From contig JARGXX010000088.1 of the NCBI GenBank assembly GCA_030374765.1, positions 744,001 to 808,000 of the forward strand: DNA of 64,000 bases. Direction: 5' to 3'. The position numbers were made by a program, and so were the translations under genes. The DNA comes from Agarophyton chilense (taxonomy: Eukaryota > Rhodophyta > Florideophyceae > Gracilariales > Gracilariaceae). A model generated the notes under the pieces. That model was not told the origin of the DNA. It did not search any database and saw only the letters and a list, made by a program, of their open reading frames with translations. Positions 1 to 64,000 of this stretch are shown here, one piece after another (position 1 is the first letter of the stretch; every line of letters begins with the position of its first letter).

Positions 1-167
1 CAAGAACAGTTCACCAACACTTTCAGGATGTGCCATCTCCATCACCTAAAAGGCAAAGGGTTCGACATTGTCCGGCCGTGACGAGGGTGTTGGATGGAGA
101 GCGGAGTCGGGCGGGCCTGGAATGGCGCACCACCACTCTCGCCCACGTTGACGCTCTTGTTGGAGAG

Positions 168-693
168 ATGTACACGTACCTGTCGCAAATGAATGGCGTC
201 TTCTTCATGTGGGTATCCACACTGATGTTTACTTTTGGAGCTGTGCCCTTCACGACCCTGTGGTTGATGCAATTTCCAACGGCCGCGGTGACCAGAGCGT
301 CCATGCTCACTCAATGCACACATGCTCTCGCAACGAAATATCGAAGAAGTGTGGCTTGTCACGACGATGGAGGCGAATTTGACCGCGGAGTTTCATTGGA
401 ATACGAAACAGTTAAACGTTTAGGTGATGGCAGAGTACACGGGCGGTAAGAGCAAGGTGAAGAATGCGGTCGAGATTTGGGACAAGATCATTGAAAAGGA
501 AGAGGATGGAAAGTTTACTCTTTCGATAGCGGAAATGAAGTACGATTTCATTGCTCAACCCGCCACATTTCGAGGGGCCTCGCTCGAACTCAACCTCAAG
601 TGGGACGTTCACCCCAAAATAAGCCTCTTGCAACTCCACAAGATCGAGTCGCTGACCCTTCGCGTTCCCAAGAAGACTGCAAAATCAGAATAA
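168..693 (+). pseudogene. SPCS3: Signal peptidase complex subunit 3 (SPCS3/SPC22-like), apparently disrupted
   Basis: SPC3 is the single-pass membrane subunit of the ER signal peptidase complex and is needed for cleavage of signal peptides. The ATG at 168 opens a short N-terminus plus membrane segment (MYTYLSQMNGVFFMW...). The lumenal core follows: a stretch ending WNTKQLNV, then AEYT, WDKIIEKEEDGKF, KYDF and NLKWDVHP, all in the family's order. Two things break the reading. The frame changes between about 250 and 310, and an in-frame TAG sits at 421-423 exactly where the family has a conserved tyrosine (WNTKQ-x-x-Y-x-x-AEY). The stop at 691-693 lies 16 bp from the stop of the convergent next gene. 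A decayed copy, sequence errors, or an unusual intron are all possible. Family identification is firm; gene status is not. Confidence 0.7.
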
Positions 694-709
694 AACTTTA
701 AACGTAGTT

Positions 710-1099
710 TCATTCTTGGTTGGACAGTTTGTCATACTTGTCGGATCTACTGCGCGCGAGGTGAGCCGGGTACTTGGTCGCGTTCTTATCCAGTTTCGCG
801 AGGACCGCAGTCGATAGATCAATTTCGCATCGCGCCGCCAAACGTATAAGATACAAAAGAACATCACTCAATTCTTCTCCCAGGTGTTCTCGTTCTTCTT
901 TCGAAAAGGAAGGCACCCCCGGCTCCACCTCGCCTTTCCATTGGAAAATCTCCGAGAGCTCGCCCACCTCCCCAACCAATGCGAGCAACACATTCCTGGG
1001 CGAATGAAACTGATTCCAATCACGTTCATCAGCAAACGATTGCATTTTTTCTCGCAAAACTTCCAGTGAGACGCTGCGGTCTGAAAACTCGAACGACAT
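710..1099 (-). CDS. DCTPP1: dCTP pyrophosphatase 1 (MazG-like all-alpha NTP pyrophosphohydrolase)
   Basis: The enzyme hydrolyses dCTP and modified dCTPs to the monophosphate plus PPi, cleaning the nucleotide pool. The start is taken at the ATG at 1097-1099 (MSFEFSDRSVS), because upstream residues in the frame do not resemble the family. The protein is about 129 residues, close to the family core. Visible family marks are ERDWNQFHSPRNVLLALVGE, the metal-binding EVGEL with following E-x-x-E-W-style acids (ELSEIFQWKGE), and EELSDVLLYLIRLA, which carries the second metal-binding E-x-x-D. The tail KYPAHLARSRSDKY is also typical. No intron is needed. It converges on the SPC3-like gene. Confidence 0.93.
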   Translation of the reverse strand: MSFEFSDRSVSLEVLREKMQSFADERDWNQFHSPRNVLLALVGEVGELSEIFQWKGEVEPGVPSFSKEEREHLGEELSDVLLYLIRLAARCEIDLSTAVLAKLDKNATKYPAHLARSRSDKYDKLSNQE

Positions 1100-2297
1100 A
1101 GTGTAATACCGTGCAAGGTCCGATGTGCGCGCACCAGCCCGAATACACAACGCGAACTGCGAAAAAGCTTGCTCTTGTTTTGTATATGAGGACTAGTGTC
1201 TAGCTAGCATACTAGTTATTCTGTTTATCTCCCTGCTCCGTCATTTGAGTTTCGCTTTCTGTAGCAAGAAAGCGATGCACAATTCTTGAAAATCTCCCAA
1301 TTTCTGGCTGGCACATGATCGCTCCTGAGACTCTTGTGGAAGACGGAACGGAACTAGAGATATCGGCAGCGACGTGGCACCAGGAGGAGCTTGCGATGTC
1401 AGAAATTGTTCCTACTACTAAAGTTCAGCTGGTAAGCTCATGGCGGAGATGCCATGTACTTTTTTCCTGTCGAGACAGAAACCTCTGTATTTAGTGTATC
1501 AAGTTGATAAAGTTAGTTTAGGACTGACAAGCTCATATCCAAGGGATGTTGGAATGATTGTGCTTGCTTGGTGAGCGCAAGAGGAGGAAACTACCGCTGA
1601 TCTAAGCTGCCGCGGATATCAGGACGTGAACGAATGCTATGCACACTTGCACACTTGGAGGATGACGTGAACAATAACAGAAAGAAGGGACGCGTAATCT
1701 TGATCATGATGTTCCTCCAAGATTGTTTACTGCGTTCTTGGAGAAAAACATCTGAGAATGACGACAACGAAAACAAAATCTGACGGCCACGCCAGAGAGC
1801 CAACTATATCTCTCACCAATACGTCCTCTCAAAAATTTGTACTATTCGGTTTACTGGGCCATCGAGCCCCACTTGTCGACGAAGTCACAACGAGTAGAAG
1901 CTTTTCCTTCGTTTTCTGCCTGCTGTGCTTTCTACCATTGGCATATGCCCGTTTTGCTTAGTTCTATCGTGAAAGGAACGAGAGATCCTGTGCTTGGCAC
2001 AGACAGACTACCCGACATCTTGTGCGTTGGATGGAAGACAGAGGCGGTCTAGTGAATAGTGCGCAGTTGTTTGTCCAGATTTGCAGAAGAGGAATAGCAA
2101 AACAGGCAAGAAGATGACGCGAAAATACGTTTCGGGTTATGTAACGTGACGCGAATGTTCTGTTGCTTCTTGGGATGTCATTTGGCCACTCGGTCGATCT
2201 ACAGAAAGAGGGTGATCCTCCAGAGACCCTATTCTTGGCTTTAGTTTGCGGGTAGGAGAGCTCGAATGGAGGCTGTTGAAAACCTGAGAATATCATA
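1100..2297. other. Intergenic stretch, no recognised gene
   Basis: Nothing here could be assigned. A 59-codon frame from the ATG at 1315 to about 1494 (+) has a protein-like middle (EDGTELEISAATWHQEEL), followed by a plausible GTAAGC donor. It could be a first exon, but I recognise no family and no downstream partner. The longer minus-strand frame at 1964-2296 has no recognisable content. Confidence 0.4.
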
Positions 2298-2914
2298 CTA
2301 CAAATACTTTCTAGCTAGTAGTGTAACCTTTTCATGAAATGCCATCGATGTGATCGGTTCGTTGTCGACGTATAAAGGATTTAACGTAGCTTTCACAAAC
2401 AGATCGTGTAATTCATTAAAGAAGGGTTTGACACCATCCTCATGACGGGAATCATGTAGCAACAGAAAACGATAATCTGGAAACCCAAGAAAATTTTAAC
2501 ATAAGTTCGGGTGCAACGTTCCGGTTAGAACACATTTGGTCTGCCTTCGTTTAAACGCGAGGCAGAAACGAGTACGGCGAATCATAAAACTTACTACTCG
2601 CAGTGACAAAAGCAGATATGAGCTGGTCATTGTAGCGGTCTACAACTTTCAAATACATCTCCTTGTTGTCCCACATCTTCACAATATCGTAAAGTCAGGA
2701 ACATGCATTTGGGATTAGTATTACTTTCAGAACGAAACAGAGTGAATACATTCTGATTGATGTTAGCGAGGTATCCTACCTTCTCGTCCACCATGTCGAG
2801 ACTGCTGTGCAAAACGATTTGTTCCAGAACAGCTTCTCTTCCTGACAAGGCCTGAGGAAACGATGCTTCATAAATAGGACGGTCATCTGGAGCTACGACC
2901 GTCAAAGTTGGCAT
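2298..2914 (-). CDS. TRAPPC2: TRAPP complex subunit 2 (sedlin/Trs20), three exons
   Basis: TRAPPC2 is a small longin-fold subunit of the TRAPP complexes, which act in ER-Golgi traffic as Rab1/Rab11 exchange factors. I rebuilt it as complement(join(2298..2476, 2595..2676, 2780..2914)). Exon 1 encodes 45 residues ending HSSLDMVDEK. Exon 2 holds MWDNKEMYLKVVDRYND. Exon 3 holds YRFLLLHDSRHEDGVKPFF, NPLYVDNEPI and a stop at 2298-2300. Introns of 103 and 118 bp have GT..AG ends, and one donor is GTAAGT. The coding length is 396 nt, giving 131 residues against about 140 in animals. The exon 2 and 3 motifs favour TRAPPC2 over its paralogue TRAPPC2L. Its partner TRAPPC9 lies 3 kb away. Confidence 0.93.
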
Positions 2915-3295
2915 TTTTCCTGTCTTGATTCAGAAGGGAAACCTTTGGTCATTCGGTCCCGTATCCTCTCAAGCAATCAAATCCAAAAAAAGATCTCGTT
3001 CTTTCGCGAACGGAACCCGGAAACCAGATGACTGTTCAAGATGCAGTCGGAGTGTTGTTCAAACCGTTGTTAAAAAAGACACTTAAAAGGATCGAGAATT
3101 GAAGTCATTCATCGATATTTGAAATTTCTTCAACAGAATATTAATCAATTTCAAGCAAGCGTGATTCCCCATAATTTTAGTTCGACATGCCTAGCGTAGC
3201 TCAATATAAAATATAAGGTCACTAGGGCGACGGCGCGCTTCAGAGATAAATAGTGTCGCTTCGTTTGGTAAACGATTGTCTCGCTCCCTCTGAAG
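2915..3295. promoter_or_regulatory. Shared divergent upstream region of TRAPPC2 and DDX10
   Basis: These 381 bp separate the start codons of two divergent genes, so both promoters must lie here or overlap the genes. The stretch is A/T-rich near the DDX10 side. I see no motif I would name. Confidence 0.45.
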
Positions 3296-5680
3296 ATGAC
3301 AGGTTCTAAGCGAAGCCGGAGCGGAAGAAAAAGGGTTAATCCGCGTCCGAGCAAAACTTCGGCCCGACAAAGGGAAGAAGCAGAAATAGCTCGGGTTGAC
3401 CTCTCACTGAAAGACATACCCCGATACTCTGACCGGTTTCAGCTCTTCCGATTGAATAGAAGACAAAAAGCAAAGCAAATATTGGCGGACAACGACACAG
3501 GAAAAGATGTACCGGTGGTGGAACATCAAATTTTCAAAGCGAAGAGCTTCACTGAAATTCCGTTGTCTTCACGAACACTGGATGGACTTGCTGCTGCGAA
3601 TTTCACAGAGCTCACAGGGATCCAGAAGACTGCGATTCCGCAGGCTCTGGCAGGGAGAGATATTTTAGCAGCAGCTCCAACAGGTTCCGGGAAAACTCTT
3701 GCCTTTTTGATTCCGGTACTGGAAGCACTATGGCGAAAGAAGTGGAACACAATGGATGGTCTTGGTGCACTCATTCTTAGCCCAACACGGGAATTGGGAA
3801 TCCAAATATTCGAGGTTCTTCGGTCAGTTGCACGGCAGCATACTATTTCGGCGGGATTAGTTATTGGTGGAAAAGATTTTGAAGGAGAACGTGAAAAAGT
3901 CGCTCGCATGAACGTTCTGGTGGCTACCCCGGGGCGATTGTTACATCATATGGATCACGTTGTCGAGTTTGACTGTTCAAGTCTTCAAGTCTTAGTCTTG
4001 GATGAGGCGGACCGGATATTAGATCTGGGCTTTTCAAAAACATTAGACGCAATTCTGGCGAACTTACCAGAAGATCGGCAGACAATGCTGTTTTCCGCAA
4101 CCCAAACGAAAAACGTGAAGGCTCTGGCTCGACTATCGCTCAAAAATCCTGAATACGTTGCCGTAAGCAGTGGATTGAAACCAAATGCTGAAGAAAAGAA
4201 AAACGAGAGCGAAGAAAAAGAACCACTAGAACGTTTGGAATCAAACGTAGTAAGCATTGTAGGCACGCCCAGGGGTTTGACCCAATCTTATGCCGTGATC
4301 CCAGCTTGTGAAAAGCTTTCAGTGTTGTGGTCGTTCATAAAGACCCATCTGAAGTCGAAAATGATTGTATTTCTTGCGACAGGTAAGCAAGTTCGGTTTG
4401 TATTTGAAACATTTTGTAAGTTACGGCCAGGAATGTCTCTACTTCACATACATGGGAAAATGAAGCAGCTCAAGCGAACCGATATGTATGACCTTTTCTG
4501 TCGAACAAAGTCTGCGGTACTGTTTGCCACTGACGTTGCAAGCCGAGGCCTTGACTTTCCGGACGTGGAATGGGTTGTTCAGGTAGACTGTCCGGATGAC
4601 CTGGAAACGTACGTACATCGTGTTGGTAGAACTGCCAGGTTCAGAGCGCAAGGTCGCGCGATGCTTTTCATTAGTGAAGGTACCGAAGAAGTATTTCTGT
4701 CACGTCTTGAGGCCGGAGATGTGCTACTTCGACACACCAAGATCAATCCACAACGTATCACAGACATAACACCCAAGATGGCAGCCATACTGGCGTCTAA
4801 CCAGGAACTTAAGAAGCTTGCTCAAAAAGCTTTCATGTTTTATTTGAAGTCCTTGTATCAGCAGAGCGATAAAGAGGTCTTTAATGTGGCTAAAATTGAC
4901 TACGAGAAGCTGGCCAAGAGCTACGGGTTATCGAACGTACCCAGAGTTTCTGTAAAAAGGCAGTCATCGGAATACCATGACAAGAAGCAGAAGTCTACCA
5001 CGGTATTTGGGTACAGGCTTTTGCAACAAAAAAATGCGCGACGACGAACGGATGTAGATGCCGAAGTCAGCGTCGATGACGACTTGCTGACAGTTCGAAA
5101 AGATGGGCATGGCGATATCGCTGGAGAGATTGACACTGTAGAAGATCAACTCTCCTTGGCTAAGAACCAAGACGGAAGAGCAAAGCGCAAAAAGAGGAAG
5201 CTCGATCTTATGGGCAATCTGCCGAGTGCGAACAGGTTAATATTCACAGAAGACGGCCAGGCTGTACGGGCTGGGGACATGATAGACGTGTCTTCCGGTG
5301 ATGAAGCAAGTGATACTATGCATGATGGGATCGGAGATTATGCGGCCTCTGTTTCGAGGAGGTTGACAAGGGCCGCTACCGAAGACAAGAAAGTCGAAAG
5401 AGAACGAGTGCAGTCTCTTCATTCTCGTAGGAAAGCTAGAGAACGCGAGCGGCTCAAAGTTGTTAATGACCGCTCTACGCATGCCATCATTAGTCCGAAC
5501 TCAAGCGATGCTGGACAAAGTCAGGATGCCCATTCAGAGGTTGAAGACCAAAACGAACTCGAATCTGGTCCTGCTTCACCGAATGAAAATATGCCAGGGC
5601 AAATGAACAAAAGGAATTCCGTAAAAGTTGATGAAGCAAAAGCTCTTATGATTCTAGAAACAAGGAATGAAGAATCCTAG
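3296..5680 (+). CDS. DDX10: DEAD-box RNA helicase DDX10/Dbp4 family
   Basis: DDX10/Dbp4 is a nucleolar ATP-dependent helicase needed for early 18S rRNA processing, where it frees snoRNAs from pre-rRNA. The 794-residue protein has all helicase motifs in order. A Q-motif region (FTELTGIQKTAIPQ, about 103-116) is followed by Walker A APTGSGKT near 127-134, [27 protein letters not shown] and HRVGRTAR. The segment GLVIGGKDFEGEREKVA is characteristic of this subfamily. The C-terminal 300 residues are charged and low in complexity, with KRKKRK stretches, as in Dbp4. There is no intron. Length is close to yeast Dbp4 (770). Confidence 0.94.
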   Translation: MTGSKRSRSGRKRVNPRPSKTSARQREEAEIARVDLSLKDIPRYSDRFQLFRLNRRQKAKQILADNDTGKDVPVVEHQIFKAKSFTEIPLSSRTLDGLAAANFTELTGIQKTAIPQALAGRDILAAAPTGSGKTLAFLIPVLEALWRKKWNTMDGLGALILSPTRELGIQIFEVLRSVARQHTISAGLVIGGKDFEGEREKVARMNVLVATPGRLLHHMDHVVEFDCSSLQVLVLDEADRILDLGFSKTLDAILANLPEDRQTMLFSATQTKNVKALARLSLKNPEYVAVSSGLKPNAEEKKNESEEKEPLERLESNVVSIVGTPRGLTQSYAVIPACEKLSVLWSFIKTHLKSKMIVFLATGKQVRFVFETFCKLRPGMSLLHIHGKMKQLKRTDMYDLFCRTKSAVLFATDVASRGLDFPDVEWVVQVDCPDDLETYVHRVGRTARFRAQGRAMLFISEGTEEVFLSRLEAGDVLLRHTKINPQRITDITPKMAAILASNQELKKLAQKAFMFYLKSLYQQSDKEVFNVAKIDYEKLAKSYGLSNVPRVSVKRQSSEYHDKKQKSTTVFGYRLLQQKNARRRTDVDAEVSVDDDLLTVRKDGHGDIAGEIDTVEDQLSLAKNQDGRAKRKKRKLDLMGNLPSANRLIFTEDGQAVRAGDMIDVSSGDEASDTMHDGIGDYAASVSRRLTRAATEDKKVERERVQSLHSRRKARERERLKVVNDRSTHAIISPNSSDAGQSQDAHSEVEDQNELESGPASPNENMPGQMNKRNSVKVDEAKALMILETRNEES

Positions 5681-5795
5681 CACATGGAGGAGGTGGCACC
5701 CGAAGGGGTTGACGCCTAAATATCATTTCTTTACAAATCAAAGTCGCTCAATCCCTTGAGCGAACAGAATGATAAAGACATTTAGAGCTGTTTGG

Positions 5796-8700
5796 TCACA
5801 TTGATGTATGTTGATCAGCGTCGGATTCGCCCTCGTCGTACAGCATTGTGTCAACGTATGGTGTTGATCTTGTGAAGTAATTTCTGTCAGATTTTCTCTC
5901 CGTTGAGAACTCCATAACTGCGACAGCAAGCGGTCTTCCAGTGATCCTATTAGCGGAAGAGTTAGAGTAAGTATCTTTAGTTATCGGGCGAATAACGACA
6001 CCTATGTCAACGTCGCTTTCTTGAATGCCTCCGATGTGCACTCTTTTTTTCCGTGTATCTTGAAGCCCCGAGATTGGGGAAGCGTCGCTGCGAAGAATCT
6101 TGTTGATAGTTACCGAATCGGGAGTGCTTGACTCAAGTGAACTGGGATTAGTAGATCTCGGGACCTTTTTGTCAGGGTCTTGAAGATTCCCAACCCCAAC
6201 CCATGGGTCAGGATTTAGAGTTGCCTTAATTCCGAGGTTCGAATCTTCGTCAATATGATCCAGTTCAGACCTCAATTGATGCATTCGGGTTGTCGTCATG
6301 AGGCTTTCGGCTTCATAAAGGTAAGCAACCAAATGGAACGTTCCTATGCTGTCCACCCTGACGCGAATACAATGGTGAAACCCCGCTCCATGAGGCATAA
6401 GCGCGCCGACGTATACACGTTCTACGACTCCCACCAGCGAAGCTCGATGGAGTCTCTCTGAACCGGTTTCAGAGTCGAGTTGTTTCAGTTCAACATCAAG
6501 CACACTCTTTTCGGGTAGTTTATGTTCGGACACATTGCTCACAAAAATCTGCACAGTCCAAAAACATCCCACTTGCACTTTGGTCCCCGCAGAATCCGAA
6601 ATCGTTTCTTCGAAACGCTCGTACTCTGGCATTCGTCGCTTGCAACTATCATCGATTTGCAGGTGGACTTCCGCTTGTATTGGCCTGCTGTTTGACTCAA
6701 ATGCCATAGCTTCTCGCCTTGGAAACCCAATGATGACCCCCCTGTTTTGGTGCAGGAGCCTCCACAGATCAAATGATGTAAAGGGAAGTTTTCCTTGGCG
6801 CCCCAGAGCTGGTAGACTCCACCTCACTGTGAAGATGGAACCTTCACCATCCGCCGTCTTTGTCACCCGTGAGGACGACGACGATACAGTACGTATTCTG
6901 TTCAGTGTCTCATGTGTCACATAGCATAGCAATCGAGCCGAGGCACCACTCTCGACAAAGCATTCTTCGTCAAGGATATTACTCACATTGTCTAGAATTC
7001 TTGCACTCAACTTCTTCGCTGTTTTTGACCCATTAAGGTTTGGATCTACCTTGATTGTAGCGGGGGCTGCAACTTCATTTGAGACTTCGATGGCTAGGAT
7101 ACTGCGACTTTGCTTCTCAAATGGAGGGGAGTCTCCTAAAGGATGTTCATGAAATATATTCACCTTTCGGATCACAACTGCTGCTTTAGAATTGATGCGC
7201 ACAGAGCTTCTAGACTCCCGAATCATATTACCACCACCTTCCCCTTCGTATTCTACCTGTACGGATACTTTAGGAACGGCAAGTTGAAGTAATTGCTTCT
7301 CTTTTATACGCGTTTTGTCGGTTACCACGTTCGTGCATTTTCCAAGAACCTCTACCATAAAAGACCTGACGTCTCCGTGATTTTCAAGACCCTCCTTTAT
7401 GTCATGCTTAGCAAAGTTATCCTTGATGATGATAAGGGAATCCGGGTGGCTTGACTGGACTTTAGCCGCTACCCGGTTGATTTTCACAGGCCCTGTGTTC
7501 TTCATTTCCACGAGGAAACTTCGACTTTCCCCATGAAAAACGCAAAGTGGTTTTCTAGGCGAAATAGATTCCGTCGCTTCTCCTTCTGTGCTGTAGCTTG
7601 TCAACGTTATTTTTGGTAGCTTATCGATGACGTTCACCTGGAAACCCTCTCCTCCTTGACAGGGACGCAAGATAACCAAGATTCCATCAAATAGTCGAAC
7701 CAACAGACCATTAACAAAAAAAGTCCCTGAAAGTTTTGGAACTACTTCAATATGTCTCATCGCCCCATTCTTTCCTTCTGTTGAAGAAATAGCCATCGTT
7801 TCTGATTTCGTTTTCACAATTCTCTTGGACTCATCTAAGACCCTTCTCACTTCAGCAGCGTGAGTAGCACTTGACCGCTCTTCGTCAACCCATATTCTCG
7901 AAGAGGACTCGGTGAGACTAATGGACGACTTCGAGACTACCTTTGAGAAAGGTGGCTTGTTCTCGGCCTCGTTGGACATTAGCACTGCAATAAGATCGAC
8001 AACAAGATCTGTGGCAACTCTGTTACAAAGAGACACAGAGACTTGCGCTGGTTCGCCTCGTACCCAGGTGACTGAACGACGCGCGGCGGCAGCAGCCTTC
8101 CGCCGTTCCTCATTGATTTCAAAAGCATTGTATATAAATGGACCAGTCCTCTGCCCATCGGCAGCAGTACCTTTTGCAGATGGAGATTGATTCTCTTTTC
8201 GACGTAAGACAAGGTCTTGGGCTTGCAACGCTTGAACGTCGCTAACCTCAATTATCTCTCCAATTCCCGGAAGCTCATGAGGCACATGCGCCTTTCGCAG
8301 CGCGGTGACTATAGTCTCATCTGTTTCTCTCCTATCCTTCCGTGAAAATGGTGAGATAATCAATGCTTCCGCATATAAACGAGCAGCCATGGAAGAATCA
8401 CCTGCATCAATCGCGTAGTTTGCTGCCGTAAGAAGAAGCTTACGACTAAGATCAGGCCACGATTTGAACCCTTTTGGATTTATCTGTCTCTCGGCTGCAC
8501 TCATGAGAGCGACAGCTGAAGGCCAAACTGACTGTGCAGCATTCAGGCGACCTAGTCTGTAAAGGTACATTCCTGCCTTCCTTCTGCACCCAATTCGTTC
8601 GCTGAATCGGGCAAGAGCTTGCCACAAGGCCGCGCGCTTTTGGACTCGAAGACCTTCACCAACAGTTGCGGCGTGCTCTGCCGCATCCAATGCCTCTTTC

Positions 8701-10199
8701 CTGCGATTTGTCCATCTTCCTAAAAACTCAGCTAACCTCAGAGCTGCAGCTGCCTCTGGTTCGGCTACTCGTTTCTTTTGATATAGTTTGAAGATTTCAG
8801 CGTAATGATCTACAAGATGGTTGCAGAAACCTGGATCATTCAATGAACGACCCGCTCCCGCATGAAGCAGAACATGTGCAGCAGACCATCCTTCCATTGC
8901 ACCAGCCAGCCATAGTCTATCGCCCCCAGATTTGGCTTTTTCAATGGCCGAACTATACTTTGCGAACGCATCGCCTGGCCTGCCCATCAGAAGAAGATAA
9001 TCTCCCTGCATCTTATCAAGCCTCCCAGGGCGTCGCTTTGAAAGCTTTGACTGTCTATCAACTCCAAGTCGCTCATCAATAGGTGAGAGAATTAGTTCAG
9101 ATGGATTCTCTTGTTTCTTAAAGCAATCGCGGCCGATGACGTTTAAGAGAGTGGATGCACATTGGTAAAGATGAGCGCGGACCTCTAGCTTGGTTTCTTG
9201 AACTTTGAGTTGCTCTGGTACATAGCCAACGGAATAAAATATTGGTATATCACCTTCTTTTTCTGTAGCGAGGTGTTCTTCTTCGACAAAAGACCGATTT
9301 CGTTCTTCATTTTGTGGGACGAATACAACAAGCCTCTTCACAGGTGCATCCCTGAAATTTCCCAGCGAAGAAACAAAATCTAGTCGGGCTTCGTCAATAG
9401 CCTTTTCACGTTCTTCGACGGATCCGCAATTCGTTACATCCGCCATTCCGAAAACAGCCCATACCTTGCTGGAGTGGAACGCATCCCACTCCGATGGAGG
9501 CCGAATAACTAAACCGCCGGAAGTATTGCGATGCAAAATTTCATATCGGAGGCGAAAACAGGAATCGACTTCTGGGCAGTTTAGATCCAGCTCTGAAACA
9601 GAGCCTACGGCCACCGAGGGGGCTGTCCGCGCACGAGGCAGAGTAGATGGCCTTGATACTGATAACGCAATCCCGCCAGGTGAAACTTCGAAACTGCACT
9701 CTTCCGAGGAAACCAAATTGCTGGGATCTTCAGAATTGCTAGACGCGCTAGTGCCCTCGGACGTTTTCGGAACTTGGACTGGGTTTCTTGCTTCAAGTTT
9801 AATCGAAGCACTCGAATTGGTATCGGTTGTAGATAAATTTGAGATACTTCTCGACGATGCAGGCTTCAGGGAAAGCAAACTGGAGCGTCTTATGCTACGG
9901 CTAGCCTCCCTCATGGAAGAACGAGAACGAAGAAGAGCTTCGTTCGTACCACCCCATGCTTCGCGATAAGCGGCTGGCATAGACGAGTACGTAGCGTTTG
10001 TGGACGCACGAGGAATCGTGGTTCGACGAGGCAATGCGCCGGTTGGAATCTCACGGAGCCATGTGAGATACAAGGTGAGCTCTTCGAATCTTTGCTCACA
10101 AAGCGCAGGACCGGCAGGTATTAAGGCCACCCGAACGCAAGCGAAATCGAGGAAAGAACCTCCTGTATCCATTTCGCGAAAGCAGAATGCTAAATACAC
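5796..10199 (-). CDS. TRAPPC9: TRAPP II subunit TRAPPC9/Trs120 (NIBP)
   Basis: TRAPPC9/Trs120 is a large subunit specific to TRAPP II, a Rab11-type exchange factor at the trans-Golgi. The intron-less frame codes for 1467 residues, longer than human TRAPPC9 (about 1150). The extra length lies mainly in a Ser-rich insert near residues 70-200. The N-terminus (FACVRVALIPAGP) matches the family start. The alpha-solenoid part contains MQGDYLLLMGRPGDAFAKY and LWLAGAMEGWSAA, the family's helical repeat signature. The C-terminal half is rich in beta strand (GFPRREAMAFES, then IQAEVHLQID), as in the Ig-like domains of Trs120. The start could be residue 1 or the Met at residue 10 (about 10,172). Confidence 0.92.
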   Translation of the reverse strand: MYLAFCFREMDTGGSFLDFACVRVALIPAGPALCEQRFEELTLYLTWLREIPTGALPRRTTIPRASTNATYSSMPAAYREAWGGTNEALLRSRSSMREASRSIRRSSLLSLKPASSRSISNLSTTDTNSSASIKLEARNPVQVPKTSEGTSASSNSEDPSNLVSSEECSFEVSPGGIALSVSRPSTLPRARTAPSVAVGSVSELDLNCPEVDSCFRLRYEILHRNTSGGLVIRPPSEWDAFHSSKVWAVFGMADVTNCGSVEEREKAIDEARLDFVSSLGNFRDAPVKRLVVFVPQNEERNRSFVEEEHLATEKEGDIPIFYSVGYVPEQLKVQETKLEVRAHLYQCASTLLNVIGRDCFKKQENPSELILSPIDERLGVDRQSKLSKRRPGRLDKMQGDYLLLMGRPGDAFAKYSSAIEKAKSGGDRLWLAGAMEGWSAAHVLLHAGAGRSLNDPGFCNHLVDHYAEIFKLYQKKRVAEPEAAAALRLAEFLGRWTNRRKEALDAAEHAATVGEGLRVQKRAALWQALARFSERIGCRRKAGMYLYRLGRLNAAQSVWPSAVALMSAAERQINPKGFKSWPDLSRKLLLTAANYAIDAGDSSMAARLYAEALIISPFSRKDRRETDETIVTALRKAHVPHELPGIGEIIEVSDVQALQAQDLVLRRKENQSPSAKGTAADGQRTGPFIYNAFEINEERRKAAAAARRSVTWVRGEPAQVSVSLCNRVATDLVVDLIAVLMSNEAENKPPFSKVVSKSSISLTESSSRIWVDEERSSATHAAEVRRVLDESKRIVKTKSETMAISSTEGKNGAMRHIEVVPKLSGTFFVNGLLVRLFDGILVILRPCQGGEGFQVNVIDKLPKITLTSYSTEGEATESISPRKPLCVFHGESRSFLVEMKNTGPVKINRVAAKVQSSHPDSLIIIKDNFAKHDIKEGLENHGDVRSFMVEVLGKCTNVVTDKTRIKEKQLLQLAVPKVSVQVEYEGEGGGNMIRESRSSVRINSKAAVVIRKVNIFHEHPLGDSPPFEKQSRSILAIEVSNEVAAPATIKVDPNLNGSKTAKKLSARILDNVSNILDEECFVESGASARLLCYVTHETLNRIRTVSSSSSRVTKTADGEGSIFTVRWSLPALGRQGKLPFTSFDLWRLLHQNRGVIIGFPRREAMAFESNSRPIQAEVHLQIDDSCKRRMPEYERFEETISDSAGTKVQVGCFWTVQIFVSNVSEHKLPEKSVLDVELKQLDSETGSERLHRASLVGVVERVYVGALMPHGAGFHHCIRVRVDSIGTFHLVAYLYEAESLMTTTRMHQLRSELDHIDEDSNLGIKATLNPDPWVGVGNLQDPDKKVPRSTNPSSLESSTPDSVTINKILRSDASPISGLQDTRKKRVHIGGIQESDVDIGVVIRPITKDTYSNSSANRITGRPLAVAVMEFSTERKSDRNYFTRSTPYVDTMLYDEGESDADQHTSM

Positions 10200-11645
10200 C
10201 AGCTATTCGAGTGCATAAATGTGTTTCGATTCAAACATAGAAGGCTGCGCTGGTGGTCTGACCTTTGACTAGAAAGTTGACATCGCGAAGATACCAGATA
10301 GCGAGCTTCGCTTCAGTTCAGTAGTAATAATCACGCACATGCGCGCGTACATATCTTCGAGTCATAGACTTTGACACATGCAAGTCACGCTCTCGGTCCA
10401 CTTACAACGGAAGCGTCAGACGATAGTGCAACTGTTGCTACAGCTGCGCGGGCTGCATTTCGTCCCCCACGAAATTAGTATGGTTGCCCTTGAGCTGTTC
10501 AAGCCTTGAAAGCTTTAAAAATGGCACAGGCACACGTTTCAAGTTGAAACGTGTGCCTGCGCCGTGTTTCCATTGCAAGCCGTGCCTTTCAGGGGAAAAA
10601 AAAAGAGCAAACCAATACACTTTTCCCATCCCATATCTATGATGCTGGTTTTCCCTCTAGCAAAAGTTCAGTCCACGAGATGGATCCACAAAGTTGCAAC
10701 ATCGGGTGCGCGGCCATGACCACTTCAAATTTCATGCTGATAGGAATCGTGAGGAAGGTATGGCAGATATTCCTTCGTGATAAATAAGCACGGTATCACA
10801 AGATACTGCCGCCTCAAAGGGGTTTTGAGGAGAAAAGCTCCGATAGCCACAGTCATTGTCCTTGTTTCGAACAGAGGGCAGGTAATTATTGAGTAGGTGC
10901 GGTATAGGAATTCTTGCGTCTGGTACCCTTTTCAGTACAAAATCCGACCCTTGTTTTACGATTTCTTCTATCTAGCTTAGAGAGAGAGAACAACATAATT
11001 TGTTGACTTGCCCGGGATTGGGTTGTGTGCGAACGAGCAAGAGCAAGAAAGAGTATAACAGAGTAGGTAATCTGTCTGTTTAGATAAACAGACAGTCCTT
11101 AAGTTATCAGCCTTTGCGATAGGAGAAAAGCTTCCTTTAGAAACTATTACTTTACCCTGGGAATAGTAAGCCCCACACGATACGAATTAACGTACGTGCT
11201 CACATAAAGCGAGAGAGAGAGAAAGCTGATGTCCACAGTAAGGAAGAAGGTTTATCCGATTTGCTCAATATGTCTCTTCAGTGAAGCTATCGCTTTTTCC
11301 CCACGGTGTCTATTTTCAAGAACAACATGCGTACTTTTCATAGACGTTAAGACGCAGGCAAACCTGCGTGCTCTTTTTTCTCTGCAAGACTCTTCCCATG
11401 TGTTATTTCGACAAGTCGACGACGCACAAACAAGGCCGTAGTGGTATGAACTCACTGACAGACGGTAGGGTGCAGATTAGATTCCGAATTTCAGCTGGAG
11501 GTGGAAAAGAATGGAAGAAGTTTCAAACAACACAAAGCACTTCGATGAGCGACGCAAACGCCCCTCCTAGTACAACCACAGCAAAGATAACATTAGATAT
11601 CGTACACGGAGAATGTGATCAAACGGTGGGTAACCCTGCTATCGG
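10200..11645. other. Intergenic stretch with a strong palindrome, no recognised gene
   Basis: About 1.45 kb separates the TRAPPC9 start from the 3' end of the dihydroxyacetone kinase gene. It holds the 33-bp inverted repeat at 10,527-10,559 and a near-palindromic run of AAACAGAC/GTCTGTTT type at about 11,071-11,095. A GA-repeat lies near 11,211-11,222. Frames such as 11,368-11,799 do not look coding. Confidence 0.5.
10527..10559. repeat. Near-perfect palindrome with 16-bp arms
   Basis: The arm CAGGCACACGTTTCAA is followed by a single G and then by its exact reverse complement. After one mismatch (10,526/10,560) pairing resumes for three more bases, so the full symmetric structure spans 10,523-10,563. 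The function is unknown. Confidence 0.85.
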
Positions 11646-13677
11646 TTATGATCCTGATGCCACAACAACAGCATCCAACATAATACATACAAGAACTGAA
11701 CCGGGATCTGGGAGATCCTGCAGCTTCCGTGAATCAACGTTCTTGCTCCTACCAAATTTAGATTTCAATATGCGCTTCGTGGACTCACTGCCAATATGAG
11801 CCGCCTGAGCAGCTTGAGTTAGAGTACCATTTTGAGTAGCCAAAACATCTGCTGCCGGCTTTAAGGCGTCGACTAGAGTGCGGTCACCGACATTTGCCCC
11901 ACCGCGTTGCATCACTGCATTTGTTCCCTGAACGAAGGCATCTCGCCATGAAGCAAGGCTGCCCGCATCAGCGTGTGTCTTGTAAACCGCAGCCATTTCC
12001 TGAAGAAATATGCGAGTGAAAACACCCATTGAGCCTCCTGACTCACCTGCAGAGTCTGCGATCAGACTGAACAGGAGATGAGGCTTCCCAGCTGCCTTAG
12101 AGTAACTTCCAACATCTAAGTCTGACTTTACCTTCTCACATGCCTTTCGAACTGGGTTTTACAGTCAAACGTAGAAGTCAAGTCAGTGTGAGCTTTGAAG
12201 TACAATACTTAATCAGCTGCGAACCGCGCTCAGAAATATTTTGTTCCGTACCTGTATCTCCAAGGTCACCATCCCCAGTGAGACGATCAAGAGCTCCCAG
12301 CTCATTATATTTACTAAGTAAAGAATCCGTTATTGCTGTAATGTACTTCTCGGTTCGCAAGCTTAATACGCCCTTGGAACCTTCTTTAACAGCATTAGTG
12401 CTTTTCTCCTCCGCTTTTGCGCCAGGCTTTGCTTGTTCGTTTCCGAAGGAAACGTAAAAGGAGGGCCTGTCTGATGGTGGTCGAAGCTTAATTCCTTTAG
12501 ACCACGATTGGCAAACAGTTGGTGCATGTAGCATTTGCTCTAAAACTTCGTTCTTCCGAGATAGAACAAGACAAGTAATAGATACACCATTCATTTGCAG
12601 CGAAGTCATAAACGATCCACAAAACATATGCACCGGGTGCAGATTACCATTGATTACTTGACCATCCCCGGTGTCAAGATAATGGGCGACCGCCAGAGAG
12701 ACAATCAGCATCTCACTTTGTGGAACTGCCCCTAAGTTGTTCACCATGATTACCAGCCCTTTACAATCCGAAACGAGTTCTTCCTTCAGACTCAAAGCCT
12801 TGTCAAGCCGTTCACATATATCGTACATTATGTTTTCAGTAAAATGGGCCATGTTCTTGAGCTTTATACTCTGTGTTTCTGCACCTGGTTCTCCGTGAAT
12901 GCCCATACCAAGTTCCACTTTAATCAACCATCGTCCAAGTCGTTAATTTGTCACGGAACATGGATAGTTAGTTTACGCTTAAAGAGAGGGAAGCCGTTCA
13001 GCATATAAAGGAACTCACAACTTACATTCGTCGGTTCTCAAGCGATTCTCGTCGACTTCATGTCCCGGAATTGTACATGGTTCCAAAGCAACACCGTAGC
13101 TAACCACAGAAGCAGCGGCTGCTTCTGCAATCATAGCAACTTCATCCAATGACCTACCCTGGTCAGCGGCTGCTCCGGCGACCTTAATAACAAATATCGT
13201 GCCGGCAATTCCTCGCCTGTCTGTCTGGTGAGGCAAGGCCACGTCGTCCTGTACAAAAATCATTTTTACAGGTACATCGGGGTTTAGTTGCTTGAACTCC
13301 TCAACGGCTCCACCAAAGTTGAGCTTGTCACCCTGATAGTTCATCACAACAACCAAAATCCCGGTTGATTTCGGAGCAATGGCTTGAAGCATTGTACATA
13401 CGGCTGATACAGAGGGCGATGCGAATACTTCTCCGGCCACAGCTGCCGTAAGCATTCCATTACCAACGTAACCAGCAGCCATCGGCTCATGTCCACTCCC
13501 TCCGCCACTCACTACTGATACCCTTGGAGTTTGAGAACCATCGGCGACTGCTGTTCGGATTGCGATATTGTGGCCACCTTTTGGATCGAGAAGAGTAACA
13601 AGAGATGAATTGAGCGCCAAACCAGACATTAGATCTCTGACAACCGTATCCCGGCTGTTTATGAACCGCTTCGCCAT
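11646..13677 (-). CDS. DAK1: Dihydroxyacetone kinase (ATP-dependent, DhaK-DhaL fusion), three exons
   Basis: The enzyme phosphorylates dihydroxyacetone (and glyceraldehyde) to feed glycolysis. I read complement(join(11646..12151, 12252..12917, 13026..13677)), with GT..AG introns of 100 and 108 bp, giving 607 residues (yeast Dak1 is 584). Exon 1 carries the DhaK core GGGSGHEPMAAGYVG. Exon 2 opens with LGMGIHGEPG, holding the histidine that binds substrate covalently in this family, and reaches DhaL with LTGDGDLGDT. Exon 3 continues DhaL with KACEKVKSDLDVG, ESGGSMGVF and GDRTLVDAL, ending in a run typical of the family (LPDPGSV). The start MAKRFINSRDTVV matches family N-termini. No plastid peptide is evident, so a cytosolic site is inferred. 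Confidence 0.93.
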
Positions 13678-14835
13678 ACTTAAGAAAAAGAAAGCTTAGT
13701 GAAGAAGGTAGTATCGACCCCGAAGCACTATTGAAAATAACGCGGTCTCCCTGTGACCGTGCCTATGCTGGGTTTTACCCTCCCACATGGGAGAGCTCAA
13801 TAGTTGACACAGAGAGCCAAACGACGACAGATAAGGTTAACACTACCCATCTGGCGACCATAATCTAGTATCACGCATGACCCCTCATTCGTAAATAAGA
13901 TTACCGAAGGAAAAGAATTTATTTCAGTGGTCGGTCAAAATTGGAGAAGCGCCGTGTGCATCACCGCCGGTATTGCCACTGCTGCATCCTTTCGCCGCCA
14001 TCCACGTCCATCGCCGACTTCGCGGTGCGGGAAAGCGTCAAGTGTAGCTGACGAGGACTAGCCTTTTTAATCCCACCCTACTCACTTCTGCTATTGTATG
14101 CAATTGGAAGCGTCTCTTGGAGCGAAGAATCGGGTTTTTGGGTAGCAGGAGCTGTTGTCTACAATCCTGTGAAGGTCCACAGGGTTAAGATTAACCCTTA
14201 ACCCTCCCCAAAGGCTATATGGTTAACCCAGGGTTAGCCCTTAGAATCTACCGCTCATCACAGATCATGAGCGGACGCAGGAAAGCATTTTCTACCGAAA
14301 CCGACCACGTCACAAATATCATAATCTGGTATTACGCCAGCTCGTACCGTATTTTTTTGTCGAGTTGTTATTTATACTGTCTAGCTACGAAGGGTGCCCT
14401 TAATCCCTTGGCTAGCTACTGTAGCTCTCGGAAAGGCGGAAAGGGCTCTGTACAGAGTCTGTAGATACCACAGCTCAAGATACATAGCGGTGTTTAGAGA
14501 AAGATGTCAGCGAGCGATGTTTAAACATTAGTAACCCGGTCTTGTTTCGTACCAGCGTAGTGATTTTAGTTCGACGGCCTGGACATGACTACATTTTCAC
14601 ACCCTCTTTCATAATCATCATTGTTCTCTCAGAGAACGTCATTTCAAAGCCTTTCTCTGGCTCACTGTGTTCCACTCTCCTGAGAATAAGATTTCTGTTT
14701 CCGCTCTTCTGCGTTGCTGAAAGCTCTCCAATCTGGTTTTTCTTCTCTAAGGCTAGCGAGATGCTGCAACACTGAATTTAGAACAACGGCTGCCTTTGCG
14801 TTAACACATTTCATCACCACTGTTCCTGGAGTATC
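13678..14835. other. Intergenic stretch upstream of DAK and XPF
   Basis: About 1.16 kb between two divergent start codons. It contains short symmetric runs of TTAACCC/GGGTTAA (14,181-14,240) and a TAGCTA-flanked segment at about 14,380-14,420. No coding content is recognised; the frame at 14,542-14,775 looks spurious. Confidence 0.45.
14181..14198. repeat. Short palindrome AGGGTTAA-GA-TTAACCCT
   Basis: Perfect 8-bp arms around a GA spacer, followed within 50 bp by further GGTTAACCC runs. It resembles, in base content, the hairpin at 20,678-20,720. It may be the edge of a small non-coding repeat family. Confidence 0.5.
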
Positions 14836-17490
14836 ATGCTAAAGTTTCATGATTCAATTGGTGAACAAGCATCAAAAGTTGACTCGCTTCACGTACTGGG
14901 ACGGGGACTTGGACAACATTTTGCTCTGATATCTGTGCTCAATCGTTTAATTAATCCAGATAAGTTGATCATTGGTCTCAATATTGCACGACCCTTTGTG
15001 CGGACTGTTGTTCGCCCAGCACTAGTCGACACTGGCAACCCACTACTTCTCCCCAGACATCTCACCTCGGACTACTCCATTCGGGACCGTAGTGCTGTAT
15101 ATGAAACCCCGGGGTTTGTTATTTTGACTTCGAACGTGCTGGTGCATGACTTACTGCATGGTACTCTGCCAACTGAAAACGTGGAGGGCCTTCTCATTTT
15201 TGATGCTGATCGGATTCGCGAGCAAAGCAATGAGCATTTTGCCCTCACACTCTTCAGAACTAAAAACAAGAAGGCCTTCATTAAGGCGTTCGCAGAAAAT
15301 GCAACAGCACTGACTCGAGGGTTTCATGCTGTCGAAAAGCTAATGCGTCTTTTGTACGTTTCAAATCTGAGTTTGTGGCCCCGTTTTCACCATGACGTGA
15401 AGTCTTCGATGTCTGTTCACGTGCCAGATCTCGTTGATCTTTCCGTCAGGATATCACCAAAGATGTCAACTATTCTTTCTAGTTTGTGCGACACAGTTTT
15501 GGCTATTTGCGACGATCTCCGCGCAGCAACTCGAGCACTGGATCTGTCCGAATTGTTTATCGGAGAGGAAAATGAAAAGAGAAAACTCGTCCACAACTTC
15601 GATGACATCATTCAAAGGCAATTAGAGGGAGCAGAAAAAAGACACTCATCTCGTGTTCGTTCACTTTTGTCTGATCTTCGCACACTTCGAATGCTCATCA
15701 AACATTTGTTTGAACTAAATGCAGTCCAATACTACTGTTCCATTCTAGCCATTCGTGCGACAACCTCAAACGGTGCAAACTGGCTTATCCGACGAGAGTC
15801 TCAACCAGCGATTCTGTATGCACGATCCCGTGTTTGGCAGCTGAAAAAGCTTAAGACACCACCTCAAGCTAAAGCTTCGGGAAAAGATGAAAATGAACAG
15901 AGTGATCCTGTTCATTTGGAACAAGATGTGCTTACTGTCCCAACTCTGGAATCTACCCCAAAGTGGGAAGCTCTTCGAGCAGTCCTAAGAGAAATCCAAT
16001 CAGACGTGCGCATTGCTGGTTCTGAAGCTCAGGTATCTCGGGTTGTGGTGTTTGTAAGGGAACAGCGTATGGTAGACGAACTATCTTCTATTCTGCGAGA
16101 CGGAAACTCACACTTTATGACTAAACAGTTCAAACACAACTTTCCAAGCGTAGCAGCAAGAGCAAGTGGGGAACGAATGGTCCAGCTAACCATGACTCAG
16201 CTCATTCCGCCAAGCTCCGGAAGGCGTCTATTCAACAGTAAAAAGCTCAGAATTAACCACAAACGGCGCAGAAGGCCAGAAAGAGAGAACGGGGGGAACA
16301 TCGAACGTGCTCGTCAAGAATTTCAAGATGTGTTTCGAGAAATTCAACCCTGCAGCTCTTCTGGTATCGAAATTCTCATATGGTGTGCGGAATGGGTTGA
16401 TATTCAGGGACGAGGGCATCGAATTCTGGACGAGTACCACCCTTCGTTTATTATTATGTATAATGCGGACCTCTCCATCATTCGACAGGTTGAGATATTC
16501 AAGGCAGCACATCCAGGCAGACCGGTGCGTCTGTACATACTGGCCTACGGAGAGGCTATGGAAGAAGAGAGATTTCGGCTCTCAAGCGAGAAAGAGAAGA
16601 GAGCGTTCAAGACGTTGATAAGAGAGCGAGCTACAATGACAATTCTTGTGAACCAAGAAGGTCGTGAAGAAGAAGAATTTACGCAAAGCATCCTCGCTCA
16701 AACCGGTGTATTATATAACGGCATTCATAGGGGTCTTGGGGCTGACCGGGATAGTAGACTTTCCGGGACTGAGCAGGTGCATTTGAAGAAAAAGGGGACA
16801 GTACTCGTAGACTTACGTGAGCTTCGCAGCTCGCTGCCCATGCTGCTGTACAAATCTAGACTAAGTATTGTGCCACTGACTCTCGAAGTCGGAGATTTTA
16901 TTTTATCTACAAGTATAGGCATTGAACGAAAGTCAATACCAGATCTCTACGGTTCTTTCGGATCTGGAAGACTTTTTAATCAAGCAGAAGCGCTTTGTCG
17001 ACACTACAAGCACCCATGTCTACTCATAGAAATGGATTCTAATAGAACACCCTCCCTGACCGCTACGTCTGGAGGTGTACCGTCAGAAATTGCAGCGTCA
17101 TCAATCGTGAGCAAAATGGTGATGCTTCTGCAACAATTTCCAACTCTTCGACTCCTTTGGGCTCAAGGACCACACGACGCTGCAGAAATTTTTTCTGTGT
17201 TAAAGCAAAATGACAATGAGCCTGATGAAGAAGTTGCAAAGAGTCTTGGAGTAGATACTGCAAAAGTAGAAGAGGATGCATTTAATGCAGGACCGAAAGC
17301 AATTCTTCGAAGCTTGCCCGGGATTGATGATGGAAACATAACCGTGGTTATGAGGAAGGTGCCGAACGTGGCAACCTTGGTGAACATGTCTTTAGAGGAA
17401 ATGACCGCTGTGTTGGGCACTGCTGGGAAAGCATCACTTCTGTACAGCTTTGTCAATGAGCAGCCGATGGAAGCCCTCGCCGCAATGTAA
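14836..17490 (+). CDS. ERCC4: DNA repair endonuclease XPF/ERCC4 (Rad1)
   Basis: XPF is the catalytic half of the XPF-ERCC1 structure-specific nuclease, which makes the 5' incision in nucleotide excision repair. The protein is 884 residues (human 916), with no intron. The N-terminal two thirds are a decayed SF2 helicase domain (ILTSNVLVHDLLHG, then GLLIFDADRI), without a Walker A, as is normal for the family. The nuclease domain shows VLVDLRELRSSLP and GDFILSTSIGIERKSIPDL, the family's GDxxL...ERKSxxDL catalytic signature. A tandem helix-hairpin-helix domain follows (RSLPGIDDGN, and further EEMTAVLG), as used to dimerise with ERCC1. Confidence 0.95.
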   Translation: MLKFHDSIGEQASKVDSLHVLGRGLGQHFALISVLNRLINPDKLIIGLNIARPFVRTVVRPALVDTGNPLLLPRHLTSDYSIRDRSAVYETPGFVILTSNVLVHDLLHGTLPTENVEGLLIFDADRIREQSNEHFALTLFRTKNKKAFIKAFAENATALTRGFHAVEKLMRLLYVSNLSLWPRFHHDVKSSMSVHVPDLVDLSVRISPKMSTILSSLCDTVLAICDDLRAATRALDLSELFIGEENEKRKLVHNFDDIIQRQLEGAEKRHSSRVRSLLSDLRTLRMLIKHLFELNAVQYYCSILAIRATTSNGANWLIRRESQPAILYARSRVWQLKKLKTPPQAKASGKDENEQSDPVHLEQDVLTVPTLESTPKWEALRAVLREIQSDVRIAGSEAQVSRVVVFVREQRMVDELSSILRDGNSHFMTKQFKHNFPSVAARASGERMVQLTMTQLIPPSSGRRLFNSKKLRINHKRRRRPERENGGNIERARQEFQDVFREIQPCSSSGIEILIWCAEWVDIQGRGHRILDEYHPSFIIMYNADLSIIRQVEIFKAAHPGRPVRLYILAYGEAMEEERFRLSSEKEKRAFKTLIRERATMTILVNQEGREEEEFTQSILAQTGVLYNGIHRGLGADRDSRLSGTEQVHLKKKGTVLVDLRELRSSLPMLLYKSRLSIVPLTLEVGDFILSTSIGIERKSIPDLYGSFGSGRLFNQAEALCRHYKHPCLLIEMDSNRTPSLTATSGGVPSEIAASSIVSKMVMLLQQFPTLRLLWAQGPHDAAEIFSVLKQNDNEPDEEVAKSLGVDTAKVEEDAFNAGPKAILRSLPGIDDGNITVVMRKVPNVATLVNMSLEEMTAVLGTAGKASLLYSFVNEQPMEALAAM

Positions 17491-17916
17491 GACAGATAAA
17501 ACTCATTCTTTTGTGAGTCTGGAACGAATCAGACGCATGACAGATTCAATCGCCCCGTCCATTTCGGCGCTTCTCCCTAACTGGAGAAAGGTCTCGCCCA
17601 CTCTTTCTTCGATACACAAGTGGATCGCTCGCGACGACAAATACAAGACAATTTTCTTCTGTATTTCATTTACGCTTTCATGAGTCACCTATCTATCTAA
17701 ACCATAGCGAGAACGAAAGGTCGACAAGCTCCACCTTGAATACCCTACGAGAATTCGCAGTAGTGCACAAGAAGTCGCATACTCCACTGTGCGCGCTCAA
17801 AGGCGCAACGGAACCCGTATTGTTCCACTACGGCTGGCAATGAAGTACTGCGACCGCCGGTCCGCAAACGCGCTCCCACGTTCAGTAGCATAGAATAACA
17901 AATAGAAATGTGCAAA
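17491..17916. other. Short convergent intergenic region
   Basis: These 426 bp lie between the 3' ends of XPF (+) and RPLP2 (-) and must hold both 3' UTRs. A minus-strand frame at 17,503-17,688 overlaps nothing else, but I do not recognise it. Confidence 0.45.
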
Positions 17917-18237
17917 TCAGTCGAATAGATCGAAGTCCATTTCCTCTTCCTCCTCTTCTTCTGATTCTTCCTTCTGTTCCTCTTCCTTTGGCGCCTCTTC
18001 CGCCGCTGTGCCACCGGAAGCTGGTGCAGCACCCCCGGAGGGAACTGATGCAAGCTTTGACCTTCCTTCTTCCATAACCTGGGTAATATCCTTTCCTTCA
18101 AACTGGGACATCACTTTGGTGAGCACATCTTCGTCAATGTCCACACCAGCGGATTCAAGAATCTTCTTGATGTCGCTACTCGATGGGGACGAATTACCGC
18201 CCAAGTGGGCGAGCATGTAAGCACCAATATACTTCAT
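17917..18237 (-). CDS. RPLP2: 60S acidic ribosomal protein P2
   Basis: P2 pairs with P1 on P0 to form the flexible ribosomal stalk that recruits translation factors. The protein is 106 residues. An N-terminal dimerisation domain ([15 protein letters not shown], then [13 protein letters not shown]) matches P2 rather than P1. Next come an Ala/Gly/Pro hinge, a run of Glu/Lys and the acidic tail. The last residues are MDFDLFD, where most eukaryotes have MGFGLFD or similar. There is no intron. The gene is divergent from RPL12 (uL11), which forms the stalk base. Confidence 0.96.
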
Positions 18238-18619
18238 CGTGTTGCACCGGAAATGTTAGTCCGATTCGAAGAAAGAAGCTCGGGTGCAGCAAGAACTCGG
18301 TAAACGGCAAGGGGGGGGAGGAGGGGACCGAAATCGGCGGTGATAGGTCGACGGCGACCAAAAGCATCTAAAGCAAAAGTATAAAGAAAGCAATATCATA
18401 TTACACGTGGATTCGTGGCAATGGCTTTCGCGGTCGCCGTCGGCACATCACGCTCTCTTGTTAGTTCCCAAACGCCACAAAAGCGAGGCGTAGGTGCAAG
18501 AAGTCTTAACAATTCGAGAGCTTACCGACTCTGTTTCACGGAATTTCGTCACGGTTAGAGGAGAATCAGTTTCTTTCTGTGTGGATCACTGAAATCTCTT
18601 TTCCAAGCGGATCACCAAA
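18238..18619. promoter_or_regulatory. Shared divergent promoter region of RPLP2 and RPL12
   Basis: These 382 bp separate the two start codons. Seen directly: a purine-rich G run near 18,310-18,326, ATAAAG at about 18,381, and a CACGTG palindrome (G-box core) at 18,404-18,409. One bidirectional promoter for two stalk-region proteins would suit balanced expression; that is inference. Confidence 0.55.
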
Positions 18620-19306
18620 ATGCCACCGAAATTCGACCCTAACGCCGTCATCGTCATCTATGTGCGAACAACCGGCGGAGAAGTTGGTGCTGTTGCATCC
18701 CTTGCTCCAAAGATTGGCCCACTTGGTCTGGTAAGTACTTCCTTCGATTGAACTTTTATGCCAGATTCCAAATCAAAATGGAGAAGATTACCCCCCTCTT
18801 TGCACACTGAGAACACGGTCTCTAACGTCAAGTTTCTAAATTATCTTCAACATTCATATGTTGAATCGATTCTGGTATCGTGAGGTGATTAGAGTCCCAA
18901 GAAGATTGGTGATCAGCTAGCGAAAGCAACGAAAGACTGGAAAGGTCTCCGCGTCATGTGCAAGCTCTCCGTGCAGAACAGACAAGCGACAGTGACTGTG
19001 ACTCCTTCAGCTGCGTCTATGATTATTAAAGCACTGAAGGAACCTCCACGCGATCGAAAAAAGGTGAAGGATGTTCCTCATGATGGAAACCTGACTCTTG
19101 ACGCCGTCATTGAGATTGCAAAACAATGTCGTGAACGTTCCCTCGCCAAGCACATGAAGGGTACAGTCAAGGAAATATTGGGAACAGCTCAAAGTGTAGG
19201 TTGTACAGTTGACGGCCAACCACCGCACGACATCATTGATCAAATTAATGACGGATCGATGGAGATTCCCGATTACGAGGTTCCTAAGCAAGAAGAAGAG
19301 TCTTAG
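18620..19306 (+). CDS. RPL12: 60S ribosomal protein L12 (uL11), two exons
   Basis: uL11 binds the GTPase-associated centre of 25S/28S rRNA at the base of the P-stalk. I read join(18620..18730, 18893..19306), giving 174 residues (typical 165). Exon 1 encodes [20 protein letters not shown] and IGPLGL, then a GTAAGT donor. Exon 2 starts after TTAG with [13 protein letters not shown], and runs through [13 protein letters not shown] and [15 protein letters not shown]. The 162-bp intron after the conserved IGPLGL is the longest of the reconstructed introns. The C-terminus is extended by an acidic tail (KQEEES). Confidence 0.96.
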
Positions 19307-19570
19307 GCATAAATATCTAAATTTATGCTAGATGAGTAAAGTTGCGCACATAGCCGAACAACCACTGCAAGACTGGAACATTTGTTTGTTGCACAAATGG
19401 TTTAAATATTTACTCCGACGTAATCAGAGCGCCCTCACTCCCTCCTTCGCATTACGAGGACTACTGCCCTATGTGACTTGGGCAAGTAAATCATCTTCCT
19501 CTCGAGAGGATGATCCTTCCATAGTACATGAAAGATCCTCTGAGGTCTTCACTCAACAAAGACGTCTCGA

Positions 19571-20458
19571 TTACACAGGGGGCTTGTATTCTCCCATTTC
19601 AATTTTCCGTTCCAGGTCAAACAAGAAGCCGTGGATGTATTCTTCTGTCCACTCTTCTCCGTAAAACCGTAGGAACATTCCCCGCGCTGGGTCCTTTTCT
19701 GCCCGATAGTTCAGATATGCAATCTGACTTTCTTTTATCTTCGCCAGGGTCTCCGGGTCAGAAACTGGATTGGCCTCCTCCACAAAATCCAGGTATTTGT
19801 CTAAGTAATCTTTGAAGGCGTCAAACACGTGCGTTTCGACGACACCGTCTTCTGAAGGCCGGCTCCACAGAAAATTAGGGGAAAAGAAACGAGCGGCTTC
19901 TTTGGGAAAATCCCCCCCCCATGGCAAATTCCGTTGATGCTTTTGAAAAGTAGGTTCCAGCGACTTTGAGTACTTGGCACGATAATCATCGGTGTGAAAC
20001 AACGGTTGCATATCGAGGGCAATTAAATGACCTCCCGGCAATGTAACGAGATCAGCCCCGAAAAAAGGAAGGTCATACTCCATACCAGGAAACATTACAA
20101 AGTTCAATACCTGCAACGCTTGCCCGCCCTGTACGTGAGCTGTGCGAATTTGTCTTAGTTTTGGAGTACAAAATGCATAAGAATCTGTTTTCACGAGCCC
20201 TGCTCGTTTACCCTTACCCACCATAGCTTGTTTGTGCTCAAACCCCTCTGGTATTGGGTATGGTTCCAAATCTGCGAGCCTCGCCTTCAAAACGGATGTG
20301 GCATAATTCCAAAACGGGGTGTATATATCCTTAACTGGTTTGGATACTTTAGGACTCGATGTATCTGCAGACATGCAAAGGGCGAGCGTTCGATTGTTTG
20401 TGTGATGACATCGGAGAGAAAGAGTATTTGCAAACGCCAAAGAAGCCATTGTTCTCAC
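19571..20458 (-). CDS. pebB: Phycoerythrobilin:ferredoxin oxidoreductase (PebB), plastid-targeted
   Basis: PebB is a ferredoxin-dependent bilin reductase. It converts 15,16-dihydrobiliverdin (from PebA) to phycoerythrobilin, the chromophore of phycoerythrin. The protein is 295 residues. Residues 1 to about 35 lack acidic residues, are Ser/Ala-rich and start [10 protein letters not shown], fitting a plastid transit peptide. The mature part is strongly PebB-like: STPKLRQxRxAHVQGG is visible as [17 protein letters not shown]. It is followed by [54 protein letters not shown] and [16 protein letters not shown]. The start may be Met1 or Met4. This gene is the best single marker that the host makes phycobiliproteins. 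Its C-run near 19,912-19,920 could be error-prone in sequencing, but the frame is intact. Confidence 0.94.
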
Positions 20459-21002
20459 TCTCTTAATAGTTTCAAACGTCTCCTTGTTCTTCTCAGACGG
20501 TGTGGAGCTGATATCTTCACAATGCCTTTTCTAGGAAACGAAAACCAAGGGCCGAAAAAATTGCATTTACTTCTACCTCTAATGGACAAGAGACAACGTA
20601 CAAGATTGCTGATCTCGAATGATGCGATGCTGCAGTACAGCACTACCTACCTAACTACCCTTCGTAGCTGGCTAGAGGAAGGGTTTAAGGGCTATGACTC
20701 AGCCCAAAGGTAAACCCTTCAGCCTGTGAGGGACCAGTCATGTATCAAATCAGCTCCCAATCAGAGAGATTTCGAGGTGTATGCCTTCCATCACATGTTA
20801 AAATTTTCTCCAAAGTTGTTGTGATTTTAAATAGTTTCGTCTAAAATATGAAAGGTATGGTTTGTTGGATTCCAAAGCAAAACGATATGGAAGGCGTTTA
20901 ATCGCCAGACACCCTGAAGTGGGCATAGTTTATCCCGAATGCGCCTCTCTGTTCTTTGGCACTTTACTTATCTGTGTCGCACATTTACCTCTCGCCGAAA
21001 TT
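20459..21002. promoter_or_regulatory. Divergent upstream region of pebB and DDX47, with a hairpin
   Basis: About 540 bp between divergent starts. Seen directly: a two-tier inverted repeat at 20,678-20,720, and an A/T-rich stretch near 20,800-20,860. The frame of DDX47 stays open back to 20,862, but those residues look non-coding, so I keep them in this region. Confidence 0.45.
20678..20720. repeat. Two-tier hairpin (GAAGGGTTTA...TAAACCCTTC)
   Basis: The outer 10-bp arms are exact reverse complements. Inside them GGGCT pairs with AGCCC around ATGACTC. The structure lies upstream of both divergent genes and could be a small mobile or regulatory element. Confidence 0.6.
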
Positions 21003-22415
21003 ATGAGCTCGGGTCGTACAGAAATAGAGGCGACAACTGGCGATAAGGATGATGGTCAGAAGAGATTTGAGGACCTAGGTGTATGTGCCGAGTTGGTAGA
21101 TGCATGCGAGAAACTGGGATACGTTCGTCCAACTCCAGTTCAAGCAGAATCGATTCCTCACGCTTTGGGAGGTAAGGACATAATCGGTCTCGCCCAAACG
21201 GGCTCAGGAAAAACTGCTGCGTTTGCAATTCCGATTCTTCAAGCACTCCTCGCGGAACAGGGAAAACCTCCGTCACCTTACGCTCTAGTCCTATCCCCAA
21301 CTAGAGAGCTCGCGTTTCAGATTCATGAACAGTTTGAAGCCTTAGGCTCTGGAATTGGTGCGAAATGTATCACCATTTCTGGCGGTGTAGATCAAATGGC
21401 CCAAGCTGTGGCGCTGGCGAAGCGCCCCCATATCATCGTTGCGACACCAGGTCGACTAGTTGATCACCTTGAAAACACAAAAGGCTTTTCTCTCCGTGCT
21501 GCGAAGTTCTTGGTGCTAGATGAAGCAGACAGAATCCTTACTATGGACTTTGAGAAAGAGCTGGAGAAGGTTGTAACATGCATGCCTCGCGAACGACGCA
21601 CGTATCTTTTCTCCGCAACCATGACTTCCAAAGTGAAAAAGCTGCAGCGTGCTTCGCTTTCCAATCCTGTGCGAATCGAAGTGTCGAGTAAGTATAAAAC
21701 TGTTGAAACTCTTGTTCAGAATTATCTGTTCATTCCTGAGAAGTATAAAGATTGCTATCTTGTTTTCCTTTTGAACGAGTTTGCTGGTAACTCGGCTATG
21801 GTGTTCGTTGATACTCAACGTCACGCTCAAAGAATAACGATTATGTTGAGAGCGTTGGGCATAGGAGCTGTTTGTATTCATGGAGGCATGGCACAGCCGA
21901 AGCGATTGGCTGCTTTGACCAAGTTCAAAGCTGGGGACCGAAATATTCTGGTTGCGACGGATGTTGCAAGTCGTGGCCTTGATATACCGCGGGTGGATAT
22001 GGTCATCAATTATGACATTCCAAACAACGGAAAAGACTATGTGCACAGGGTGGGACGAACTGCTCGAGCAGGTCGAGCGGGTAGAGCGCTTAATCTTGTA
22101 TCTCAATATGATTTGCATAATTATCGCGAGGTGGAAGAATTGATCGGAAAGAAACTGGATGAGTATGTGGTTGAGGAAGGGACAGTATTGCTCATGCTGG
22201 AACGAGTTGCTGAAGCACAAAGAATTGCTGTATCTGAGTTGAAAGAGTTCAACGAAAAGAGAAGATCAAGAAAGGGTAGACGACGAGATGCAGCGGATGA
22301 TGACCGTTCAAAATTGGCGGAAAGTATTGGAGAAGGTGCTGCGTCATATGTGAACCAAGAGACACAGAAACTGAAAGGACCAAGAGCGCGAAAACGACGT
22401 CGGATTATGTCTTGA
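21003..22415 (+). CDS. DDX47: DEAD-box RNA helicase DDX47/Rrp3
   Basis: DDX47/Rrp3 is a nucleolar helicase of the small-subunit processome. I choose the ATG at 21,003 ([17 protein letters not shown]), giving 470 residues. The in-frame ATG at 20,862 would add 47 residues with no family likeness. Motifs in order: Q motif ([14 protein letters not shown]), [41 protein letters not shown] followed by MDFE (typical of DDX47), [17 protein letters not shown] and HRVGRTAR. The C-terminus is basic ([13 protein letters not shown]), suiting a nucleolar protein. There is no intron. Confidence 0.95.
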
Positions 22416-23068
22416 AGTTGGACCGCCGCAAATGCTGATTAGCAAATCACGGGTCAATTCTGAGGTATAGACCAATCGTTTATCGGTCAAAGGATTGTCT
22501 ATGTGATAAATGGTCCACGGATACAGCGCTCTACTATGGCTGCGTGTACAAAGGCAACGAGATGATAGCTATGTAAAGCGATCCATTCTGTTTCCGGCTC
22601 TCCGCTTTGTGTTGAAAGCCAGTATGTCCTGTAGAACCAATACTTCTCTCCTGTTTCGCTGGAGCTTTCACCCCATGACATCACTGAGGTGCATGTATAG
22701 AACCTCAGTACTTTGTGAGGAGACAACTCCTGTCTCTACTACTTTAGATTCTGATGTCTGGAGAGAAAAAACTCTCCTTGCCTTTCACAAGAATCTCTTT
22801 GCAACCACAAATGCACCTAACCGGTCAACGCCGACACAACACAAGAAAGCGTCGAAGATAATAATAGTATGATACGTTTTATATATCCACCGCCTCCTGC
22901 TCTTCACTTTAATATTTCGAAATGGATGTGCACTTAAGCAGTTGATCCACACCATAGCAACCCCAGCACCTGAGCTCGATGTACACTTGTGATCCAATAC
23001 AAAGAGGAGCTTTTTAAGTGAGAGTGATTTATCTACGGACAAAATGTTGCCGATAAGCTGTTTACCAC
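22416..23068. other. Convergent intergenic region
   Basis: About 650 bp between the 3' ends of DDX47 (+) and GapA (-). I see no gene, repeat or RNA I could defend. Confidence 0.5.
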
Positions 23069-24441
23069 TTATTTCCACTGAGACGCCATGACTTCCCCTA
23101 GGTCAACCACACGCTGAGAGTAACCCCACTCGTTGTCGTACCAAGCGACAACCTTTAGCATATCATCACCCATAACCATGGTAAGGGATGAGTCAATGAT
23201 GGTGGACTCATCAGTTCCTCTGTAATCACATGACACAAGAGGTTCATCAGAGTACTTAATAATACCCTTCATCGATCCGCTGGCAGCTTTCAGGAGAGCT
23301 CCGTTGACCTCCTCCTTAAAGGTCTTCTTGCTCACTTGCATTACGACGTCACAAACCGAAACATTGGGGGTAGGCACACGAAGGGCAATGCCGTTGAGTT
23401 TTCCGGCAAGTGAGGGAACGACCAGCGCAACCGCCTTGGCAGCACCAGTGGTGGTGGGAACAATGTTGAGAGCGGCCGAACGAGCACGGCGAAGATCACG
23501 GTGGCCCGCATCTAAGAGTCTCTGATCTCCAGTGTAAGAGTGAGTAGTGGTCATCATTCCACGGACGACACCGAATTCTTCATCGAGAACCTTCATAAAC
23601 GGGGCCATGCAGTTGGTGGTGCACGAAGCGTTAGACACGATATCATACTTGTCATGAGAGTAAAGGTTATCGTTCACGCCAACCACGAAGGTCCCAACAC
23701 CGTCTCCTTTTCCAGGGGCAGTGATGAGAACCTTCTTCGCACCAGCTTGAATATGCTTGCCAGCTCCTACGGCGTCAACGAAGACACCAGTGGCTTCGAC
23801 AACGATGTCAATCTCGAGCTCCTTCCAAGGCAACTCGAGGGGGTTGCGGTTGGACACAATCTTGATGGTCTTTCCATCGACAGTGATACTATCGTCTCCT
23901 GCGGAAACTTCGGAATCGAAGGTGCCGAGGATAGAATCGTACTTTAAAAGATGAGAGGCAGTTTTGACCCCGGAAGTATCATTGATGCAGACAACATCCA
24001 TGTTGGAGTCGGCGCGACCTGCCCAGCATCTGATGAAGTTACGACCGATACGACCAAACCCATTGATAGCAACGCGGACTTTCATTGACGGGGTGCCATT
24101 GGAGCGGGAGGGAGTAACCATGGTGTTTACAGCATTAAAGAAAGCATCGTTGGCATCGGAAACACCGCCAAAGGCAGAGCCCTGTTCGGCAGTCTGTAGG
24201 CGGGCAGTGTTGTTGATTTTCTTCAATCCTGAGAACTGTGAAAAGCTGGAGCGACCCTATGGATACCAAGACGAGTAGATAGTTAGTACAAACAGTTCGC
24301 GAGTTATATGAAAAGCTCAGAACACTGTCACATGCCCAACTGGAAAGGTGGTGCGCGAGGACAGCGAAGGTAACTTACGCTGCAGACAGCGGACTTGGAT
24401 GAGGTGCTAAATACCGAAGAGACTGGTGCGACGAAAGCCAT
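23069..24441 (-). CDS. GAPA: Plastid glyceraldehyde-3-phosphate dehydrogenase (GapA), intron in the transit peptide
   Basis: GapA is the NADP-dependent Calvin-cycle GAPDH. I read complement(join(23069..24256, 24379..24441)), giving 416 residues. Exon 1 encodes only the first 21 residues ([20 protein letters not shown]). A 122-bp GT..AG intron follows. Exon 2 begins [10 protein letters not shown] and completes a transit peptide of about 75 residues. The mature enzyme starts near [14 protein letters not shown] (NAD(P) fold). The catalytic cysteine sits in [12 protein letters not shown], and other marks are [20 protein letters not shown] and [12 protein letters not shown]. There is no regulatory C-terminal extension of the GapB type. 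[12 protein letters not shown] resembles plastid and cyanobacterial GAPDH rather than the cytosolic form. Confidence 0.96.
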
Positions 24442-25600
24442 GATGGTAAAGAGGAAAAATCAACACACTGGCAGTGCGATGTCAACGATATCGGCCGATT
24501 ACCAAACTACAATCGCGACGATTCAGAAGATTGTGGCGGTACGCACATATAAAGGGGGGGGGTGGGTTGGATCGGAGGTCACTTTGGATAGGAAATTTAG
24601 AGAGGGAGTGCAAGCGGTGAGCCACGAATTGTGGTGCTGGATGAACGGCTCTCATGCGCTGTGGAGGTGCCCCAGAGCGTCTCAGATTGCCGCACACCCG
24701 CGATCTGCATTCAGCGTTCCCAGCTCCGGTGCCGTTTTACAGTAGACACCTAGCCTCCGCTCGCTTCAGCCAATCATATCGCTCTTGTGCTTTCCGACTT
24801 TGGGCTGTTTTCTCACGTGTATGTGCTGTACGGCCAGATCCACTGTAAAGCGCGCGGGTGCTCATCTGATCTGCGATCGCTGACGTCCGGTTGATGCAAC
24901 AACGCGTAAACATCCTATGCCCTCGTGCTCATCATATCCACTGCAGGATTTTGGAAAGAACCGTTGTAACGCCTCGTACCTGTATTTGCGCAGGCTAGGT
25001 GGAGGAGAGCAATGCTCTGCCTAGAAGAATTTCCTCTCAAAGCTCCGCTCGCAGAGTGGCCTGCGAATTGTCGCCCAGCCTGCATCCAAGGAACTGGGCT
25101 GCCACTTCCTAAAGCTGTCTAGAATGATTACAATAGGGTGGGCGGACCGAGATCAGCCAAACCGCAACCTTTCGAATCACAAAAGGTACAGAAGCTGCTT
25201 TTCAGGTTTTGGATTGGCTGACCTCTACAACCCTTGCACCGGGCTTCCTGATTGGCTTGTCGACGCACGAGTGCAGAGCAAACGCACCCTTCGCGGCACC
25301 GATTATGCAGGGAACCACAACTGTCCAGTGCTCCGCGTGTTCCACGGATGATCTTTTGCAGTGAAGTTGAAATATTCTCTGTATTTCATGCCCTTTTTGC
25401 CGCCAATTTTCTTTTCGACAAAAAAAGCAAACCTTCGTGCATCGCGCGTGTACCGAGGGACTGCAGAGCCATTGACGACCTCCAAGATTTTCCGAAGCGG
25501 AACAGACTGTGCATGATTACCCAAGCTCCAACTAATCTACAAAATCAGCAAACTTGCTACCCCTCGACCAACCTTTGCGAGACGAAGAGAAATAAAAGCG
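24442..25600. promoter_or_regulatory. Divergent upstream region of GapA and the next gene
   Basis: About 1.16 kb, including a G-run at about 24,555-24,561. The GapA promoter must be at the left end. No coding region is recognised. A light-responsive promoter would be expected for GapA, but I can name no motif. Confidence 0.4.
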
Positions 25601-27949
25601 ATGAGTTTGCAAAGAAAATCTCTCTTTCGTCAAACCCGACTGCAATTCAGGAGTTCTGACCCAAAGCAACAGCCCTCGTCTTCTAGCCCTTCTCACACGC
25701 CGCTGAAACCTCTCCCTCGACCAACAGCACCCCCTGTCTTTCAGAACTCAACCCCGAAGAAGAGAATCCGTAAAGAGAAAATTGCGTTTGATGAAGAGCT
25801 CTGGGACATGGGAAAACGCATACTTGAAGGCGATACTCTACCACCGAGACGGAACTTTGTGGAGGAGGGCGCTCCCATTCTCCAGGACGGTGCCTCGAAC
25901 AGTGATGAAGACTTCGAACATGAAAGCGTTTTTTCACAGGTAGCGCGCCAAAGACCACAATTACTCACGCCTAGCTCTCGAATGCGGAATGATCGCTCTT
26001 CGATGACCAAAAGTTCGGCAAATCGAGGTAAGAAGACGAAAAAAGTTTTTGCTTTCACCACGCCTTCTCAGAAACGCTCGACACCTTTTGCAAGTTCCAG
26101 ACAGAACACGGCCCCGGTTCTCGAGTCAAGTTCCTCAGAAGAAGAGGTTGATCATGTCGTGTTTGAAGGAGAAAAGAGTGAACTCTCCGACACAGATGAA
26201 GATGAACCCCTTGCTGCACTACATAGAAAATCACTCAACCAGGAGAAACTGTCAAGCCGCTCACCCACTGATGTTCCCTGCGGAAGTGCACAGCGAAATG
26301 TTAAACAATCTAGCTGTATCAGAACGGCTCTGAACAGTCAAGGATGCGTCAACGATTTTCCCAAATCTGGACAAGGCTTGGAAATGCTCGGGGACGAGCG
26401 GCGCGCGACACCAAAGTCAACTCCCAAACGTGCGTGTGAGTTACCACAACTCTTCTCTGAAGAAAGTGATGATTCAATGGATAAACCAATCTGGAAAGGT
26501 TCCCATCGGAAGAGAGTTCGCAAAATCCGTCGTATTGAAGAATCTTCAGACGAAGACGATCAGGCGGACAACAAGGAGATGGTCTCAAACCGGACTCTGA
26601 CCCGTTTAAGAACAGCAGTTGACGAAAGAGAAAGCGCAGTCGATCCAGACCTATTCCCTGTTGCGGACTCAAAGCACGACTGTGAGCAAGAAAAAGAACG
26701 AGAGTTGGACCATAGCATCGACAAAGAATATAAGGTAAAACAGAGAAGGAGAAAGCCTCCAGATCGAAGTCATTTTGAACTCCATAAACAAGAGCAGGCA
26801 AGCCGTCTTGTTTCCAGAAAACTTTTTCATTCAAGCTTTGATTCAACAACGAGTCCCGTTCGAGGCAAGACGAGACGAAAATTATCATTCGCAGGATCGC
26901 AGGGTAACGAGATTACTCCACCATCAACTCCTTCTCCACCTTCCACAAAGAAACGTAGCCTGCGGTCAAAGCTTATTACTGTTTCCAGTGATGAAGAGGA
27001 CGAGTTTTGTATAGACCGGTCCAAGCTTTTGGATGGACCTGAGAACACGGAGATGTTCGCTGAGCCCAACAAAGTAGCCGGAGACTCCGAATGGTATCAC
27101 GAACGCAAAATTGACACATTCTCAAGTTCTGGTGATGATGCCGTTGAGCCTATAGACAACCCGAGCCCCGGAAAAATCATTGCAATAAGCTCAAAGAAGA
27201 GAGTGTCCGCCTCGAAACCAGGCTCACGTTCAAACTTCTTGGCGGAGCTTTGTCCGAATTCTAAAGATCCAGTATTAGAGGCTTCAGTGGAATATGTGGA
27301 TTCTGGTGACCTTGGGAAGGTCATCGCTTCAAAAGACACATCAGACCATGAAATTATGAACACCAGTCGAGTCAATCATGAAGTTATTGACTTAGTAGAT
27401 GATGATGACGACGACTTTGAAGAGATAACTCCTACAAATATTAAGAATAATTGCGTGTTTTCACTCAACAATGGTCTTAACGTGAGCGACATCGAGAATC
27501 TAAGAGATGTACCAGAGTGCAACATTGATGATTCCAAACCACCGCCTTTTAATTTATATATCCTTTGCAATGAAGGGGAGTCCATTACTGACATGAAAGA
27601 CCGACTTGGAGAAGATGCGCTAATGGATAGAGTTATGCAAGCTCGCAATGATGGTAGAGAAATCATTGGCGGGGATCAGCTTGGTTTAACCACAACTTTC
27701 AACAAAGACGTTTTCTCTCGCTTTTCGAAAACCGTTGTCGGAGATCGAGTTACGAGAAAAAGGAAGACTGCTTCTGTTACCGAAAAGGCACTTCGTGGAG
27801 AGTATAGATTCAATTATCGAGGGAAGGAACGAGATCAAATGCGTAGGGGGCGTGCCTCTTTGAATCAAGGTTCAAAGCAAACCGTGAGAGGTTCAAGTTA
27901 CAGAGGCCGATTATCAAGTCTAGGGAATCGGAGACAGAGAAGAACATAG
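25601..27949 (+). CDS. Unrecognised Ser/acid-rich, probably nuclear protein
   Basis: I do not recognise this 782-residue protein. It is mostly low-complexity Ser, Glu, Asp, Lys and Arg, with basic clusters of nuclear-signal type (PKKRIRKEK near 53; RKRVRKIRR near 308). Acidic SSSEEE and SSDEDD patches look like casein kinase 2 sites. Near residue 595 the segment VIDLVDDDDDDF is a textbook SUMO-interacting motif, a hydrophobic core followed by acids. The only compact part is C-terminal (FNLYILCNEGESITDMKDRL to VFSRFSK). It is followed by a basic, Gly/Arg-rich tail (RGSSYRGRLSSLGNRRQRR) that could bind RNA or DNA. Chromatin or repair scaffolding is a guess only. The start at 25,601 follows an A-rich stretch and gives an intact frame with no intron. 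Confidence 0.75.
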   Translation: MSLQRKSLFRQTRLQFRSSDPKQQPSSSSPSHTPLKPLPRPTAPPVFQNSTPKKRIRKEKIAFDEELWDMGKRILEGDTLPPRRNFVEEGAPILQDGASNSDEDFEHESVFSQVARQRPQLLTPSSRMRNDRSSMTKSSANRGKKTKKVFAFTTPSQKRSTPFASSRQNTAPVLESSSSEEEVDHVVFEGEKSELSDTDEDEPLAALHRKSLNQEKLSSRSPTDVPCGSAQRNVKQSSCIRTALNSQGCVNDFPKSGQGLEMLGDERRATPKSTPKRACELPQLFSEESDDSMDKPIWKGSHRKRVRKIRRIEESSDEDDQADNKEMVSNRTLTRLRTAVDERESAVDPDLFPVADSKHDCEQEKERELDHSIDKEYKVKQRRRKPPDRSHFELHKQEQASRLVSRKLFHSSFDSTTSPVRGKTRRKLSFAGSQGNEITPPSTPSPPSTKKRSLRSKLITVSSDEEDEFCIDRSKLLDGPENTEMFAEPNKVAGDSEWYHERKIDTFSSSGDDAVEPIDNPSPGKIIAISSKKRVSASKPGSRSNFLAELCPNSKDPVLEASVEYVDSGDLGKVIASKDTSDHEIMNTSRVNHEVIDLVDDDDDDFEEITPTNIKNNCVFSLNNGLNVSDIENLRDVPECNIDDSKPPPFNLYILCNEGESITDMKDRLGEDALMDRVMQARNDGREIIGGDQLGLTTTFNKDVFSRFSKTVVGDRVTRKRKTASVTEKALRGEYRFNYRGKERDQMRRGRASLNQGSKQTVRGSSYRGRLSSLGNRRQRRT

Positions 27950-28401
27950 AGATGTAGCCATGGACGAACGAGACAAGAAGAACACAGCCATAAAATCGAC
28001 CCAATGACAACTGCTACATTGAGTGTCGCAGCTAGGTTTCGGCGACAAAGAAGTCCTCAAAGCAAGTAATTTGGTTGTCTTTTTTTGGTTCGCCTTGCAC
28101 TCTGCATGGTTCAATAGCCCATCAACAGAGCATATCTGGTTGTTGTCTACAAAATACGCCACATCTCGGAATTCTCTTCCGTCTCCAGTCTAGAAAACAG
28201 TTTTCAGTACTCTTGTCCCACTCTTATCATCGCAATACTGTACAATAGAACCAAGGTAGAAATCGAAGTAGCTTCTGCATCAAACGTCTGCATCCAAATG
28301 CTTACAAAGTCGAGAAAACGATAAAACGTGAAAATGCCTCTAAACCTTCATCACGGTTACATGCTCTACCAGAGACCAACACTAGCTAGTTCTCGCCACT
28401 C
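27950..28401. other. Convergent intergenic region
   Basis: About 450 bp between the 3' ends of the unknown protein (+) and the next unknown (-). I see nothing of note. Confidence 0.5.
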
Positions 28402-29199
28402 TCATGCTTTGCTAACAAAGGATGACTCTATCGCTTCATCATCACATTGACGAAAGCCACTCTCATTCTTGACAACATCCTTCGTTGTCGCGGGCACCAT
28501 GTTCCCATCTGTTATGCACTGAACCCTCCTATTCCTGAAGAGATCCTCCCCGCCCCACTTTACGCCGTTCTTGGCCAATCCCCACTTGGGGATCTGACGA
28601 GCCCGCCTGTAGGACAGGTCTTTGTCGTCATTGCCCGAGTCCGACATCCCCTCGCTGTCGACTTCAGTTATGAGGCGTAGGCCCAACAGCAGACACCAGT
28701 ATTCTCGAGTTCGTTCCCAATACTGGACCCGATTATGTCTGAATAGCCTTTCATCGTTTATGTCAAACTGGTCGCCATTCTTTGCCGGTGACAAGCCCAT
28801 CATCGATGGCCAATAAGTCATCCGTTCGCACACCGGCCCCATTTGTTTCGTTTTCTCTGTTGCACGATTCTTCGCCTTATCTTGGGCTTTGTGTTCCACC
28901 ACGGCCAGGTCCAGCTTTGGAGTATGTGGAACCACGCCCGTACCTGGCTCACGAGCTTCAGGCTCATCTGCACTGTGCACCGACGCCTCTTCCTCACTCT
29001 TCTTCTGTCGATTCCGTCCCATGCAATTCAGGAAAAGTCTTCCGGCCCCTCGCGATATTTTCGTAACCAATCCTCGTGCTATTCTCGGGATACTCCCAGG
29101 CCATCTACTCGTGAACCGACTGCCCTTGTTCTGCGCAGTGACATTCTCCTTACCCCCTTCAATCTTCACACACTCATCTTGTAAAGTTTTGACATCCAT
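28402..29199 (-). CDS. Unrecognised protein with an internal repeat
   Basis: This 265-residue protein belongs to no family I can name. It is basic near residues 25-70 (RGLVTKISRGAGRLF, then RNRQKKSEEE). It contains two copies of a short motif. One is AKNGDQFDINDERLFRHNRV near residue 138; the other is LAKNGVKWGGEDLFRNRRVQ near residue 210. They share AKNG, a gap, and then an (E)xLFRxxRVQ core. The two copies flank a segment with aromatic residues (QYWERTREYWCLLLG). The frame is uninterrupted for 266 codons, which supports a real gene, but I infer no function. Confidence 0.55.
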   Translation of the reverse strand: MDVKTLQDECVKIEGGKENVTAQNKGSRFTSRWPGSIPRIARGLVTKISRGAGRLFLNCMGRNRQKKSEEEASVHSADEPEAREPGTGVVPHTPKLDLAVVEHKAQDKAKNRATEKTKQMGPVCERMTYWPSMMGLSPAKNGDQFDINDERLFRHNRVQYWERTREYWCLLLGLRLITEVDSEGMSDSGNDDKDLSYRRARQIPKWGLAKNGVKWGGEDLFRNRRVQCITDGNMVPATTKDVVKNESGFRQCDDEAIESSFVSKA

Positions 29200-30145
29200 T
29201 GCTGCACGAGTTTCTCTGTCGTAGTTCGTCGTGCCTGTTTTCTTTTTCTATTGCAAAGACGTATGTTTCTCTTGAAGAAAGATGGAGATGGCTTCGAATC
29301 AAACGTCTCCGGCTCGCTCTCATTTTCTTTTACACTGCTGCTTCAACAGCATTGATTTGAGTACGGTGTGTTTATAGTACGTATCAAAACATATGAAAAG
29401 AACATGATCACAATACCATGGGGTCAAAGTGCATGTGTTTGTTATCTACGACTCACCGACAAAGTGTGATGAGCATTTGAGAGTACATTCAGACCATTTG
29501 CTGACATGGACGACACCGCTGGATATAGTCACTTTTCTTTAAAATCAGGACAGCGATCGTCAGAAACGTGCTTGATGCAACGTGTCTGAACACACATACT
29601 GCATAATTTTGTTCTCAAAGCAGCCAGAATAATCCTCTACCGTACGGCTGGGGTGCATCAAACCTGACACAAATGCTTGCATTTGGATAACAGTTGCTGA
29701 AAGCCTCAGTGATGCTGGCGACATCATATTTCTCAAAGGAAACAATTCTTTTTACCATACTTAACCTCTAGAGAAGGCCACTTCCGAAGAATGCCACTAC
29801 GTCTCTAGAGTTTTCTACCAAATATTGGCCCGTAGGCGGCTGGATTCGAACCCTGTCCCTTTCCATCCGTCTCCTCCACTGTCAGGTATAAATAGTCGAC
29901 CCAGAATCGAACTTGCTACCTCAATATCCATGCTGGCGACAGTTGGTGAGTGTTCCGTCAAGGTCCGGTTCGCGCTGAGGATATCTGCGCACAGTAGGGT
30001 AAGGAAGGAAGCCCCCCTTTTTGGGGGGGGGGCCCCTACTTTGCAGGAACTCCAGCAGCCATGCTCGCCATTTTGTTCAACACGTATGCCAGCACGCCTA
30101 CGGCCACAGAAAGAGAGGCATGATTACACAGGGGGGGTGGGTGGG
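29200..30145. other. Gene-free stretch next to the DIRS element
   Basis: No gene is recognised. A GGATTCGAACCC-type string near 29,838 looks like a tRNA T-arm on the minus strand but has no partner arms. A G-run with flanking C lies at about 30,021-30,035, and another G-run at 30,131-30,137, just before the DIRS repeat. Confidence 0.45.
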
Positions 30146-30336
30146 AGAGAGAGGCATGCCAGTGATCTCGGCAGATCGCCGTGGCACCCGCCTGGCTCTT
30201 GTAGACTCGCCGGCCGCGGTGCATCAGATACGTGATCGACTTTTTTCGTACACGTCGCGCACGCCACATACGTGGCCGGCCTCGCTATGTATGTGAATGC
30301 GTTTCATTTGCATAAACGAGGACGTCTACACTCAAC
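30146..30336. repeat. Left direct repeat of the DIRS-like element (191 bp)
   Basis: It is identical base for base to 34,192-34,382, at an offset of 4046. It starts AGAGAGAGGCATGCC and ends CTACACTCAAC. Confidence 0.95.
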
Positions 30337-30396
30337 AAAACGTCCAATTTACGATCGCGCAGCGTTTTCTGTTCCGACTGATCAGGCGGCCGCTTA

Positions 30397-31500
30397 TCAA
30401 GCGGTGGAAGCGGGAATCTCGCACGATGGATGACCGAACACCCAGAACGAAGCGGGAGACAAAGCGATCGTACGGTCAAAGTAAGTACTTGCCATTTCCA
30501 CACCTGCGCCAGGTCCCCAACCGAAGCGCGACAAGCGAACCTCGAGCGGAAATCCTAACAAAACCTGTTCCGTGTGCGCCCCAATGCGGAGCGAATGCGA
30601 TGTATACTTTCCACCCTCGGGTGGTTCGATCCTTAACACTGCGAGGCAGCGCAACAAAGCTCGAGTCGTGGTTTGCTCGGCTAATGGCGTTCGCTCGCCG
30701 TCAAGTCCGAAGAAGCAGTCGTGCCTCCCACGTGCAACTGCAAATCGCTGCCATAGATCGATCGGCGATGGAGCTTCGGACACTCGCCAATATCGCATTA
30801 GCGGCGCACGACTGGCAGGCTTGCCCTTTAAAGTAGTCAACCGAGCGAGCACTTCTGTCTGCGTGATCTCGACGTTTTGCGTCAACAGGGACGTTACCGA
30901 GCTGTCGCGTAACCCGTTGAAACAATACGCAAATACAACCATTGCGCAATCTCGCAAAGTTGCAGTTGCGTTCGTCGCCATGCCGAGTCCCCATATCCTT
31001 TGAACCACTTCCGCCGGCACACCACACCGAACAGTAGACTGAGGAAACTCCTTCTCTTCCCACCGTTGGTAAGCCCGAAGTACATGCGAAAGAAATGGGT
31101 AAGGAGGAACCGGTGTGCCGGTTAAGGCCACTTGCATCTGCCGCACCGCACTGAAATACTGGGGAAGGGACTTGCTGCTAACGCTTCTTCGCCCAGCCTC
31201 GCGCTCCGCCGTCAGCCATCCGACAAACGCAATGAAATGCGCTTCCGTTACCGGAAGTATAGACTTCTGCTCTACGGTGCAGAACTCTATCCATGCTCGC
31301 CACTGGGAGCTGCGGCTTGCAGCAGTACGGCCACTCCCAGCGTAGTCAGAGAGCAGGGCGGCCGAGCGCAGAATACCTGAGGTGGGTGGCAGTGACCCTA
31401 GGCGCGACATCGCTGCATTGGCCAACTCCATTCTTCTGCCGGATCGGTTATTCACTCGAAGTTGATCTCGAGCAATAGTAGGCTCCATGCGGGATTCAAC
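30397..31500 (-). CDS. Tyrosine recombinase of the DIRS-like element
   Basis: This integrase-type recombinase inserts the circular DNA copy of the element. Visible catalytic landmarks of the tyrosine recombinase family: an arginine in FNGLRDSSVTSLL, the HxxR box in SHSLRIGAHT, and a late tyrosine in ASTYFDRTI. Upstream is a SAM-like N-terminal helical part (SQWRAWIEFC, PVTEAHFIAFVGWL). The frame overlaps the end of the RT-RNase H frame, an arrangement known in DIRS elements. The right limit is approximate. Confidence 0.85.
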   Translation of the reverse strand, partial: VESRMEPTIARDQLRVNNRSGRRMELANAAMSRLGSLPPTSGILRSAALLSDYAGSGRTAASRSSQWRAWIEFCTVEQKSILPVTEAHFIAFVGWLTAEREAGRRSVSSKSLPQYFSAVRQMQVALTGTPVPPYPFLSHVLRAYQRWEEKEFPQSTVRCGVPAEVVQRIWGLGMATNATATLRDCAMVVFAYCFNGLRDSSVTSLLTQNVEITQTEVLARLTTLKGKPASRAPLMRYWRVSEAPSPIDLWQRFAVARGRHDCFFGLDGERTPLAEQTTTRALLRCLAVLRIEPPEGGKYTSHSLRIGAHTEQVLLGFPLEVRLSRFGWGPGAGVEMASTYFDRTIALSPASFWVFGHPSCEIPASTA

Positions 31501-33404
31501 TTCGTGTAACCGGCCCACATTGTGTGGGCTGGGGCTCGCAGCTCTTTGACCCGTGATGCCATCCGCAAAGCGTCCTGACACCATCCCTGCCGAGGCCAGA
31601 ATGGTATCAGCAGCATCGACGGGGCTTTCGTTACCCGCAATTTGTGAAGTGTCGCGGAAATCAAGCTCACCGGAGGGCACAACAGACGAGCCTGCTCTTT
31701 GTCCCACTTCGAGGCGAGCTCCGCGTATGCCTGACGGCGAAGAAACCGAGGATGCTCGCCCAGTGGGCGGTATGGAAATGCATCCCGAGGGGCTTTCATA
31801 CCAGCCGCGACGGAACGCCTGAGCTGCCGCTTGATCTGCAAGTCGCCTCGGTAGAAACGTCGCGATAGAGCGTCTGCAAATTTGTTTGCGACCGATGGGA
31901 TCCACTCCGTGCGAAGACGGACACCAAGAGCGTCCAGAACCAGTTTTAGCTTTCGTAGCTCTTTCATCATGGGACGGGAAGCCGAAACAAATGAGTTGGT
32001 GATATGCACGACGGCCTGGTTGTCCACATGCAGTAGTAAGTCCTGGTGTTGCTCGCTCAGAATTTTCTGCTTCAGCTTCCCGGTGAGTACCATGCGTATG
32101 GCCTTGAGCTCGCGGTAGCTTATTGACTGCGCTCGATCTTGCCAATTCCATATTCCTTGGGCTTTCCAGCAACTGTCCACGCCTGGCTCGAGGTTCCGGG
32201 CGTTGAAAGTTCCTCCATAGCCCACGTCCGCGGCGTCGGTGTGCAACGCTGCGGATGGAGTAGGCGGCACCATTGGTCTTCCTCCCAACTCTTGAGCACT
32301 GAGTTGCTTCCATCGTCGGAGATCCCGAATACTCTGGTGGCTTAGGCGAACCCGACGCCGATCGTCGTGCTCCCTCTTTCGCGAAATGTCCCAATAAAGC
32401 GCCCTGGTATAGAACCTGGCCCATGGCATAGCCAAGGAGAGCGCGACACAGACACCGCAAAGGTGCTCGACCTTTCGCTTGCTGACCCATCTCCTCCCGA
32501 AACGGACATCCTTTAGGATAGCTTTGGCCAAGCTCTGCACCTTTCCCAACTTGTGCGGTGCTACGAGGAACTTCATTTCTACAGTGTCGATGAGTACCCC
32601 CAGATGTTCTAACTTCGTGGCTCCCTCCCAACACCCCTTGGATGTATTTCGCCGTATTCCGAATCGCCTGAGGAGGACGGCGATGATCTTTTTCGCTCGG
32701 GTGCAATGATCCCTGGTTGAAACGGTTCCGAAGACCGAAGGAGCAACCAGAAAGTCGTCGAGGTAGGCTAACACCCTGAATCCATGTCCCCGTAAGCAGC
32801 GTATGAAAGGCACCGTTAACTGTGTGAACCAAAGAGAAGATCTTCCCCACCCGAACGGGAGGGCGACGCATTGATAATACTTCCCATTGTACCGGAAGAT
32901 GAACCAGTCTCTCATGTCTGGGTGGAGCCGAAAATGCCGGTATCCCTTCTGCAAATCGAAAGAAATGAAATGGTCCCCTTGCTGTATCTGCATCGCAAAC
33001 TCCGCCAAGGATTCCATCCGGACTGTACCCTTCACCCAGTGCTTTGACTGCGCTGAGAGGTTTACTACAAACCTCCCTTTCTTTCCGCCAGGACTGTCCT
33101 GCCATACGGTGAAGGCTGAGGATATTACCGCTCCATTTTCTTTTGCCTTCATTGCATGCGCATGTGATACCTCGTGGTATATTCCGTTTGCGCAGCCTTC
33201 TGAGAGATCCACAGAAGCAAAGGCTTTCTCCTCCAAAGTCTGCGGAATGTCTGCGAGCTCTACTCCATTCCCTTTGAATGGTTCTGAAGGAGATTCGTAG
33301 ATTCCGTATTGGACTGCTCGGCAGAGGAACTCCGAGCAACCCAGACGACGCCATTCTTCGACGCGGCTCTGCGGACCACGCCAAAGGGGGCGCCGCCGGC
33401 TCAC
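31452..33404 (-). CDS. Reverse transcriptase-RNase H of the DIRS-like element
   Basis: The 650-residue frame has reverse transcriptase motifs FISFDLQKGYRHFRLHPD, LPFGW and the catalytic YLDD box (LAYLDDFLVAP). An RNase H region follows with LHTDAADVGYGG and a later DALSRRF, the usual RNase H end. No aspartic protease or DDE integrase is present, which fits DIRS and not LTR elements. Confidence 0.9.
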   Translation of the reverse strand: MSRRRPLWRGPQSRVEEWRRLGCSEFLCRAVQYGIYESPSEPFKGNGVELADIPQTLEEKAFASVDLSEGCANGIYHEVSHAHAMKAKENGAVISSAFTVWQDSPGGKKGRFVVNLSAQSKHWVKGTVRMESLAEFAMQIQQGDHFISFDLQKGYRHFRLHPDMRDWFIFRYNGKYYQCVALPFGWGRSSLWFTQLTVPFIRCLRGHGFRVLAYLDDFLVAPSVFGTVSTRDHCTRAKKIIAVLLRRFGIRRNTSKGCWEGATKLEHLGVLIDTVEMKFLVAPHKLGKVQSLAKAILKDVRFGRRWVSKRKVEHLCGVCVALSLAMPWARFYTRALYWDISRKREHDDRRRVRLSHQSIRDLRRWKQLSAQELGGRPMVPPTPSAALHTDAADVGYGGTFNARNLEPGVDSCWKAQGIWNWQDRAQSISYRELKAIRMVLTGKLKQKILSEQHQDLLLHVDNQAVVHITNSFVSASRPMMKELRKLKLVLDALGVRLRTEWIPSVANKFADALSRRFYRGDLQIKRQLRRSVAAGMKAPRDAFPYRPLGEHPRFLRRQAYAELASKWDKEQARLLCPPVSLISATLHKLRVTKAPSMLLIPFWPRQGWCQDALRMASRVKELRAPAHTMWAGYTKLNPAWSLLLLEINFE

Positions 33405-33418
33405 TATGGTGACTAATT

Positions 33419-34099
33419 GTCCCCGGCAGCCCCACCCTTCCCAGCTCTTTTCGTTGCGTTGCTGGCACTGAGTGTGGCGACGGCCTTCATCAATTGGGTA
33501 GTCATGTGAGAATCAAGCTTCTCAAGCGGCTCGAAAAGGTCATCGGCAGCCGGGGTATCATTCCTCTGTTCAAGACTCGGAAGAACCATCTTGGCGTAGG
33601 CGGGGTCCTTTGCCACATGTTTATAAAACTCGACTCGAAGTCCAGTAACCCGAAGTCAATACCGCACTGCAATGATTGCCCAAACATCGTACAGCTCCGC
33701 TTTCTCGAATAAATTGTCGCGTAGAGCCTCATGCCGCAAAGCGATTGCGGCGTTGTGGAAAGACATCCAAAACCCTGCTGCATTTATGTAGTTAGCCTCA
33801 TATTCGTACACCGCTCGCATGCTTTTGTGCGACTCCATTCCTCGACGAAGCGGCCACTCTCTGTGCTCGAAGAAGCCCCCGGTGAACGCCCCAACGGCTG
33901 GGCCTTGTTCATAGGGGTAGCGAGAGAGTCCAAAGTCCTTATCGTCACGGCATCTCCTCGCAATAGTGGCGTAGGCCGTCATGTACTTTACATCAATTCC
34001 GGCTTCGGCAAGAGATTTGCCTCTTGAGACCTCCTTAGACCTTGTGAGCAGATCCTCAGCAAGAGAAAGACTGTTTGTGAAGTCTGCGTTGGTAGTCAT
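33419..34099 (-). other. Gag-like region of the DIRS-like element
   Basis: Beginning at MTTNADFTNSLSLAED, this region encodes a helical protein of unknown fold in the position where DIRS elements carry their first gene. The assignment is by position only. It appears to have about one break. Confidence 0.5.
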
Positions 34100-34191
34100 G
34101 TTGTGTATGTTGCAAACAGTTTGTTTGCTTGGTCTACTTCGTTTGACCGTTAAGAAATTTGCCTTCCCCCAAGTGATGGGGACTCTCTGAA

Positions 34192-34382
34192 AGAGAGAGG
34201 CATGCCAGTGATCTCGGCAGATCGCCGTGGCACCCGCCTGGCTCTTGTAGACTCGCCGGCCGCGGTGCATCAGATACGTGATCGACTTTTTTCGTACACG
34301 TCGCGCACGCCACATACGTGGCCGGCCTCGCTATGTATGTGAATGCGTTTCATTTGCATAAACGAGGACGTCTACACTCAAC
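34192..34382. repeat. Right direct repeat of the DIRS-like element (191 bp)
   Basis: It is identical to the left repeat at 30,146-30,336. The sequence diverges immediately outside it on both sides. Confidence 0.95.
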
Positions 34383-37300
34383 GTAAACGAGAATTCATCG
34401 ATGTTTTGCATTTTCCGCTCTTTTTTTGAGCTATTGTTACTATTGCTACCCTTCCTACATATTTTTTTTGTTGTTCATGGAAAGGATGATTTGCGATGTC
34501 TTGAGCATCGTGTATTGGTGTTTCTACAACGTGTACAGAAGCCCTGTGACTATCAGCAACTACAGTCCCGGCACAACGAAACGCAGTAACTCTCATTAAC
34601 TTCAGCAGGAGGCCAAACACCTTCAACCAAATCAAACACACCTGTCGCTTTTATTCGAAGTATCCAACACCTCATTCGGTTCCTGTCCATTATAGCCGTG
34701 CACTATGGGCTGCAAGTTAGCTGGTGCATCTTCCAGATGCGCCCAGCAGTAATTTATTTTAATTATTACCCTTTTGCCCGCCAGCGAGTAGCGCCGTCGT
34801 GCAAAGGCACCGCATCATATATTTTACTTTCTTTGACCTCCACAGCACTACGATTGCCGTTTCATTAGGACAAATAACTTGTGAAAAAAATCAGAAAGCA
34901 CTCCCACTACAGGCAAAGAGATATTTCCCGCCAGTAGTAATTCGTGAATTCGCTCTCAATCTTTTTCTTTACATCCACCGCTTTCTACAAATCATTTGAT
35001 CGTACAAATTCTGTTAGCAGTACAGATGCAGCAAGTTTTCTAACGAACATGCAAGTATTCGGAATTCTATTTCAATAAGATCATATAACTTGTACGTTTA
35101 TGTCTACTTTCTTGCCAATTTCATCCCAACATGATTTCTTTAAAAGTTACACGATAATTATAGAGCCGCACACAGAAGCAGGAAAGAAAATGCGAGGCTG
35201 TTCTTTTTTGTGCTTAACATGTACCCCGTAGTGAATGCAACTGCTTCATCGATCCCAAGTTTTCAATACGACCAGAAAACCGTTCTACCTTGACCCATCT
35301 CTGCTTCATGAACTTCACGTATGCCTCCATGGACAAGATGAGAACAGGAATAGAGATCTGTCGTAGTAGCAGACTTTCTTCGCGCAATTTGCGGAATGAA
35401 GGTGGTTATTGACCGTCTGTTACAAGTTTTTGTGTTGACAAATATGACGAAAGAGAGTCCCGTGTTCTTTTTCTTTACAAATATTTAGACACATTCCCAA
35501 AAGATGATGATATAGAACCCAACGAAGGTGTACACATAGAAGCGGACATCAATTCCTCCGATTCCATCCCAAGAAGTCAATACAAACGCAGTGTGCCTTC
35601 TGCCGCTATTTTTGGTCAATCCATTGTCAAAGATACGCGCAAGGAGAGCTATTTTCTCCAAATCTTCAATGACAGCCAATAGAACGGAGAACTGAACCAG
35701 TCTATTGAGCTCATTTTTCTCGATTACAACATCTGTGCTCGACAGAACCGTTTCACTTCGTAACAGAAGTCTGATTACTTCGTAAATGTATAGAACATTT
35801 CCAAATGGACAAATACCTCTCGGGTGTTCGAGTCACGCTCTCTCGAAGAGGGGTAACTCAGCGAACGAGCCTTCGAGCCACCGATGTGTGGGTGTAAGAC
35901 CACAGTGGTTCAGACAATACCTACGAAGGTGATGAACCCAGAAAAAGGAGAAGAATTAAAGGGGTGTCCAAGGACAAAGATATTCCGTGGACAACAGCAA
36001 AATGTAGGGCGAAAATGTAGGGCGAAATAGGACCCACGACCAAGCGTAGAGACCTATGAAAGGGGTATTCACACTGAACAAGCGAAACCAAGACGAGTAA
36101 AAACAACCCTATACAGGGACGGTGTACTGTTCGAAATGCAGGAAAACCAACAAATGAAGGAAACATTCCAAAAACAATGGTACAGGGACGCCTGAGCTTC
36201 CCGAGGGGATAGATTAGACAAACCGGTCGCGGTTCCTCCCGTTTAAAACGGAGAATCGCGTAGGCAATATAATCTAGAGCCAAGCACTCGGTTCCCATTT
36301 ACTTAGGGGTAGTGATGGAGGTGAAGCCATCACTTAAGTCTAAACTAGACAGTAAACTACATGTGTAGACTATAGTAGTGCAAACAAACCCTTGTCCATA
36401 CGCGCATCATTTTTGTACCCCAGCCTTGCACGTCCATCCGTCTACTACGGTACTACTGTAGAGCCTTAACTAGCATACCTTCTTAGGTCTCTAAAATACT
36501 AAAAACTAATATTACTCATAACATCGGATGACGTGGGCCTCGATATATCTGATGCCGTATGAATGGTGCCCCGACCGATTATTTGCACACCCGTTGCTCT
36601 AGAAAATGTGCTTGATAGGCCACCCCGCCTTTTCTTCTTCAACAATGCAAATGATGATATGGCAATCGAAGATATGGCGATACTTATGGTTTCAAAATAC
36701 AACAGCAACGCTTGCCGTTTGCAAATGTAAGGAAAGCTGAACATTCTTAAAATCGTTAAGTTTATGGCTGAGATAAACATCAGTTCTATCTCTCTGTCTC
36801 AGAAGGGTTGACAAAGATAATCACTTTCATCGAAGAACTTTTCCTCAGTGTCCTCCGCAATAAAGTTCTGATGCCCACATGATTGGGTATCTGAAGAAGG
36901 CTTTACGTGGTCTGTCATGGGCAAAGCTGCCGATAAGAAACATCGGGACGTCGAAGTATACCTTTAAAGGATTCATTATACCTTATCGCGAAAACCTACA
37001 GTTGGAGGAAATTTTTGAAGAATTAGACCGGTCTACCGGGATTCATCTGGTCGAGGGCCAAGCATTCTTCCAATAGTACGAAAGAGACGCGAGGCATGTA
37101 CGCAAACATGATCCTCACAAGGACCTTTGTTATCAGAGAACATGCTATCAGTTGTCTACATTCCAAACTCCTCGTTCGTGTGAAGAAAGTCGCTGTAGAA
37201 AAGAATTTCATAGGTTCCGTGTCACTTAGCAGCTCGGCCATTTGCCGCAATCCTGGTTCTATTCGTAGCCAAGTCCACCATAGCATCAAGAACGATTAAT

Positions 37301-37690
37301 CCGCTTTTCACATCGTTTTCGAGCTATTTCTTGGCATGGGGGGTGAGAACTCTACACCTGATGAGGTATCGGACTCCTGAAATGAAGATGAGCCCGACAG
37401 TAGCGAGAACGAAGTCAGTCTGTTTGACGAACTAACGATGGCAAAGGCTACCGAAAATGGCACCGACATGACATCAGCAGATAAACAGTGGTATACTAAC
37501 TACTTAGAAGGTTCAATGACTAGACAAGTCAATCCCCTCAGTGACCCGGGCCCTCAGGATTTTCAGTAGGGTTCCGAGGTAACGCGCCTCATTTTCGCCG
37601 CCCGGCCTGGTGGTTAGATTTCCACCGAACCACTCATTCGAGGCGCAAACAAGTCATTCAGGATGTTGATGTATTGTATTTTCACTTGGA
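34383..37690. other. Gene-poor stretch, likely decayed repeats
   Basis: About 3.3 kb of A/T-rich DNA without a defensible gene. The longest frames (35,921-36,298 minus; 36,879-37,076 plus) match no family I know. A faint retroelement feel near 37,400-37,690, just before the copia-type protease relic, suggests old repeat DNA. Confidence 0.4.
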
Positions 37691-37734
37691 AACCATTGTG
37701 AAAGAACATCGACGTTCTCGATAACATGGGTTCT

Positions 37735-37943
37735 GCGTGAAGATTGCCGCACCGAAGTCCGTTGTGGACATTAAACAACTACAACGGATGTATTCTGAAC
37801 ACAATGTTCGCATGCCAGGGCTCATGAAAAATCCTGTCACGGCGGGATTCCGCTTCTCTAATACCACCTTCGACTCTCTTGGTCAAATTATTCTGCCTTT
37901 CGCCAAGCCCACCAATGTTCCTCTTATATTCGTAATGCAATGA
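37735..37943 (+). mobile_element. Ty1/copia-type aspartic protease relic
   Basis: A short stretch reads like a copia protease: APKSVVDIKQLQRMY, then GFRFSNTTFDSLGQIILPF and a following hydrophobic strand. Nothing else of the element is recognisable. It is broken and old. Confidence 0.55.
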
Positions 37944-38279
37944 CTGCTGGGTCAGCGTACGTGTCTCGACCGGTGGTAGCGTGTTAGAGCGGGTCCTAAG
38001 GTTCGAATCCTTGACAGCGGCACTACCAGAGTACTTGGTGCAATGGGCTGGAATTTACTGCGTAGTACTTCAGGTTCGAGCTACGGAAACGATGGCTTGA
38101 AGACCAATTGGTGGAACTAATAGACCAAAGGGGGTTACTTTGTATCCTAACGGTGCCTACCTCACTCTAAGGGAGAAGCGTCACTCGAGCCAAGTAAATA
38201 GTAATGGCGAGGCGCTGGGATCTCCCTGGCACTGTAATGCTAATCTATTACAATAATTAAAATAAATGAATAATCTATA
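37944..38279. other. Spacer with a tRNA-like fragment
   Basis: The segment at about 37,965-38,030 contains a D-arm-like GGTGGTAGCG and a T-arm-like AAGGTTCGAATCCTT. The acceptor stem does not pair, so I do not call a tRNA. It could be a tRNA-derived repeat fragment. Confidence 0.3.
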
Positions 38280-39185
38280 TGAGTCCACCTGAGGTCGACC
38301 AGTCCACGTGGCGTGTGTAAGATCCCTCAGGGCCCGACGGCTTATGGGGCTCAACTGTTATCGTGGCTCCTTCACATATCTCCCTCCTTAGGATTCGACC
38401 GTTACGGAGAAGTCCAGATTGCCTCATGATTGACCGAAGGGACGTGAGCACATCTTTGCTCCCGGTACCATTTGGGGCGACGGGACGTCGCGTCGTCATC
38501 GCCTGCGGGGATGCGGGAAAGCGTGAGCTGACCATTGGCGCAAGAGTGACACTTAATTTTCCTAAGGACTGAAACTCCCGTGCGGCGTGAGCGCTGGCCA
38601 TAAATGCATCGCCGGCGCATTCCTACCGTCGCGTTGCTGCGACGGTTCACTAGCTTCTTCTCCTCTGACGGTCATTGGGGTCTTCCCTAGTCTCCGTTCT
38701 TTCTTTGGCGACCGTTCGCGCTTCGTCCACCATGGTTTACACCCGTCTGTCCGTTCGGATCAATTCCACCACCTCGTCTTCCCATCGTGGTACTTTGCCA
38801 TTGGTCGCGTGCGATGCCAAACTCGCCTTATAAGGCCGTCGGATACATAATTCTCCCTCCGGACTTTGTCGCTTCCGTCGGCTTTTCTATCCATTTCCCA
38901 GCGGACCAGCCTGTGGGCAGCGGCACCATGTCTTCAACCAACCAAGCGGAAATCTCCTCGGGATACCAAGTGGCTTTGGAACGTCCTGGGGACCGCTATG
39001 ACCATACCATCGGACGGAATCCGCGGGCAGTGCATCATGCCATTCTTGCGTCCATTGTGAAAGAATAACAAAGGTTCTGTCATATGTATCCCGACGCCCG
39101 AAGGTTTGCCAAGATACCCGATTTCCGGAGGGGCAGCAAAAACGTGCGCAGTGTCTCGTGGTAGAACCGATGGTTTCATTGTCCT

Positions 39186-40900
39186 GTGGATCCCCGTTCG
39201 GTGACGCGATGTCGCACCCTCATCCAAGTGGACATGCCATACGCCCGCTGCGAGGAGAAATTAGAATACCAGTTCAGGGTGAACAAGCTCCTCTCGGACC
39301 TATACACGGGTTTCATCTCGCCTCATGTGCGCTTTCCTCCGGCTGGTCACAACCCCTTGGCGCTTATGTACTTCCGGCCACCATACGACCGCTTATTCTG
39401 GATCTCTAACCGGGTCTGTTGGAACGAGATGCAAGAGCACGATGGTCGTCTGCGTCAATCCATGTGGTTCTTCTTTTGTAGGCACCAAGTGGAGTTTCAC
39501 GACATGAGCACCGACCAACGCCTTCCGTTGTACCTCTCGCTTCCCCACGAGGATGAGAACCAATGGGTTATGTATTGCCGTGTCTCGCCGCTCTTTCTGG
39601 TTCCCACGCCGTCCGTGGTGGCATACCACTCGTCCCAAGTCATGGGCGATGACAATGAGCGAAGGTCGTGGCTGTCCTGGCAGTTACTTTTCGTTGAGTT
39701 TAGCGAGATGTCCCTTATGGCCTTTCTGGATACCACGAAGTACGGAATCCGTGGTAATGTCCGTTGGGAGGATTGGAGGGTGTGGTACGACGAGAACATA
39801 CCCGGTCCTCGAAGTCGCCTAATCCCACTCCCGGATATCATGATCCGGCTCTTAAGGAACCTAGGCATCCAGCATGTCGTCCGTGGGGCCCAGTTCGACG
39901 TCGAGGAGACCGAGGTCCTTTTGGATTATGTCGTACAGGTGGAGTGGGGCTAGACCCCCGGGTTCCTTTGGTATGACTGGGATACCGACTCATTCACGCC
40001 GAATCCGCTGCATCCGCAGGGTCGCGACGACGCTCGTGCCTATCCTGTCAAGCATTTGAGGAATCAACCATCGGACATTACGAGACGTCATGTGCCCGAC
40101 TATTATCCAAAGGCCATTGTTTTCGATCCTCTTTGCTTCGAGCTCGATGTGGAAGCCAAGCCCTTGGTTCCTGCTGGTATTTCCGACGGAGAATCCTTCG
40201 GTGAAGATCCCTTCGTCCTACCCGTTGAGGGCATTCATCCTCCGGTTCGAGTCCGCTGTGGTGTTGCCGACCGCTTCCCCTCCTCCGGCTCCTCCGGGCG
40301 CTGCTCCTCAGGATGAGCTCTCGTATGAGCCGCCCGTCGCCCAAGTGAATATTGCTCCTGGCGAGGTTACTGTCGAAATCGAAAGTCCTGTAGGCTAGGC
40401 ACTTGCTCAAACGTCCAACGGGGGCGTCGACATAGCTCCGTTTTCTCGGTTGGCACACTTTCTTGCTTCAATCACGGCTGCAGTTGCGTATCTTTGTCAT
40501 GTCTGCCGTACCATTAGTAGCACTGCCTCGATGGAAATTGCGCATGTCCCTGGGGAAGCTTTCTCCTAGGCGCGTCGCTCGGCGCGCTACGTCGCATTTG
40601 TCCAACAGGGTCAGGATCTGAAGACCGCCATGGTCAATATCCTGCAGCGGAATGCGCAGGCGATGTCTCAAAGGGTTACTACCGACTTCGATGCCCGGTA
40701 TGGTCTGAATTTGAGTCACCGCGAGGCTTTCGATTTTGGCAATAGTTCTTCAGGTGAATCTCCGCCGAAGAAGTGTGCTCGGCTCGCTGGGGCCGGTCCT
40801 AGTTGTCCAGTTGGCTCCTCAAGTGACCTTAGTCCCGGTTTTGCTCGTGCAGGTTCCGATGAGGACGACAGAGTTACTTCTGCGCCGCCCCAGTGAGTCC
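39186..40900 (+). other. Convergent gene of Ty3 copy A, unknown function
   Basis: The plus-strand region encodes an unrecognised protein with SWLSWQLLFVEFSEMSLMAF, RWEDWRVWYDENIPGPRS and a C-terminal nuclear-signal-like part near 40,760. It ends before an AATAAA-type signal (CAAATAAAGTAA, about 40,953) and converges on the integrase. It is homologous to 58,628-59,915 in copy B. It is broken, with a few breaks. Confidence 0.6.
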
Positions 40901-41139
40901 TGTTGGTGTTAGGCGCACTTATGTGAACCTTGAGGTCATGGTGTTAGTTAGTCAAATAAAGTAATGCTTGTACTTTCCCAAGGTCATTCTTTTATCTCAA
41001 TTATGAGTGCCCCGGGATGGTGCCTAACCTTTAGAGCGTCTCAGGTCGTCCTCGGATGTCGCTGAAGGACTGATCTTGTTCCCTGATGCGGGGACTACGT
41101 AGAACTGTCGTGCTCCGGAGAACCGTCGTGCTTCGGAGA

Positions 41140-42420
41140 ACTGTCGTGTCGGGAGGCGTTCCGAGAGGCGTTTTGGTATTATTCGGGCCGATGGTTGCCC
41201 CCTCTTGAAGGCTGCGCTCCGTGCTTCCGATTTTGCGCCAATAGCGGGCGATGAAAATAGCCGGAATGCTTTGAGGCTCTTGCCAACTCTCTTTCTCAGG
41301 AGTGTAGCCGAACCAATGGACGCGATAGCGCATTTCCATTTTCTCCCTGACCGGCGGAGATGATGCGCTCAAATACATATTCCGGTTGGTATTCATTCTC
41401 CGGCAGGAGAGTGTGGTCCAGAGCGGCGAATCCATCGGAGTAAGTTGGAAGAGATGGGTCATGGTCATTGGCATTGACCATCGGGTCCATGGGGCTAGTC
41501 GAGTCCGCGGGAACTGCCTTAGGGGGTGTGGAGACTTGAGCGTCAACCTGAGGTCGTAGTGATTCTGTTAAGCCAGGAGACTGAGACTTTGATGATTCGG
41601 GGGAGCTGGGAGCTCGTGTCACCCGATCATTCGATACGGTGTCCTATAGGCTCTCAATTAGTAACGTAATGGTGTGTTGATTGGCCTTAAGTACTTTGTA
41701 TGGTCCCGTGTAGCGGGGTAAGAGCTTCGGCGTGGTTTCCTCGAGGTTCTCATTGTCCTTCGGTGGCCGGTCCAGATAAACCAGATCTCCTTTCCCAAAT
41801 GTCGGTGTGTTCCAAACAGCTTTGTCGAAATTGCACTTGTAGCGCCGTTGGGCTTTGGTTAATACAGTTCTGGCCGATTGGAGAATGCGGTCAATGCGTC
41901 GGCGCGAGTAGCGCTTCGCCTGTGTAGGAGGCATCCTTTCGGTTATTTCCTTGTGTGTGATAGACTTCTGAAGGTCAACAGCTATTGGCGGCGTCGCTCT
42001 CGTTAGCGTTAAATCGAAAGGTGTTGTCCCCGTGGAAACGTGCACCTGTGTGTTGTAGGCATAAACCAGTGGCTCCACGAAGTCGTCCCAGTCCAATTGG
42101 TGCTCCGATACGTAGTGTGCCGATCGGTCCAGAAGAGTGCGGTCTAAGCGTTCGGCTTGGCCATTGGTCTGCGGGTGGTACGCCGTGGTGGTCACATGTT
42201 TGATTCGTAAAGTAGCACAAACGTGTGAGAAGAATTTGGATACAAAGAGGCTGCCGTTATTCGTAAGGAGGTAGAGTGGCATGCCATATGGGATTACCCA
42301 GTAGGACAAGAAGGCCGTGGCGACATCCGTGGCTGTTGTATTCCCTAAGGGTAGGGCTCGGGTAAGCTTGGTAAGCCTATCTGTTATAACCAAGACAAAC
42401 CGTTTTCCTTAGAACGACTT
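41140..42420 (-). other. Integrase and chromodomain of Ty3 copy A
   Basis: Integrase core marks include VITDRLTKLTRALPL, AYHPQTNGQAERLDRTL (the Glu-bearing block) and DDFVEPLVYAYNT. A GPY-type module follows (LPRYTGPYKVLKAN), as in chromoviruses. Further on, MRYRVHWFGYTPEKESWQE is a chromodomain. Broken. Confidence 0.85.
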
Positions 42421-42869
42421 AGGAAATGGCTCAAGTATATCCATTGCGACAAATTCCATCGGACATGTGGCGGGAAAGAGCTTCAATTTTTTCTGATGGT
42501 TGGCGCAAGACCCTCGGATTTGTGCGCAGGATGTGCAGTTCTGTGCGGTTTGTCATAGGTTCTGTGCCATTATTGGACAGTAGAAGAACTTTCTTAGGGT
42601 CTGGTACATTCGTCTGCCTCCAGGATGACCAGCCAAGCGGAAGAAATGGGCGAGGTATAGAAATAGCGCCCTTAGCGAAGTTGGTATTACCCGTTAGAAT
42701 GCGCCATCCAGCGGGGAGCGGCGACATAGTAGTCCAAATCGGTCATAGTCGAACAGGAATCCTGGTGCTCCTACCAATTGGGCTGTTTCCATGTAGTACT
42801 GGTCTTGTCTCGCTGCTCCTTTTGGTTCCCACGCCGTCCGTGGTGGCATACCACTCGTCCCAAGTCATG

Positions 42870-42892
42870 CGTCTGTGTTCTCGGAATGCTAG
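42870..42892 (+). repeat. Left terminal inverted repeat of element 1
   Basis: 23 bp, starting CGTCTGTGTTCTCGG and ending ATGCTAG. It matches the complement of 58,605-58,627 at 22 of 23 positions, and the start of element 2 at 60,938 at 21 of 23. Confidence 0.95.
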
Positions 42893-43120
42893 ATAAGTGT
42901 GCTAGATAGCTAGTTTTGTAAATAAAAAGCCAAAAAATCTAAGAATTTTGCAGATTGCGCTAGTTGGGCACCTGAAAAAAAAATTTTGGAAATAAGAACT
43001 CCATGCATCTTAGTGTTTTGACCACTTAATGCAGTTTAATCTGCATTTGCATTTTACTGGTCACTTTTGACCGCTCTAGGTGGAGATCCATACCAAGGCA
43101 GTCGTCAGTACCTTCTACCT
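42893..43120. other. Left subterminal region of element 1
   Basis: A/T-rich, non-coding, with CTAGATAGCTAGTTTTG and related CTAG strings. Subterminal repeats of this sort bind transposase partners in CACTA elements; the binding role here is inference. Confidence 0.6.
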
Positions 43121-43122
43121 CC

Positions 43123-43431
43123 TTACTGGCCCTTTTGCTTACTAGGCTCCAGCGTTCCACCGGGAGGGTATTTGAGGTTGAAGAAGTCCACCACCGCATT
43201 CTCAACCTCGTCCACCTCCCCACTGCTCAAGTTCCTCACACCCGGCTGCCCCACCACACACACATTCCAACCCTTCTTCTCCACATCCTTATCAACCCTC
43301 CTCTTCTTCAGCCGACTCTCTCCAACTCCTCCCCCTTTCCATTCCTCTCTCCCCTTCTTCATCCCAGCCGGCTCCCCGCGTCTCCCTGGCGTCACCGGCG
43401 ACCCTTTCGCTCTCCCCCTCTCCTCTCCCAC
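43123..43431 (-). CDS. Small basic protein of element 1, unrecognised
   Basis: A 102-residue frame, Gly/Lys/Arg/Glu-rich in its first half (RLKKRRVDKDVEKKG). The second half is better behaved (VRNLSSGEVDEVENAVVDFF). The plus strand is very pyrimidine-rich here, so the frame may be a compositional artefact. No family recognised. Confidence 0.3.
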   Translation of the reverse strand: MGEERGRAKGSPVTPGRRGEPAGMKKGREEWKGGGVGESRLKKRRVDKDVEKKGWNVCVVGQPGVRNLSSGEVDEVENAVVDFFNLKYPPGGTLEPSKQKGQ

Positions 43432-43677
43432 CTCCTTCAGATACTCTGAAACAACTGTTCAAAGAGCGGTATCATATCGTTACCTATGTGCAGCGTACAA
43501 GGAAGACTAGCAAACCGGAACGCCTTTACTAAGATGTTCAGTTAGCAAACACTCTTCACATCGACCTTAACGTTCACAATCACACTAACTACACTCTTCG
43601 GAGTTATAGACCCAGCTCTGCAATATACGCTTCCATTCAGATTCAACTCTCTCCTTCGGTTCATTCTCATAACGCTA

Positions 43678-44373
43678 TTGAGGTGTACTATCCAAAGCCT
43701 GCTACACATTCTCATAATCGAAGGAGGCGTACAATGTATAAACGCGTTATACGGGTCTCTACAAACTACGCCGTTCAATCCAAACCAGCGATATACCTGG
43801 AAGAAACGAGCCTTTCTGGAATTCGGGGCTCTACTCCTTACTCTACTCATCCCCCTCAACGCCATACTTTTCCTCGTTCACCGCTTCATTCCAGTCAGCG
43901 GTACCCTTTCATCAGACGTGAAGACAAATTGTATCGCCTTCTCCACAGGAGGGGCCGCAGTTGGCACTTTGGCATATCTTCTCCAGCTTGTTTCTATATC
44001 CTTCTTTCCAGAGTCCTATCTTAACACAAAGTTCACAATGACCCCGGAACCACGGAGAACCTCTTTTATGAACCTCGTGCTTGGCGCCCTCTCCCACTCT
44101 TTTCAACAGGCTTTATTCATATCCAGTCCGGCTGTAATCTTCCGACTACTCGGTATGAGGCTGTCGCCATGCACTTTCGCTGCACTCTCTTCAACCGCTT
44201 TCTCCACCTCTCGCATTGAGGGCCCTGGTGTTCCTATACTGCTTAGTAACACAGTGGATGTCGTAATCTTGATATCTTCGACAGTTGTCATTCACTATGA
44301 GAAAGTGAAAGCAAGTGCTGCTCTCACGCGTTTCAATCCAGTTGTTCAGGAGTTTCTACTGAAAGACGACTGA
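43678..44373 (+). CDS. Multi-pass membrane protein of element 1, unrecognised
   Basis: The 231-residue protein has about four likely membrane segments: near residues 47-67 (FGALLLTLLIPLNAILFLV), 90-108 (GGAAVGTLAYLLQLVSISF), 130-152 and 184-203 (PILLSNTVDVVILISSTVV). Loops between them carry scattered charges. I recognise no transporter or receptor family. It is the only cargo gene on the plus strand in the left arm and converges on the ParB-oxygenase gene; their stops are about 60 bp apart. The first ATG is used; a later start is possible. Confidence 0.6.
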   Translation: MRCTIQSLLHILIIEGGVQCINALYGSLQTTPFNPNQRYTWKKRAFLEFGALLLTLLIPLNAILFLVHRFIPVSGTLSSDVKTNCIAFSTGGAAVGTLAYLLQLVSISFFPESYLNTKFTMTPEPRRTSFMNLVLGALSHSFQQALFISSPAVIFRLLGMRLSPCTFAALSSTAFSTSRIEGPGVPILLSNTVDVVILISSTVVIHYEKVKASAALTRFNPVVQEFLLKDD

Positions 44374-44433
44374 TCACTTTTACAAGAAAAGGGGACTACT
44401 CCACATATTACCTCAAATTGTACTCTTTATTGT

Positions 44434-47400
44434 TCAATAGGTAACAGATACTATGTAGTCGTCGTCGTCATCCATTATCATACCGCCGTCTTCATAGTCT
44501 CCATCTGTGTTAGCCAAGTTGAGACCCATCCCAGGTTCATCATCCTCTTCTTCATACTCCTCTTCCCCACTTTCAACAACTTCCATTTTATAATCTCCAT
44601 CCAACTCCTCATCCTCATCTACCTGGACGTCTTCATCATCACCCTTGTTGGAATCATCCTCTTCGAACTTAGGCCGAAATGCTGGTTGCCTATGCACTGC
44701 GTCCGGTAGCTTGTACCCATCCGGTACCAAGTACATGTTATACCTCATGCAAACTTCCTTAACCAATGCATCCTCGTATCCAGCTCCAGCATGAAACACA
44801 TCTCCTCTTCCTATAAAAATGGAGTACGGCGGAATCCTGAACTTCCTCACTACCATCGTCCGAGACAGCCGCTTCAAGCTCCTGTCGTCGGGCACGTACA
44901 TGTTATGTGACCTCTCACAAACCCAAAGCATAAACGAACTCGCTCCCGACGCCATCATGAAGAACCCTGGAACCTCTCCGACGTTCTTCTCGGCATCGGT
45001 CAGTCCTCGAAAGTCCGTATGTAACACCTGCCTTGGACAGCCCTCCGCCGTACACAGCACTCGCCCCCCTGTTTCAGGGGCATACATCCTCTTCTTCCCC
45101 GACCGGTTGTTGCAAAACCGAAGAGCGGCCGCAATCTGTCCAAACTTCGCATCCAACAATGCCCTTTTCCTCACCATTAAAACGTTGTTCTCGTCCCCCT
45201 CCACAGAATCCACAATCCCCACCTTCGTCGTAATGTACCGCCCAACTCCCTTCATTCTATCTCCAGCGTCTCTCTCCTCACCAGCGTTGATTATAGGGTC
45301 CCATTTCTTTCTATTCCCTTCAATCGTCAAGTCCAGCTGGTTCAAGAAATCCGTCTGGAAGAACTCTAGCAAAGTCCCAGTCACATCCCCATCGAAGTTT
45401 ACCCCCCTCTTCTTCGCCTCATCCGCCATCCCCTCGTCCGTGGCAAACTCTTCCAGCACACAAAATCCTTTCTCCATCAGCTCACTTCTCTTAGTCGCGA
45501 AGTACTCGCGGGCCAAGTCATCCCTCTCCATTGCTGCCATCCATATCGCCTGCTCTTCATTCACAGGGTGGTCCTTCGTCGGTAGAATCACCCCAAAAAC
45601 CGGTTCTTTCGTAGAACCCAGTTCCTTGTGCCTGTTATGAGCAGCACGCCAATAAACCGCATGGGGCACACTTTTCAAGTCTTCTACCCTCAAGCACTCC
45701 GCCCTGTGCTTGTTCCGTAGGTAACTCATCTGCATCCAGAGGTGCTGATGCTTCACTCCATTTTCACCCGCCGGCCACTCGCTCGGAAGTGCATTCACCA
45801 AGTACACCCACGACATACCCGACCCCTCCGCATACGGTCCCGCCCTCTTCAGCCCCTTCGGAACACCCTCCGGATTATTGTCTTCGAAGCCACGCATTTG
45901 CACACCTTCCTCCTCTTCGTCCCCTACAAATGCACCCTGCCCCCCGTCATCATCCATTTCATCCTCACTCGATGAGAAAACATTGAGTACATGTTCTTTC
46001 AAGAAGCGCTTCAGCTCTTTCCTGCTCATCTTCTTGAACACATCCACCACGTCAGCTGGTATTTGAGCCGCAGATGTGCCCACCGTCTTTCTCCTCTTCC
46101 TCTTCCGCTTTAAAGGCTGTTCATACTCGCGTTCATCATCACTAATGACCACAGCCTTTCTCTTCCCCTTTCTCTGTCTAGGTTCCATCACCCTCTCACC
46201 CGCAGCATCCAGCTCGCGCTCAGTACCTCTTCTAGTTCGTGTGATGCGTCTGGGAACCACGGTTTCCTGGTGGGGTACAGACTCCCCAGCGCTAGACGAA
46301 GGAACATTCACAGAAGGTGGCACCCCCACCACATCCTTCTCCGCACTTGGGGACGCCAGAATCACTTTCAGACCGCCTTCAATCCGCCTTTGTGCGATTT
46401 TCATCCTCTTCGACACCAACCCTGGCCACAACCGCTTCGGACCACTGAGCTCCATCTTCGCCGTTTGCATGCAAAGGTACTCCCTTAAAGACACCTCGTT
46501 CTTTCCCATCACAATTGTGCTGTCTAGAACCTTCCCCGCCGTCAGACCCTTCTCCTTTCCCGCCCTTTCGCATAGTTGGAACATTCCTATGGCGCATTGG
46601 AAGAACTGCTTTCGCGTCTCCTGGAAACGTCCCATATTCCCCCTAGAACCCATCCTCACCCCCACATGTAGCTGCAACCAACGGATTGCGAAACGGAATA
46701 TTTCGTCTTCGAGTCCTAACAACAAGTCACTCGACACATGCGCAAGCGTTAGCACTGAACCTTCCTTGCATACGTTCTCAAAGAACTCCAGGAGACCTTC
46801 GCTCCTGACGAAGCCCAACCCAGGAGTCGCATAGCGATTCAAGTGGCGCAAGCTGTAGATTCCTATAGCTTCGCTCGTCTTCAGCGCCCCAGCTATCCGT
46901 GTCGGAGTAAGGTCAGCCAACTTGGTTCTCTTATCGTCAATCAATTTGCAAATGAAGGACACTGTCGAATGAACCTTGTCGGCGAAACTCATCTTCAACA
47001 CATTTGAACTCATTTCATTGAGTACATTACCAAGACCGAGCACTTCGTTCAGCGATAAAGGCTTCCGGTCCTTGCGTCTCCAAAGAAAGACATCAAGAGA
47101 CCGCACAATTTCCAACCACTTTCTCCCTTCAGAGGGATCATTCTTCAGATCTCGCAGAACCAAGACGCGGTGATGACCGTCAATGAGTATGACAGGCACC
47201 ACTACCCTCCCATTGTGAACAATTTCACTGAAATCTAATTCCATTCCCCCGACGATGGCAACAGCAATCGACCCTGCCGACGCAAGCCAGCCAAACGTTT
47301 TGCACTTTGCCATCGTCGCCGCCTTGTGTTCCGCATTCACACTTCTGACAGTCTTTTCGGGGATTTGTATGTCATCTATGTCCACAATCAAGCGGCACTG

Positions 47401-48152
47401 GTCATAGTCTGAAACAGAGATCTTCTTTTCCACGAGAGTCCTATCCACTTCCTGCGAAGAAACGGCATCGCCGTCATCGAACAACTCCAACTCGGGACCG
47501 GTGTGCGAATCCCCGCGTACATTCCGCGTACATTCACCGCTGACCCCACCTCCACAACATCTTCATCAGAATCATCCACTATCGTCACCCTCTTTTTCGG
47601 CTTGACGGGTTGCCTCATGGCCGGCGGCCCTGTTGTTGGCTGTGCCCTCTTCCCCCTCAAAGGCGTAGCAGACTCCTTCGAGGGGGTCGCGCTTTTGGGA
47701 GTCTCCGGCCGAGGAGGCCCTGGAGTCAGCACAGAGGAGATGCGTGTCATCATCGAGGTATCCCATGCGTATATACCTGCCGACACCATATCCTTCAGCA
47801 ACTCCGGCGGCTCCTCTGCTCCCTCGAAGGAGTACGGATACTTGGAGTTGATCCCCTCCTTAATTTCAGTCCTCCAGATGGCCACCAAGTTCTCTCCCGG
47901 CTTCGCAGACTCGCGCAACGAATGGCCTTGCATCGCTCTGCAAAGCGCCTTCCCGGCCGCTTCACTGCCCCCAACACCTCTCAACTCCGCAGTGCCAACC
48001 ATAGTACCCTTCTTCTTCCCTGTCCCATCCGCCAGGAACAACGCCACCCTATCCCCACCAGCCAGATTGTTTCCCGATGTAGCTTTTCGCGGAGTGGCGC
48101 GTGGAGTACCCCGCGGAGTACCCCTCGCTTTCGCTTTGCCTCGAGTCATCAT
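44434..48152 (-). CDS. ParB-like domain plus 2-oxoglutarate/Fe(II) oxygenase-like protein of element 1
   Basis: Two overlapping frames make this locus. The downstream frame (47,490-44,434, 1018 residues) has a ParB-like domain at residues 34-115, with RLIVDIDDIQIP and VILIDGHHRVLVL (the ParB IDGHHR box). A basic nuclear-signal-like cluster follows (LKRKRKRRKTV). Near the C-terminus lies a double-stranded beta-helix oxygenase signature. It has HTD (His824, Asp826) in RQVLHTDFRG, PGFFMMASGASSFMLW, the distal His900 in GRGDVFHAGAGY and Arg916 in CMRYNMYL. The tail is very acidic. The upstream frame (48,152-47,388) starts with a basic repeat (GTPRGTPRATPRK) and looks like the N-terminus. An 11-bp tandem duplication at 47,513-47,534 lies at the overlap and accounts for the frame change. 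A TET/JBP-type DNA oxygenase is possible but not shown. Confidence 0.7.
47513..47534. repeat. 11-bp tandem duplication inside the ParB-oxygenase gene
   Basis: CCGCGTACATT occurs twice in a row (47,513-47,523 and 47,524-47,534). Eleven bases change the frame, and the coding style moves from the upstream to the downstream frame exactly here, so it is likely a recent inactivating slip in this copy. Confidence 0.85.
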
Positions 48153-48674
48153 TTGAATCGGATCGTAGTCGGTCGAGGTTCCAAATGGTCGCAGAGCGCT
48201 TTGAGCCTTTTATGGTATATAGACTAAGACGAAGCACACCCCTGTCGGTCGACATAATACATATAATTTTGGAACGCCCAGGTGTACACGGTGCACTCTG
48301 TCGGCCGACAGATGTGCGCTGCGACTTCATCGGGGGTCCCAATGAAGTCCCCGCGCACCTCTGTCGACCGACATAATACATATAATTTTGTAATTTTTAG
48401 GACGCCCAGGTGTACACGGTGCATTCTGTCGGCCGACAGAGGTGCGCGGGGACTTCATCGGGACCCCCGATGAAATCGGAGCGCTCCTCTCACGGCCGAC
48501 AGAATGCAACCAGAATAGCTGCGAAGTCGTTCCGCAACAACCGTTCTTCCGTGCGCGCTCCTCAACCGTACTCACAATCTTTCCGTACCCACCCGCACCC
48601 ACCCGCACCCGCTGCTCTCTTTCACTCAGGCTCTCGTGACGACCGCGCGTGAGGTTGTTTGAACATGTACATAA
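48153..48674. promoter_or_regulatory. Divergent promoter region of element 1 with a palindrome array
   Basis: These 520 bp lie between the leftward ParB-oxygenase gene and the rightward cargo genes. They contain two imperfect tandem units, 48,243 to about 48,361 and 48,362 to about 48,502. Each has TGTCG-NN-CGACA, then ATAATACATATAATTTTG, then GCCCAGGTGTACACGGTGCA, then the 14-bp palindrome CTGTCGGCCGACAG, then a GACTTCATCGG...ATGAAGTC inverted repeat. Shared operator-like sites for a regulator encoded by the element are a fair inference. Confidence 0.75.
48243..48502. repeat. Tandem palindromic sites (TGTCGG-CCGACA)
   Basis: Sites at 48,243-48,254, 48,298-48,311 (perfect), 48,362-48,373, 48,426-48,439 (perfect) and a weaker one at 48,491-48,502. 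Spacing is about 55-65 bp. Between them lie larger imperfect palindromes around CCCCCGATGAAATC and its partner. Confidence 0.9.
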
Positions 48675-50096
48675 ATGGCTCCAGAACCCACGAGAACTTC
48701 TTCATCGCCTGCGGCAGACACCTTCGAAATGGGTAGACTGTTTGGTACGGGGGATGAAGTTATCAGGGCGTGTCTGGATTTGCGTGATCGTTACGCATCA
48801 ACGAGGCGGGAGGAAGATGAGCCGCGAAAAGTGGGGCACACTGCATTCATCGATTTCGCAATTGCCAATCGCCACATCCTACCGGAGACCGCGAAGTTTT
48901 TTTATACTCTCCTAGGTCCCGACCACACCAATTACACAGAAGATGAGCTCCGAGTTGTAGGAATGAGGGGCTCGAACTGTCAGAATTATTTCTCGGCGAG
49001 GTTGCTGGATATAATGGATGGGGACCCAGATAGGCGCGTGATGGACTTTTGGAACGCGTACGAGGCGGTGGAGTTCAAGAGCATCCCGAAGAATGTCACT
49101 TTGACAGATTTCTTCAAAGGTCTGGATACAACCCAAAAGAAGGCGAGCAAAAGCCGGCCTCCATTCGCGACCGACTTCCCGACAATGTTCCAGAGGTTGC
49201 TGTTCCTCATTTGTATTCAGTCGGTCTCTATGGAAAAGAGAAGAGTCTCCCGTAAGCGAAGAAAGCGGGACAGAACCTACGATACGCCATTTTCGAAGGT
49301 GGCGATTTATGACAAACCAGTAGCTCAGCGTGTGGGCTTTGGTGTGCAGCTCGTCAATAACGCGTGGGACAGCTTCGCCCAGTATTTGGGATTCCCTGGC
49401 GTGGAATTCATGGTTTTGCCCTTTATCCATCTACGATATTCTGATATGCAGTTCCAGGCAATCGGAAACAGAAGGGATGGGTTCTCTCACAAGGACATAG
49501 CCCAACGACTCCTTCCTGGTAGAAACCGTACTTTATTGGAGGAGGATGTCGTCCCATGGGCGTGGAACCTGCCGGAGTACGTTGACACTCCACTTCGTAT
49601 GTTGGCCAAAGAGTTCCTCGCTGACCTGCACAAAGTGGTGGTGAATGAGCAGCTTTACTCTATATCAGCTCCGGAAAGATGGGACGTTCTAAAACCGTTT
49701 ACATACACTTTGCCTAGATTGTTTGCGGAGAGATTCGACTGCTTCTCGAACTCTCTTATCTCTACAATCTCGGAATACATATCGCCACTAAAGCTGCGAG
49801 GGAGTGTGGAGGTGGAAGTGGTGGCTGCGACAAAGGCGGAACCTACTATGGTTATGGAAGAAGACGAGATAGAAGTTGTACCCCCTGAGAAAGATTCGGA
49901 GGCTCTGGCGGTGGAGGGTGGAGAGGGAGCGGAGGGTGGGACCGGGAATGAGGGAGAGAACATGGGTGTTGGTCAGCATTCTTCCACAGCTGGACCAAGG
50001 TCGGTCGAATCTGAGTCGGTGGATATTCTGCCGCCTCACGACCTTACCTCTCTGGATGATATAATCTCTCCAAAAGTGCGAGTCGGAGATGGATAA
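48675..50096 (+). CDS. Unrecognised 473-residue protein of element 1
   Basis: The protein starts MAPEPTRTSSSPAADTFEMG. Its first 330 residues look globular, with aromatic-rich helices (FIDFAIANRHILPETAKFF, then MVLPFIHLRYSDMQFQ). A basic patch, KRRVSRKRRKRDR, lies near residue 195. The last 120 residues are acidic and low in complexity. I recognise no family. Its 3' end overlaps the ATG of the DNA methyltransferase by 8 bases, as tight as in an operon. It could therefore be the target-recognition partner of the methyltransferase or a compact neighbour; the first idea is inference. Confidence 0.65.
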   Translation: MAPEPTRTSSSPAADTFEMGRLFGTGDEVIRACLDLRDRYASTRREEDEPRKVGHTAFIDFAIANRHILPETAKFFYTLLGPDHTNYTEDELRVVGMRGSNCQNYFSARLLDIMDGDPDRRVMDFWNAYEAVEFKSIPKNVTLTDFFKGLDTTQKKASKSRPPFATDFPTMFQRLLFLICIQSVSMEKRRVSRKRRKRDRTYDTPFSKVAIYDKPVAQRVGFGVQLVNNAWDSFAQYLGFPGVEFMVLPFIHLRYSDMQFQAIGNRRDGFSHKDIAQRLLPGRNRTLLEEDVVPWAWNLPEYVDTPLRMLAKEFLADLHKVVVNEQLYSISAPERWDVLKPFTYTLPRLFAERFDCFSNSLISTISEYISPLKLRGSVEVEVVAATKAEPTMVMEEDEIEVVPPEKDSEALAVEGGEGAEGGTGNEGENMGVGQHSSTAGPRSVESESVDILPPHDLTSLDDIISPKVRVGDG

Positions 50097-51189
50097 GCAC
50101 TGTCGAATGTACAATTGTACTTTCGAGAACCTGGTGGAGATTGAAGAGACATTGCGCAGCAATGGGGTCTCTCCGATAGGGAAAGTGCAGTTGGTTCTCA
50201 CGGACCCGCTGTATAATATACGTGCGAAGAAGAACAGGAAAAACAGCTGGTACGACGTTCTTAACCGGCAAGACATGGTGAAGACGGCGAAGCTCATCTC
50301 TAAACTTCTGCGTCCGGGAGAGCATTTCGTTATATTCTGCGCGATTGAGCAGGTGAACCAATGGAAAGAAGTGTTGAGTCGAATTGGTGCAAAGGATGAG
50401 AATGGACAGAAGAGCAGGTCGTTTGTCGTGGACAAGGTCCAGCTGCACTTCATTCGCTCTCAAGGCAATCCGATGCGTAATCCCGGACGTAGTTCGTGCT
50501 CCCTGTTTCACGGAACAGAGTACGCCATTCATGGAGTTCGCAGCGGGTTGTCCTACGCCTAACAACATGGCATGGTGAACTATGCGAACTTCAGCTATGT
50601 ACTATTGCGATATCCGGGTTACCATAGCGTGATTGACCAAGTGTTTCCCATGTCGAATGGTGAAACACTTCTATGGAGAAGGAAGAATGCCAAAGGAGCA
50701 GTTACGTATCAGAAAGTGCGAGCGGAACAGAAGTCACGCGCTTTGCTGAAGGAGCTCATCAGCAGGTTTTCTCAGCCGGGAGACATAGTGGTGGACCTCT
50801 TCGCCGGAACATTTTCAACGGCCATGGCATGCATGGAACTGGAAAACCACCGTCAGTTTCTAGGGTGTGAGCCAGATCCGCAGTGCTTTGCTCATGCGAA
50901 GCACGCCGCTACAGTGAAATTTGCGTCATGCATGCGGAACAACGAGACGGACATTCATATAACGCAAGATGTTCGGAACGCTGTGACTCGAGTGACATGC
51001 TTGTTTCCTGACGTCGTCATAAAGCGTTCGAAGTCCTGGAAAACACCTACCGGATTTCTCGAGCATCAGATGTTTCCACCCCATATCGTGGATTTTCTCT
51101 CCTCCATGTGGCAGGATAAGAATATATCGGAGATTGGGCGACGGCAGGCGCTGTATGAGTGGCCAAGAAGTTTTCAAGGAAAGATGTAA
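50089..51189 (+). CDS. DNA methyltransferase, N6-adenine/N4-cytosine type, of element 1
   Basis: Motif IV appears first: VQLVLTDPLYN near residue 39, a DPPY variant with Leu for the second Pro. Later come AEQKSRALLKELISRFSQPGD and motif I, IVVDLFAGTFSTAMAC, then FLGCEPD. Order IV before I is the beta class of amino-methyltransferases (N6_N4 family). These methylate adenine N6 or cytosine N4 in DNA; sequence alone does not settle which. The frame is interrupted by TAA at 50,560-50,562 but continues in the same phase. A 48-bp GT..AG stretch at 50,547-50,594 could splice it out in frame, though the host introns I can define are about 100 bp or more. The next gene (SET) is also in this frame. Confidence 0.8.
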
Positions 51190-51192
51190 CTG

Positions 51193-51783
51193 TTGGATTG
51201 GAATGCTATTCCTGCAGTGGAGGCGACAGTATGTGGTTGTCGGATTGCAAATGCTGGAGTTGGTGTGTACACAACACGCCGGGTGATACAAGGTGAGACT
51301 ATTTGTTACTTTTACGGGACTTTGGTGTACCATGATCTTTCAAAGCGGAAGGAAGTTCATAAGGCATACGGAGGGGGGGTATTGAAAGCGACTGCTGATC
51401 GTTTTCGGCATTTCGAGATGGAGATAAGCGCCCGAGGGGAAGTGTTTCACAAGCTACCAGGAAGAATTAGTGGGGTGTCTCTTATTCCGGTGTGGATTGT
51501 CCCTGCTTTATTTTGCTTGGGGGGAACAATTAACGACCCCAAGTATGTGGAAGGGGATAGGGACAGAGATGCGGTTGAAGACGGGTTAATGAGACGCCGA
51601 ACTGCAAATGTTCGGGTCATCAGAACTCCAGGGACGGGGCGGACCCCATTTCAGTTGAGAGACTATAGATTGCTTTCTGTGCAAGCAATTCGAGATATAG
51701 AAATAGGAGAGGAGCTGTTCGCGGATTATGGGACAGAGTATATCTGGATTATGAATAACACGCCAGTCATAGTAATCGATTAA
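51193..51783 (+). CDS. SET-domain protein (protein lysine methyltransferase-like) of element 1
   Basis: SET proteins methylate lysines, mostly on histones. Visible SET marks: GVGVYTTRRVIQGETICYFYG (N-SET; family pattern GxGxxxxxxIxxGExIxxYxG), GTINDPKY at the usual NH region with Asp for His, then ANVRV, and AIRDIEIGEELFADYG (C-SET, with catalytic Tyr). About 196 residues, a small stand-alone SET like viral ones. No ATG opens it. The frame is the same as that of the methyltransferase and is separated only by TAA (51,187-51,189), so it may be the C-terminal part of one methyltransferase-SET protein. The missing start and the NH change lower confidence in activity. Confidence 0.78.
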   Translation: MDWNAIPAVEATVCGCRIANAGVGVYTTRRVIQGETICYFYGTLVYHDLSKRKEVHKAYGGGVLKATADRFRHFEMEISARGEVFHKLPGRISGVSLIPVWIVPALFCLGGTINDPKYVEGDRDRDAVEDGLMRRRTANVRVIRTPGTGRTPFQLRDYRLLSVQAIRDIEIGEELFADYGTEYIWIMNNTPVIVID

Positions 51784-52110
51784 AAGTGCATCGCTTTTGT
51801 TACTTTACTTCATTGTAGTGTACCAGATATTGTGGGCTTTTACAATGTTTGTCGCTACATATAACGTCAAAGCGTGACGTAGTACATATGCTAAAGGAAA
51901 GTCATGTACACCGAAGGAGAATACTTTTCCAATATCTGGTGCGTTCGAGCGCATATTTAAAATATCTGAAAAGTTTGGGGGTTTTCTGAGAACCCGAAAA
52001 GGGTGGAAGTATATTTTTGGAAGCAGAATGTTTCGAAGCTTCTCTCCCATCCATCGCATTGCAACGCGTGGAAGACCATACCACGATCGCTCTCTCTCTC
52101 TTCAACCATT
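51784..52110. other. Spacer within element 1
   Basis: A/T-rich stretch after the SET gene, probably its 3' end and the promoter of the next gene. Nothing else seen. Confidence 0.4.
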
Positions 52111-53196
52111 GCTCCGAAGCGCAAATCGAGAAGCGAGAACACTAGCGGGCGCGGTACAAAATCACGGCGGCATGGAGGGGATGCGGAGGGCGGAAGGGAC
52201 AAGGGGCGTAGGCTCCAGGGCGGGAGTGGAGAGAAGGGAGGCGAGCACCTGAGAGGTAGATCAAGGCAAGATGGTGGGGAAGGAGAGGCGAGTGGGGGCA
52301 AAGGAAAGGCTGTTCGCGCAAAGGAGACGGTGACGGAGGAGAGTGCGGAGCAAATCACGTCGCGTACGGAGCAAATCACGTCGCCTACGGGAGAGATAGT
52401 GCGGAGTGGCGATGGAAAACGGGATGGCGTGCGAAGCAACCGCACGCGTGTACCTAGAAGTGGATTGGGGGGGAGGGCGAGCAGAGCTCCAGGGAGGACA
52501 AGGAGAGGGGATGCATCCGAGGGAACTCTAAGTGCTGTACTCACGTCTTCAGCTGATGTGGAGCCGGTAAATCCATGCTCTGCACCTGAAGGAGGTGAAG
52601 AGATTCCGAATGAGAGGACGAAGGGGCGTAAGGAGGGAGAGAGAATGATCGGAGAACGTGGATCCCGCCTCAGAGGCGTTGAAGAAGCAGGGGCATCGTT
52701 TACGGGTATGAGGGAAGAGGACGGTGATGATGAGATACAGAAAGAGAGAATAGAGAGTAGCCGTTGTGGGGAGGGTAGAATAGGTGGACCCAGTAGTGGT
52801 CTAATCGAGGGCGCAAGAGTCGTTCGAGAGAGAACAGAAGGAGAGAGTGTTGGAGTTACCGCGGGGGAACAGGCGGAAAGATGGGAGGGGGCGAACTTGG
52901 ATTACGTAGAAGAAAGAAGAGAGCGTGCAAGGGAAAGAATGGGGAGTGTTCGAGTTACAGGAAGAAGAGCGATAGACGAAAGAGAAAGCAGAGAAGTGCA
53001 TGTGAGTGAGGGGGGGAGAAGGGGGTTTGCTGGAGGGAGAACACGTGGTTCAGGGGAGGAAGGCGATGGAAGAGCGGCAGTTCTTTCTCATCAGGAAGAA
53101 GATGTCAAGCGTTTGCCACCGAGGAGAGGGGTGGGTTTGGGAGTTGAAGGGTTTGAGGTGAACGCAAGGCGAAGGACGCCGGAAGTATGCGAGTAA
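52003..53196 (+). CDS. Gly/Arg/Glu-rich low-complexity protein of element 1
   Basis: A 397-residue frame made almost wholly of Gly, Glu, Arg, Ser and Lys. It includes a short exact repeat (TSRTEQITSPT, from doubled GGAGCAAATCACGTCGC). Strong purine excess on this strand would keep such a frame open by chance, so the real start and even the gene are doubtful. Its end overlaps the next frame by 10 bases, and the two may belong to one gene. Confidence 0.4.
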   Translation: MEVYFWKQNVSKLLSHPSHCNAWKTIPRSLSLSSTIAPKRKSRSENTSGRGTKSRRHGGDAEGGRDKGRRLQGGSGEKGGEHLRGRSRQDGGEGEASGGKGKAVRAKETVTEESAEQITSRTEQITSPTGEIVRSGDGKRDGVRSNRTRVPRSGLGGRASRAPGRTRRGDASEGTLSAVLTSSADVEPVNPCSAPEGGEEIPNERTKGRKEGERMIGERGSRLRGVEEAGASFTGMREEDGDDEIQKERIESSRCGEGRIGGPSSGLIEGARVVRERTEGESVGVTAGEQAERWEGANLDYVEERRERARERMGSVRVTGRRAIDERESREVHVSEGGRRGFAGGRTRGSGEEGDGRAAVLSHQEEDVKRLPPRRGVGLGVEGFEVNARRRTPEVCE

Positions 53197-53990
53197 GGAG
53201 AAACATTGTATTCACAAGGAATAATGATAACGGGGAGAATGCGAATTTAAATGTCGTGGAGAACGCCGTCTGTATAGTGGAAGATGAAGCAAATGATGAT
53301 GACATAGGTTTTTTGCCGCGGTCGATGCTAATTGAGAAGATGAATGTGTTGAAGGGACAAATGGGACGTATGAAGGAAGACAGCTACAGTGTGATGGTGG
53401 GTTTGAAAATGACCCAAACGGAGCTGGATCGGGCGATGGAGGAAATGAAGCAGCAGAATGTGCTGATTGAGAGTTTGAGGGAGGCGTTGAAAGGTAGAAT
53501 CGCTGGGGAAGGGAGGGGGGAGGGAGGTGTGACGCGGCGACGAAAGTATGACATTGGAGTGCAGGAATGCTTTTATGGATTTGCACGTCGTGTGTATGAT
53601 AGGATTCTTCATTATGCAAAACTGGAGGCATCGGAACTTTGCTTAGACACCGAGAATGTGGGTCGAAGCTGGAAGAATAGAAGTGAGGCGGTTGGGGAGA
53701 GTAGGGAGGAAAGTATGTTTGTGGTGGGAGAGAAGGAAATGGTTCCGAGATGTCCAATTGAGGTTGCATATGAGATGAGACCGTATACGCCGTCGACAGA
53801 GGGCGGGAGCCATTTGTTGTTGAAGCACGTGGTAGAGACTGAGTTAATGGGAGAGAAATGGGAGTCGATAAGGGAAGCGGGGAGGAGAGAGGAGTGCGTG
53901 GAAAATGTAAGTGCGGATAGGTGGCTTGAGACAGAGGATGAAGCAGACATTGAGCGATGTGGTTGGGGTGCGGAAGCGAGCAGCGCGTGA
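53187..53990 (+). CDS. Coiled-coil protein of element 1, unrecognised
   Basis: The 267-residue frame has a long heptad-rich coiled coil at about 45-105 (MLIEKMNVLKGQMGRMKED, then QTELDRAMEEMKQQNVLIES). A compact part follows (VQECFYGFARRVYDRILHYA). Coding style then continues in another frame (RAARDKLFSMLGYDLIAKRA, about 53,970-54,040) and on into the next gene after an in-frame TAG at 54,067. The three pieces look like one gene with a frameshift and a stop, or with unseen introns. No family recognised. Confidence 0.5.
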   Translation: MRVRRNIVFTRNNDNGENANLNVVENAVCIVEDEANDDDIGFLPRSMLIEKMNVLKGQMGRMKEDSYSVMVGLKMTQTELDRAMEEMKQQNVLIESLREALKGRIAGEGRGEGGVTRRRKYDIGVQECFYGFARRVYDRILHYAKLEASELCLDTENVGRSWKNRSEAVGESREESMFVVGEKEMVPRCPIEVAYEMRPYTPSTEGGSHLLLKHVVETELMGEKWESIREAGRREECVENVSADRWLETEDEADIERCGWGAEASSA

Positions 53991-54069
53991 TAAGCTGTTT
54001 TCCATGCTTGGATATGATTTAATCGCGAAACGAGCTAAGGTGACTGAAGGGACGGAGCTTTGGGCGTAG

Positions 54070-54762
54070 TTGAAGAAGCAGATTGAGGAGGCGCAGGAGA
54101 AGTTGATGGGGTCGGGGGAGGATGGGAGAGGTAAGCTGTGTGCGTGGAGAACGAGTGCGATTGAAGATATTACTTATTCTGGATCGAAGGTGTCTGAGAA
54201 CTTGGAGGACTTCGGTGAGACAGATATTTATTTTCGAAATCAGGTGTCGTTGAAAGTGTTGGAGGAGTTTATGGGCTACGCGGTAGAGAGTCACAGAAAT
54301 GGAGAAAGGCAGTATGTGGATGGGACGGTGATGCATCTTGCGCGACTTGATGCATGGATTGGATGTGTGGTGACCACGATGGATAGAGACGTTGGGCGGG
54401 GAGGCCAAAGGCAACTTTTGTTCTCGACGCTGTTTGGGAGATTTCTGCCACTGGCTGTTGAGGACATAATGAGGGTTGCCTGGAACATGGTGAAGGATGA
54501 GTATGCTGAGGAGTTTGAGAATGCTGGATTCTGTGGAGGGAATCGTAGAGATGTGAGTGGGAATAAGGAGAGAATCGCGACGGTTGGGCTATGGATACCG
54601 TCGAGAGAGAAAATCTATCTGGCGATAAGGGAGGAGTTTTTCATGGAGAATCTCACGAGAAGACTTGGAGCGGTGTTAGATTGCTATACAGCGTCATGTG
54701 GACCAGAAGAACCACGGTTCAAGCGCTTAGAGTTGGGGAGTAGGCAAGGAGTAGGAGAGTGA
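54070..54762 (+). CDS. Unrecognised protein of element 1 (likely C-terminal part of the coiled-coil protein)
   Basis: The 230-residue frame begins with a helix (LKKQIEEAQEKLMGS) that continues the previous gene's coiled-coil style. A globular part follows (RRLGAVLDCYTASCGPEEP) with aromatic and acidic residues (NLEDFGETDIYFRNQVSLKV). No ATG fits well; the frame opens at TTG after a TAG. It converges on the transposase, with stops about 90 bp apart. Confidence 0.5.
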   Translation: MKKQIEEAQEKLMGSGEDGRGKLCAWRTSAIEDITYSGSKVSENLEDFGETDIYFRNQVSLKVLEEFMGYAVESHRNGERQYVDGTVMHLARLDAWIGCVVTTMDRDVGRGGQRQLLFSTLFGRFLPLAVEDIMRVAWNMVKDEYAEEFENAGFCGGNRRDVSGNKERIATVGLWIPSREKIYLAIREEFFMENLTRRLGAVLDCYTASCGPEEPRFKRLELGSRQGVGE

Positions 54763-54849
54763 TAAGGTACGGGGGGATAAGGGGGTGAGGAGGTGGAGCA
54801 AGATGGGGGTCAGCTATGGAAGAAAAGCAGAGGTGACTATTTTATTGGA

Positions 54850-57800
54850 TCATGTGCCTTGGGAGGTATTATTATAGGTGCCACCCAGTGGTGGTGTTGT
54901 GCCGCCAGTGGTGGTGTTGGAGAAGTAGGGCTTGGCAGTTGGGTCTCGGTAGAATCTGTTGAGGTAAAACCGATGGAAGCGCCAGTGCAATCGAGGGGTG
55001 AAGGGGGGTGCGGGGTAGTTTTGGCGAAGTACATGAACGGGGCCGAGAATGGAAGAGAATGGTACGAGGCCGAACCAGGGGGAGACGTTGTCGGAGTTGT
55101 AAGTGTTTGAGATAGGAAGGGGGTGGGCGGTGTGGTTTTGTTCGTCGTCTGTTGCCCATCGGAGGCAGATGCAATTGAGAGAGACATCGACTTGATCCTG
55201 GGGTGGAACGAGTTCGAGGAACAGAACGAAGGCGAACTCGTTATGAGTGGAAGGGGAAGAAGGGGTGGTGAAGCGAAGAAGAGAGTTGAGCTTGCAGACC
55301 CAGGCGGTGGGAGTGGGGTTGGAGAAGCTGGATCCGGCAACGAGGATGTGGGAGAACTTTGGGGTTTTAGAGGGACCGAAGGAGGGAGCAGCGAAGATAC
55401 GTTGAATGAGTGGGAGAGGGGGATCTTTGACGGCGAGCTCGTTTCGATCGGCGATGTAGTCGTCTAGAGTTGGGGTGAAGCCGCCGACGACGTATGGGGA
55501 ATTGACGAATGTGAGACGGGTTTGGCGGAGAGTGGGGGAGTCCTGGTTGAGAGCTAGTGTTTCGAGTGTGAGTGTGACGAAGGAGGGGAGTGCGAGGGTT
55601 CCAATCTGTGAGATGAGGGCGATAGTGTCTGGGGAGAAGAGGTCCTGAAGGGAAGAGATTGTTGAGTGGGGGTTTGCTCGAAGGAATTTGTGAGCGGTGA
55701 TGAGATCGGAAAAGGAGGTGTGCTTGCCATCACGGACGAAACCTGGTTTGCGGGCTTGGAAGGGAGGAGGAGGGGCATGGGAGGATGAGGTGACGGAAAG
55801 ATCAGCGGAGATAGAAATCCAATTGTTGACGGCATCGGAGCATTCGATGGCACGGATGGTTTCGTTGTGCGCGGTGGGTCTGCGCTTGGAGGTTCGGGAG
55901 TAATGTGCTTTGAAGAGGGTATGGGCTTGTTCGAAGATGCCTGCATCGTTGAAGTGGAGACCCCCAAAGCGTCGAATGTCGTCTACGATGTGATCGAGGA
56001 GGTGGAATTTGAGGGTGCCAAGGTTGGAGGTATGGTATGGACCGAGAACATCGACAGCTCTGTGCTTGAAGGAATGGATTTGGGAGGCGAGTTTGGCAAG
56101 ACGAGAAGTGGTACATTCGGGGACGGAGTTGTAGCACATGGAGGTGAGGAGGAGTTCTGTGTACTTGGAGAAGACGGTTGTGATGGGAGCGGAATTGGCT
56201 TCGTCACAGCAGCGGTCGAAGAAGGCGCCGATGAAGGGGAAGACCATGTCGAGGGCGCGGTAGTCTTTTGCTTCTAGCATGCCGCGGACGCCGTCAGTTG
56301 TGAAGAAGCCGTTGAGGGACTGCCCGCTTTCGGAAGTAGAGAAGTCGATGTGGAGGCCGGTAGCTGGGGAATGATTTTCGATGGCGGTGAAGATGAAGTT
56401 GGAGTGCTTGAGGATGGAGGTGCGGACGGAGTGGAAGGAACGGCAGGAGTTTGTGGAGCTGATGGTGGTGAAGAAGTGTTCTGATCTGAGACGTTCGATG
56501 GCGGAGAGCTTGATGAGTTTGGAAACGCCGAGGTGGAAGTTGTGGAGGGGTTCGAAGGGGAAGATGTTGTATGGGGTGAGGAGGGGGGTGATGTTGAAAA
56601 GGGGGTAAGACTCGAAGAGGGAGGGGTATTTTGCGAGGGAGAGGGAGTGGAGTGCTTGGAGAGCTTGTTCCTTGAAGTTGCGCGAGACTCATGGCTTGCG
56701 GGCGAGGAGAGCTACTTCGGAGTCTTTGAGGAGGGAGAAGTGTTTGTTGCGGGCTGCAAGGGTGAGGGGAAGAGATCGAGGGGGATGGGCGTGTGAGTGT
56801 TGGTGGAGTTGTGAGCGAGGGACAGAGCATCTGTGGCAGGGGTGCTGGGGGTGGGTGCCGTGGGAGATGGCGAGAATATCCTTTGCCTCGAAAATGTCTG
56901 CGCAGTAGCTTGCGATGATGGGGTGGCATTGACGAAAAACGCCGTCTGCGTCGCGGAAGGGAAAACCGGAGAGGGCGGAAGAGAAGAGAGGTTGAAGGAG
57001 AGAGGAGATGGTCTGCTGTATGAGTTCCATTTTTGTTTGGCGGGGGATGGAGGAGGAATGAGTGATGATATCTGCATCTAGAGAAGGAGTGATTGGGGTG
57101 AAGGAGGTGGGAAGATAGCCGAGGAGTGTGAGATTGTCGGAGATGCATTTGCGGCGAAAGGAGTCGGAGAAGTTGAGAAGGGTGATGTGGAGGGGGTTGG
57201 AGGTGATGGAAGAAGATTTGAGAGAGGTAGAGGACTTGTCGGAGTAGATTTGGACGAGGCCGATGAAGGAGTCGATACCGGTGGAGTGAGGGGGATGCCA
57301 GACGATGTTATCTTTTGTGGACTGCATGATGGCGGTCTTGAGTGCGGGGACGACTTTTGAGCCGAGGGTGGCTGCCATGGGGTGTGCGAAGGCGGGGGAG
57401 CCGGAGGCGGATGTTTGGGAGGTGGGGTGGAAAAAGGTGTTCTTGAAGTGTGCGAGGGCGAGCTGTTGTTTGAGGACATGGATTGCATCTTTCTGTAAGA
57501 GGGTTGCGGAGAAGCGTTTGTGGGGATCGAAGATGGTGTAGGGGGCGAAATCAATGGACCTGATTCTCTGGTGGAAGAGGTCTGCCTGGAGCTCGAGGCA
57601 TTGCTTTGCGGAGGAGACTGAGTTCTGGAATGTTGATTCGGAGAAGTGGGGATCATTAAGGAGAGTGATGAGTTCGTCAGCCTTTCGTTGTCCAAGCTTG
57701 AAGGCGATGGAAGAGATGTAGAGGACCATTTTCTCCAGGTGGGGGTTGTCGAGGGGGGAGTGGAAGGAGGGAGGGGGGAGAGAGCGAGAGAGGAGGGGGA

Positions 57801-58112
57801 ACCGAGAGGGGCAGTGACGACGTGGATGGCGTCCTGGGTGTGGAGGGAGAGAGAGAGCTGGTCTTGGAGGTAGGAGTCATGGTGTGCGAGAGGGACGTTG
57901 TCGGAAGGGCGATGTGAGGGAGGAGGATGAGGGGGGAGTTGTGAGGTGGACTTGTGGCGCTTTGTGCAGGGGGGGAAGTTGGGTTCATTTCCGCCAGGGG
58001 AGAGGAAGCGCTTGTTGGCGGAGAGGCGATGAGGGCACCTTCTCTGGTGCCGCTGGAGGGCGGGGATTTCTCGGGCGAAGAAGGAGCAACCGTTGAAGCA
58101 GCAGGAAGGCAT
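54850..58112 (-). CDS. Plavaka/CACTA-like transposase of element 1
   Basis: It starts at about 58,112 with a C2H2-type finger (MPSCCFNGCSFFAREIPALQ, then RHQRRCPH). The core at 57,729-56,692 has ISSIAFKLGQRKADELITLL, FIGLVQIYSDKSS (a likely catalytic Asp in YSDKS), NLTLLGYLPTSF, GVFRQCHPIIASYCAD and HPCHRCSVPRS. The frame continues past an in-frame TGA at 56,689-56,691 with YPSLFESYPLFNITPL and LHNFHLGVSKLIK. It then has FKHRAVDVLG, KFHLLDHIVDDIRRFGG and FEQAHTLFKAHYSRTSKR. The C-terminus ends near HWRFHRFYLNRFYRD. This is the domain order of Plavaka-type transposases known from fungi. Besides the TGA, the frame changes between finger and core near 57,730, so the copy is damaged unless introns explain it. 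Confidence 0.85.
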
Positions 58113-58229
58113 GGTGGGTGGAGGAGAGGTGGTGGGAAAGAAGTTGGTAGGGGGCGTAGACGGAGAGAGAGTATGGCGCACACAGGGCACGTGACAGGGG
58201 AGGGCGGTGGAGAACAATATAGAATGCAA

Positions 58230-58604
58230 GGCACGTGAGGTCTGCCAGGTCGGGCTGCGATTCTATTGCGATTGATATGGATGGTACTAAATGTTCAATT
58301 TCTATTTTGAGGTCCATTTTGGGACCGGTTGTTTGTACTAATCTGCCAATCTAGAGCGCACAAAGATTGAATCTGCTCCTGCACCACTTCTCTACTTTTA
58401 CCTTTAAACTGTGGCGACAGAAAGATTCACGCTAGTTTTACCTCCATCAAAACTAGAAAAACTGCAGATATGTGCTAGTTTTCCTTCTCATACAAACTAG
58501 CACTAATGAACGAATGAAAATATTTTCGGAAATTAACACCTCCAAATTTGGATAAATTCACGGGTTTTTCGGTCATTTCAATTCGTCCTTTTTTGACCAC
58601 TGAA
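58230..58604. other. Right subterminal region of element 1
   Basis: Non-coding, with repeated CTAGTTTT and AAAACTAG strings (about 58,431, 58,450, 58,475 and 58,490). They mirror the CTAG-rich left end and fit CACTA-type subterminal motifs. Confidence 0.65.
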
Positions 58605-58627
58605 CTAGCATTCCGAGAACACTGACG
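58605..58627 (-). repeat. Right terminal inverted repeat of element 1
   Basis: Begins CTAGCATTCCGAGAAC and ends CTGACG. One mismatch to the left repeat. Followed by the TG of the target duplication. Confidence 0.95.
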
Positions 58628-59915
58628 TGGGCGATGACAATGACCAAAGGTCGTGGCTGTCCTGGCAGGTGCTCTTCGTCGAGCTCGGCGTGATGTCCCT
58701 TATGGCCATTCTGGATACCGCGAAATACGGAATCCGGGGTAGTGTCCGTTCGGAGGATTGGAGGGTGTGGTATGATGTGAACATACCCGGTCCTCGAGGT
58801 CCCCTAATCCCTCTTCGGGACATCATGATCCGTTTCCTAAGGAACCTGGGCATACAAAACATCGTCCGTGGGACTCAGTACGACGTCGAGGAGACCGAGA
58901 CCCTTTTCGATCATGGCGTACAGGTGGAGTGGGCCAATTCTTCCGGGTCCCTTTGGTATGACTGGGATACCGACTCATTCACGCCGATTCCGCTGCATCC
59001 GCAGGGTCGAGACGACCCTCGTGCCTATCCTGCCAAGCCTTTGAGGAATCAACCATCGGACATTCCGAGGGGTCATGTGCCCGACTATTATCTAAAGGCC
59101 ATTGTTTTCGATCCTCTGTGCTTCGAGCCTGATGTGGAAGCCGCGCCGTTAGTCCCTGCTGGCATGTTACACGGAGAATCCTTTGGTGAAGATCCCTTCG
59201 TCTTACCCGTGGAGGGCGTTCATCCTCCGGTTGAGTCCGCCGTTTTATTGCCCACCGGTTCTCCTCCTTCAGCTCTTCCAGGCGCTGCTCCTCAGGATGA
59301 GCTCTCGTATGAACCACACGTCGCCGAAGTGACTATTCCTCCTGGCGAGATTACCGTCGAAACCGAAAGTCCTGTAGACGAGGCACTTGCTCAGACGTCA
59401 ACCGGGGACGTCGACATTGCTCCGTCAACTCCGTTGGTCCACTTTCCTGTTTCGGTCACGGCTGTCGCCGCGGATCTCCGTCATGTCTGCCCTACAGTTG
59501 GTATCACGGCCTCGATGTACATTGCGACAGTCCTGAGGGAAGCATGCTCCAGGGGCGTCGCTCGGCTCGCTACACCGCGGTTTTTCAACAGGGTCAGATC
59601 TTGAAGACCGCCATGGTTAATATCCTGGAGCAGAATGCGCAGGGGATGTCCCAGAGGGTTACTGCCGACTTGGATGCCCGATATGGTCTCAATTTGAGTG
59701 ACCAGGAGGTTTCCCATGGTCACAATAGCTCCTCAGAAGAATCTCCTCCAAAGAAGCGTGCTCGGCTCGCTGGGGCCGGTCAGGTGGTCCAGTTGGCACC
59801 TCGGGTGACCCTAATCCCGGTTTCGCTCCTGCAGGTTCCAATGAGGACGACAGAGTTTCTCCTGTGCCGCCCCAGTGAGTCCTGTTGGTGTTTGCAGCGC
59901 TTCCACAAACCTTGA
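58628..59915 (+). other. Convergent gene of Ty3 copy B, unknown function
   Basis: It is homologous to 39,650-40,900 in copy A: shared marks are SWLSWQ, YGIRG, EDWRVWYD, NIPGPR, RNLGIQ and ESFGEDPFVLPVEG. A C-terminal PPKKRARL nuclear-signal-like string is clear here. A polyadenylation-like CAAATAAAT follows near 59,952. It is broken, with about one or two breaks. Confidence 0.6.
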
Positions 59916-61639
59916 GGTCATACCGAGGGCTGTGAGACCTCTGTTAGTTATCAAATAAATTAATTCTTGTGCTTTCCCATGGTCGTTCTCTTATCTCAAA
60001 TGTGCGTGCCCCGGGACGGCGTCCCATCTTGGGAGCGTCCCGGGTCTTCCTCAGGTGTCTTCAAAGGACTGACTTTGTTCCCTAGTGCGGGAGCTACGAC
60101 GAACCGTCGTGCTCCGGCGAACCGTCGTGTCGGGAGGCGGTTTGGGAGGTGTTTTGGGATTCTTCGGACCAATGGTGGCCCCCTCCTGAAGGCCGCGCTC
60201 CGAATGGCTTATTCTGCGCCAATAGCGGGCGATAAAACTAGCAGGCATGGTTTAAGCTTGCCAAGTATCTATCTCAGGTCTGCAGCCGAACCAACGGACG
60301 TGATAGCGCATAGATCCATCTTCTCCTATACCGGCGGAGATGATGCGCTCAATCACATATTCCGGTTGGTGTTCGTCCTCCGGAAGAAGAGTGTGGTCCA
60401 GAGAGGCGAATACATCAGAGTTGGCCGGGAGCCATGGGTCATAGTAGTTGGCGTTGACCATCGTGTCCGTGGGGCTAGTCGAGTCCTCCGGAACTGCCTT
60501 AGGGGGAGTGGAGACTTGAGTGTCGACCTGAGGTTGTGGTGCTTCCGTTGGGCCAGGGGGCTGGGACGTTCGTAGTCCGGAGGAGCTGGGAGCTCGTGTC
60601 ACGCGGTTACTAGACACAGTGTCCTGTAGGCGGTCAATGAGTAAAGTTATGGTGTGATCATTGGCCTTAAGGACTTTGTTTGGTCTCAAAGAGCGGGATA
60701 AGACCTTCTGGGTAGTGTCCTCGAGTTCCTCACTGTCTTTCGGTGGCCGGTCCAGATAAACCAGATCTCCTTTCCCAAATGTCGGTGTGTTCCAAACAGC
60801 TTTGTCGAAATTGCACTTGTAGCGCCGTTGGATTTTGGTTAGTACAGTTCTGGCCTATTGGAGAATGCAGTCAATACGTCGGCGCGAGTAGCGCTTCGCC
60901 TGGGTCGGATTCATTCCTTCGCTTATGTCCTGGGGTACGTCTGTGTTTTCGGAAAGCTAGTATTGGGTGCTAGATTTCTAGTTTGGGTGTGCTAGAATGT
61001 CTATGGTTAGCATGCAAAAATTCGCAGAATTTTGATGCCAGAATATCTAGCGCAAAAATACTAGCTCAATTGAATTTTGGGGAAAATGTAGAAAACTAGC
61101 AAACTTCCGTACTAACACCGGCACACTAGGAAAAATGGAAGAGAACTTGGCAGATATCTTTCGGTACTCATAAATCCTAGACCATGAACTCTACCGACAA
61201 TGAAAGGAATACTGAACGCTATCTAGCGCATGATCATTCATTTCGCGCAGGTATCGTAGTTAATATGAACCGTTCAAATGCCTTGCACATTCAATTTAAT
61301 GTCCTCTAATGACCCTTATGGCCAGTGCTTAATACTGCAATCCTGCAATTGAGACCCGAAACGGGTCCCAATTCACATGCGGTGACCCGCTTTGCATCTC
61401 GCCCTTCGATCGTTGCGCTTCACTTCGCGTCGCGCGAAGCGCGGCGCGAAGAACCCTCCATTATACGAGAACCAGGCAAGTGGTACACCAGTTCACCCTT
61501 CATGAATCACAAATTCCTATATAACTAAATAGACATCACAAAATCACACAAGTTAGAGCGCAATTCCTCGCTTTATGCAAGCACATTCTATATAAACAAA
61601 CTTACCTCTGCAAAAAATGTGCTCCTTGTCTTGCCTCCA

Positions 61640-62500
61640 CTTTTTGAATTCACATCAATAAATAGACGAAAGTCAGATCACCGTCACAAAACAAACCCAA
61701 ACCACATCAGCACGATATTCACTTCTATAGCGACCACTTATCCCTCCTCTCGTCCAATCTTGCCTCCCTGTTCTGTTCTCTTGCAGCAGCAAACAACGGC
61801 AAGTCAGATCTTCTTCCCTAACGCGTACAAGATACGATTGCAGGTTGCACTTACCTGTGATGCCACCATTTCCCGATGAATCACTGTCGTAACAAGAGAG
61901 AAATAGAAGTCAGACTTTCACCAAAAATCGAAATCAAATTACTTCAATGACGCACTCACCTCCATTGAAACCTGCTCGGCCCAGTCCTTCTAGGAGGTCC
62001 CCCTCCTTACCCAATCGCTCCTTTCTGTCGCTTTTCAGCAGCAAAAAATAACATGTCTGAACTCTTTCCAAAATCAATACCAGACCCCAGTAGCACTCGT
62101 AATTAATCGCACTTCCATCATTCCCCTTTCATACAACGTCGCCGGCACTGTGGTAACAATAGATAAGTACAAGTCAGATCTCCGTCAATGAAAGAAAGAA
62201 ATTTCTTCAGGGACACAATCACCGTCTAAGCAACTTGCTTGATTCACTTCCTTCAGGGAGGTTCCCCTCCCCACTCAATCTTTCCTCTCCGTCGCTTCGC
62301 AGCAGCAAAGCAGAACATGTCAAATATCCTTTCTAAATCTCTACGAGAAATTAATAGCACTCGCACCCACCTTTAACTAAACGAATCCTGCCCCCCCATT
62401 CCAATTTTCTGTCGCTTCGCAGCCACAGTCGAAAATATGTCTGGTCTCCGTCCCGATTGCAGAGCAGAAAACGTAGCAAACTCACCTGTTCATCACCATG
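61640..62500. repeat. Degenerate tandem repeats upstream of the element 2 transposase
   Basis: Two strings recur about every 110-270 bp. CGTCGCTTCGCAGCAGCAAA-like copies lie near 61,786, 62,024, 62,292 and 62,408. AAGTCAGATCTCCGTCA-like copies lie near 61,670, 61,801, 61,908 and 62,171. Their function is unknown; leader or promoter repeats are a guess. Confidence 0.6.
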
Positions 62501-63200
62501 AGAGCCGCTGAAATAGGTTTCCCATGTTAGCAACCAGAAGGAGACGAAAAACACCATATCAACGTAGTGCTCCGCGTACATCCAAATCGCAACCCTAACC
62601 CCCGCCCACCCTCTACCCCACGCCACATAACCCATCGCTCCCCTCGCTCTTTGCCCGCTCGCCCATGACCAGAAACAGTTTCAAGGCCCCAGATCAACAT
62701 AGACGATGTACATCCCGATCGAAAGCTGGGGTACCCGTCACCTCCCACACCACACCCCATCACTTAACGCCCCGGTCGTGCTCCGCCCGCTCGCGCACAA
62801 TTAGAAACAGAGTTAGCACTTGTGAAACACACGAGGAAACGTACACAATACCGCTTCTCACGCACCTAGAAAACGCGGGAGGTCAACCGGGTCCAGACGA
62901 CATCATAACACAAAATTACAAGATCCCACAACCGCTCATCCGTCCACTACTTATAATCAACGGAAGTACACGCCGCCGCTCGAAAAATATACAACTTTGA
63001 ATAGTTTCATTCCAGCCCACTTCCCAAGCCACGTACGTGCCGTGTCGGTCTTGTTGCACGACTTGTGGGCATCTCTGGCGCATCACTTGGCATTGGTGAG
63101 TACGCGTGATAAGTTTAAACTCTCCCCACCTTCCTCGTCCTGCATCTTCCTCACCTCCCCTATTTACTTTCCGAGATCGCGGGCAGGCACCCTCCACACC

Positions 63201-63860
63201 ATGCAACCTTGTCGCTTCCCAAGGTGCGCCTTCCAGACAAAAAATCACACCTTCCTTGTCCAACACCAGCGCCGTTGTCGCTACCGCACCACCTGCAAAC
63301 CCTTCCTTGCCTCCACCCCGAAAAATGGCACTCAATTACCACCAGGTACGAAGCGCCCACGCGTCCAGAACGCAGACCCCGGCTCCGTCGGCATCTTAAA
63401 CCGCCTTTCCAACAACTTTTTGCTGGTAGAAGAAGAAAACTACCATTTGAACCAGCTCGCTCTCGTCATTCGCTCTGCAGACGGCGCCCACATTCTCCAC
63501 GCTTCTCTTCGCTCCCCTTCTCCCAGCCCTCGCCCACCCTTGAAGCTCCATCCCATCGTCTCTTACATCTCATTCATTGCGACCAGGCTCGGCAAACGCA
63601 AAGCCGATGAACTCATTACCCTCCTCAAGGACCCCGACTACTCCAAAACACTCACCCAATAAGTAACCTTCGTTTCCCACTGCCTTCAACTTCACTCCAA
63701 ACTATTCAAAGAAACTGTCGGCTCCATCGGCTTCAAATCCACAACCGTTCGTCACAATCCCTCAAACATCACTGCAACGCTCTACCTCAAAAACCCCGTC
63801 GATGTCCTTCTCCAGCAACTTCGCTACGCCACTCGCGCTAACACCTTCCTCCACCCCGTC
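63201..63860 (+). pseudogene. Transposase N-terminal part of element 2
   Basis: It starts MQPCRFPRCAFQTKNHTFLV, then QHQRRCRYR, the same C2H2-type finger as in element 1. SYISFIATRLGKRKADELIT matches the core of element 1. The frame meets a TAA at 63,660-63,662, then continues in phase with homology (FVSHCLQLHSKLF, further DVLLQQLRYATRANTFLHPV). Likeness to element 1 stops abruptly at about 63,860. Confidence 0.8.
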
Positions 63861-64000
63861 AGACAGTGTTCTAGCACCGTAGTCATGATATGCAATGGTC
63901 AGGCCGGCCGGTTACGCGATATTGTAAAATACTTGTTTCTGATTGGACTAGGCGGTTGTGAAAATGGTTACGGGAGTTTTCGGGAAAGCTTTGACCTTTT

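Follow-up and report, generated by a model that had tools for sequence, protein, structure and literature searches.

The window analysed here, a 64,000-nucleotide stretch of the genome of the red alga Agarophyton chilense, contains one transposon insertion at positions 42870..58627 (+ strand, 15,758 bp), bounded by 23-bp terminal inverted repeats (TIRs) and a 2-bp duplication, with an empty relative of the target elsewhere in the window. Both the left (42870..42892, + strand) and the right TIR (58605..58627, - strand) match CGTCNGTGTTCTCGGAATGCTAG with 0 mismatches, compared to 0 matches on average in shuffled sequence. The TG duplication (42868..42869, second copy 58628-58629) is read from the flanks, with the junctions CATG/CGTC on the left and GACG/TGGG on the right, and from the empty site. 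Joining the flanks with one TG gives an ungapped alignment of 462 bases to positions 39581-40042 with 88% identity, placing the empty target site at 39636..39653 (+ strand) in a relative of the interrupted ORF, which is gag-like by eye. The single element with TIRs and a TG duplication proposed in the preliminary description is therefore confirmed. Its being "clean" applies to the boundaries, but not to the copy itself, which has lost internal sequence that copies of 17.9-18.8 kb retain and carries a frameshift and/or stops in each of its three main genes.

These are a ParB-like/oxygenase-type gene (44434..48152, - strand), frameshifted here into ORFs 44434-47490 and 47388-48152; a gene fusing an amino-DNA methyltransferase (MTase) with a SET domain (48675..51783, + strand), broken by a frameshift and stops; and a broken gene for a Plavaka-type transposase (54850..58112, - strand), which is open over 1,087 aa in copies C10 and C117. 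A hydrophobic ORF, membrane-like by eye (43678..44373, + strand), and ORF4 (52003..54762, + strand), broken in the window copy and open over 884 aa in C99a, have no family match.

Mapping the exact TIR sequence on the genome shows 164 matches (83 on the + and 81 on the - strand), with none for the reversed-pattern control. Eleven copies were read, counting that of the window; 10 of them display a 2-bp duplication and none a 3-bp one, while C71b has no duplication. The number of exact ends and the differing flanks with 2-bp duplications also speak against an assembly accident. The full-length family size is about 18.8 kb; a segment of about 2.2 kb is missing at 43439..43440 in the window copy, C99b and C71a, present in six of the 11 copies, and altered in C88b and C16. 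The ORF in this segment of the six copies is weakly ketopantoate reductase-like, with matches below the cut-off to ApbA_C (E 0.044) and NCBIfam PRK06249 (8.6e-4). The ParB-type, MTase-SET and transposase regions are kept in nine of the 11 copies, the other two, C88b and C16, being internally deleted, and at least 25 same-strand pairs of oxygenase-type and methyltransferase matches were found (among the best 40 of 63 and the best 40 of 68 candidates). The 25 longest of 61 inverted-repeat pairs include none that would delimit a smaller insertion round the cargo. The cargo thus recurs in other copies with the same TIRs, the outcome that the preliminary description had named as support for its claim, and belongs to the standing content of the family; neither of the observations that it had named as refuting the claim was made in these copies and repeat pairs. 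A nested smaller insertion is not supported, the cargo being in register across copies and enclosed by the TIR pairs. C10 and C117 are 99.0-99.7% identical in three long blocks, lie at unrelated sites and have the three main genes open, which indicates recent movement; judging by sequence, the family is young.

The transposase of C10 matches the Plavaka transposase domain PF18759 of Pfam (E 1.2e-22, 81 bits, cut-off 26.3), supporting the earlier assignment as Plavaka-like, and the Plavaka, N6_N4_Mtase and SET profiles match the expected ORFs of the window copy. In Plavaka transposases, the segment from the second D to the last E is expected to carry the motifs C(2)C and H(3-4)H; CHRC and HLLDH, followed by an E, are putative counterparts noted by eye in the protein. 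The passages available from PMC12730594 describe PlavakaA with a 2-bp target duplication and termini TGT..ACA, and PlavakaB with a 2-3-bp duplication and CATCA..TGATG. The 2-bp duplications of our family agree with this, but its termini begin CGTCT/A and resemble neither subgroup, and we thus use the label "Plavaka-type", outside the two described subgroups.

In C10 and C117, the methyltransferase and SET domains form a single open frame encoding one 1,043-aa protein, which excludes separate genes; the preliminary description was right about both domains and wrong in assigning them to two proteins. The match to N6_N4_Mtase (PF01555) scores 66.9 bits (cut-off 26.7); SET (PF00856) reaches 23.4 bits in C10, barely over the cut-off of 22.4, and 28.6 bits in the window ORF. 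DPPY and FAGT, which we take to be motifs IV and I of amino-DNA methyltransferases, are present in the MTase-SET alignment A1, DPPY preceding FAGT; in the window copy DPPY is altered to DPLY. We found 21 relatives of the fusion protein. At E<=0.01, N6_N4_Mtase is detected in 21 of 21 aligned members and SET in 15, the transposon protein included; some of the six without a SET match are short. In IMG/VR, at least 42 loci show similarity to the MTase part alone, the matches all lying inside residues 436-773. A viral fusion is thus not seen among the matches listed, which do not support deriving the protein as a whole from a virus or phage. The fusion protein is predicted to methylate DNA at N6-adenine or, less likely, N4-cytosine, and also lysine.

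The partner gene is intact in C10, where it is open over 1,228 aa with the motifs DGHHR (aa 321), HTDF (aa 1041) and DVFHAG (aa 1114). Two patterns are conserved between the transposon protein and its contig-end paralog described below: HTDF..GDVFHAG..R, which resembles the metal-site pattern of 2OG-Fe(II) oxygenases, and D-G-x-H-R, which we take to be a ParB motif, hence the label "ParB-like" only. The searches yielded no Pfam match at E<=10 for the ParB-like part and, for the oxygenase-type part, no Pfam match to any oxygenase family and no match in PHROG or PDB. Neither profiles nor PDB bear out either label of the preliminary description; both names are putative and refer to the motifs shared by the paralogs. 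No relative of the full protein was found among 8,000 protein-database candidates scored, nor of the oxygenase-type part in IMG/VR. The C-terminal part has one protein-database relative, P0022, with RTDF in place of the HTDF of both paralogs.

The two cargo genes are read divergently, and the intergenic region that separates them contains hairpin units round the palindrome TGTCGGCCGACA (48243..48521). Transposon copies have 1 to 14 palindrome sites with at most one mismatch, four of them in the window copy. CTGTCGGCCGACAG occurs at 207 places in the genome, compared to none for the reversed control, and every one of the 50 distinct places listed faces an exact TIR no more than 19.5 kb away. 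The palindrome at contig ends reads ATTGCCTGCAGGCAAT, as against CTGTCGGCCGACAG in the transposon.

Beyond the preliminary description, the divergent two-gene pair is also found, as old paralogs, in contig-end units beside an OrsD/helicase gene. Scoring the best 45 of 213 candidates revealed at least 22 MTase-SET copies near contig ends, 20 of them within 21 kb and all 22 within 60 kb of the end; 20 of the 22 read away from it, and 21 have stop-free rows. The partner gene lies in divergent order beside 14 of these copies and was not detected for the other eight, six of which have less than 5.4 kb of contig beyond. Conversely, 14 of 19 contig-end partner places are paired with an MTase-SET gene, and five have none in the expected place. 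The contig-end and transposon partner proteins are 38% identical over nearly their full length (1,297 vs 1,228 aa), and the MTase-SET lineages 35%. The helicase gene, read in C10 and only in part in C25 and C16, matches DEAD (6.1e-12), Helicase_C (4.3e-10) and OrsD (1.8e-6). Units in tandem at C10:1-20000 are 99.9% identical, no TIR-like string was found in three contig-end stretches read, and, among 10 contig starts listed, those of C95 and C76 have CCCCTAAA-type tracts. The profiles, the tandem arrangement and the MTase-SET positions fit a helicase gene in repeated end units, which we take to be telomere-linked helicase units (TLH / Y'-like). The transposon is thus not the sole carrier of this pair, whose paralogs are combined in the same way close to contig ends. 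In the MTase-SET tree, where the split is unrooted (midpoint only) and branches are long, the transposon protein groups with P0001 and the contig-end protein with P0002, each at 100/100, so that the split appears to predate the divergence from another lineage.

Taken together, these observations lead us to lean, at slightly better than even chances, towards a young giant Plavaka-type family that moves with a two-gene DNA-plus-histone marking module shared with subtelomeres, the function being predicted. The MTase-SET fusion and the divergent ParB-like/2OG-oxygenase-like protein would form this module, read from their common intergenic region. The ParB-like protein may bind the palindromes, and the fusion protein would mark the DNA and nucleosomes of the element, as a means of self-marking, masking or control of dosage. 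The pair may act likewise on subtelomeric chromatin at chromosome ends.

A rather unlikely alternative is that the transposon once acquired the pair from the host, at a subtelomeric locus, and gains nothing from carrying it, any function residing in the host. Consistent with such passive carriage, most transposon copies read are broken, while the contig-end copies are intact. The pooled pN/pS among the copies read is 0.72 to 1.00 (1.00 for MTase-SET); purifying selection was not found by this measure, and selection on the cargo after insertion is thus not indicated. Smaller derivatives also retain both ends: the first 100 TIR places listed include 30 inward pairs, 29 spanning 3.0-18.9 kb and one 39.7 kb. 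In an end-related family, the sole fully spanned stretch has other gene content, the second copy (C96) being represented by about 3.5 kb of sequence. However, the two paralog lineages are old and the transposon-type relative P0001 occurs in another sequence source, so that the main gene of the pair has been retained for a long time; both genes of the pair are also still open in C10 and C117, which moved recently. The reverse transfer, in which the subtelomeric units are selfish Y'-like end-elements that took the pair from transposons, seems improbable: the OrsD/DEAD-helicase gene, the near-identical tandem units and the stretches without TIR-like strings would suit it, but the unrooted split does not favor this direction. 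Least probable is counter-silencing by a TET-like 5mC eraser, suggested by analogy with the TET/JBP genes that Plavaka and other fungal transposons carry and for which counter-silencing is proposed (PMC12730594, in part), since CpG transitions (0.072 per site) are only about 1.35 times non-CpG C/G transitions (0.054; singletons, nine copies), so that a strong 5mC decay signature is absent, the oxygenase-type part matches no Pfam oxygenase family, and the partner enzyme is predicted to add methyl groups of a different type.

Compared to the fungal Plavaka elements, as far as excerpts of PMC12730594 describe them, the family shares the transposase profile, the 2-bp target duplications and an added base- or chromatin-modification gene. 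It differs in its ends (CGTCW..WGACG), in its cargo, an MTase-SET fusion and an oxygenase-type protein in which no similarity to TET is detected, instead of TET/JBP, in its red-algal host and in the paralogous pair near contig ends. A bilin reductase (PF05996, 2.6e-75) and a GAPDH gene are consistent with such a host. The giant EnSpm/CACTA families of Chondrus crispus, which according to parts of PMC6431247 measure 16-20 kb and have 4-5 ORFs, resemble it in host group, size, ORF number and superfamily neighborhood; their extra ORFs are left undescribed in those parts, and the two could be related or even the same kind. Oomycete HarbingerS and MuDR transposons also bear SET, but belong to other superfamilies, and a fused amino-methyltransferase is not mentioned in the sections available from PMC12730594. 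According to extracts of PMC5890265, dinoflagellate and charophyte retrotransposons likewise encode their own DNA methyltransferase; those are C5 (cytosine) enzymes in retroelements, whereas our element is a DNA transposon and its enzyme an amino-MTase fused to SET. N4CMT of bdelloid rotifers (PMC8885841, in part) is another eukaryotic protein that couples a bacterial-type amino-MTase with a chromatin domain, but this domain is a chromodomain (reader) in place of SET (writer), and N4CMT is a host gene marking transposons rather than transposon cargo. The giant repeats of Amoebidium also have a flanking Plavaka transposase and extra intron-poor genes, many of which are tyrosine recombinases in the portions available from PMC11244446. 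Subtelomeric gene duplications in Cyanidiophyceae provide a further case of multi-copy genes at red-algal chromosome ends; in the available text of PMC9812998, the methyltransferase passages concern arsenic and "helicase" does not occur.

More tentatively, it is possible that a palindrome-recognising two-gene epigenetic module marks the DNA and chromatin of any carrier, being within one genome both selfish transposon cargo and a standing component of chromosome ends, with diverse relatives in public sequences. A single polypeptide that could mark a DNA base as well as a lysine would directly couple two layers of chromatin information. The presence of the pair both in giant transposons and close to chromosome ends links the biology of transposons with the chromatin of telomeres, and the module is a concrete, testable candidate for the origin of non-5mC DNA methylation in a genome of red-algal type.

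The window (G000:C88:744001-808000, from a genome of 79.8 Mb in 135 contigs) holds a real transposable element at 42,870-58,627. Its 23-bp terminal repeats are identical except at one mismatching position, TG flanks it on both sides, and the flanks joined through a single TG align without gaps to window 39581-40042 (88% identity, 462 bases), with the empty-site string at 39636. These features bear out the single insertion with TG duplication proposed in the preliminary description; the interrupted host ORF has, by eye, a retrotransposon gag-like appearance. The Plavaka-like nature of the 1,087-aa transposase is likewise supported by a match to the Plavaka profile (1.2e-22). Cut-and-paste transposition is established for the transposase superfamily, and the ends, duplications and empty site here are consistent with it. 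The element also carries an 884-aa ORF with no family assigned (ORF4) and a hydrophobic ORF.

The genome has 164 exact matches to the end pattern (83 on the plus and 81 on the minus strand; zero for the reversed control), and the 531-bp left and right ends used as queries gave 126 and 136 candidates, the best 40 of which were scored per end. Full-length reading of 11 copies, the window copy and ten more, revealed 2-bp target duplications in ten (TA, AG, TA, AA, TG, TT, TG, TA, TT, TG), with none seen in the copy C71b. Six copies of 17.9-18.8 kb include a 2.2-kb stretch, whose ORF has a weak likeness to ketopantoate reductase, under cut-offs; this stretch is missing from the window copy, C99b and C71a. 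Among paired copies, the distance from the left end to the ParB region forms two main classes, of about 1.93 and about 4.15 kb. Copies C10 and C117 differ by only 0.3-1% across three long blocks and have flanks unrelated to each other; therefore, the family moved recently. Both have uninterrupted frames for the ParB/oxygenase-type, MTase-SET and transposase genes. In raw, composition-uncorrected counts, GATC is rarer in the intact C10 copy (C10:918487-937296; 1.70/kb) than in the host part of the window (positions 1-30000; 3.47/kb).

The cargo belongs to the transposon family. As queries, 2 kb of the oxygenase-type gene and 1.7 kb of the MTase-SET gene returned 63 and 68 candidates, and the best 40 of each contained at least 25 pairs of matches that share a strand at a spacing of 3.6-6.5 kb. 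The recurrence that would support the preliminary description is observed: all main regions are present in the window copy and eight further copies (C10, C79, C117, C104, C71b, C99a, C99b and C71a), nine of the 11 compared, C88b and C16 being internally deleted. In a protein search of the genome, the 1,043-codon frame had zero stops in both segments in 12 of 20 two-segment family rows, a count that excludes three unsplit family rows. Pooled pN/pS among copies (0.72 to 1.00) counts against any benefit from the cargo.

The preliminary description had listed an amino-DNA methyltransferase and a SET protein; both domains are found, but in a single 1,043-aa protein, MTase-SET (N6_N4_Mtase at 505-742, 66.9 bits; SET at 869-1027, barely over the cut-off at 23.4 bits). 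Its N-terminal part of about 480 aa had no match in the profile search. Since its top solved-chain matches are the adenine methyltransferases DpnA, CcrM, RsrI and MboIIA, with the N4-cytosine enzyme PvuII behind (0.0034), our guess is that it methylates N6-adenine. The protein search gave 21 relatives; in an alignment of 20 (A1), the PP of DPPY is invariant and the SET part varies more. In the distant relative P0020 (743 aa), a weak ParB-like match under the cut-off (ParBc_2, E 0.18) lies beside the MTase, a hint that the two domains may travel together elsewhere.

For the 1,228-aa partner protein, profile searches gave no family match, and no full-length relative was found among the best 8,000 candidates scored in the protein database. 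Its putative ParB-like (DGHHR, aa 321) and oxygenase-like (HTDF, aa 1041; DVFHAG, aa 1114) character is motif-based. All three motifs are kept in an intact 1,297-aa contig-end paralog on C96 at only 38% identity; the relative P0022 reads RTDF where the paralogs read HTDF.

Another stretch, about 19.2 kb long (window 60938-64000, continuing to C88:824129), has related ends, CGTCTGTGTTTTCGGAAAGCTAG and CTAGCGTTCCGAGAACACAGACG, and is bordered by TA at either side. Inside lie a degraded related transposase, a PDS5-like ORF (Pfam 1.8e-18), an apparent nested LTR element and an ORF that is sulfotransferase-like by eye but matches no Pfam family. For the left end of this stretch the genome has 118 candidates, the best 40 mostly 83-93% identical.

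Searching the genome with the distant relative P0003 (best 45 of 213 candidates scored) revealed, beside the transposon copies, at least 22 closely similar MTase-SET genes; their frames span 1,013-1,141 codons, and 21 are stop-free. Twenty of the 22 lie <21 kb, and all <60 kb, from a contig end, and 20 point away from the end closest to them, with both exceptions on 48- and 57-kb contigs. The units at C10:1-20000 also encode a protein that matches DEAD helicase, Helicase_C and OrsD, and we take them to resemble telomere-linked helicase units. CCCCTAAA-type tracts open contigs C95 and C76 (two of ten contig starts inspected). Units are in tandem at C10:1-20000, where such tracts separate them, and direct repeats of about 771 bp lie upstream of MTase-SET at C25:1-10000 and the C16 end. 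The three contig-end stretches read showed no similarity to element DNA, no TIR-like string and no TGTCGGCCGACA string.

The partner gene was recognised at the start of C116, and a DNA search with the contig-end version found 19 genome places. At 14 of these it stands in divergent order <15 kb from a contig-end MTase-SET, corresponding to 14 of the 22 genes; six of the eight without a detected partner have <5.4 kb of contig beyond. MTase-SET is absent from the expected place at C31:730467, C63:22428, C9:7088, C68:61853 and C6:1040343, the last only 79% identical.

In the transposon, hairpin units built on TGTCGGCCGACA fill the region from which both cargo genes diverge, with 1 to 14 sites per copy (up to one mismatch). 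This 14-mer occurs at 207 genome places (none for the reversed control), and an exact TIR faces it within 19.5 kb at all 50 distinct places among the matches listed. The window has four 14-bp palindromes, two of them in the cargo intergenic region; single ones are not rare, and the repeated array is the notable feature. Between the contig-end pair (1,833 bp of intergenic sequence read), the 16-bp perfect palindrome ATTGCCTGCAGGCAAT is present as two copies with a spacing of 773 bp (C96:7274 and 8047). From the pairing and these palindromes, it follows that two carriers of unlike DNA share the same divergent gene pair, each with repeated palindromes between the genes.

A tree of 23 proteins places the transposon protein with P0001 and pairs the contig-end protein with P0002 (59% identity), both groupings at 100/100 support. 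The duplication is therefore older than the split from the P0001 and P0002 source lineages; the tree, midpoint-rooted with long branches, does not fix the direction.

As a Plavaka-type giant transposon carrying epigenetic cargo, the element is of a kind already known. Among fungal transposons, Plavaka and others are reported to carry TET/JBP genes, and oomycete HarbingerS and MuDR elements to carry SET genes (PMC12730594); C5 enzymes are present in retrotransposons (PMC5890265), the rotifer N4CMT joins an amino-MTase with a chromodomain (PMC8885841), and Chondrus giant EnSpm families are published as size and ORF number (PMC6431247). The literature covered, which mostly leaves aside subscription papers and Repbase Reports, gave no amino-MTase/SET fusion, red-algal cargo of this kind or subtelomeric occurrence, and no description of the MTase-SET architecture or the transposon/chromosome-end pairing; this silence is weak evidence of absence.

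As for function, removal of 5mC by the oxygenase-type protein is not favoured, because the excess of CpG transitions (0.072 per site vs 0.054 elsewhere) is no strong trace of 5mC. We propose that the ParB-like protein would sit on the palindrome arrays, that the fusion protein would add methyl groups to adenines of adjacent DNA and to lysines on neighbouring nucleosomes, and that the oxygenase may edit or extend such marks.
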